The notes under the pieces: model-generated
The model's input: the letters and a program-made list of their open reading frames with translations, nothing else
What the model was told of the DNA's origin: nothing
Database searches by the model: none
Part shown: positions 1 through 34,034 of the stretch, in pieces
How positions within the stretch are numbered: the first letter of the stretch is position 1
How the letters are laid out: every line of letters begins with the position of its first letter
Translations under genes and position numbers: made by a program
Assembly (NCBI GenBank): GCA_017455525.1
Contig: JAFTAP010000103.1
Span: forward strand, 1 to 34,034
Reading direction: 5' to 3'
Source of the DNA: Lachnospiraceae bacterium
Lineage (GTDB): Bacteria; Bacillota; Clostridia; Lachnospirales; Lachnospiraceae
DNA: 34,034 nucleotides

Positions 1-3
1 AAT

Positions 4-141
4 GGACGGAGCATGGCGAGAGCAGCTTGCTGCGGTGCTAAACAGCCAGTGGCTGTTTGCTTAGCACCGACCGTAGCGAAGCGAAGACGCCATGCGTAAG
101 CATCATAAACAACGCAAAGGGGCTTTTGACCCTAGCATCAT
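4..141 (+). repeat. Left copy of 138-bp hairpin-rich terminal repeat
   Basis: This segment is the reverse complement of 33897-34034, with one difference (T at 133). It can fold into a large imperfect cruciform: GCATGGCG (11-18) pairs with CGCCATGC (88-95), and inside lies a strong hairpin, 34-68, made of GGTGCTAA/TTAGCACC and ACAGCCA/TGGCTGT. A smaller GCAGC/GCTGC hairpin sits at 22-33. No ORF in it looks coding. The two copies lie upstream of the genes they adjoin (the GH13 gene here, rnfC at the other end) in the same relative orientation. I read it as a dispersed intergenic repeat at which assembly stopped; its full length may exceed what is seen. Confidence 0.9.
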
Positions 142-154
142 TATATTGTATCAT
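126..154 (+). promoter_or_regulatory. Promoter of the GH13 gene, -35 inside the repeat
   Basis: TTGACC at 126-131 and TATCAT at 149-154 are separated by 17 bases, five of six matches to each sigma-A box. Transcription would start near 161, giving a leader of about 53 nt before the ATG at 214. The -35 box lies in the last part of the terminal repeat and the -10 box just outside it, so the repeat appears to supply half of the promoter. No catabolite-response (cre) site was seen in the leader. Confidence 0.6.
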
Positions 155-213
155 TGCATATATAAAACATCAAAACAAACAGTCCACATTTATTCGGGCA
201 AAGGGGGTAATTT

Positions 214-1755
214 ATGTCAGCTACATGGCTTAAGAACGCAGTATTCTATGAAATCTATCCGCAGTCCTTCTATGATACGAATGGCGATGGCATAGGCGAT
301 ATAAACGGGATAACAGAAAAGCTCGACTACATCAAAGACTTAGGCTGCAACGCCCTATGGATAAATCCCTGCTACGATTCGCCCTTCAAGGATGCGGGCT
401 ATGATGTGCGGGATTATAAGAAGGTTGCTCCACGCTACGGAACAAACGACGACCTTGTAAGGCTCTTCAATACGGCGCATAAAAAAGGGATCCATGTGCT
501 GCTGGATCTTGTTCCGGGACATACCTCCGAGGAGCACCCTTGGTTCAGGGAAAGCCAGAAGGATGAAAAGAATGAATACTCCGACCGTTATATATGGACT
601 GATTTCTGCTTCAGGGCTGCGGATGACCTGCCTTATGTCGGCGGGGAAAGTGAGCGCAGCGCAACCTATGTGCTGAACTTCTTCAAGTGCCAGCCCGCCT
701 TGAATTATGGCTTCTTAGAAGTCACCGAGTCCTGGCAGACTCCTATGAACGCTCCCGCAGCGATAGCCACAAGAGAAGCGATAAAGGACGTGATGCGTTT
801 CTGGTTGAGCAGGGGCTGCGACGGTTTCCGGGTAGACATGGCTTCTTCATTGGTCAAGCATGACGACGAGAAGAAATCCGGCACCGGCGCTATATGGCAC
901 GACGTGCGCCGTATGCTGGAATGCGAGTTTCCCGAAGCCGCCATGGTAGCGGAATGGGGCGATCCCAAGCTTGCGCTCCGTGCAGGCTATGACATGGATT
1001 TTTATTTGAATCATCCGGGTTGTGGCTACTCTACTCTTGTACGTGATTACGATAATCATAAGGGCGAAGATCACAGCTATTTTAAGAAGGACGCAGGCGG
1101 CAATATAAACCGCTTCCTCGACCAGTACATGGATTGGTACGAGGATACCAAGGATAAAGGTTATATCTCACTCCTTACCTGTAATCACGACACGCTTCGC
1201 CCACGCTACAATCTTGACGAGGCAGAGCTTAAGCTTTTCTACGCCTTCATCTTCACGATGCCCGGCGTGCCCTTCCTTTATTACGGAGACGAGATAGGCA
1301 TGCGCTATCAGCAGCTTCCTACTAAGGAAGGCGGTTATTTCAGAACCGGCTCAAGGACTCCTATGCAATGGGATAACAGCAAAAATCTCGGTTTCTCTAC
1401 AGGAAGCGCAGAGAGCCTCTATCTGCCGGTGGACAGCTCTAAGGATGCTCCAACAGTAGAAGCTCAGGAAAAAGATCCGGCATCACTGCTTAACACGGTA
1501 AAGTCGATCCTTGCTTTGAGACAAGACGAAAAAGAACTTCAGTCAGAAGCAAACCTCTCAATAATATGCAGCGAACCCGACCGCCCCTTTGTCTACCGCA
1601 GGGGAAGCCTTATCGTAGCGATAAATCCTAACGGAAACAGCGTCACACTGAAAAAAGAATTAAATATAAATGAAATATTATTTAAAATTGGCGAAGCAGC
1701 CTTCGATAGTGAAAGCATAACACTCGGATCACAGTCCTTCGCTGTAATGAAATAG
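214..1755 (+). CDS. GH13 alpha-glucosidase-like glycoside hydrolase
   Basis: Probable cytoplasmic enzyme (no signal peptide) hydrolysing or transferring alpha-glucosyl units of short malto- or isomalto-oligosaccharides. The 513-residue length and the Ca-loop-like DTNGDGIGD (21-29) resemble oligo-1,6-glucosidases and trehalose-synthase relatives. The GH13 regions are visible: I as DLVPGH (98-103), II as GFRVDMA with nucleophile D208 and R206, III with acid/base E247 in VAEWGD, IV as NHD (324-326), and RTPMQW (381-386). The usual Asn of region I (DLVVNH in many relatives) is Gly here. The ATG at 214 follows AAGGGGG by about seven bases. The gene stands alone on the plus strand and ends two bases before a convergent gene. 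Exact substrate cannot be told; no transporter or sugar regulator is adjacent. Confidence 0.9.
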   Translation: MSATWLKNAVFYEIYPQSFYDTNGDGIGDINGITEKLDYIKDLGCNALWINPCYDSPFKDAGYDVRDYKKVAPRYGTNDDLVRLFNTAHKKGIHVLLDLVPGHTSEEHPWFRESQKDEKNEYSDRYIWTDFCFRAADDLPYVGGESERSATYVLNFFKCQPALNYGFLEVTESWQTPMNAPAAIATREAIKDVMRFWLSRGCDGFRVDMASSLVKHDDEKKSGTGAIWHDVRRMLECEFPEAAMVAEWGDPKLALRAGYDMDFYLNHPGCGYSTLVRDYDNHKGEDHSYFKKDAGGNINRFLDQYMDWYEDTKDKGYISLLTCNHDTLRPRYNLDEAELKLFYAFIFTMPGVPFLYYGDEIGMRYQQLPTKEGGYFRTGSRTPMQWDNSKNLGFSTGSAESLYLPVDSSKDAPTVEAQEKDPASLLNTVKSILALRQDEKELQSEANLSIICSEPDRPFVYRRGSLIVAINPNGNSVTLKKELNINEILFKIGEAAFDSESITLGSQSFAVMK

Positions 1756-1757
1756 CG

Positions 1758-2009
1758 TTATGAGACTGCCCCGTCTATCGCAATGGCAAACTGATCCGCA
1801 CAGGAAGTCCCGCGCATCTTGCAATCATTACCTCGCAGTATATCTGCGACCTCCTTTGCTCCATGCCCTTCCACCAGACGTCCTATTGCTTTCAAGTTGC
1901 CATTGCAGCCTCCGACGAAAGCAACGTTATGCAATTTATTCTCATCATCCAGATCAAAGTCTAACTGAACAGAACAGACTCCCTTAGGACTAAATGTGAT
2001 ATGTCTCAT
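1758..2009 (-). CDS. TSCPD domain protein (TIGR03905-like)
   Basis: Small 83-residue protein with the TSCPD-type signature, here TSCADQ near residues 68-73, and the GGCNGNLKAI segment typical of the small stand-alone family (TIGR03905). The same domain forms the C-terminus of B12-dependent ribonucleotide reductase (NrdJ), where its cysteines are proposed to bind metal; the role of the stand-alone form is not established. GGAGG lies about five bases before the ATG. It is the last gene of the minus-strand run that includes purC, 22 bases away, and ends against the convergent GH13 gene without an obvious terminator between. Confidence 0.85.
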   Translation of the reverse strand: MRHITFSPKGVCSVQLDFDLDDENKLHNVAFVGGCNGNLKAIGRLVEGHGAKEVADILRGNDCKMRGTSCADQFAIAIDGAVS

Positions 2010-2031
2010 GGTACCTCCAATTCAAAATTCA

Positions 2032-2892
2032 TCAATCCGTCAGCTTATCGTAAGCCTCTTGATATTTCTCAATAGTCTTATTTATTACATCCTGCGGCAG
2101 ATCGTAATCTGAGTCGGGATTTGCTTTGAGCCAGTCCCTCACGTACTGTTTATCATAGGAAGGCTCGGACTGTCCCACGACATAATCCGACGCAGGCCAG
2201 AATCTTGATGAATCAGGCGTCAGCACCTCATCTGCAAGCACTACATTTCCCGCCTCATCAAGCCCGAACTCAAACTTGGTATCAGCGATTATTATTCCCT
2301 TCGAAGCCGCATAATCAGCGCACTTCTTATATATCGCTATGGTATAGTCACGAAGCTTTGAAGCATACTCCTTTCCATGTCCGGGAAATTCCTTCTCCAA
2401 TACTTCAATAGATTTTTCATAAGAGATATTCTCGTCATGCTCGCCTAGCTCAGCCTTGGTAGACGGCGTATAGATAGGCTCAGGAAGCTTCTCTGATTCC
2501 TTTAATCCCTCAGGCAGACGTATACCGCACACAAGTCCGGTCTTCTTATATGATTCCCAGCCGGAACCCGTGATATAGCCCCTCACTATACACTCGATCG
2601 GAAGCATCCTAAGCTTCTTCACAAGCATCGACCGGCCCTCAAAACGCTCATTTCTGAAAAACTCCGGCATATCCTTTACATCAGCAGATATCATATGATT
2701 AGCCACGATATCCTTCGTAAAATCAAACCAGAAAACCGACATCTGCGTAAGGATCCTGCCCTTACCCGTGACCTGATTCTTAAGGATATGATCAAAAGCC
2801 GATATCCTGTCGGTCGCGACCAATATCAGGCTGTCGTCTATATCATAAATCTCCCTTACTTTTCCCTCTTTTACAGGTCTGTACTCTTTCAT
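2032..2892 (-). CDS. purC: SAICAR synthase
   Basis: Phosphoribosylaminoimidazole-succinocarboxamide synthase: joins CAIR and aspartate using ATP to give SAICAR in de novo purine synthesis, in the cytoplasm. The N-terminal EGKVREIYD, the RISAFDHIL segment and the family signature LPIECIVRGYITGSGW are intact, as is the DTKFEFG and DEVLTPDSSRFW region. At 286 residues it is of the longer SAICAR synthase type rather than the roughly 240-residue E. coli form. GGAGG precedes the ATG by seven bases. It is separated from the upstream YfhO gene by only 26 bases, so it is probably co-transcribed with it; no other pur gene is in the window and no purine riboswitch is visible. Confidence 0.97.
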   Translation of the reverse strand: MKEYRPVKEGKVREIYDIDDSLILVATDRISAFDHILKNQVTGKGRILTQMSVFWFDFTKDIVANHMISADVKDMPEFFRNERFEGRSMLVKKLRMLPIECIVRGYITGSGWESYKKTGLVCGIRLPEGLKESEKLPEPIYTPSTKAELGEHDENISYEKSIEVLEKEFPGHGKEYASKLRDYTIAIYKKCADYAASKGIIIADTKFEFGLDEAGNVVLADEVLTPDSSRFWPASDYVVGQSEPSYDKQYVRDWLKANPDSDYDLPQDVINKTIEKYQEAYDKLTD

Positions 2893-2918
2893 CTCAAATC
2901 CTCCATTTTATGTTAACT

Positions 2919-5789
2919 TCATAATAATCTCTTCTGTATCTGATGTATCAAGAATGCTATATATGGTATCAGATAAAGTCCGATTACGAAAGCCCCCCAT
3001 ATCAAAGCAAGCAAATAATAGCTTCCCGCATAAATCCTCTCTGTCTTTACAGGACGTAACGTAAATAAGATCACAAGTCCCAGGAAAATAAGCGATATGA
3101 TGATTCCGGGTACTAATCCCCTCGGAGTAAACGAAAGCCTGATATTATTCACCCCCTCTTTAAGCGGTATCTCCATAAATAGATCCGCCGCATTGATAAT
3201 ATCAGCCTTCTCACCATTAACGGTCGCCTTAAAGCCACTGTCATAAGCCATCGGAATAAGGGCCATCTGTCCAGCCTTCGCCGAAACCTCAATATCTACA
3301 CTGCTTCTTCCCGTCTTGATCTCCTGCTTATCTCCTGCATAATAGTCACAAATAGCCTCCAGCTTATCAATATCAAGCTCATAAAACCTCGTCTGTGGAT
3401 CGTCCGCCCCTTGTATATCAATCTCCTGATCCTCATAAATACCAAGATACAGAAGCCCCGAATTAAACCATGCCGGATAGCTTGTCCCATAAGCGTCCCC
3501 GATATCCGGCACAGGGATCGTCTCACCATTTATCGTAAGCGAATCAAAGCTTCCTTCCCTAAGATACAAAGCTTTCTTTGAGTTTACATAATATTCCTCG
3601 TTGCGCACCTCGTCCGTGATATCTATCATTATATTGCTGTCATCAAGCTCTGTACCTGCTGCAAGCCAGTGATATATTGTATTCGTCGCATCGTCTATAT
3701 TCATCTGCGATATCTTATAAACAGAGACCTCAGGAGACATCCTCTCATCTGCTGCCTTCATCACAAAGGGAAGCGTGTATTTATTCAGAAGCAGAGCATA
3801 GTTCTCCATCTCACCCTCTTTCTCCCATGCCTCATCCGTATATAGCATCGGTTCAAGCGTGACAGTCTCCGTCACATGAAGCATGGCATCAGAGAGCAAC
3901 GTCCCGCCCGCATCAAGTATCCTCATAAAATGCGCCCCGTATCCCAAGGCTATAGCTGAGTCCATCTGCGGCCTCGATACCGTATTCGCCCAGCCCCCGG
4001 CGGTCGCCCGCCTCATGATAAAGCCATAATTCGTATTAAGCGTTGTATCCGGATTCTTGATCCTGTCCGTCCGGCTCTCTGCGATATCAAGTCCGTCCGC
4101 AAGCCTCTGCGCTGTCACGACGTAATCCCCCGACTGCTCCGGATCAGACGAATATTTATCAGTAAAATGGGGCTGTCCATAGCCTATAAAGGCCGTCACC
4201 GCAAGCTCCATTATGAGAACAGGGGCGATATAAGCAGGACGCTTCAAAACCACTAATATCAGGAAATAGATACCTCCCAATGCCAATGCAAAGATCACCC
4301 AGACCCTGAAAAGCTCCTCTATTTCCCATACATCATGCTTTGTGTAATAAAGGATCAAAGCCATTCCCACTATCATCGAAACGATGTCAACAACAATCAG
4401 GAAGCGCTTATTATAGTTAACATAACTCTCCGCAAACGCTTTCCTGTCATCGTCTTTATTGACTTCGTTATTTTCCTGCTGACCGGTCTTGTTATCTGCT
4501 CCGGCCGCATCTATTTTTCTTTCATTGTTTTTTCCATCCCTTTCTGCCGCTTCCCGTTCAAATCTTCCCGCATAATACGCCCCGGTAGTCAGCAGTACTA
4601 TCGGCACGAGATAACCGCATCTTACAGGATAGTGATAATAAGTTCCCATATGCCACAGCAGGTTTATTGATTCAAATACGATCAAAGCACAGGGATACAT
4701 GCAGAAGAGGAAGAAAAATACCAGCTCTCTTATTTCTTTCCTAAAATGCGCCATCCCGCAAACTAATATTACTATAGCGGCTATACTGCCCGACAGCAGC
4801 CACCACTTGATATAATACATATCCGCGCCTATAGCCCACAGTATCTCATGAAGCGTGTCGAAAAGCCCGCCCGAAAGATTGGAATTAAACCTCGATGACT
4901 GCATCATCTGCATAGCCGCAGGAAGCAGAATAAAAGCCGATAATCCTATCCCGCCGAAGGTCCCGATACCAAGCCTTGCCGCAGCCCTGCCCCTCACACG
5001 TATCCTCTCCGCCTTATCCGAAATCTCCGCACCGCACAGCACAAAGATATATGTCCCCGATACCAGAAGCACGAATATTAAATTCATAAACGCCATATAG
5101 TAACCAAGCCCTGTCATATAACCGGTCATTAGGGTATACAAAGTTACGGGCTTTATGTAAACTGCAAATCTGCTCCAAAATCCTGATTTATTTGAGGCAT
5201 TCGCCTCTCCCATTCCGGCATCTTCATCATTCTTATTTTTCACCAGCACATCATGTAAAGTGATAAGATACAATGGCATCAAAGCCGCAGTATCAAGATA
5301 AGTCGGTATCGTATAATGCGTCAGCGTGAACCCTGTCATACCATAAGCGATGCTGAATAAAATCCTGTAAAACTTCGGAGCCTCTATCGTATGCCGCAAA
5401 AACAGATTCATATTAAAAGCCATGAAGAAAAGATGTATCCCCATGAAAATGGAAAGCGACTTCATCACTGCGCTCCGCTTTATGAAAAGAAAGAAAAGGT
5501 TAAAAACGGATATATTCCACTGTATGGAGCTTCCCATCGAGAGATTCTGCCCCTCGTCTATGTACCACGAATAAAAAAGCCCGCCCCGCCCATGCAGGAA
5601 ATCCCAGATATGATAATAAAGCGGAGCATTAGTCTGCCCCATATCATAATAATCTATACGCAGCTCTCCAAAAGGAAAAATCCCCTTGGCAAACAGAACT
5701 CCTAAGAAAACTACAAGAACAACAGAGGCAGAAAGCAACGCCTCATTCAATCTCTTTATTCTTATCTTGCCAGAAGCATCAAAAACCAT
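2919..5789 (-). CDS. YfhO-family polytopic membrane protein
   Basis: A 956-residue membrane protein with a first transmembrane segment at about residues 17-35, many further helices in the first half, a charged cytoplasmic-type insertion rich in E, K, N and D near residues 420-470, a long extracytoplasmic beta-rich region, and closing helices near the C-terminus. This is the layout of YfhO (PF09586), a GT-C-like protein that in Bacillus and Staphylococcus is linked to glycosylation of lipoteichoic acid together with a GtcA flippase and a CsbB-type transferase; neither partner is in this window. The start lies one base after the stop of the HipA-like gene and has no clear Shine-Dalgarno, so translation is probably coupled. 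Confidence 0.85.
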   Translation of the reverse strand: MVFDASGKIRIKRLNEALLSASVVLVVFLGVLFAKGIFPFGELRIDYYDMGQTNAPLYYHIWDFLHGRGGLFYSWYIDEGQNLSMGSSIQWNISVFNLFFLFIKRSAVMKSLSIFMGIHLFFMAFNMNLFLRHTIEAPKFYRILFSIAYGMTGFTLTHYTIPTYLDTAALMPLYLITLHDVLVKNKNDEDAGMGEANASNKSGFWSRFAVYIKPVTLYTLMTGYMTGLGYYMAFMNLIFVLLVSGTYIFVLCGAEISDKAERIRVRGRAAARLGIGTFGGIGLSAFILLPAAMQMMQSSRFNSNLSGGLFDTLHEILWAIGADMYYIKWWLLSGSIAAIVILVCGMAHFRKEIRELVFFFLFCMYPCALIVFESINLLWHMGTYYHYPVRCGYLVPIVLLTTGAYYAGRFEREAAERDGKNNERKIDAAGADNKTGQQENNEVNKDDDRKAFAESYVNYNKRFLIVVDIVSMIVGMALILYYTKHDVWEIEELFRVWVIFALALGGIYFLILVVLKRPAYIAPVLIMELAVTAFIGYGQPHFTDKYSSDPEQSGDYVVTAQRLADGLDIAESRTDRIKNPDTTLNTNYGFIMRRATAGGWANTVSRPQMDSAIALGYGAHFMRILDAGGTLLSDAMLHVTETVTLEPMLYTDEAWEKEGEMENYALLLNKYTLPFVMKAADERMSPEVSVYKISQMNIDDATNTIYHWLAAGTELDDSNIMIDITDEVRNEEYYVNSKKALYLREGSFDSLTINGETIPVPDIGDAYGTSYPAWFNSGLLYLGIYEDQEIDIQGADDPQTRFYELDIDKLEAICDYYAGDKQEIKTGRSSVDIEVSAKAGQMALIPMAYDSGFKATVNGEKADIINAADLFMEIPLKEGVNNIRLSFTPRGLVPGIIISLIFLGLVILFTLRPVKTERIYAGSYYLLALIWGAFVIGLYLIPYIAFLIHQIQKRLL

Positions 5790-5790
5790 C

Positions 5791-6882
5791 TTATGCCAGT
5801 ATCGCCTTAATCTGCCGGTCCTTGAGCTCGTTACAAAGCTTCAGCTTCCATTCAGGAAGGCCCTCGCCCGGATCTTTGTATTCAAAGCTTTCAAGATTCA
5901 CAAGGTCAGCCATTAATTCAGGCGTAAGGACGGCTCTTGCTGTTTCTATGAAATCACCGCCAAGCCTTGGTCCCTGACCCCGATAATATTCCTCCACGTC
6001 ATCCTGCTCCATAAGATAAGGGAACAGCGCAAGATTATGATCGAATAACGGAGCTAATCCCTGTACCTCTCCTGTCGCATTATCCACGACAAAGCCATAA
6101 TTTCCCGAATGCCTGTCTACATTCACGGTGACGGCATCGAATATTAGCATACGGCGGAAATCGTCTTCACAACCTAGAGAGGAACAGAGTTCAAGCATCG
6201 TCTCAACAAATGCCTCTTTCTCCGTATATGCAGCCATGTTCACGAAGCCCCTGTCAGCATCAGTAAAAACAGGACACTTAGAAGCAAGCTTATCATGATA
6301 TCGCATAACTTTATAAGGCACATGCCTATATCCCAATGCATCTCCCAGCTGTGAGCAAAGCGCCTCTGAATACGGCTCCATGCCTGCATTACAAGCTCCC
6401 TCCGTACCGCGTTTCACCAATGCTATTCCCTCATCATCCCTCACCCAGCACTTCTCAAAAGAGCCCGATGTAGAAAGCTCCGGGGTAGTAGGAGAAAATT
6501 TCTGCCCATATAAGCCGGTACCGTCAAACGCTATACGGGCAACCACATCATCGAATTTATTCTCATATAAATTCACATCTGCCCAGTTCAGGGTATCATC
6601 CGCACGCTTTACCCAAAAGCTGTCTGTAAGGGAAGCACAGCGTGTCATTGAAATAAAACCGGATTTCTTATAGCATCCACAGGTTTTCATAAGCTCTGCC
6701 AGATGTCTGCGATGCTTTGCCGCCTGCCTGCCCTCAAGCCAGTGGTTCATATCACGAAAACCATAGGGAAGATAATCATCTGTCTGTTTATTCAAGACAA
6801 ACCTCTCCTCCCCATAAGACTCCGTCATCTCGACCTCCGCCACGATAACGTCCTTATTCATAAGATAATATTGTACTGCCAT
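5791..6882 (-). CDS. Solo HipA-like kinase-fold protein
   Basis: A 363-residue protein whose C-terminal half carries the HipA/PI3K-like kinase signature: Lys157 in IALVKRG as the likely ATP lysine, Glu173 in the following helix, VNVDRHSGN (253-261) with catalytic-type Asp256 and Asn261, and LFDHN (279-283) with metal-type Asp281. The TPELSTSGSF segment before Lys157 resembles the glycine-rich ATP region of HipA-domain proteins of gut Firmicutes. No HipB-type helix-turn-helix antitoxin gene lies next to it, so a toxin role is not supported by context. AGAGG precedes the ATG by seven bases. It sits between a Uma2-type gene (32-base gap) and a YfhO gene (one-base gap). Substrate unknown. Confidence 0.8.
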   Translation of the reverse strand: MAVQYYLMNKDVIVAEVEMTESYGEERFVLNKQTDDYLPYGFRDMNHWLEGRQAAKHRRHLAELMKTCGCYKKSGFISMTRCASLTDSFWVKRADDTLNWADVNLYENKFDDVVARIAFDGTGLYGQKFSPTTPELSTSGSFEKCWVRDDEGIALVKRGTEGACNAGMEPYSEALCSQLGDALGYRHVPYKVMRYHDKLASKCPVFTDADRGFVNMAAYTEKEAFVETMLELCSSLGCEDDFRRMLIFDAVTVNVDRHSGNYGFVVDNATGEVQGLAPLFDHNLALFPYLMEQDDVEEYYRGQGPRLGGDFIETARAVLTPELMADLVNLESFEYKDPGEGLPEWKLKLCNELKDRQIKAILA

Positions 6883-6914
6883 ATCTCTATGCCTCTGTCA
6901 AAGCCCTCACTCTT

Positions 6915-7493
6915 CTATGAAATCATATCATCAATAGGTGCAAAGTCAATCGTCAGATCGTCGTAAATCCCAGCTTTAATCTTATCCCTGAAGTTATACG
7001 GCGTCATCTCGAAAGCATCTTTTTCAAGACTATATACTATAACCCTCTTCTTCATCGGGTCCACTATCCAATACTCCTTTACGCCAACCCTTTGATAAAG
7101 GTCGAGCTTCCTCAGGTAATCATTGCGTGGATTGCTCGGAGATACGATCTCTATTATCCAATCCGGACTACCCTCACATCTTTTTTTCGTAAGCTTATCC
7201 GGCTCACAAATAATACTCAGATCAGGACGGACAATCGTATCTTTTGCCGTGTCAAGCCTCGTGTCGAGGTCAAATATGATCTCGCACTTCCCGTCCTTAG
7301 AATCAATATAATCCGCTATGCTCCTGTAAAGCTTTCCAAGCACTTTTTGATGCGCCACACCAGGCGACGCCATGTCATAAATAACCCCGTCAATAAGCTC
7401 CACTCTCCGCTCATCAGGCAGAGCATAATAATCCGCCTCGGTCATAACCCTGTTATCATCCATAATCTCCATCCTATAAGCCGCCTCACCCAT
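6915..7493 (-). CDS. Uma2-family (DUF820) PD-(D/E)XK protein
   Basis: A 192-residue protein of the Uma2/DUF820 family (PF05685), a restriction-endonuclease-like fold. Visible landmarks are ELIDGVIYDMASPG (32-45), His48, VRPDLS with Asp91, WIIEIVSPS with Glu115, and Lys129 in YLRKLDLY; Asp91, Glu115 and Lys129 could form the metal site. The family is very common in cyanobacteria and also found in Firmicutes, and cellular function is unproven; earlier links to transposons rest mainly on abundance. The ATG at 7493 follows AAGGAG by seven bases, preferable to the internal Met8. It is the first gene of the minus-strand run toward purC. Confidence 0.85.
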   Translation of the reverse strand: MGEAAYRMEIMDDNRVMTEADYYALPDERRVELIDGVIYDMASPGVAHQKVLGKLYRSIADYIDSKDGKCEIIFDLDTRLDTAKDTIVRPDLSIICEPDKLTKKRCEGSPDWIIEIVSPSNPRNDYLRKLDLYQRVGVKEYWIVDPMKKRVIVYSLEKDAFEMTPYNFRDKIKAGIYDDLTIDFAPIDDMIS

Positions 7494-7535
7494 AAATCAG
7501 CTCCTTTCTGTCAGCAAATAAAAACAATGCGTCCA

Positions 7536-7568
7536 GCAGGAGCCTCTACCCTAATCGCATGCTCCTGC
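7536..7568 (-). repeat. Hairpin in the Uma2 gene leader
   Basis: GCAGGAGC (7536-7543) and GCTCCTGC (7561-7568) form a perfect 8-bp stem with a 17-base loop, 43 bases before the Uma2 start codon. On the minus strand a T-rich run follows only after about ten bases, so it does not look like a normal intrinsic terminator. It may be a leader hairpin or a protein site. Confidence 0.5.
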
Positions 7569-7771
7569 CATTAAAGTTAATCTTGAATAGCATGAACACT
7601 GATTGACATTAGGTCAAAAGAATGGTATGTGCGCCCCGAATAAAAACATACCGTCATGCATCTAAGAAAATTAACAGAATTAATTATATGTCAGCGTTAT
7701 ACGAATTGCAAGCCTAACATAGCATCCGCAATATGCAGCCCTCACACACCCTAATAATTTATAAAACATTA

Positions 7772-7801
7772 TTGACAAAGCGCGTCCAAAAATATCAAAA
7801 T
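7772..7801 (+). promoter_or_regulatory. Possible promoter of the VOC gene
   Basis: A perfect TTGACA lies at 7772-7777. The -10 is poor: TATCAA at 7793-7798 (15-base spacing) or TCAAAA at 17 bases. Transcription would start a short way before the AAAGGAGA ribosome site at 7823-7830. Confidence 0.35.
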
Positions 7802-7840
7802 AGTAAAGGTAATAACAACTGCAAAGGAGAACAAAAATAT

Positions 7841-8227
7841 ATGCTAAAACCGGATCACATCACTATAAACGTAACTGACTTAAAAAAGAGTCAGGAATTC
7901 TATGGGAAGATTCTCGGCTTAAAAGAGCTTGAATCCGTGGATATGGGAGACCACAGACTGTACTACTACGAGCTGACGGAAGGCTTAAAGCTTGAGCTTA
8001 TCGAATATGACGACGATTTCGGCGAGCTACATCCCCATGTGAAAACCCGCGGGATATATCGTCACCTTGCCTTTAACTGTGAAGACGTGGATGCATTATA
8101 TGAAAAGATAACGGCAGCCGGCATAAACTGCCTCCAAACTCCTGCCAACGTGCCAAAGCTCAAATTCCGCAATATCCTCGTAGAAGATCCCAACGGAGTT
8201 GAGCTGGAGTTTATTACCTACATTTAA
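7841..8227 (+). CDS. VOC-family (glyoxalase/bleomycin-resistance fold) protein
   Basis: A 128-residue two-module VOC protein: DHITINVTDL at the start with His6, then LKLELIEYD, a second module from RHLAFNCEDVDALYEKI, and the closing DPNGVELEFI with a metal-type Glu. The pattern HxxxxV...E...H...E suits a metal-dependent lyase or isomerase such as lactoylglutathione lyase or methylmalonyl-CoA epimerase, but the substrate cannot be assigned. The reading frame is open from 7733, but AAAGGAGA at 7823-7830 fixes the start at 7841, which also gives the canonical N-terminus. It is flanked by a long divergent spacer and ends nine bases before a convergent gene. Confidence 0.9.
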   Translation: MLKPDHITINVTDLKKSQEFYGKILGLKELESVDMGDHRLYYYELTEGLKLELIEYDDDFGELHPHVKTRGIYRHLAFNCEDVDALYEKITAAGINCLQTPANVPKLKFRNILVEDPNGVELEFITYI

Positions 8228-8236
8228 GATAACTTA

Positions 8237-8731
8237 TTATCCTGCCACGACACCGAAAGCCGAAACTCCCGCTATGGAAAGTGTCATCATTATGACTCCG
8301 GCTAGCAGGACTCCGACCATTGCGGCAACAACGGTCTCCTTGAACTTCATGTCAAGAATAGATGCCGCAAGAGTCCCGGTCCATGCTCCGGTACCGGGGA
8401 GCGGGATGCCTACGAATAAGGCAAGCGCGACGAAAAGCCCTCTGCCCGCTTTCTCCTGAAGCTTCTGTCCGCCCTTTTCACCCTTTTCAAGACAAAACGT
8501 GAAAAACTTTCCTATAACCGGCTTGTCCTTCCCCCATTCGAGCACCTTTCTCGCAAAGAGGTAAATGATAGGCACGGGAAGCATATTACCGATTATAGCG
8601 ACTATAAATACAGATATCACATGAGGAACGGTATCTGTAAGCCCCATTCCCGCAGCTATAGGTATCGCCCCTCGAAGCTCAATAAGCGGAACCATCGAAA
8701 CAAAAAACACGATTAAATATTTTGTAAGCAT
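8237..8731 (-). CDS. Sm_multidrug_ex-type (COG2426) membrane protein
   Basis: A 164-residue integral membrane protein of the family called small multidrug export protein (PF06695, COG2426). It shows the family's VPLIELRGAIP motif after the first helix, a second helix with NMLPVPIIYLFARK, a soluble charged stretch, then VGIPLPGTGAWTG and two final helices. The transport substrate of the family is not established despite its name. The frame is open to 8752, but AAGGAGAG lies four to five bases before the ATG at 8731 and the residues between are poor, so 8731 is taken as the start. It is 72 bases downstream of hisC and may be transcribed with it. Confidence 0.88.
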   Translation of the reverse strand: MLTKYLIVFFVSMVPLIELRGAIPIAAGMGLTDTVPHVISVFIVAIIGNMLPVPIIYLFARKVLEWGKDKPVIGKFFTFCLEKGEKGGQKLQEKAGRGLFVALALFVGIPLPGTGAWTGTLAASILDMKFKETVVAAMVGVLLAGVIMMTLSIAGVSAFGVVAG

Positions 8732-8803
8732 TACAACTCTCCTTATTTTCAACCTTATATTTCAAACGCTGTATCCCATAGGCAAACACTGAAGATAAGC
8801 AGT

Positions 8804-9859
8804 CTAAACATCACATATTTCACGCAATGCGGAGAACAATATATTCATCTCCTCATCCGTTCCTATCGTAATGCGAAGATAATCTGTTATCCTCTCTTTA
8901 TTAAAATGCCTCACGTATATGCCCTGCTCTTTAAGCTTTTCAAACACATACTCCCCGCTATAGCCCTCAGGCGGCTTCGCGAATATGAAATTCGTATCAG
9001 AGGAAGAATAAGTAAATCCAAGAGAAGTAAACTCCTTAGCCGTCCATTCTCGGGTAGCCTTGACCTTCCCTACTATCTCATCAAAATACTCCTTATCCTC
9101 TATAGCCGCTTTCCCCACGGCAATAGAAGGCATATTCAGCGTATAGGAATTAACAGAATATTTCACATCATTAAGATATTTTATAAGCTTCTCATTTCCG
9201 AAGCAGTATCCAAGCCTCATTCCGGCAAGCGCTCTGGATTTTGACATCGTTCTGACGACTACAAGATTATTGTATTTATTTATCAGAGGCAAGGCCGTTT
9301 CCGCTCCGAAATCAATATATGCCTCATCGACTATCACTACTGAGTCCTTATTATGCTCCAATATATCTTCGATAAGCTCGAGGCTCTCCCCTCTTCCCGT
9401 AGGCGCATTAGGATTGGCAATCACGACTCCGCCGTTTTGTTCATAATAATCCGCTGCCACTATCCTGAATTCATCATCTAGCTTCTTTTCCTTGTATGGT
9501 ATACGGTATACTCCCGCCCATACGTCATAAAAAGAATAAGTAATATCAGGGAATAAAACCGGCTTCTCTCCCGCAAAGAAAGTAAGGAAGCACATGGAAA
9601 GCACATCGTCAGAGCCAACGCCTGCAAAAACCTGTGACGGCTTCACTCCGTAATGCTTTGCAAGGCTTTCTGTAAATTCTGTCATTGCAGGATCGGGATA
9701 TAGCCTGAGCCTCTCCCAGTCAAAATCCTGCATAGCCCCTATAACCTTCGGCGACGGAGAATAAGGACACTCATTAGTGTTAAGCTTTATGACCTTATTC
9801 CTCGGCTGCTCGCCCGGCGTGTATGGAGTTACCTTTCTGATATTGTCTTCAAAGCCCAT
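8804..9859 (-). CDS. hisC: Histidinol-phosphate aminotransferase
   Basis: PLP-dependent class I/II aminotransferase converting imidazole-acetol phosphate and glutamate to histidinol phosphate, cytoplasmic. HisC landmarks are KLNTNECPYSPSP near the N-terminus, LYPDP, FAGVGSDDVL, VVIANPNAPTGR, DEAYIDFG, and the PLP lysine in TMSKSRALAGMRLGY. The frame is open to 9910, but the ATG at 9859 with GGAG just before it gives the family N-terminus MGFEDNIRKVTPY. It then overlaps the end of the upstream aminotransferase gene by 11 bases, pointing to translational coupling. No other his gene is in the window, so a broader aromatic aminotransferase role cannot be excluded. Confidence 0.9.
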   Translation of the reverse strand: MGFEDNIRKVTPYTPGEQPRNKVIKLNTNECPYSPSPKVIGAMQDFDWERLRLYPDPAMTEFTESLAKHYGVKPSQVFAGVGSDDVLSMCFLTFFAGEKPVLFPDITYSFYDVWAGVYRIPYKEKKLDDEFRIVAADYYEQNGGVVIANPNAPTGRGESLELIEDILEHNKDSVVIVDEAYIDFGAETALPLINKYNNLVVVRTMSKSRALAGMRLGYCFGNEKLIKYLNDVKYSVNSYTLNMPSIAVGKAAIEDKEYFDEIVGKVKATREWTAKEFTSLGFTYSSSDTNFIFAKPPEGYSGEYVFEKLKEQGIYVRHFNKERITDYLRITIGTDEEMNILFSALREICDV

Positions 9860-11036
9860 ACTTCTCCGCCAGCCTCTTAAATCCCGGCAATGAATTAACG
9901 CAAGTCTCATAAGACACGCAATACGAAAGCCTCACGAATCCCGCGCAGGCAAAGGACGAACCGGGAACAAGCAATATGTGCTCTTTCTTTGCTTCCGTAA
10001 CAAATTCCTTCTCATCCGCCACAGGCGATTTGATAAACATATAAAAAGCCCCCTCCGGTCTGATGCAGGAAAATCCGTAATCCTTCAATGCGTCATAAAG
10101 CACGTCTCTGTTCTTTGCATAAAATCCGATATCCGCTTTCTCTTCAAGGCACTCCGCCACGACCTTCTGCATAAGAGACGGGGCGTTCACAAAGCCAAGC
10201 ACCCTGTTTGCGATAGTCACCGCCTGAAAAAGCCTCTCATGGTCCGCCGCCTCTGACGGTATCACGAGATACCCTATCCTCTCTCCGGGAAGCGAAAGCG
10301 TCTTGGAAAAGGAATATCCCACTATGGTATTATCATAATATTTAGTAATATAAGGAACCTCTGCGCCGGTATAGACAAGCTCCCTGTATGGCTCATCAGA
10401 GATTATGAATATCTCGCTTCCGTACTCTGCCTGCTTACGGTTCAGTATATCAGCGATAGCCCTTATCGTTTCCTCCGTATATATCACGCCCGATGGGTTA
10501 TTCGGATTATTTATTATAAGCGCCCTTGTCTTTGACGTTACTGCCTCCTCAAACGCCTTAAGATCCGGCTGGAAGGTCTCCGTGTCCGGCGCCACTTCCT
10601 TAAGCACTCCGTCATAATTCGCCACATAATTCCTGTATTCCACGAAGTAGGGCGCAAATGAAAGCACCTCGTCACCCGGATTTATCAAAGCCTTCAGAGC
10701 ACAGTTCAGACCGCCTGCCGCACCAACAGTCATCATGATATTGTCAGCGGTAAAAGCCGTACCGAATCTCTTATTCAGGGAATCCGCAACTTTAGCCCTT
10801 ACATCAGGGAAGCCCGCATTAGCCATATATCCGTGAAGCGCCACCGGATCTTCCTCTTTAAGCAGCCGCTCTATCGTCTCCTTGACCTTGGCAGGCGCAG
10901 GCACGTTAGGATTTCCAAGCGAGAAATCATAAACATTTTCCGACCCGAACTCCTCCGCCATACGCTTTCCTTCCTCAAACATCTGGCGGATGACCGAGTT
11001 ATTATTCACAAGCCCGTCCATCTTCTTTGAAATCAT
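9849..11036 (-). CDS. PLP-dependent class I/II aminotransferase (aspartate-type)
   Basis: A 395-residue fold-type I aminotransferase. Seen are NVYDFSLGNPNVPAP (substrate-end segment), TVGAAGGLN (PLP phosphate region), NNPNNPSGV, SDEPYRELVY with the pyridine-binding Asp, and the PLP lysine in YSFSKTLSLPGERIGY. The pattern fits the aspartate or aromatic aminotransferase group common in Clostridia; substrate is not certain. The frame is open to 11054; the ATG at 11036 lies one base after the lepB stop and has GAGAGG about ten bases upstream inside lepB, so it is preferred. Together with hisC it forms an overlapping pair behind signal peptidase I. Confidence 0.88.
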   Translation of the reverse strand: MISKKMDGLVNNNSVIRQMFEEGKRMAEEFGSENVYDFSLGNPNVPAPAKVKETIERLLKEEDPVALHGYMANAGFPDVRAKVADSLNKRFGTAFTADNIMMTVGAAGGLNCALKALINPGDEVLSFAPYFVEYRNYVANYDGVLKEVAPDTETFQPDLKAFEEAVTSKTRALIINNPNNPSGVIYTEETIRAIADILNRKQAEYGSEIFIISDEPYRELVYTGAEVPYITKYYDNTIVGYSFSKTLSLPGERIGYLVIPSEAADHERLFQAVTIANRVLGFVNAPSLMQKVVAECLEEKADIGFYAKNRDVLYDALKDYGFSCIRPEGAFYMFIKSPVADEKEFVTEAKKEHILLVPGSSFACAGFVRLSYCVSYETCVNSLPGFKRLAEKYGL

Positions 11037-11037
11037 A

Positions 11038-11652
11038 TCAGTTAAACCTCTCAAATCCTTTCCAATACTTAAAAACCGCCTTGCCTACGATTCCATCCCT
11101 TGTCAGATAGGTATTCTGCCAGAACCTAGAATCCGCACTGGCATTGCGGTTATCCCCCATCATGAAGTAGCACCCCTCCGGCACATCATAAGGCCCCCAC
11201 TCACCCTCTGTAACCACATCAAGATATGGCTCGTCAAGTGCTTCTCCATTTATGTAAACCACTCCGCCGGTAATCTCTATATGATCACCCGGAAGCCCTA
11301 TTATACGTTTGATATAAAGCGTACGGGGATCATCAGGATAATCAAACATGATGATCTCTCCCCTCGCCGGATCATGCCTTAGATAATAAAGCCTTGATCC
11401 GATGACTCTGTCCCCTGCCATTATCGTAGTCTCCATAGAACCGGTCGGCACGGTAGCATTAACTATCACGAAGGTATGCAACACAAAGGAAATAAGGATA
11501 GCAATAACTATGACTGCTATCCAGTCGAATATCTCCTTTAAGGCGTTCACCTTTTGCGGAGCCTCGGCCACAGCCTTCTCCCGCTTCTCCTTCTCCTGAT
11601 TTACCTTATCCTGTATTTCCTTTTCCAGCTCTTCCTTAGTCTTCTTCGCCAT
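11038..11652 (-). CDS. lepB: Signal peptidase I
   Basis: Membrane-bound serine/lysine protease that removes signal peptides from Sec and Tat substrates on the outer face of the membrane. The catalytic Ser72 lies in VPTGSMETTI and Lys115 in YIKRIIGLPGD; the MGDNRNASADSRFW box is intact. A single transmembrane helix spans about 42-64. The first 35 residues are a highly charged Lys/Glu helix, predicted cytoplasmic and coiled-coil-like, longer than the short N-terminus of many Gram-positive enzymes. GAGGA precedes the ATG by about five bases. The gene begins an overlapping three-gene run with two aminotransferases. Confidence 0.96.
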   Translation of the reverse strand: MAKKTKEELEKEIQDKVNQEKEKREKAVAEAPQKVNALKEIFDWIAVIVIAILISFVLHTFVIVNATVPTGSMETTIMAGDRVIGSRLYYLRHDPARGEIIMFDYPDDPRTLYIKRIIGLPGDHIEITGGVVYINGEALDEPYLDVVTEGEWGPYDVPEGCYFMMGDNRNASADSRFWQNTYLTRDGIVGKAVFKYWKGFERFN

Positions 11653-11689
11653 CTGTTCCTCTCATTACCTGCCTGATAGTCAAATATAT

Positions 11690-12346
11690 TTATAATTCAA
11701 TCATATCCAAAAGCCTGTCAAATCTGTCGATCCTAAAGTCTGCCTCTACAGGCTTCCCGAATCCATAATCAGCGGAAATAAACCCTATCCCCGCATTCCT
11801 TACCGCAATGCGGTCTCCCTCCGTGTCGCCTATATAATAAGCCCTCTTAAAACCATTTCTCTTAATGACGGCAAGAATATTACCCGTCTTGCCTTGCCCC
11901 GTATCGCCGAAACATTCCTTATCACATATCTCCTTGTCAGTCAGCCCTGTCTTTCTCATGAAAAGCTCGATATACCCCGACTGACAGTTCGACACGATGG
12001 CAAGTTTTATTCTCTCCGACAGCTTCCTGATCGTATCAATCACACCCGGATAGCAAATATCGCAAGGATCATCTTCAAGAGCCTGCTGCTCATATATAAC
12101 GCACTTATCCATGAGAGCCTCTCTCTGCTCTTTAGAAGCCTTAGGAACAAGAGCAAGAGCGATCTCATCCATAGTCTTACCGAAAAGCTGTTTCAATGTG
12201 TCAGGCTCTACGTCCATATCCGCAAAACCCGTCTCTCTTGCTGCCCTGGCCCACGCCTTAGCAACTATAGGCGTCGAATCCCAAAGCGTCCCGTCCACAT
12301 CAAGGATCAATGCGTCTGCAATTATCTTCCCCGATTTTTCACACAC
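11690..12346 (-). CDS. HAD-superfamily phosphatase (phosphoglycolate-phosphatase-like)
   Basis: A 218-residue HAD hydrolase with helical cap. Motif I is LDVDGT with nucleophile Asp16 and acid/base Asp18, motif II the Ser in IVSNCQSGY, the motif III Lys lies in GQGKTGN, and motif IV is IGDTEGDRIAVRNAG. This suits a small-molecule phosphatase such as Gph; substrate unknown. The start is taken as GTG at 12346. No Shine-Dalgarno precedes it, but an extended -10 box ends seven bases upstream, so the message may be leaderless. A TTG twelve codons in (just before ILDVDG) is a weaker alternative. It lies 37 bases from lepB and may be read into it. Confidence 0.88.
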   Translation of the reverse strand: MCEKSGKIIADALILDVDGTLWDSTPIVAKAWARAARETGFADMDVEPDTLKQLFGKTMDEIALALVPKASKEQREALMDKCVIYEQQALEDDPCDICYPGVIDTIRKLSERIKLAIVSNCQSGYIELFMRKTGLTDKEICDKECFGDTGQGKTGNILAVIKRNGFKRAYYIGDTEGDRIAVRNAGIGFISADYGFGKPVEADFRIDRFDRLLDMIEL

Positions 12347-12353
12347 GAAATGT

Positions 12354-12362
12354 ATTGTATCA
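12354..12362 (-). promoter_or_regulatory. Extended -10 promoter of the HAD gene
   Basis: On the minus strand TGATACAAT combines a TGn element with TACAAT, five of six matches to TATAAT. The -35 region is poor (TGGTTT at 17 bases), as is usual with an extended -10. Exactly seven bases separate the box from the GTG start codon, placing the transcription start at the start codon. Confidence 0.55.
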
Positions 12363-12407
12363 TATTTCCATAATCGAAACCACCTTGCTAAGAATATAAC
12401 CCGATTT

Positions 12408-13367
12408 CTAAACCACTTTCTGAAAATGCTGATAGTCCTTTAGTGTTTTCCAATTTCCGCCCCAGGTGAAGCCGTGTGATCTGAATAATTCATAAGCCGC
12501 ATCACCGGGACCTATCTTATGCGCAAAATCCGCCGAACGGTCCGCATAAGGCTCTGAGCCGGGCGGTGATATTCGCTCTACACCATTCGGATAGGTAACG
12601 TATGGGTTATAAAAAGGATTTATATCTATGGCAAGCCCCAGAGCATGCTTTGAAAGGTTAGTAGAGCCTGCCACCGTGCGATAATTAAAGCAGGAAGTGT
12701 TGTTATCTGCACAAGAAAGATCGTCGTCACCGCCATAATCATCTATAAGCCTCATCTTCTCAATCTGATAGCCCCTAGCGTAAAGCTCCTTAAAAATCGA
12801 AACAAGATCGTCCGCTATCTTCTTATTACAGACCATCTCGCCGACCTGCTTCTGCCCGTTGAAATCACAATAAGAAAGCCTAAGATACCGCAGATCTTCT
12901 CTTGCTATAGTGCAGTCAGCAGGAAATGATACTCCGCTCATTCTTGCGAATACCGCATCAGGAATAGCTTCCGAAGTGAAAACTCCTCCAGCATCATCAG
13001 TCCCATCTACTATATCCTCTTCTTGATCCGACTGCTCTTCAGGACTCTCAGCTTCATCTGTCTCATCAGATGCTTCATCAACCCCATAATCCGATACACC
13101 GTCTGCTGATACACTGTCCGCTGATATGCCGTCTGCTGATATCTCTGCAATAGGCTCCGTCTGAGGCTTCGCATTTATTCCTGCCTCCTCAGCCGCCTCG
13201 CCTGCAGTGACGGACGGGGTAGGGACCATCTGAGATAAAGAGGCATCGGTCACGGATTCCTCCACAACCGATGCCTCTTCACTCATAGCTAAGTCATCTT
13301 CACTTCCGCATCCGGATAAAAAAACTAATCCAAGTATTATTGATAATAAAACCGATACGGAACGCAT
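12408..13367 (-). CDS. Exported M15-family D-Ala-D-Ala carboxypeptidase-like lipoprotein
   Basis: A 319-residue lipoprotein: signal sequence with lipobox ending at Cys20 (FLSGC), an acidic disordered linker of about residues 21-130, then a C-terminal peptidase M15 (VanY/CwlK-like) domain. The zinc ligands are visible as His241 and Asp248 in SKHALGLAIDIN and His314 in DYQHFQ; the WGGNW motif is typical. It should trim stem peptides or cross-bridges of peptidoglycan outside the cell. The linker contains four 5-residue SADGV-type repeats. The ATG lies 11 bases after the end of the ABC binding-protein gene with only a distant GGAG, so it is likely expressed from that gene's transcript. Confidence 0.88.
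   Translation of the reverse strand: MRSVSVLLSIILGLVFLSGCGSEDDLAMSEEASVVEESVTDASLSQMVPTPSVTAGEAAEEAGINAKPQTEPIAEISADGISADSVSADGVSDYGVDEASDETDEAESPEEQSDQEEDIVDGTDDAGGVFTSEAIPDAVFARMSGVSFPADCTIAREDLRYLRLSYCDFNGQKQVGEMVCNKKIADDLVSIFKELYARGYQIEKMRLIDDYGGDDDLSCADNNTSCFNYRTVAGSTNLSKHALGLAIDINPFYNPYVTYPNGVERISPPGSEPYADRSADFAHKIGPGDAAYELFRSHGFTWGGNWKTLKDYQHFQKVV
13080..13139 (-). repeat. Four 15-bp tandem repeats coding for SADGV-type units
   Basis: Within the linker of the M15 lipoprotein, residues 77-96 read as SADGI, SADSV, SADGV and SDYGV, each encoded by a 15-bp unit; the third-base changes show the copies have diverged. The repeat keeps the frame, so copy-number change would alter linker length only. 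Confidence 0.75.
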
Positions 13368-13380
13368 TATTTAGTTATTA

Positions 13381-14166
13381 TTACTCCATGTACTGATCCA
13401 CCAGCTTATCAAAGGTCCCGTCTTCCTTAAGCGTCGTGATCGCCACATCAATAGCTTCCTTAAGCTCCGTATCGCCCTTTGGAAGCGCTATCGCATACTC
13501 CTCAATGCCGAAGCCGAAGTCCTCACCATTCAGATCCTTCACTTTGTCAGGGAAGTTGGAAGCAAAAACTCCCGCCGGATTGCTGTCAACTATTACCGCA
13601 TCAAGCCTTCCGTTCACAAGGTCATTAACCGCATCCACGGCTTTATTATACTGCTGATCGGTCGCCCCCTCTATCTCCTCGATAATAAAGTCGCCTGTCG
13701 TTCCAAGCTGACAGCCTATCGTCTTGCCTACGAGGTCATCATAAGTCGCTATAGTCGAGTCCGCAGGAATAAGTACATGCTGCACCGCACTGTAATATGG
13801 CTCCGAGAAATCAACCGACTGCTGTCTCTCCTCGGTGACGGTCATACCGGCGATCGCAACGTCAGTCTTTGAGCCGATAGATGATACGAGCGAATCAAAT
13901 TCCATATTCTCGACGACAACCTCCACGCCGAGCTTCTCGCCTATCGCCTTTATAAGAGCCATATCGAAGCCGTCAGGCTGTCCGTCGTCTCCCACGTACT
14001 CAAAAGGCGGAAACTCCGCATTCGTGCCGACAGTCAGCACTCCGTCCGCAAGAGCAGCCGAATCAACCTTTGTACCGCCTGAAGCTTCGCTCTTGGAAGA
14101 TCCGCAGCCCGCAAGAAGCGAAACTGCCAAAACTCCTGTCAGAATCAAACTGATTACCTTTTTCAT
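13381..14166 (-). CDS. Amino-acid ABC transporter substrate-binding lipoprotein
   Basis: A 261-residue family-3 solute-binding protein (SBP_bac_3): lipobox ending at Cys21 (LLAGC), mature start LTVGTNAEFPPFEYVGDDG, GFDMALIKAIGEKLG, the ligand-type Arg in VTEERQQSVDFSEPYY, GCQLGTTG and DAVIVDSNPA. These are the features of polar or basic amino-acid binders such as glutamine, cystine or arginine; the ligand cannot be told. AGGAGG lies about ten bases before the ATG. It is downstream of the permease and ATPase but separated from them by a 212-base spacer with its own promoter, which fits the higher expression usual for binding proteins. Confidence 0.94.
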   Translation of the reverse strand: MKKVISLILTGVLAVSLLAGCGSSKSEASGGTKVDSAALADGVLTVGTNAEFPPFEYVGDDGQPDGFDMALIKAIGEKLGVEVVVENMEFDSLVSSIGSKTDVAIAGMTVTEERQQSVDFSEPYYSAVQHVLIPADSTIATYDDLVGKTIGCQLGTTGDFIIEEIEGATDQQYNKAVDAVNDLVNGRLDAVIVDSNPAGVFASNFPDKVKDLNGEDFGFGIEEYAIALPKGDTELKEAIDVAITTLKEDGTFDKLVDQYME

Positions 14167-14225
14167 AAATCATTTCCTCCTCTATAGTTTCTTACCTACG
14201 ACTTAACAAATCTATTCAATCTATA

Positions 14226-14274
14226 GTCTGCATATAAGCAGACATTTATTCATGCAGGAACCGCCATGTTCCTG
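14226..14274 (-). promoter_or_regulatory. Two dyads in the binding-protein leader
   Basis: GTCTGC (14226-14231) and GCAGAC (14238-14243) form a 6-6-6 dyad, and CAGGAAC (14255-14261) with GTTCCTG (14268-14274) a 7-bp stem with a 6-base loop. Both lie in the 115-nt leader after the promoter listed next. Neither is followed by a T run on the minus strand, so they are not intrinsic terminators. They could protect the 5' end of the message, mark a processing site, or bind a regulator. Confidence 0.5.
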
Positions 14275-14287
14275 ATCACCGTGTTGC

Positions 14288-14316
14288 ATAATATCACGAT
14301 AAAGTAACTGTTTCAA
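14288..14316 (-). promoter_or_regulatory. Internal promoter of the binding-protein gene
   Basis: On the minus strand TTGAAA (14316-14311) and TATTAT (14293-14288) are spaced by 17 bases, both five of six to consensus. Transcription would start near 14281 and leave a leader of about 115 nt. This is the clearest sigma-A promoter in the middle of the window. Confidence 0.7.
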
Positions 14317-14378
14317 GTATCAAAGAGGCAATTCCTGGCTTACTAAATGGCAAATTCATTCATAAAGACCGGGCATTC

Positions 14379-15101
14379 CTACAGCACCTTCGACAAAAAG
14401 TCCTGTAATCTCTTCGACTGCGGGGCGTTAAATAGCTTATCCGGCGTATTCTCCTCCATGATGATACCCTCATCAATGAATAAAACCCTGGTCGCAACCT
14501 CTCTCGCAAAGCCCATCTCATGCGTGACTATGACCATAGTCATGCCCGACTCCGCAAGTCCCTTGATAACATCAAGCACCTCTCCGACCATTTCTGGATC
14601 AAGCGCAGATGTAGGCTCATCAAAGAGCATAACCTTCGGGCTCATCGCAAGCGAGCGCACTATAGCTATCCTCTGCTTCTGTCCTCCCGAAAGAGACGCA
14701 GGATAAACATCAGCCTTTTCTTCGAGATTGACGCGACGCAAAAGCTCCAGCGCCTTCTCCTTCGCTTCATCCTTCCCCATTACGCCAAGCTTCACGGGAG
14801 CGAGGGTTATATTCTCCATTACGGTCTTATTAGCGAATAAATTAAAGCTCTGGAACACCATTCCCATGTGCTCACGGATTTTATTTATGTCAACCGACGG
14901 ATCGGTTATAAGCTTATCCTCAAACCATATCTCGCCTGATGTCGGCTCCTCTAGGAGATTAAGACACCGCAGAAACGTGCTCTTGCCGGAGCCTGACGGT
15001 CCTATGATCGCAACCTTCTCACCCTTATCTATCTCAGTAGTTATGCCCTTAAGCACTTCCTGACCATTGAAGGTCTTTCGCAGATCCTTAACGGAGATCA
15101 C
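14379..15101 (-). CDS. Amino-acid ABC transporter ATPase (GlnQ-like)
   Basis: A 240-residue polar-amino-acid-type ABC ATPase with Walker [11 protein letters not shown]-loop in [11 protein letters not shown], complete signature LSGGQKQR, Walker [15 protein letters not shown] and the H-loop [11 protein letters not shown]. It drives import of the substrate bound by the lipoprotein encoded downstream. It overlaps the upstream permease gene by 14 bases, indicating coupled translation. No repressor-type regulator is near. Function as the energy subunit is near certain; substrate is not. Confidence 0.96.
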
Positions 15102-15780
15102 TTCGCCTCATCCTCCTCTCCAGAGCTTCAAGCAGAAGCGTTAAAATCTTTATTATCACGAAATAAATAACTGCAGCGCCGATAAGCGGCATGAAAGCCT
15201 CATAAGTCCGGCTCGATATCTGACTCGCAGTCCTTGTCAGGTCTGAGAGACTCACGTATCCCACTATAGCAGTTTCCTTTATCAAGGTGATAAATTCGTT
15301 CCCTATCGGCGGTAGCACGTTCTTGAAAGCCTGCGGAAGCACTATCTCACGCATCGTCTGTCCCTTAGTAAGTCCAAGCGACCGTCCCGCTTCCATCTGC
15401 CCCTTATCAACAGCAAGTATTCCCGCCCTTATTATCTCCGAGACATAGGCGCCGGAATTGATCCCGAATGAAAGCGAAGCCACGAGCACGCCGTTATTCG
15501 ATGAAGAAAAAACTATGAACCACATGATGAGTAGCTGCAGCACTGAAGGCGTACCTCGTATGATGTCCACATATACGGTAGCGATATACCACCATATCGT
15601 ATGCTTCCTGCCCTTCTTCGGCTCCGAAAGCTTCATAAGAGCCACTATGCAGCCTATGATTATACCGATGATGCCAGCAATGACCGCTATCTCAAGAGTC
15701 ACCCCAAGCCCTTTGAAATAAAGTATCCACCTGTCCTTCGCAATAAAAGCATTGTAAAATTTTGTCTCTATACCATTCAT
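15088..15780 (-). CDS. Amino-acid ABC transporter permease
   Basis: A 230-residue His/Glu/Gln/Arg-type permease. A TM helix at about 22-48 ([19 protein letters not shown]), [17 protein letters not shown], and the EAA loop around [22 protein letters not shown] define the family; the [15 protein letters not shown] segment is also typical. A single permease suggests a homodimer. The ribosome site is weak (AGGG before ATG). The upstream 92 bases contain no convincing promoter; TTGCCA with a poor -10 is the best I find, so it may be read through from the SGNH gene. Confidence 0.94.
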
Positions 15781-15872
15781 CCCATTAACCCTAAAATGTT
15801 ATATTATGTAAACTCAAAATAAAGTATGTTGGCAATTTTATGTTAACCGAAATATGTATCTCCCTATTGGCT

Positions 15873-16850
15873 TTATTCTCCCCAAAAATCAATACTCTCC
15901 ATGTATTTCTTAAGTTCTTCTGTATAGACCTCCGCTCCATGCCTGTTCACATGGATGGAATCCCCGAAAAGCTTATTGTCATACACAGGAATCTCCGATA
16001 TGACCTCCATATCAGGATATCTGAAAGCCACATCCTGCATATAATCCCTGAAACCATCAGTAAACTTGTGATGCAGCGCATCCGCTGATGCCTGATTTAT
16101 CGGCGGCTGCGCTACGATCACGTTCACGCCGTTATCATGAAGCATAGCGATCAGCTTCTCATAATAATAGACCACAAGCGGAGAATAATCAAAGGTTTCG
16201 TGATGCACCTCATAAGTGTGCCCGTCGTCCCCGTCCGCACTGCCAAATTCGCAGTAGCCTAAATCCTCTCTTATTGAATCAAACTTTGCCCTGTTCGCTT
16301 CCTTATTCCCCACGAATTTCGACTCATACATCTGCGCCAGATACTTCGACGGAAGCCTGAGCCTGTATGAAATCATATCAGGAATCCGCCCTTTTTTTGC
16401 CACTATCGGGTCGTCGCTCTCCCTAGCCTTCATATAAATCTCTAAAATCTCCTCTGCGCTAAGGAAATTAAAATAAAGCGTCTGATCCCAGTTATCTATA
16501 TCACAGAAATGATAAGGCGCAAAGACGACCACCGCATTCTTAGGCGCACCGTTATGCTCTATATAGTTTTCCACCGCATAGTACATCTCGATAGGCGTCG
16601 CCCCGCCTATCGCTATATTATATGTATCCTCGTGAAGCAGGGCGGGCAGCACCGAGGATTTAGCCCTCGAATCCCCGATGATAAGCGTGTCTGCATCAAT
16701 ATAAGGCGAAGCAGAGTTCTCAAACTCCTCATCCCACATCACATACTCTACCGACATATAGCTCATAGGAAGCGCAAAAGCAAGTACGCACAGCACTATA
16801 AGCGGTATCGAAATCAGTATGAAGTTTCTGAAAAGCTTTAGCTTGCCCAT
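15873..16850 (-). CDS. SGNH/DltD-AlgX-like extracytoplasmic protein
   Basis: A 325-residue protein with one N-terminal membrane anchor (about residues 8-30) and an outside domain with GDSL/SGNH features: block I IIGDSRAKS with Ser61, and block V GDSIHVNRHG with Asp297 and His300. Proteins of this kind partner with MBOAT acyltransferases, as in DltD/DltB, AlgJ-AlgX/AlgI and PatB/PatA, taking the acyl group across to a surface polymer. The gene follows the MBOAT gene by 14 bases, supporting that pairing. The acceptor is unknown. The start has only a weak GAGAT-type site and may be coupled to the MBOAT stop. Confidence 0.82.
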   Translation of the reverse strand: MGKLKLFRNFILISIPLIVLCVLAFALPMSYMSVEYVMWDEEFENSASPYIDADTLIIGDSRAKSSVLPALLHEDTYNIAIGGATPIEMYYAVENYIEHNGAPKNAVVVFAPYHFCDIDNWDQTLYFNFLSAEEILEIYMKARESDDPIVAKKGRIPDMISYRLRLPSKYLAQMYESKFVGNKEANRAKFDSIREDLGYCEFGSADGDDGHTYEVHHETFDYSPLVVYYYEKLIAMLHDNGVNVIVAQPPINQASADALHHKFTDGFRDYMQDVAFRYPDMEVISEIPVYDNKLFGDSIHVNRHGAEVYTEELKKYMESIDFWGE

Positions 16851-16864
16851 CTATTTCATCTCAT

Positions 16865-18277
16865 TCAGAACTGAAAATAAATAAACTGTTGAGTACCGAT
16901 ACCGGCAGAGCCTAGTATCATCAGCACAAAAATATAATACACGCACCACCTAACCGGCGTGCTCTTCGATGCAATGCGGGCTGCTGCATCCCCAGTACTT
17001 TCGTTCAGCAAATCATATAATATTAGTATAATAATCCCCGCAATAAGATACAGCATATTAAACACTCCAAGTCCCAACTCAAAGGGCGAGGTAGTAAGCA
17101 TAGATGCCGCATCAAACTGAGTAAACACTTTCCCGATTATAATCCCCGCCTTCCCGATATCCTCCGAACGGAATAAGAACATCGAAAAAGTAAAAAGCAA
17201 GAAAGTGATTATTACCTTTACCCATCTTGGGAAATGCCTGCGAAGCGGATCTATCAGCGCCTCCATTATCTGGAAAAGCCCCGAAAGCATCCCCCACAGG
17301 ATGTACGTGATATCCGCCCCATGCCACATCCCCGACAAGGTAAACACGATAAAAATATTCAGATATTTTCTAAAGGTTCCCCTGCGGTTCCCGCCGAGAG
17401 GAATATACACATAATCCCTGAACCAGTTATTAAGCGTGATATGCCAGTGCCGCCAGAACGAGGCACACGAGTCTGTAAAGAAGGGCTGAGTGAAGTTCTC
17501 CGTAAGCTTAAAGCCCAGTATCTCCGCCACGCCTATAGCGATCGTTGAATAAGAAGCGAAGTCACAGAAAATCTGAACCGAATAAAGACAGGTAGCAAGC
17601 AGCAGCTGATACCCCGTCACATCCATATAATTGTCGTATATCAGATCAACAGCTATAGCAAGCCTGGACGCCAGCACGAGCTTCAGGAAATACCCGTAAG
17701 CCATGCGGATAAGCCCGTGCCTGATTCTCTCATAATCAAAATGATGCCTCTCCTCGAACTGCGGCAAAAGATGAGACGACTTCTCTATAGGTCCCGAGAG
17801 CAGCACAGGAAAAAACGAAGCGAACGCTGCATAGGATATGAAAGACACAGGCTTCATCTTACCCTGATAAATCTCAAAAACATATGTAAGCGACTGAAAA
17901 ATATAAAAAGAAATACCCACAGGAAGTATTACCTGTAAAGCCCTGTCCTTTGCAACAAGAGATGACAGAAGCCCGGCATACTTAAAGAAGAAAAGCGTCC
18001 CGACAAGCAGCACGACGGTAAGTATCATGACCCTCTTCCTCATCCTGGTCTCATGCAGGACATACCTCATGATATACCCCGAACCATAGGATATAAGCGT
18101 CACCGCAAGAAGCAAAAGCCCGTACCTTATGTCTGCATACATATAATAAAAATAAGAAACAAGAATAAGCCACGTATTCGACGCTGCGCGTCGACTCTTA
18201 AAACCCGCTTCCAAAATAAAATATACTATAGCGACAACCGGTAAGAATATCGCAAACTCTACTGAATTAAAAAGCAT
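16865..18277 (-). CDS. MBOAT-family O-acyltransferase (AlgI/DltB/PatA-like)
   Basis: A 470-residue polytopic protein of the MBOAT family. The canonical N-terminus MLFNSVEFAIFLPVV marks the start at 18277 (the frame is open to 18400 but the extra residues are not family-like). SFWRHWHITLNNWFRDYVYIPLGGNR and the catalytic-type His in LSGMWHGADITYILWG are intact. It should carry acyl groups, often acetyl, across the membrane to an SGNH partner, here the next gene. No Shine-Dalgarno precedes the ATG; an extended -10 box lies six bases upstream, suggesting a leaderless message in addition to read-through from the fusion gene 43 bases upstream. Confidence 0.92.
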   Translation of the reverse strand: MLFNSVEFAIFLPVVAIVYFILEAGFKSRRAASNTWLILVSYFYYMYADIRYGLLLLAVTLISYGSGYIMRYVLHETRMRKRVMILTVVLLVGTLFFFKYAGLLSSLVAKDRALQVILPVGISFYIFQSLTYVFEIYQGKMKPVSFISYAAFASFFPVLLSGPIEKSSHLLPQFEERHHFDYERIRHGLIRMAYGYFLKLVLASRLAIAVDLIYDNYMDVTGYQLLLATCLYSVQIFCDFASYSTIAIGVAEILGFKLTENFTQPFFTDSCASFWRHWHITLNNWFRDYVYIPLGGNRRGTFRKYLNIFIVFTLSGMWHGADITYILWGMLSGLFQIMEALIDPLRRHFPRWVKVIITFLLFTFSMFLFRSEDIGKAGIIIGKVFTQFDAASMLTTSPFELGLGVFNMLYLIAGIIILILYDLLNESTGDAAARIASKSTPVRWCVYYIFVLMILGSAGIGTQQFIYFQF

Positions 18278-18283
18278 GGGGAT

Positions 18284-18292
18284 ATGATACCA
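18284..18292 (-). promoter_or_regulatory. Extended -10 promoter just before the MBOAT start
   Basis: On the minus strand TGGTATCAT has a TGn element and TATCAT, five of six to consensus. Six bases separate it from the ATG, so transcription would begin at or next to the start codon. No good -35 is present. Confidence 0.45.
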
Positions 18293-18320
18293 CAATTTCC
18301 GACCTTTTGCGTTAAATTTT

Positions 18321-20867
18321 TCATTCCGTACCGGGCTCCGGAACCTCCACCCAATATGACTTTTCAAATATGTTGTCGTGTATGGAATACCACGGTTCAT
18401 CGTCTGTCGTGAACCTTATCTTATCGGCTGTGTTCGGTTCGTCAATGGTCGACCAATTATGTGATAAGGTCACGTATTGCACGCCCTGATTCTTTTCATG
18501 ACCATCAAGCTTTCCACCGGTAAAAGGATTAACCGGATCATCCACCAGATCCTTCAATGCAAGAACCGGCGTGTCGGCATTAGTCATAAAGTCGTGCGCT
18601 TCCTTAAATTCTCCATCTCCGAAATCCTTAAACATGAGAAGCGGGTTCGCCTGCTCCATATCCGTGCCATTATCAAGTATCAGTTTCGGGAAATTTCCAA
18701 GCTTATCCCCGTGATCGGCAACGATCACTATCCTTGTATTGTCATATACACCGTTCTGCTTAAGATAGTCAAACCACTCGCCCAGCATTATAAGAGCGGC
18801 GGCATTGGTATGATATTCGATGTAATCTCTTCTTTCATTTATCTCAAGCCTATTTCCTTCATCATCAATCCGGTAGCCTTTTTCCAGACCTTCATTATTG
18901 ACATGGGCGACAAGATCATAGTCCGGCAACTGAAACTCAGTCTGCTGATGTGTCATTTCATTATCCAGGATCATAAAGGTGTTACCGTCCGAATCCTTTA
19001 TTCTTGTCATCGCAGCCATATTTTTAAGGACTCCCCAGCATGTAAGGATATCCCAGTTCACCTCTCCGGGTTTCTCCGCCCGCAGGTACTCCGCATTATC
19101 ATATATATATGGCTGGAGGATCATCGGACTTACTCTGACAAGGCTGTACATAAAAAAAGATCGCCTTCTCGATGTTTCTACAGTGGCGTAGTATTCTCTC
19201 ACGCTAAAATGGCCCCTTGCATGGTAAGCTTTTATTTCAGGGTACTTGTCATATATCGAAAGATCCGGCCATGTCGTATATCCGGCATAAGGCGGATCTA
19301 TAACTGTAGACTCATATCCCTCATTCGCAAAGAGCACCGGCAGAACAGATATAGCTTCATCCTGCTTCTCCCCTAAGGTCATATCCGTCCTCGCATTCAT
19401 AGCGACCGGAGAATACTCATATCCTCCGTATAACGAAGCAGACGTGAAATTTGTATGCATACCGAAGGATACAGTATTAGGGTAATATGTAAAGCCGGAA
19501 TACTGCTGCTTCAGCTCAGGCTTTTCAGCCATCACATAAGGCACATATCCTGAGATAGCTTTATCAAGCATGATCACTATTACGTTTTTTCCCTTTGTAG
19601 AAAGATTAAAGGACGGCTCGACATCAACATCATAAAGATTGAAATCCGTTCGGGATACTATCCGGATCGTCCGTACGATATTAAAACCGGTCAGAATCAC
19701 GAGGCACGCTATGAAGGCTGTATAGATTCCGCGTATAGCAGCGGTTTTTTTCACTCTTATCAGCATAATGGCAGCAACGGTTACAGCCAGAACGCCAAGT
19801 TGAAGCAGGATCTGATTCACGGTAAATACAGGAAACTCATTATACCTAAGCTCCGATGACAGGATTCCCGTATCCCTGACGAAAAGAAAATAATCAACGA
19901 ATGTGATCCCGCAAAGCACCCATATGATAAGGCATATACGGTGCTTGGCCTTATTCGATGCAAGGGCATAAAATACTGACAGCCAGCATAGAAAGAATCC
20001 TGCTGAAACGCAAAAGGTACTGGCGACATAGGTCAACGGGTTTTTATATGCAAGCATCTCCACGAACTCCGTGGGCGAGGAAGCTACCAGAGCAGACGGA
20101 ATAGTCAACCCAATAAGGCAGGTAAGTGTAATGCCCCCCAAAAGATATTCCGCAAGTCCCGGGGCTTTATCAGATGCCTTCTCCTCCAATTTGAAGGTCC
20201 GGCCCTTAAGTACCAGGTTTTTCACAAGTGAAAAAACATTATTCATAGTCCAGTAAAGCACAAGCCCCGATGGCGATGTATAAAGCAGTATCAGAAAAAC
20301 CCCCGCCAGCACATATATCTGTATGTTCTCTTTAAGAGGAGTCCCCCATGTATATATAACTGCCGCAATACAGTTTATAAGGGTCATCAGGACCGGGAGT
20401 ATATTGATGGTCAATGCCCCTGCCTTAAGCAGTCCGTCCGGTCTTCCTAAATCCTGTATGTATAAAAAACAAGCTCCGTTCAAAAGATTCAGGTTTGAAA
20501 GGAAGTGATACGCCGCTACGAAAAACGGAATCTGAAGAATAAGAGATATAGAGCTTTTTAATGAATAAAGCGGGTGATAATCCATCTTTCTGTAATATGC
20601 TGAAAGCAGCATTACCTTTTCATCACCCTTAAAGTTTTTCCGTATATGGTCAGACCAGGACTGTATCTTCCCTTGTCTTTTCCTTTCCCCTTCCTGTATC
20701 TTATCAGCCCTTAGGTACAGAGGGAGAAGAAGAAAATTGATGACAATGCTTACTCCTATGATCGCGATTCCCGGATTGCCCGTCATTCGATTTATAAGGG
20801 TAAAGCATATTTCCAACAATAATTCTATGGGATATATGATAATATAATATATTGTCGGTAGGAGCAT
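18321..20867 (-). CDS. YidC/Oxa1-like domain fused to sulfatase-fold transferase
   Basis: An 848-residue fusion. Residues 1-225 are a YidC/Oxa1-type domain: helices at 5-25 and 32-51, a charged loop, LILQIPFFVAAYHFL, and the typical SPSGLVLYWTMNNVFSLVKN. The conserved groove Arg of insertases (TILVRLILLPL type) is Asn44 here (SIVINFLLLPL). Residues 240-400 hold about five more helices. Residues 425-800 are an outside alkaline-phosphatase-superfamily domain: VIMLDK with metal-type Asp435, HTNFTSASLYGG with Thr472 or Thr475 as candidate nucleophile, and VADHGDKLG with Asp718 and His719. A phospho-group transferase resembling LtaS or phosphoethanolamine transferases fits better than a sulfatase. 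GAGAGG precedes the ATG. Confidence 0.82.
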   Translation of the reverse strand: MLLPTIYYIIIYPIELLLEICFTLINRMTGNPGIAIIGVSIVINFLLLPLYLRADKIQEGERKRQGKIQSWSDHIRKNFKGDEKVMLLSAYYRKMDYHPLYSLKSSISLILQIPFFVAAYHFLSNLNLLNGACFLYIQDLGRPDGLLKAGALTINILPVLMTLINCIAAVIYTWGTPLKENIQIYVLAGVFLILLYTSPSGLVLYWTMNNVFSLVKNLVLKGRTFKLEEKASDKAPGLAEYLLGGITLTCLIGLTIPSALVASSPTEFVEMLAYKNPLTYVASTFCVSAGFFLCWLSVFYALASNKAKHRICLIIWVLCGITFVDYFLFVRDTGILSSELRYNEFPVFTVNQILLQLGVLAVTVAAIMLIRVKKTAAIRGIYTAFIACLVILTGFNIVRTIRIVSRTDFNLYDVDVEPSFNLSTKGKNVIVIMLDKAISGYVPYVMAEKPELKQQYSGFTYYPNTVSFGMHTNFTSASLYGGYEYSPVAMNARTDMTLGEKQDEAISVLPVLFANEGYESTVIDPPYAGYTTWPDLSIYDKYPEIKAYHARGHFSVREYYATVETSRRRSFFMYSLVRVSPMILQPYIYDNAEYLRAEKPGEVNWDILTCWGVLKNMAAMTRIKDSDGNTFMILDNEMTHQQTEFQLPDYDLVAHVNNEGLEKGYRIDDEGNRLEINERRDYIEYHTNAAALIMLGEWFDYLKQNGVYDNTRIVIVADHGDKLGNFPKLILDNGTDMEQANPLLMFKDFGDGEFKEAHDFMTNADTPVLALKDLVDDPVNPFTGGKLDGHEKNQGVQYVTLSHNWSTIDEPNTADKIRFTTDDEPWYSIHDNIFEKSYWVEVPEPGTE

Positions 20868-20914
20868 ATATGTATCGCCTCTCTTTTCATGCCTCTTTTT
20901 TTACCGCCTTACGT

Positions 20915-20942
20915 TATATACCAAATTCACCCCTTCGCGCAA
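20915..20942 (-). promoter_or_regulatory. Likely promoter of the fusion/MBOAT/SGNH operon
   Basis: On the minus strand TATATA (20920-20915) is preceded by TGG, making an extended -10, and by TTGCGC (20942-20937) at 16 bases. It lies in the 109-base spacer after the ABC ATPase gene, so the surface locus can be transcribed apart from the riboswitch cassette. No terminator was found between the two. Confidence 0.45.
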
Positions 20943-20976
20943 GTGGTATTCCCGGGATGATTACCTATTTTCCAGG

Positions 20977-21792
20977 TTATAGCCTGAATAATTCTTTTAT
21001 ATATGTGACGCTAAGAACTTCCGATGTGCCTCCTATCCGATCCATCTTGCCATCCTTTAACGCTACGACACGGTCTGAGATATCACGTACTATGTCAAGC
21101 TCGTGCATAGACATAAGGACTGATATATGTCTGTCGTTTACAAGCTTCTTCACGGCTTCGGAGAATAAAAGCTTATGCCTTATATCAAGGAAGCTCGTCG
21201 GCTCATCAAGGATCAATAGCCTTGGCTCCTGCGCTATGGCTCTTGCAAGCATCACAAGCTGCCTCTGCCCGTCTGATATGTCGATGACATATTTATCCGA
21301 AAGACCCTCAGTCCCTGTGAGGCTCATCGCTTCCTCTATAGTCTCCCTGTCCTTGTCCTTAAGTCTTCCCAAGCCGTCAGTATAAGGGTATCTGCCCGAA
21401 GCTATCATATCGTAGCAGGTGAAGTAATCAGGTCTTATATTCCCTGTCATGACTATAGCCATGAAGCGGGCTATATCCTGTGCCGAAAGCTTCCTTATGT
21501 CACGTCCGTCAGCTTCTATGCTTCCCGATATAAGCGGTATTTCTTTTATCATAGTCTTTATAAGCGTAGATTTCCCGCTTCCGTTCTCACCGATAAGGGC
21601 GACTATCTCACCCTCTTTTATCTCAAAATTCATGCCGGAAACAACAGGCTTTCCGTTATAGCCTATGACCGCATCCATACTCTTTATTATTGGTTTTTCA
21701 TCCGTCTCTGGATGCACGGTATTTAGATTGCCAGCCACCATCGCAGTAGACAGTCTCACTGCGATATCTCTTTTTTCGCCCTCTTTATTCAT
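20977..21792 (-). CDS. BtuD/FecE-like ABC transporter ATPase
   Basis: A 271-residue ATPase of the FecCD-type importer group, with Walker A GENGSGKST, Walker B LLILDEPTSFLD and H-loop MSMHELDIV. The signature is ISDGQRQ rather than LSGGQ; LSDGE-like variants are known in iron and corrinoid ATPases, so it is probably functional. About 35 extra residues precede the ABC core. The start overlaps the permease gene by eight bases. Being last in the riboswitch-led cassette, it should energise uptake of a corrinoid or a similar metal chelate. Confidence 0.92.
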   Translation of the reverse strand: MNKEGEKRDIAVRLSTAMVAGNLNTVHPETDEKPIIKSMDAVIGYNGKPVVSGMNFEIKEGEIVALIGENGSGKSTLIKTMIKEIPLISGSIEADGRDIRKLSAQDIARFMAIVMTGNIRPDYFTCYDMIASGRYPYTDGLGRLKDKDRETIEEAMSLTGTEGLSDKYVIDISDGQRQLVMLARAIAQEPRLLILDEPTSFLDIRHKLLFSEAVKKLVNDRHISVLMSMHELDIVRDISDRVVALKDGKMDRIGGTSEVLSVTYIKELFRL

Positions 21793-22762
21793 GTGCTCGC
21801 CCAGCCCTTCCCATTAATACGACGATCACTACCGGCGCTCCGAGCACCGCTGTAACTGATGATATTGATAGCTCGGTTGGCGCAAATAAAAGCCTTGCGA
21901 GCAGATCCGAGAGCAGGCAGAATGCCGCCCCGCCAAGGAAGCATGACGGTATCATAGTCTGCGGTTTTGATGTCTTGAAAAATCTCCTCATAAGATGCGG
22001 TACGGCGACTCCAACGAATGAAATCGGACCGGCAAAAGCCGTCACCGTAGCCGAAAGCAGCGAAGATACAAGTATCAGTAAAAAACGGAACAAGGGTATA
22101 TTAACTCCTACAGACCTCGCATATTCCTCGCCTGTAAGATACGCCCCTATCGGCTTGCTTAAGATCATGCTCCCTGCCATAGCTATAAGCGTAAGCAATG
22201 CCGCAATTCCCACATTTTGCATGCTCATGCCGGAGAAGCTTCCCATCGACCAGTTATGAAGGTTCACTATATCCTGATCGTCCGCAAAGGTAATAAGAAA
22301 GTCCGTAAGCGCAGCGCATATATAGCCTATCATGACTCCCGCCAGCACCAGCACCGACATCCGTCTCGTTCTCCTTGATATCATAAGCACAGCGAATGTC
22401 ACGATACTAGCCCCTATAAAAGAAGCAATCACAAGTTCCAGCGACGACAGATGGAATCCCCCGCTCATAAGCACGATAAAAGCAAGCGCCGTCACAAGCT
22501 TCGCCCCGCTTGATATTCCCAACACGAAAGGTCCCGCTATGGGATTTGCGAAGAAGACCTGCAATAAATACCCCGACACCGATAAAGCCCCGCCGAGTAT
22601 TAATGCGGCAAGCATCCTCGGAAGCCTTATATTCATTATTATAGTGGTGTAAGAAGGATCGCCCCATGCCGCCGTGCCAAGCAGGACGCTTACGACGGCA
22701 AGCAGTAGCGTGATCATTACTAATAAAAGATATAAGGTAAAATGTCTCTTATTTATTCTCAC
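21785..22762 (-). CDS. FecCD/BtuC-family ABC permease
   Basis: A 325-residue permease with about nine to ten helices. Family landmarks are LRLPRMLAALILGGALSVSGYLLQVFFANPIAGPFVLGISSGA near the N-terminus (read here in part, residues 44-87), the LVLAGVMIGY segment, and FAGPISFVGVAVPHLMRRFF near residue 245, which holds the ATPase-coupling region. The start is GTG at 22762, 55 bases after the binding-protein gene, with weak AAGGG upstream. It overlaps the ATPase gene by eight bases. Transport of cobalamin precursors, heme or siderophore is consistent with the fold; the riboswitch favours corrinoid. Confidence 0.93.
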   Translation of the reverse strand: MRINKRHFTLYLLLVMITLLLAVVSVLLGTAAWGDPSYTTIIMNIRLPRMLAALILGGALSVSGYLLQVFFANPIAGPFVLGISSGAKLVTALAFIVLMSGGFHLSSLELVIASFIGASIVTFAVLMISRRTRRMSVLVLAGVMIGYICAALTDFLITFADDQDIVNLHNWSMGSFSGMSMQNVGIAALLTLIAMAGSMILSKPIGAYLTGEEYARSVGVNIPLFRFLLILVSSLLSATVTAFAGPISFVGVAVPHLMRRFFKTSKPQTMIPSCFLGGAAFCLLSDLLARLLFAPTELSISSVTAVLGAPVVIVVLMGRAGRAHE

Positions 22763-22817
22763 TGCCCGAACCCTTGATGCGCCACGCTTCCAGTACGAAC
22801 GTATTCACACCGAAGCC

Positions 22818-24893
22818 TCACTCTGTTTTACTGAAATATTTCATATCCGAGGCTTTATTATTTATGATGTCCGTGAGGTCTGATATCACGTCAGCAGCGG
22901 CACAGGTCGCCTGGAACATATTATCTTCAGAGGCATAAACCCTGCCCTCCTTCACCGCCCTAAACTCAGACAGAAGAGCCGTATCGGAAGTAAGGTCTTT
23001 TACCGACTCCGGGGCTCCGTAAAGGGTGCCATTATATATCAGTATGTCCGCATCCTTTACCTTCAGATAGAAATCCTCCATCGACATATCAACCGATGAG
23101 CTGGTCTTATCCTTGGATGCCTTTATATCAGAGGGCACGTACTCCCCTCCCGCCATCTCTATCATCTTTGAAATATAATCTCCGGGATTCCTTACTCCCA
23201 CGCTTCCCTTCGGGCTTATGTAAAAATAAGCGACCTTCGGGCTGTCCTTTTTAGAAGCTTCAGCACCGTCCGACTGCGTCATGGCATCTATCTTCTTGCA
23301 GCAAGAATCAAAGAATCTTATCGCCTTGCCGTACCTTCCTGTCATAAGTCCGTATATCTTTATCCATTCAACCCTGCCCCTCGGATCAGTCTCATAGCTC
23401 GTAAGATCGACAAACACAGGTATAGAAAGCTCTTCAAGCTTCTCCTTTGTCTCAGGAGAGTGATATATCATGGTATTCTCAACGGCGACATCCGCCTTGC
23501 CCGTTATAAGGCTTTCATAGTCGGGCGCATCATATTTACCGACATAGTGTATCGTATCCCTTTCCACAAGAGAGGACACCTTGCTGTCCGTCCACTTCGA
23601 CGCCTCCGCTCCTGCGAAAGCGACATTTTCAAGCCCTTCAATCTGAGTAAAAAAATCCATGCTGGATGTCGATGCAATGTAGGCATTGCTCACAGGCGTC
23701 CTTATTACAGTGACATCCTTCGGTATGTTCGTCGGAAGCTCTGTCATCTTAGGCACAAGCAGATACTTATCATTACCCACGTTTATACGATAAATATTAT
23801 TTTCATATTCATCAATAGTGAAACCCGTAGCGTAATCAGGGCGTATCTTCTCCTTAAGCTTCATGCCCTTATAGGTCGGTGCCACGCCCTCAGGGTCTGC
23901 CGCCCTTATGGTATCCGAATCAAAATACAGCGTGTATTCTATCTCATGCGGCTTGCTCATGGCAGTCGTGTCGGCAACCACGGGAAGCTTGTAATCAAAG
24001 CCCTTAACGGGTATCACGAAGGTGGACTTATCATCGACTATCTCCGCATCTATCACCATATCATCCTCGACTACCATATAATCATAGTTAGAAGAAGACC
24101 ATGTGATCATCGCATAAGAGAAGCCATCCTGTATCAGAAGAAGCGCAGGCGACTCTATGGAAGCCCTGCCTGAACCTCCATCCAGATCCACGTCTATATA
24201 GTAATTGCCGTCCTCTATTTTCAGATCCTCTGCGGTCTTATATCTTTTTTCCTTAAAAGCCTCATCAGGAAGCGAGGAACTCTCAAATAAAAGCGTCCTG
24301 TCATACCATTGCTCTTTTTTCCTGCTATACGAAGCGAAGCTTAAAGCCTTATCCAAAGCCTCTAAAGGCATAGTGTAAAGCTGATCGCCCGCATTATTAT
24401 TCGCATAGGATATATAATTTTCTTCCTTATCCTCAGCCGCTTCCTTCGCTGTCCCCGCATACATGAATAAATACGAGTCGCTCTCTATGCGAAGCGTGAC
24501 CTCCATGCTGTCTCCGCTCACAGTCAGCAGGCAGTCAGCGACCTTGAACATGGACGAGCTTGATTCCATGTCAATAAGGTAATCACCGTCATTTAGTTCA
24601 TCCGCTGTCACAGGAGTCAGACCGCTGTCATCTATAGTGTCACTTGTCGTATAATCCGAGCTGTCCGCAGCCTTGGAGTATTTATTCTCCGAAGCCGATG
24701 CGTCCTCAGAAACTGCCTTGTCATTCCCGCTTAACGCATCTTCATCTGCCTTTTCTTCCTTTGCGGTACTCTCTGCCGGTATCACATTACCGTCCACCAT
24801 ATCGGAATTCTGTCCCGTTTCTGCACCGCAGCCTGTTACAGCGAGCATTGCAGCCAGTAATAATGCTATTATATATCCCTTTTTCCCCTTCAT
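22818..24893 (-). CDS. Iron/corrinoid-type binding lipoprotein with duplicated N-terminal domain
   Basis: A 691-residue lipoprotein (lipobox to Cys22, AVTGC) with an acidic linker, two related beta-rich domains at about 95-215 and 225-345, and a C-terminal class III periplasmic-binding-protein domain (PF01497 type) from about 355. The two domains align at DGDYLIDMESSSSMF with DGNYYIDVDLDGGSG and at DRTLLFESSSL with EYTLYFDSDTI. They recall NEAT-like heme-binding modules, but a tetrapyrrole ligand is inference. The frame opens at 24926; GAGGAAACG directly before the ATG at 24893 fixes the start. It lies 37 bases after the CbiK-like gene and should deliver ligand to the FecCD permease. Confidence 0.85.
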   Translation of the reverse strand: MKGKKGYIIALLLAAMLAVTGCGAETGQNSDMVDGNVIPAESTAKEEKADEDALSGNDKAVSEDASASENKYSKAADSSDYTTSDTIDDSGLTPVTADELNDGDYLIDMESSSSMFKVADCLLTVSGDSMEVTLRIESDSYLFMYAGTAKEAAEDKEENYISYANNNAGDQLYTMPLEALDKALSFASYSRKKEQWYDRTLLFESSSLPDEAFKEKRYKTAEDLKIEDGNYYIDVDLDGGSGRASIESPALLLIQDGFSYAMITWSSSNYDYMVVEDDMVIDAEIVDDKSTFVIPVKGFDYKLPVVADTTAMSKPHEIEYTLYFDSDTIRAADPEGVAPTYKGMKLKEKIRPDYATGFTIDEYENNIYRINVGNDKYLLVPKMTELPTNIPKDVTVIRTPVSNAYIASTSSMDFFTQIEGLENVAFAGAEASKWTDSKVSSLVERDTIHYVGKYDAPDYESLITGKADVAVENTMIYHSPETKEKLEELSIPVFVDLTSYETDPRGRVEWIKIYGLMTGRYGKAIRFFDSCCKKIDAMTQSDGAEASKKDSPKVAYFYISPKGSVGVRNPGDYISKMIEMAGGEYVPSDIKASKDKTSSSVDMSMEDFYLKVKDADILIYNGTLYGAPESVKDLTSDTALLSEFRAVKEGRVYASEDNMFQATCAAADVISDLTDIINNKASDMKYFSKTE

Positions 24894-24930
24894 CGTTTCC
24901 TCACGAATAATAATTTTACACTTCAAAATA

Positions 24931-26046
24931 TCAAATGCCTTTTATAGCCTCGCCTGCTCTTGCGACATACATCTGCTGTATCTCAGGAAGCTGTCCAAGA
25001 CCTTCCAGCACGGTCACGACCTCATAGCCATCCGCTTCTAATATAGACTTCCACGAATCATCTTCCTCGCCTGCCATGTCGTTATTCGCATGATCCCCTG
25101 CAACTACCATAAGCGGGCGGAGCATTACCCTATCATACCCTTTTCCATCTATAGCCGCAATCACATCATCAAGCGAGGGCGTAGCCTCTACTGTACCTAT
25201 GTAATAATTCTCATATCCTTTTTCATCAAAGGCTTTCTGCACCTTATCATACACGGCGTTAGAATCAGCCTCAGTTCCATGCCCCATGAAGCAGACGGCG
25301 GTCTTTCCATCGTCATAAGACGCCGTAGAGTCATGCACGATACCCGCAACCTGATCTATATCATCATCTGAAATAAGCAAGGGATCTCCTATTGCTACCT
25401 TATCAAAAGCATCCGAATATGAAGCCACCTCGTCAATAAGATCGTTATACTCGAAGCCGTCCATAAGATGCGTAGGCTGTATGACAAGCTCCTTCACGCC
25501 ATTATCCACGGCACGGTCTAGAGCTTCCTTAACATTATCTATCGCCTCTCCATCTCTTTCCTTCACATGGTCTATTATTATCTGGCTCGTAAAAGCCCTC
25601 CTTACAGACCAGTCGGGATAAGCGTCCGCTATCGCCTGCTCTATGGCTCCAATCGTAAGCCTCCTGCTGTCATTATAGCTCGTGCCAAAGGACACGACGA
25701 GTATCTCCTTATCTCCTATCCCGTCCTGGTTCCTTGGATCGTCCAATCCTGCGTCCCCCGTTTCGTAGTTTTCATCATCTTCATCCGCTTCTTCCGATTC
25801 TGCGTCTGACGCCTCTTCAACATCCGCAGTATCACTATCCGCAGCCTTTGTCTCTGAAGTCTCGGCCTGCGTCTCATCAGATGCACTATCAGCAGGCTCT
25901 GCTTCCGTCTCTGCATATTGTGCATCAGCATCCTCGGAAGCCGTCTTCGCCCCCGCTGATTCTCCGCTTCCTGAAGCGCTCCCACATCCGAAAAGCATCA
26001 CTCCCGTCATTGCCGCTATAAGCAATACCACCAATTTCCTCTTCAT
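24931..26046 (-). CDS. Exported CbiK-like chelatase lipoprotein
   Basis: A 371-residue protein with a lipobox ending at Cys21 (LFGC), a very acidic Asp/Glu/Ser/Thr linker (about 37-97), and an anaerobic cobaltochelatase (CbiK, PF06180) domain from residue 111. Family landmarks are ILVVSFGTSYNDSRR, QPTHLMDGFEYNDL with His193, MGHGTEADSNAVY with His256, and LMVVAGDHANNDMAG with His319; His193 and His319 match the metal histidines of CbiK. A cytoplasmic role in B12 synthesis is excluded by the lipoprotein signal. Periplasmic CbiK proteins that bind heme are known in Desulfovibrio. AAGGAGGG lies ten bases before the ATG and is sequestered in the leader structure described below. Confidence 0.9.
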   Translation of the reverse strand: MKRKLVVLLIAAMTGVMLFGCGSASGSGESAGAKTASEDADAQYAETEAEPADSASDETQAETSETKAADSDTADVEEASDAESEEADEDDENYETGDAGLDDPRNQDGIGDKEILVVSFGTSYNDSRRLTIGAIEQAIADAYPDWSVRRAFTSQIIIDHVKERDGEAIDNVKEALDRAVDNGVKELVIQPTHLMDGFEYNDLIDEVASYSDAFDKVAIGDPLLISDDDIDQVAGIVHDSTASYDDGKTAVCFMGHGTEADSNAVYDKVQKAFDEKGYENYYIGTVEATPSLDDVIAAIDGKGYDRVMLRPLMVVAGDHANNDMAGEEDDSWKSILEADGYEVVTVLEGLGQLPEIQQMYVARAGEAIKGI

Positions 26047-26055
26047 AAAACAAAA

Positions 26056-26159
26056 CCCTCCTTGAGTATTTTTTATATTTAGTCACAAGGAGAGCATAAC
26101 AAAACAATACCCGGCACGTTCTATGTCGGTTCATGATTCGGCAGCCATCCTTCGTGACT
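26056..26159 (-). promoter_or_regulatory. Competing helices around the CbiK-lipoprotein Shine-Dalgarno
   Basis: On the minus strand CTCTCCTTG (26094-26086) can pair with CAAGGAGGG (26064-26056), nine pairs including one G-U, which buries the Shine-Dalgarno. The same CTCCTT region can pair instead with the upstream AGTCACgAAGGA (26159-26148) through TCCTTGTGACT (26091-26081), eleven pairs with one bulged base, which frees it. The two helices exclude each other, as expected of a translational riboswitch platform. No T run suggests a terminator. Confidence 0.65.
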
Positions 26160-26162
26160 TTT

Positions 26163-26206
26163 GTCCTAAGGGTGTATCAGGCGAAGCCTGGTGGATTCCT
26201 TAGGAC
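26163..26206 (-). promoter_or_regulatory. Long hairpin between aptamer and expression platform
   Basis: GTCCTAAGG (26163-26171) pairs with CCTTAGGAC (26198-26206), nine perfect pairs, and inside it CAGGC (26178-26182) pairs with GCCTG (26186-26190) around a three-base loop. On the minus strand it is followed by ACAAAAG, not a T run. It probably spaces or insulates the aptamer from the switching helices. Confidence 0.65.
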
Positions 26207-26234
26207 CACTGTAACGCATCTTCACACAATACAT

Positions 26235-26395
26235 CACATTATCATTGCCCCGTCCGGCAGGTTTCCCGGCTTAATGCGTCCTTTGTCCTGACGCAAATCA
26301 CGGTGACGGGATCGCGAGGGCTTCACACCCCTCTTCCCTATTATGCCCATGCTCATCTCTTTCCTGATATCTCGCATGAACCACCGAACGGTTCT
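26235..26395 (-). promoter_or_regulatory. Cobalamin riboswitch aptamer
   Basis: On the minus strand the conserved core reads TAGGGAA (26340-26334), then GGGGTGTGAAGCCC, CCCGTCACCGTGA and the B12 box AAGCCGGGAAACCTGCC (26272-26256), in the order of the cobalamin riboswitch (RF00174). Only a short GCGTC/GACGC arm lies between the core and the B12 box; the large arm with GCCACTG and GGGAAGG of class I is absent, so it resembles the compact class II. Outer boundaries are approximate. It lies upstream of the exported CbiK gene and should lower expression of the transport cassette when B12 is plentiful. Confidence 0.9.
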
Positions 26396-26404
26396 TATAA
26401 AATT

Positions 26405-26410
26405 ATTATA
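26405..26410 (-). promoter_or_regulatory. Possible -10 box of the riboswitch transcript
   Basis: A perfect TATAAT on the minus strand lies about ten bases before the aptamer. No good -35 is found at 16-18 bases (ATAATG), so this is only a candidate; the region is AT-rich. Confidence 0.35.
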
Positions 26411-26416
26411 ATTTAA

Positions 26417-26572
26417 TTACTTCTTTTCATTATCTCCTTTTGCGGCATTATATCTTTTTTCCATCTCATCTAAAGATATACGCCCCTCAATAGCCAAAAC
26501 CAAGTCAACTATCTGTGTATCATTAAGTCCTATCCTTCTCATCGCTTCCGCAAAATTAGAACTCTCTGTCAT
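26417..26572 (-). CDS. Small hypothetical protein (51 aa)
   Basis: A short ORF with an MTESSNFAEAMRRIGLNDTQ start, a VDLVLAIEGRISLDEM core and a Lys-rich end; predicted all-helical, with no signal peptide or membrane segment. I do not recognise a family. An in-frame TTG at 26605 would make 62 residues, but AAGGAGG at 26587-26593 lies downstream of it and favours ATG 26572, although the spacing (14) is long. It ends about 20 bases before the aptamer, downstream of the Gx-transporter gene by 72 bases. It could be the last gene of the rnf run or spurious. Confidence 0.45.
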   Translation of the reverse strand: MTESSNFAEAMRRIGLNDTQIVDLVLAIEGRISLDEMEKRYNAAKGDNEKK

Positions 26573-26644
26573 ATTCCTAGAAATCGCCTCCTTCTTTGAA
26601 GCCAAATCAAAGAGCTATCTGTCGTTTATTGTATGCCATTCTCT

Positions 26645-27181
26645 TCAAATCATCAAGTTAAGTAATCTCTTATGTATCTCATATGTTATAAGCCCTACTA
26701 CGCACCCTGTCAATAATCCTGTGAATATAAGAATCGAGGCATATCCCGCAAATGGCAACGCCGGGAGCACGGCTTTTGCAACCAAAAGCTGTCCTATGCC
26801 GTGAGAAGCTCCGCCTGATGCGCTAATCCCTATCATGCCAAAGCGGTCAATTCGTAGCAACAAAGCCATGATGCATAAAGCAAGTAAAGCCCCCGCCATG
26901 CTGTAAGCTATGCTGAATACATTACCGAACAGAAGTCCGACCACAAGTATCCTTATGATAGAAACAAGCAAAGCTTCCTTCCACGAAAACATAATTAAAG
27001 TAATAAGTATGACTATATTACAAAGTCCAAGCTTAACTCCGGGTATGCTGAAATTCAATGGAATAAGCGACTCCACATATCCTATCAAAATCGCAAGTGC
27101 GGTAAGCATCGCAAGCAAGGCCACCCTTTTGTTGCCATTATTTTCTATGTAACTATACGATTTATTCTTTCCTGCTTCCAT
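26645..27181 (-). CDS. Gx transporter family protein (Hpre_diP_synt_I, PF07456)
   Basis: A 178-residue membrane protein with about five to six helices, beginning RVALLAMLTALAILIGYVESLIP and carrying the family's PGVKLGLCNIVILI, ASGGASHGIGQLL and FTGLLTGCVVGLITYEIHKRL segments. The family was first named component I of heptaprenyl diphosphate synthase, but its sequence resembles small S-component-like transporters and true function is not settled. It regularly lies beside NusG-II, ApbE and Rnf genes in Clostridia, as here: it starts six bases after the NusG-II gene. Confidence 0.9.
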   Translation of the reverse strand: MEAGKNKSYSYIENNGNKRVALLAMLTALAILIGYVESLIPLNFSIPGVKLGLCNIVILITLIMFSWKEALLVSIIRILVVGLLFGNVFSIAYSMAGALLALCIMALLLRIDRFGMIGISASGGASHGIGQLLVAKAVLPALPFAGYASILIFTGLLTGCVVGLITYEIHKRLLNLMI

Positions 27182-27187
27182 ATATCA

Positions 27188-27646
27188 TCATTCCGCAACT
27201 GTATCTATTTCTCTGTCGCTCCCACCCGTGATTTTCAAAACAACATGATTCGGAAGACAGACTATGCTCTCTCCCGCCTTGGATATCTCCCTGCTGTGCA
27301 GGCAGGTCTTATCCGGACAATCCGCATAAGTCATACGCACGCTGCCGTTTTTGATTTCGCATATATTGCCATCGCCAATATTGATAGTCCTGTCCTCGCT
27401 AAGCTCATACTCCCCATATATTTCATTCCCTATAAGTATCTCAAGCTTAGGATTTTCAGCCGCATTTTTAATATTAAATATCGAAAATAAAAAAAGTCCC
27501 AAGGCAAAGAAAATCCAGAAACAGATCAGTATCAGGTCCGCCCTCCTCCATAGCGCAATACCACTTTTTATATTATATGATTTTTCTTCACCAAAATCAT
27601 CTTCTGCAGATATCGGTTTTATATTTTCATCTAATCCCTCAGCCAT
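27188..27646 (-). CDS. NusG domain II membrane-anchored protein
   Basis: A 152-residue protein with a cytoplasmic N-terminus, one transmembrane helix at about 33-57 and an outside NusG domain II (PF07009). The family hallmark CPDKTCLHSREISKAGESI with two cysteines, followed by CLPNHVVLKITG, is complete. No NGN or KOW RNA-polymerase-binding part is present, so it is not a transcription factor. Its constant association with ApbE and Rnf genes suggests a role in assembly or electron transfer at the membrane, which is inference. It overlaps apbE by 16 bases. Confidence 0.9.
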   Translation of the reverse strand: MAEGLDENIKPISAEDDFGEEKSYNIKSGIALWRRADLILICFWIFFALGLFLFSIFNIKNAAENPKLEILIGNEIYGEYELSEDRTINIGDGNICEIKNGSVRMTYADCPDKTCLHSREISKAGESIVCLPNHVVLKITGGSDREIDTVAE

Positions 27647-28599
27647 TTTTCCTCATGGTTGTTATCAATAAAAATCACTTCCACATCCAAGGCTTCATTC
27701 TCTATCAATTCTAAAGCCCTATCCTCACCTATAAGCACACAAATAGTCGATAAGGCATCACACAGTACATCATCAGTCCCTATAACCGATACCTGCTGCA
27801 ATTTGGTCTCTACGGGATAGCCGGTACCCGGATCTAATATATGATGATACTGCTTGCCATCTGCCGTGAAATATCTCTCATATGTTCCCGATGACACTAC
27901 GCATCTATTATCTATCTGAACCGTATCAAACACAGTTCCCCGCTCCGCAAAAGGCTCCTGTATGCCGACATTCCATTCACTGCCATCTGTCTTACTGCCT
28001 ACTGCGCTCACATTTCCGCCGAGATTAATCAATGCGGAATTGCAGCCCTGCTCCAAAAGATACGCTTTAAGCTTCGCCGATATATAACCCTTCGCTATCC
28101 CACCCAGATCGATCTGCGTATCGCTGTCATCGAATATGATAGTATTTCCTTCGCAATGCACCTTTTGGTAATCAACCTTTTTCAAAGCTTCTTTTATCTC
28201 TGATTCAGATGGAACAGACGGATCCTCCGCTTCAAAATCCCAAAGCTCTCTGAGCGGCAATACAGTAATATCAAAAGCCCCCTCCGATATCTCACCATAA
28301 TAAAGCCCTGCTTTTATGCAGGAAGCAAGATTATCTGAAACCTCTACGGAATTGCTATTCCTGTGATTCAGCCGATAAAGTTCGCTTCCTTCCTTCTGTG
28401 CAGAAAAAACATTCTCCATCTCTTCGCATATATCAAAGCACTCCGCCAGCAGCTTATCAGCATCCCCATCGCAGATCCTGATATCCACGACAGTGTCAAA
28501 ATAAACCCCCGTCCCGGAAGCCTCCTTGCCTTCTGCCCCGCAGCCTGACAATAGAATTATATATAATATAAAAACTATTGGGAATAATGATGATTTCAT
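27631..28599 (-). CDS. apbE: FAD:protein FMN transferase lipoprotein
   Basis: Flavin transferase that uses FAD to attach FMN by a phosphoester to Thr in target proteins, here very probably RnfG and RnfD, on the outer side of the membrane. A lipobox ends at Cys20 (LLSGC). Motifs are FDTVVDIRI, IDLGGIAKGYISAK and HHILDPGTGYPV with the metal and FAD-binding residues. Length 322 is normal for the family. It follows rnfB after a 110-base spacer holding three hairpins and overlaps the NusG-II gene. Confidence 0.95.
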   Translation of the reverse strand: MKSSLFPIVFILYIILLSGCGAEGKEASGTGVYFDTVVDIRICDGDADKLLAECFDICEEMENVFSAQKEGSELYRLNHRNSNSVEVSDNLASCIKAGLYYGEISEGAFDITVLPLRELWDFEAEDPSVPSESEIKEALKKVDYQKVHCEGNTIIFDDSDTQIDLGGIAKGYISAKLKAYLLEQGCNSALINLGGNVSAVGSKTDGSEWNVGIQEPFAERGTVFDTVQIDNRCVVSSGTYERYFTADGKQYHHILDPGTGYPVETKLQQVSVIGTDDVLCDALSTICVLIGEDRALELIENEALDVEVIFIDNNHEEKWLRD

Positions 28600-28617
28600 T
28601 CTTTCACGCTATACGGG

Positions 28618-28718
28618 TTGAAACACATGCCAATGAAGCATGTGTTTCAATCCTACGGACAGGATTCTTTGAATCCTGCCAAATACGTATCTCGAATTTC
28701 TGATGAAATTCAAGATAC
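28618..28718 (-). repeat. Three tandem hairpins between rnfB and apbE
   Basis: Hairpin one: 687-700 with 705-718 of the 28-kb block, 14 pairs with one G-U, loop of four, and it covers the rnfB stop codon. Hairpin two: CAGGATTC (28660-28667) with GAATCCTG (28671-28678), loop of three. Hairpin three: 28618-28630 with 28638-28650, 13 perfect pairs, loop of seven. None is followed by a T run on the minus strand. They may stabilise the rnf message, mark an RNA cleavage site, or be a remnant of a palindromic repeat. Confidence 0.8.
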
Positions 28719-29501
28719 TATACACTTCCTCGGGCATTCCCTGATGCACTTGCCGCAGTTCTTGCACTTTTCGTAGTCTATGACGGGATAGCCCTTTTCT
28801 ATCGTGATAGCCTCGAAAGGACAGCCCTTCACGCATTTCTGGCAGGCTATGCAGCCTATCTTGCAGTTATCCATGACAGGCTTTCCAAAATCTGGGTTAG
28901 AGCATCCGATATGGGCTTTATAGCCGTAAGGAACCTCGGAAATAAGCCCCTTCGGACAAGCCTTCATGCACTTGCCACAGTCCACGCATTTCTCAGGGTC
29001 CACTACCGCAATCCCGTTCACTATATGTATCGCATCGTACTCGCATACCGCCACGCAGTCGCCATAGCCCATGCAGCCGTACCTACAGGACTTCGGTCCC
29101 GTACCTGGCGCGAACTTCGCCATCATACAGCTCTTCGTGCCGCTGTAGTCATAATTCTCCCTCGTCCTTTCGCAGTCGCCAAGGCAATGCACGAAAGCGA
29201 CCTTTCGTACCGCAGCGTCCGCAGAGGTTCCCATTATATCTGCTATCTTGTCAGCTACGGGCTGCTGCCCCACTACACAGGCAGAAACAGGAGCCTCGCC
29301 TTTAGCTATCGCAGCCGCAAGCGCTGCGCAGCCTGAATAACCGCAGGCTCCGCAGTTAGCACCGGGTAGCGCTTCTTTTATTTCAGCCTCCTTCTCATCC
29401 ACGGGCACGAAGAAGACCTTGCTGGCTATCCCAAGGAAAGCCCCTACGAAGATCCCTATGCCCCCTATCATGAGGGTTGCGAATAATATATCCGTAGTCA
29501 T
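28710..29501 (-). CDS. rnfB: Rnf complex subunit B (iron-sulfur protein)
   Basis: Electron-carrying subunit of the ferredoxin:NAD oxidoreductase. It has an N-terminal membrane helix (about 5-28), the Fe-S domain GANCGACGYSGC, a further cysteine block in the middle, and ferredoxin-type CxxCxxCxxxCP motifs: CVDCGKCMKACP, CIACQKCVKGCP and CKNCGKCIRECP. It takes electrons from ferredoxin and passes them to the membrane part. Length 263 is normal. It is the last rnf gene; 13 bases separate it from rnfA. Confidence 0.97.
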   Translation of the reverse strand: MTTDILFATLMIGGIGIFVGAFLGIASKVFFVPVDEKEAEIKEALPGANCGACGYSGCAALAAAIAKGEAPVSACVVGQQPVADKIADIMGTSADAAVRKVAFVHCLGDCERTRENYDYSGTKSCMMAKFAPGTGPKSCRYGCMGYGDCVAVCEYDAIHIVNGIAVVDPEKCVDCGKCMKACPKGLISEVPYGYKAHIGCSNPDFGKPVMDNCKIGCIACQKCVKGCPFEAITIEKGYPVIDYEKCKNCGKCIRECPRKCIVS

Positions 29502-29514
29502 ACGCTCCCCCTCC

Positions 29515-30087
29515 CTACTTCAGCGCTGCGAATCCGAAGAACGCTATGGACATAAGCGCCGAAGTTATCATTACTATCGGGAAGCCCTTGAAGGGCTTCG
29601 GCACGTCGTTATATACCATCTTCTCACGGATAAAGGCAAGTATCACTATCGCAAGCCAGAAGCCTATCGCCGTGGCAAAGCCGTGAACCGTGCCGGTTAA
29701 GATATCATAATCATTCTGCACGTTAAGTAATGCAACGCCAAGCACCGCACAGTTAGTCGTGATAAGGGGAAGATAAATTCCAAGCGCCTCATAAAGCGAG
29801 GGCACGAATTTCTTCGTGAACATCTCAACGAACTGCACCAAAGCCGCCACTATAAGAATAAACGCTATAGTCTTAAGATACTCCACATGAAACGGTATCA
29901 GCAAGAACTTGTAAATAACCCCGCAGACAAGACTTGAAAGCGTCAGCACGAAGGTAACCGCCATTCCCATTCCCGATGCCGAATCCGACTTCTGCGAGAC
30001 TCCGAGGAATGCGCATATCCCAAGAAACTGGCTTAATACCACATTATTTATAAGACAGGCGGTTATCGCTATCATTATTATCTCCAT
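29515..30087 (-). CDS. rnfA: Rnf complex subunit A
   Basis: A 190-residue six-helix membrane subunit, inverted-topology homologue of RnfE. It shows the family N-terminus ITACLINNVVLSQFLGICAFLG and the TNCAVLGVALLN segment with the conserved membrane cysteines that are thought to hold a cluster shared with RnfE. It starts three bases after the end of rnfE. Confidence 0.97.
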   Translation of the reverse strand: MEIIMIAITACLINNVVLSQFLGICAFLGVSQKSDSASGMGMAVTFVLTLSSLVCGVIYKFLLIPFHVEYLKTIAFILIVAALVQFVEMFTKKFVPSLYEALGIYLPLITTNCAVLGVALLNVQNDYDILTGTVHGFATAIGFWLAIVILAFIREKMVYNDVPKPFKGFPIVMITSALMSIAFFGFAALK

Positions 30088-30090
30088 GAC

Positions 30091-30906
30091 TTATACCCCC
30101 TTCACTTCTTCTTTATTAACCGTACCACCCGCAGGAGACGCATTAGAACCAGCAACAGCCGCAACCGCAGGCTTCGGCGCATTCACGGATGCCACTACAT
30201 TCTCCGTACACTCTTCCTTACCGCCGCATAGTCCAAGCTTCATGCAGTTCATGCAGTCACCGCACATATTCCCCTGAGTGGGATCTACGCCGGGTCTTCT
30301 CCCCGCTCCTATCTTAAGCCTGTTCATGATAGCGACAAGCCATCCGAGCACAAGGAACGCTCCGGGAGCCAGCACGAATATATTCACAGGCACATATGAC
30401 GCAGGCGTCACCTTCATCCCAAACCATGTGCCCGCTCCGATTATCTCCCTCACAGAGCCTAAAAGGAATAAAGCCACCGTAAAGCCAAGCCCCATTCCTA
30501 TCCCGTCGAAGAAAGCAGACACAGGCTTCATCTTGCCCGCATAAGCCTCCGCACGCCCCATTATGATGCAGTTCACGACGATAAGAGGAATATAGATGCC
30601 TAGAGACTTATAAAGCCCAGGAGTGAAGCCCTCCATCAGAAAGTCCACCATCGTAACGAATGATGCGATAACTACGATATAAGCAGGCATCCTCATCCTG
30701 TCCGGTATTATCTTGCGTAAAAGCGATATGATAAGCTCTGCAAGCGTAAGTATTATCATCGTCGAAAGCCCCATGCCAACGCCGTTTAAAGCGGAGGTCG
30801 TGGTCGCAAGAGTAGGGCACATGCCAAGGATCAAGCAGAATACGGGGTTTTCCGTATATATCCCGTTCCATATCCTCTCTATCGGCGTATCTTTCTTAAG
30901 ATTCAT
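30091..30906 (-). CDS. rnfE: Rnf complex subunit E with Cys-rich tail
   Basis: A 271-residue six-helix membrane subunit. The N-terminus MNLKKDTPIERIWNGIYTEN, NPVFCLILGMCPTLA and VVNCIIMGRAEAYA are standard. The frame opens at 30954 but GGAAGGAGG before ATG 30906 and ATGA overlap with rnfG fix the start. About 70 residues follow the last helix: five cysteines at 215, 218, 221, 227 and 233 (CGDCMNC pattern), then a low-complexity Ala/Val tail. Typical RnfE proteins are near 200-230 residues and lack this. The tail could bind metal or a cluster. Confidence 0.95.
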   Translation of the reverse strand: MNLKKDTPIERIWNGIYTENPVFCLILGMCPTLATTTSALNGVGMGLSTMIILTLAELIISLLRKIIPDRMRMPAYIVVIASFVTMVDFLMEGFTPGLYKSLGIYIPLIVVNCIIMGRAEAYAGKMKPVSAFFDGIGMGLGFTVALFLLGSVREIIGAGTWFGMKVTPASYVPVNIFVLAPGAFLVLGWLVAIMNRLKIGAGRRPGVDPTQGNMCGDCMNCMKLGLCGGKEECTENVVASVNAPKPAVAAVAGSNASPAGGTVNKEEVKGV

Positions 30907-31538
30907 TCTGCGCCTCCTTCCAGATAACGGACAGCGACCAGAGCTGCGTTGCAAGCCTTCGTGACAGCGCTTGTAGTCACGGTGCTTCCGCTTATCGCAT
31001 CTACCTCATAAGCCTCGCTCTTTCCGTTTTTCGTGTATTCTACGAAATTATCTCCCGGCGTGAGATTTATAAACTGATCCTTGAAATCAGGAAGGTCAGC
31101 CTTCATTCCCATGCCCGCAGTCTCTGAAAGCGTAAGGAAAGCGATGCTGTTGATCACAGGCTCTCCGTCCTTTGTCGAGATCCCTGTCATTATCTCTATC
31201 TCTCCGCCGTAGCCTTCCTTATTCATGGAAGTCACGACATAGCCTATCTCCGAGCCTGTCCCGTCATACGCCACATCGACAGCCTTGACAGAGGTCTTGG
31301 TAAGTCCTGCTTCTTCAATCGCAGCAATAAGACCTGCATCAGAATCTATCCCATCCATAGCCTCAAATGTCTTAGCATCAGGAAATACCGCCCTCTGCGT
31401 CTCGATTCTTGTCTTCTCCTGCTGCGCCGTGATAGGCCCTGCCGTAACCGTATGCACTATGCCTAAGAGGAAACCGGCTACTAAAGTTATGAGCGTGATT
31501 ATCAGTATGTCATGCCCTAAGGTAGTCTCTTTTTTCAT
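30903..31538 (-). CDS. rnfG: Rnf complex subunit G (FMN-binding)
   Basis: A 211-residue subunit with one N-terminal helix (about 10-33) and an outside FMN-binding domain. The flavinylation motif is SGST(186) in AISGSTVTTSAV; the usual SGAT has Ser in place of Ala, which still leaves the acceptor Thr. ApbE from the same run should attach FMN. It overlaps rnfE and rnfD by ATGA junctions. Confidence 0.95.
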   Translation of the reverse strand: MKKETTLGHDILIITLITLVAGFLLGIVHTVTAGPITAQQEKTRIETQRAVFPDAKTFEAMDGIDSDAGLIAAIEEAGLTKTSVKAVDVAYDGTGSEIGYVVTSMNKEGYGGEIEIMTGISTKDGEPVINSIAFLTLSETAGMGMKADLPDFKDQFINLTPGDNFVEYTKNGKSEAYEVDAISGSTVTTSAVTKACNAALVAVRYLEGGAE

Positions 31539-32545
31539 GCCTGCTCCTCCTTTCCCTTAGCCTTCTTCTCTTTCACGATACTGAACGCCAGAGGCTTCGT
31601 GTAGTTCTCTATGAGCGGCACGAGGCAGTTCATGAAGATTATCGCATACGACACGCCCTCGGACGATTTGCCGATAAGCCTGAATATCCAGGTGAGGATT
31701 CCGAGCATAAGAGCGTATATGTACTGTGCCTTAGGATTTATAGGGCTTGTCACGTAGTCCGTCGCCATGAACCATGCGCCGAGCACGATGCCGCCCGCGC
31801 AAAGCTCCTCAAGAGTGAATATGAACGGATCGCTATAGCCCCTTACCGCTGCCGTTATAAGAGTGAGTATGGCGAAGCTTCCAAGGTACACGGCAGGTAT
31901 CCTTATCTCTATGACCTTTATGAATACAAGGAAAAGACCGCCTATTAAAAGAAGCAGTGCCGATGTCTCACCTATAACTCCGCCTACGTTTCCAAGGAAT
32001 AAAGCCTTAAGGTCGAAATGCTCTCCAAGCTTCAAGTAGGCAAGTGGCGTAGCTCCTGACAGAGCATCGGTTGTCCCTGCCACATCCCATACCGTGGGAA
32101 TAAAACCGCCCTTTGAAGCATAGGTCGTCATCTGTCCTGAAAACGCTATAAGTAAGAAGCATCTCGCTCCAAGCGCCGGGTTCATGAAGTTCTGCCCAAG
32201 TCCGCCGTATAGCTGCTTTATAATAATGATTGCGAAAACCGCGCCCAGCACGGGTATCCACCATGCGATCTCCGGCGGCATGTTCATAGCGAGCAGAAGC
32301 CCTGTAAGACAGGCGCTTAAGTCGCTTATCGTTATCTTTTTATGCAGAAGCCTCTCATATACATACTCCGAAGCCACCGCTGCCACAGGCGTTAATATAA
32401 GAATAAGAAGCGCATGCAGACCGAAGTTTAATACGCCCATAACACAGGCGGGAAGCAATGCTATAATCACCGCAAGCATTATCTTCTGTGTCGTGATGCT
32501 GTCTCTTACATGAGGCGAGACAGAAACCTGATATCTTTCATCCAT
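31535..32545 (-). CDS. rnfD: Rnf complex subunit D (FMN-binding membrane protein)
   Basis: A 336-residue polytopic subunit. Motifs are SPHVRDSITTQKIM at the start, GGLGQNFMNPALGARCFL, and the covalent-FMN motif SGATPLAYL with Thr166. Helices cover most of residues 20-320. It forms the membrane electron path with RnfG and is linked to Na+ or H+ transport. It is separated from rnfC by 14 bases. Confidence 0.96.
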   Translation of the reverse strand: MDERYQVSVSPHVRDSITTQKIMLAVIIALLPACVMGVLNFGLHALLILILTPVAAVASEYVYERLLHKKITISDLSACLTGLLLAMNMPPEIAWWIPVLGAVFAIIIIKQLYGGLGQNFMNPALGARCFLLIAFSGQMTTYASKGGFIPTVWDVAGTTDALSGATPLAYLKLGEHFDLKALFLGNVGGVIGETSALLLLIGGLFLVFIKVIEIRIPAVYLGSFAILTLITAAVRGYSDPFIFTLEELCAGGIVLGAWFMATDYVTSPINPKAQYIYALMLGILTWIFRLIGKSSEGVSYAIIFMNCLVPLIENYTKPLAFSIVKEKKAKGKEEQA

Positions 32546-32559
32546 GTCTTATCCCTCCT

Positions 32560-33876
32560 CTACTTCCTCTTGCTCGCCATAAGCGTTCGGCGCATAGCCT
32601 TTATATTCGCCGCGAGCGGTCTCTTAGCGGGACACGAGAAGCTGCACGAGCCGCACTCCACGCACTCTAGTCCGTACGCCTTATCAAAGCCCTCCATGTC
32701 CTTATGCTCCGCAAGGTCGCACAGCTTATATGGCTCAAGGCGGGCAGGACAACCCCTTACGCAGCGTCCGCACTTGATACAGGGCGACTCCTCCTGCTTC
32801 GATACCGTATCCTCAAGGAAGCAGGTTATCGCGCCCGATGTCTTGGTTACGGGTATATTTAAGTCATACAGGGCAAAGCCCATCATGGGACCGCCGGAGA
32901 TAAGCTTCTCAGGCTTCTCCTTGAAGCCCCCTGCGTCATCTATTATTTCCTGATATGACATCCCTACCGGAACCTCGTAATTCCTTGGATTAGCTATCGC
33001 GTCACCTGATATGGTGAATATCCTGCTGATTAACGGCCTTCCTAAAATCACAGCGTCATGCACGGCTATGACGGTATCTATATTATCGACGACGCAGCCT
33101 GCATCGGCGGGAAGCATCTTTGAATTTACCTTCCTCCCTGTTATCGCATCTATAAGGCAGCGCTCAGCCCCCTCCGGGTACTTCGTCTTCATGGTCGCTA
33201 CACTCATGCGCTGATGTCCCTGCACCGCCCTTTCCATTACAGCTATGGCTTCGGGCTTATTATCCTCTATGCATATGACTCCCTCAGCATTGTCAAATAG
33301 CTTCAGGATACATTCAAGACCGGCTACTATCTCATCGGGATGCTCTATCATGCAGCGATAGTCAGACGTAAGATAAGGCTCGCACTCCGCTCCGTTCACG
33401 AGCACGTACTCGATCTTATCAGGCTCTTTCGGAGACAGCTTCACATGTGTCGGGAAGCCCGCTCCACCCATGCCCACGACCCCTGCCGTTTTTATTCTCT
33501 CTATGATGTCCTCTTTTGAAAGGGATTCAAGCGAAGCCTTCTCCGCATCGGGCACAGCCTCATACAGATCGTCATTTTCGACTATGACCGCATCCACCAT
33601 GTCGCCTACGGCGTTCCTTCTCTTCTCGACCTTAGTTACCGTGCCTGATACCGAAGAATGAACCGGTGCGGACACGAAGCCTCCAGCCTCCGCTATCTGC
33701 TGCCCGACAAGCACGCGGTCGCCCTTTTTGACGGTCGCCTTAGCCGGAGCCCCGATATGCTGCGACATAAGGAACACAAGCTCCTTGCCCGGCGTCAGCT
33801 TCACGATAGGCATGTCCTTCGAGAACTTCTTGCCGTCAAAAGGATGCACTCCCCCCTTGAAGGTATACAGTGCCAT
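32560..33876 (-). CDS. rnfC: Rnf complex subunit C (NADH-binding)
   Basis: A 438-residue peripheral subunit that oxidises NADH or reduces NAD, related to complex I NuoF. The N-terminus is MALYTFKGGVHPFDGKK; GMGGAGFPTHVKL is the nucleotide-binding glycine stretch; two 4Fe-4S motifs CIKCGRCVRGCP and CVECGSCSFSCP lie near the C-terminus. The frame runs to 33981, into the terminal repeat, but GGAGGAGG before ATG 33876 fixes the start. It is the first gene of rnfCDGEAB. Its promoter is not in the window, or lies within the repeat 20 bases upstream. Confidence 0.97.
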   Translation of the reverse strand: MALYTFKGGVHPFDGKKFSKDMPIVKLTPGKELVFLMSQHIGAPAKATVKKGDRVLVGQQIAEAGGFVSAPVHSSVSGTVTKVEKRRNAVGDMVDAVIVENDDLYEAVPDAEKASLESLSKEDIIERIKTAGVVGMGGAGFPTHVKLSPKEPDKIEYVLVNGAECEPYLTSDYRCMIEHPDEIVAGLECILKLFDNAEGVICIEDNKPEAIAVMERAVQGHQRMSVATMKTKYPEGAERCLIDAITGRKVNSKMLPADAGCVVDNIDTVIAVHDAVILGRPLISRIFTISGDAIANPRNYEVPVGMSYQEIIDDAGGFKEKPEKLISGGPMMGFALYDLNIPVTKTSGAITCFLEDTVSKQEESPCIKCGRCVRGCPARLEPYKLCDLAEHKDMEGFDKAYGLECVECGSCSFSCPAKRPLAANIKAMRRTLMASKRK

Positions 33877-33896
33877 CTCTAACCTCCTCCATACAT

Positions 33897-34034
33897 ATGA
33901 TGCTGGGGTCAAAAGCCCCTTTGCGTTGTTTATGATGCTTACGCATGGCGTCTTCGCTTCGCTACGGTCGGTGCTAAGCAAACAGCCACTGGCTGTTTAG
34001 CACCGCAGCAAGCTGCTCTCGCCATGCTCCGTCC
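33897..34034 (-). repeat. Right copy of the 138-bp hairpin-rich terminal repeat
   Basis: Reverse complement of 4-141 with a single base difference. It ends only 20 bases before the rnfC start codon. In this copy TTGACC is present but no -10 box follows at 17 bases (the position is occupied by the ribosome site), so, unlike the left copy, it does not form a good promoter. The sequence stops inside or at the edge of the element. Confidence 0.9.

Follow-up and report, generated by a model that had tools for sequence, protein, structure and literature searches.

YidC modules fused to either of two enzymes in Clostridia gut bacteria suggest a possible route by which lipids bearing phosphate or phosphonate cross the membrane for decoration of the cell surface

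Gut bacteria of the class Clostridia encode proteins in which a YidC/Oxa1 module is joined to an alkaline-phosphatase (AP)-superfamily ectodomain (YidC-AP), as well as sister proteins in which such a module is joined to a PF04464 enzyme (YidC-PF04464). Together they suggest that one machine moves lipids bearing phosphate or phosphonate to the outside of the membrane and uses them to decorate the cell surface. The window, i.e., the whole stretch of 34,034 nucleotides analysed here (contig JAFTAP010000103.1 of the Lachnospiraceae bacterium assembly GCA_017455525.1), holds one of the four YidC-AP copies of its genome (G000), and the family comprises 123 ORFs across 96 loci. The constant partner of the fusion is a CDP-alcohol-type transferase of the PF04464 family, here called c0, and not the MBOAT and SGNH proteins that lie beside it in the window. 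Neither fusion was named in the open-licence papers that were searched.

The fusion gene is a single uninterrupted frame that starts with ATG (ORF check). Both Pfam domains of its product score above the curated cut-offs, PF02096 with 79.8 bits (cut-off 35) and PF00884 with 28.7 bits at residues 694–729 (cut-off 25), hydrophobic segments lie between them at about residues 238–398, and the motifs VIMLDK and ADHG are found at residues 431–436 and 717–720, respectively. A preliminary description of this DNA, which had read an insertase-like domain (1–225), extra helices and a sulfatase/LtaS-type domain with these metal motifs in one protein, was therefore correct in its architecture. It had also pointed to a frame or sequencing artefact as grounds for giving up the fusion. 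Such an artefact is ruled out, since orthologues of the same architecture are present in G021 (87%), G020 (80%) and G007 (77%, ending at the contig end) and the full fusion in 12 of 391 Clostridia genomes.

Table 1. Positions in the window of the fusion gene, its parts and the neighbouring genes.
Feature	Position	Strand	Basis or remark
YidC-AP fusion gene	18321..20867	-	848 aa
YidC/Oxa1 module, residues 1-222 (PF02096 match 33-220)	20202..20867	-	Pfam, phmmer
N44, column of the groove Arg in aligned solved YidCs	20736..20738	-	Alignment
Linker membrane block, residues about 238-400	19668..20156	-	Five hydrophobic segments, Kyte-Doolittle
AP-superfamily ectodomain, residues 420-848	18324..19610	-	PF00884 and profiles
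D435, presumed metal ligand	19563..19565	-	64/64 fusions, 11/11 AP-only proteins
T472, presumed nucleophile	19452..19454	-	64/64 fusions, 11/11 AP-only proteins
H640, candidate active-site histidine	18948..18950	-	64/64 fusions, 11/11 AP-only proteins
D718-H719 (ADHG), presumed metal ligands	18711..18716	-	64/64 fusions, 11/11 AP-only proteins
MBOAT gene	16865..18277	-	PF03062, 116.6 bits; downstream of the fusion, same direction
SGNH-like protein	15873..16850	-	325 aa; motifs by eye

Eight of the 12 genomes with the full fusion belong to one genus. Any match at all was seen in 39 class genomes (two candidates scored per genome), of which 27 had YidC-like or AP-like matches only. The search for relatives returned 516 stretches, which are relatives and not all proven fusions, and frame calling yielded no fusion ORF for two of 78 loci (L090 and L115), which were left out of the counts. 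Neither the fusion nor c0 was found outside the class among 299 genomes of the phylum, where the survey gave two further matches to the fusion alignment A2, the frames being only 237 and 277 aa long. Record titles of relatives, and these are titles only, include MAGs of Treponema, Actinomycetes and Solobacterium. The titles of some carriers (Butyrivibrio sp. INlla21, Lachnospiraceae XBD2001, Ruminococcaceae AB4001 and YRB3002) are not marked as MAGs, and cultures of these therefore probably exist.

The sequence of the ectodomain is that expected of a phosphotransferase with a Thr nucleophile and not of a sulfatase, because D435, T472, H640, D718 and H719 are invariant in all 64 fusions. The acidic ligand, the Thr and the Asp-His pair of the Thr phosphotransferases of the AP superfamily are found here as D435, T472, D718 and H719. 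They resemble the metal and Thr residues of MCR-1, which are Glu246, Thr285, Asp465 and His466 in an excerpt of PMC8593676. In hhalign, the combined profile matched EptA of E. coli (91%, E 9.7e-7), placing T472 on T282, with T280 two residues off, and D435 one residue before E244, so that the residue match to EptA is not settled. No hhalign alignment with an LtaS-like protein of G000 (L163) or with OpgB reached the nucleophile, and a residue-level match to these two was dropped. Matches in the PDB profile searches cover the YidC half and the region around the DHG motif, and one protein with the ectodomain but without YidC (AP-only) gave weak sulfatase matches.

The c0 gene adjoins the fusion on the same strand in 60 of 67 cases, with a median gap of 1 nt (longest-frame starts). 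Scores above 500 bits for c0 were obtained in 11 of the 12 fusion genomes and in none of the 379 others (Fisher 1.7e-20), while PepM exceeded its cut-off in 10 of 12 compared with 22 of 379 (p 1.9e-10); both tests ignore kinship, and 8 of the 12 are from one genus. The exceptions are G337, which has the fusion without c0, and G255 and G356, which are without PepM. No c0 gene lies beside the window copy, which is why the preliminary description could not see the main partner; the c0 of this genome is on another contig (C57), in a same-strand run of fusion, PhnW, NTP transferase, Ppd, c0 and PepM. The PhnW (TIGR03301, 434 bits), Ppd (TIGR03297, 458 bits) and PepM (TIGR02320, 407 bits) of this run all score above the NCBIfam cut-offs. 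Genes of the aminoethylphosphonate, choline-kinase or cytidylyltransferase type are found near the fusion in 35 of the 96 loci, LicA/LicC-like genes being present in 16, and no phosphonate, choline-kinase or NTP-transferase relatives were seen in the other 61, some of which are short stretches.

In our judgement there is an even chance that tails are transferred to cell-surface glycans by a machine of three parts, of which the window protein makes up the outer half. In the cytosol, the gene content of part of the loci would provide CMP-activated tails, either 2-aminoethylphosphonate from PepM, Ppd, PhnW and the NTP transferase or, alternatively, phosphocholine from a choline kinase and a cytidylyltransferase. 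The PF04464 enzyme would load P-X from CMP-X onto a presumed acceptor, a membrane lipid, and the YidC module might then pass the lipid head group through a polar groove to the outer leaflet. Oxa1-family insertases pass phospholipids in vitro according to the portion of PMC10491306 drawn on here. On the outside, the ectodomain, with its Thr nucleophile and one metal site, would move P-X from the lipid to what is presumably a glycan. In YidC-AP the YidC module would accordingly be attached to the outside enzyme, and in YidC-PF04464 to the inside one. Such a tail route across the membrane to surface glycans would be undescribed in the literature searched (open-licence papers).

The same ectodomain could instead be an ordinary EptA/LtaS-type enzyme that removes phosphoethanolamine or glycerol phosphate from the bulk phospholipid present in the outer leaflet, with c0 separately adding P-X to a lipid-linked glycan inside the cell and YidC having some other role. 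The likeness to the MCR-1 residues and the alignment with EptA agree with this, as do the weak resemblance of c0 to TarF/TarL, which act on lipid-linked sugars, and the lack of visible tail-making genes in most loci. Yet it leaves unexplained both the usual position of c0 next to the fusion and the occurrence of YidC joined to the one enzyme or the other, and we consider it unlikely.

The homology of the YidC module to insertases is clear. With phmmer, residues 9–220 align with YidC2 (3wo7, E 3.4e-10) and residues 23–222 with more YidC chains, e.g., 5mg3. The window protein just misses the cut-off of the NCBIfam model TIGR03592 (83.5 vs 84.3 bits), and the single YidC-PF04464 protein scored with this model reached 101.1 bits. 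The module has five hydrophobic segments at a cut-off of 1.5 and four at 1.6, and it retains the polar residues S40, N44, T162, N165, N209 and S213. N44 stands in the column of the positively charged groove residue of the first core helix, which we take to be R366 in E. coli. This column holds N in 61 of the 64 fusions (S in two, Q in one), Lys or Arg in four aligned YidC-PF04464 proteins, and Tyr in all 19 stand-alone YidCs of the genus. As the stand-alone proteins carry Tyr, the column is uninformative, and the argument that loss of the groove Arg proves the YidC half not to be an insertase was rejected.

In a tree of YidC modules, the AP fusions (39 rows, the window being counted twice), the PF04464 fusions (9) and the stand-alone proteins (19) form three separate groups. 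The tree is unrooted and has long branches, and it therefore does not tell whether a single module was captured for both fusions. In 19 genomes of the genus, stand-alone YidC copies are among the loci listed (L134–L152). No stand-alone YidC was found in the window genome, where all four PF02096 matches are fusions. The RNase P protein, whose gene is usually near yidC, was likewise not found in this 93% complete assembly, and the missing YidC is thus probably missing sequence; a real absence was dropped as an explanation.

Seven proteins combine YidC and PF04464 domains that both score above the Pfam cut-offs (L167, L168, L169, L175, L176, L177, and L178), and L174 and the cut L173 are added by our own profiles. 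Their PF04464 half is a near-full homolog of c0 (model positions 52–418), and YidC therefore stands in the place of the c0 N-terminus. Five of the nine stretches (L167, L168, L175, L176, and L178) also encode an AP-only protein, which overlaps the YidC-PF04464 gene by 4 nt in L175 and is separated from it by 68 nt in L176. The AP-only proteins of L167, L175 and L176 reach the Pfam Sulfatase cut-off, those of L168 and L178 miss it and are recognised by our own ectodomain profile only, and the stretches L169 and L177 showed no AP-only protein. In one further locus (L170), c0 occurs together with three AP-only proteins but YidC was not matched anywhere in 17 kb, and YidC may therefore be dispensable there.

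We tentatively propose, with slightly less than even confidence, that a YidC module was recruited as a flippase dedicated to phosphonate or phosphate tails carried on lipids, joined covalently either to the cytosolic loading enzyme or to the outer-face transferase. Alternatively, it might be a private insertase or chaperone for the joined enzymes, or a mere anchor, and move neither lipid nor substrate. The clear insertase homology of the module favors this, and YidC is known to help membrane enzymes fold. In a plain anchor, however, one would not expect the strongest conservation within the protein, which is what the YidC module shows (mean pairwise identity 0.576; ectodomain 0.456; linker helices, the least conserved part, 0.321), and the AP-only relatives do without YidC, the four that were checked having hydrophobic segments of their own. 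An insertase, chaperone or anchor role alone appears improbable.

The preliminary description had placed the fusion in a membrane machine that builds or decorates an envelope polymer, with the YidC-like part perhaps binding a lipid-linked or membrane substrate. This agrees with the PF04464 partner, the tail-making genes in part of the loci, the invariant residues and the reciprocal fusion. Its choice of MBOAT and SGNH as the defining neighbors was not supported. In the window, MBOAT and SGNH genes do follow the fusion on the same strand, as would suit a machine centered on these two that adds acyl groups, with the fusion as a helper. The longest MBOAT frame starts at 18400, with Met42 judged the likelier start, and its score of 152.9 bits with the DltB model is below the cut-off of 375. 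The other window protein has GDSR and DSIH motifs, which we take as SGNH signatures, and no Pfam match above cut-off (DUF1574, 16.3 bits). The survey of neighbors that had been proposed showed the same fusion in 96 loci. By tblastn at E 1e-5 over the loci collected up to that stage, homologs of the window MBOAT occur in six others (L170, L108, L036, L051, L062, and L098) and in none of the rest, including the G020 and G021 orthologue stretches, and homologs of the SGNH protein in no other. The neighbors of the 80% orthologue in G020 are DegV, YkuD and SUF genes, and no MBOAT hit falls in the 1.4 kb of sequence following the 87% orthologue in G021 (L006). MBOAT-SGNH was therefore rejected as the core of the machine, and a machine centered on it is very improbable. 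A genuine group-removing activity of the ectodomain, as a sulfatase or phosphatase, is hardly credible, the best Pfam model being named Sulfatase but the nucleophile column holding Thr in all 64 fusions and in none the Cys or Ser that formylglycine sulfatases require.

How activated phosphonate or phosphocholine tails get to acceptors beyond the membrane is the open question addressed here. The tailoring that follows C-P bond formation is termed enigmatic in the sections of a 2019 study used here (PMC6697681), which solves one such step, activation by nucleotidyltransferases. Insertases scramble lipids in vitro (PMC10491306), but a cell process that specifically uses this is hard to name. If the proposed flippase role is true, lipid passage by an Oxa1-family protein would here serve a specific purpose in nature. 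YidC modules are joined to the inside as well as the outside enzyme of an apparently single pathway, with tight gene neighbors and only a few residues that need probing. The case is also a caution that proteins scoring as YidC are not necessarily insertases.

Several known systems share parts of this arrangement. The YidC/Oxa1/Alb3 insertases (PF02096) have a homologous membrane core, and solved YidCs align along most of the module; here, however, it is joined to a phosphotransferase ectodomain and forms a clade separate from the stand-alone proteins of the genus. In vitro, lipids are scrambled by the purified YidC of E. coli (PMC10491306). The EptA/MCR phosphoethanolamine transferases and LtaS/OpgB also have an AP-superfamily ectodomain after membrane helices and the same order of acidic ligand, Thr and Asp-His, to which the window protein adds the YidC module and a PF04464 partner gene. 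With Lic/Pnt surface tailoring (LicABCD, PepM-PntC), part of the loci share genes that make or activate P-choline or aminoethylphosphonate, whereas YidC-AP and PF04464 would replace the LicD-like phosphotransferases or glycosyltransferases named as its late machinery in the excerpted text of PMC6697681. LicD (PF04991) was not found in the fusion clusters of the window genome, its single match being on contig C72 and not on C57 or C58. The TagF/TarF/TarL CDP-glycerol and CDP-ribitol transferases share the PF04464 match with the c0 representative L079 (39.7 bits) and with the second half of YidC-PF04464, but c0 scores low on teichoic acid models (three proteins at 20.2 bits or below) and in some loci adjoins CMP-phosphonate or CDP-choline genes. 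In three-part membrane tailoring, as in CsbB-GtcA-YfhO glycosylation, Dlt and PatA-PatB, a loader on the inside, a passage through the membrane and a transferase on the outside work together. The same three roles would be present here, except that passage would fall to a YidC module with a covalent link to one or the other of the two enzymes.

The proposal that one protein joins a YidC-like part to an alkaline-phosphatase-superfamily (AP) ectodomain was borne out, since the 848 aa are encoded in a single uninterrupted frame and both PF02096 (residues 33–220, 79.8 bits) and PF00884 (residues 694–729, 28.7 bits) score above their Pfam cut-offs. Most of the YidC module can be aligned with solved YidCs. 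Kyte-Doolittle analysis (cut-off 1.5) gave five hydrophobic segments in residues 1–222, five more in the linker (≈238–398) and a marginal one (1.51) at 429–447, which includes D435 and is interpreted as a strand in the ectodomain core; at a cut-off of 1.6 this segment and the third YidC segment are lost. YidC has its C-terminus inside, and with five further helices the ectodomain would therefore lie outside the cell membrane. The window also encodes Rnf and transporter genes and a YfhO-family protein; this family serves in lipid-carrier glycosylation.

Coordinates of the features discussed
Feature	Location	Strand	Remarks
YidC-AP fusion	window 18321-20867	-	
YfhO-family membrane protein	window 2919-5789	-	PF09586, 181.7 bits
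Iron/corrinoid-type ABC transporter	window 20977-26046	-	ATPase, permease, 702-aa binding protein; CbiK cobalt chelatase
Rnf electron-transport genes	window 27631-33981	-	with ApbE flavin transferase
Five fusion ORFs	L102:3-15038	+	one cut by contig end; one c0 among them
c0 representative	L079:8706-9977		PF04464, 39.7 bits
YidC-PF04464	L167:11582-13486	-	
YidC-PF04464	L175:11048-13180	-	
YidC-PF04464	L177:7444-9342	+	
Phosphonate operon	L177:7444-13647	+	iron-containing alcohol dehydrogenase; no PhnW match
Phosphonate run	G000:C57	same strand	fusion, PhnW/AepZ, NTP transferase, Ppd, c0, PepM
CotH kinase proteins	L036:17459-19219; L035:6966-8834; L035:11647-13509		adjoin C57 fusions
c6 membrane proteins	L036:6961-9345; L035:1029-3299	-	

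The fusion also recurs in other genomes. The window protein matched 45 of 99 relatives (its own genome, G000, counted) at E ≤ 0.001, and several of these carry many copies; stand-alone YidCs or other sulfatase-like proteins account for the weakest hits. At least 516 stretches of GTDB contigs encode a relative, a tally that may include YidC-only proteins; the 78 loci retained, chiefly MAGs, are titled mostly Lachnospiraceae, Ruminococcaceae, Clostridia or Clostridiales, and Saccharofermentans. The 96 combined loci, partly redundant because some contigs occur twice (e.g., L041 and L058), hold 123 fusion ORFs (≥400 aa), and 20 of 95 loci have at least two of ≥600 aa. Sampled evenly across the class, 12 of 391 genomes carry a fusion; the phylum sample gave 2 of 299 (G000 and G210), both of the window's class. 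In G000 the fusion occurs four times, once in the window and three times on contig C57.

Among 902 genes within six genes of a fusion, one neighbor dominates: the PF04464 (CDP-alcohol-type transferase) cluster c0, whose 67 proteins are spread over 64 of the 96 loci; 61 of them are immediate neighbors. It adjoins the fusion on the same strand in 60 of 67 cases (median gap 1 nt, longest-frame starts). The envelope machine of the preliminary description holds up in outline, but MBOAT and SGNH were the wrong partners. The c0 representative matches CDP-glycerol:poly(glycerophosphate) glycerophosphotransferase, and the remaining members were assigned through homology to it. The motif YIDPGTG occurs near the N-terminus in each of the 22 members aligned, one of two checked has an N-terminal hydrophobic segment above 1.6, and c0 is, judging from sequence, probably membrane-anchored. 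Matches to c0 above 500 bits occur in 11 of 391 genomes, all with the fusion, and G337 is the only fusion genome lacking c0, a co-occurrence not corrected for kinship; one genus supplies 8 of the 12 fusion genomes. Weaker matches (185–201 bits; G234, G298, G331, and G424) are YidC-PF04464 proteins, and G182 has one fragment (97 bits). No c0 lies beside the window fusion, that of G000 being on C57, and an 80% identical orthologue in G020 has housekeeping neighbors; these two copies must either rely on a c0 encoded elsewhere or have another role. One locus (L170) carries c0 with three YidC-less AP proteins, and no YidC match was found in that stretch.

The strongest reason to regard YidC, PF04464 and AP as one machine is that two complementary fusions exist, one of YidC with the outside enzyme and one of YidC with the inside enzyme. 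The second fusion type (631–802 aa), found in the window genus and beyond, joins a YidC module to a nearly full-length c0 homolog lacking the c0 N-terminus (L167, L168, L169, and L175–L178; L174 and the cut L173 by profiles built for this analysis). Five of the nine have a YidC-less AP-type protein next to them or close by: L175 (4-nt overlap), L176 (68 nt between), L167 (opposite strand), and L168 and L178, where it falls below the Pfam cut-off and was assigned by an ectodomain profile built for this analysis. None was seen in the L169 or L177 stretches, and the L173 and L174 stretches are so short that one could hardly show there. Phosphonate genes accompany four of the nine (L167, L168, L177, and L169, the last a distant PepM relative, 35%). 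From the alcohol dehydrogenase and missing PhnW match, the L177 tail may be hydroxyethylphosphonate. The one YidC-PF04464 protein tested passed the TIGR03592 cut-off (101.1 bits), so automatic annotation may label such proteins as YidC insertase.

The fusion of the C57 phosphonate run is 63% identical to that of the window, and the PepM there bears an N-terminal cytidylyltransferase-like domain. Homologs of these genes occur near fusions in 10 (PepM), 10 (Ppd), 6 (PhnW), and 17 (NTP transferase) of 96 loci, and a choline-kinase/NTP-transferase relative in 16; 35 loci have at least one of these, and none was seen in the other 61. PepM scores above cut-off in 32 of 391 genomes, including 10 of the 12 with a fusion. 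A sample of 100 of 262 neighbors (L055–L132, 180–700 aa, at most three genes away, excluding fusions and c0) contained eight NTP transferases, five family-2 glycosyltransferases, three choline kinases, three members of sugar-nucleotide epimerase or dehydratase families, and two BCCT transporters. The neighbor tally comprises 125 families, so the context is mixed. By content of PepM/Ppd/PhnW, NTP-transferase and choline-kinase genes, the tails with the best support are aminoethylphosphonate and phosphocholine, in a minority of loci only. Six of the 96 loci also have c6, a membrane protein of mostly 700–800 aa, close to a fusion; the c6 proteins scanned gave no Pfam or NCBIfam match.

Mean pairwise identity among the 64 fusions (400 random pairs) is 0.576 for YidC, 0.456 for the ectodomain and 0.321 for the linker helices, and the polar YidC residues S40, N44, T162, N165, N209, and S213 are each conserved in 61 or more of the 64 proteins. 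YidC, as the best-conserved part with fixed polar residues, therefore seems more than a mere anchor. The absence of the groove Arg proves nothing about its role. PMC10491306 reports lipid scrambling in liposomes by purified YidC of E. coli and by further members of the Oxa1 family. Economically read, the YidC module would carry a lipid-borne tail from the face of c0 to that of the ectodomain. We are confident that the YidC, PF04464 and AP parts form one pathway, and its job is probably phospho- or phosphono-tail transfer; lipid flipping by the YidC module is a good proposal, held tentatively.

Residues D435, T472, H640, D718, and H719 are invariant in 64 fusions and in 11 YidC-less relatives. 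The nucleophile of formylglycine sulfatases is not Thr, and with Thr in the nucleophile column the ectodomain is not one of these enzymes. The combined profile of both groups aligned with E. coli EptA (hhalign probability 91%, E = 9.7e-7), placing T472 on T282, two residues from T280, either of which may be the EptA nucleophile, and D435 one residue ahead of E244. Three c0 proteins tested resembled TarF/TarL weakly. The active-site residues of the ectodomain follow the same order as those described for MCR-1 in PMC8593676, namely the zinc ligands Glu246, Asp465, and His466 and the nucleophile Thr285.
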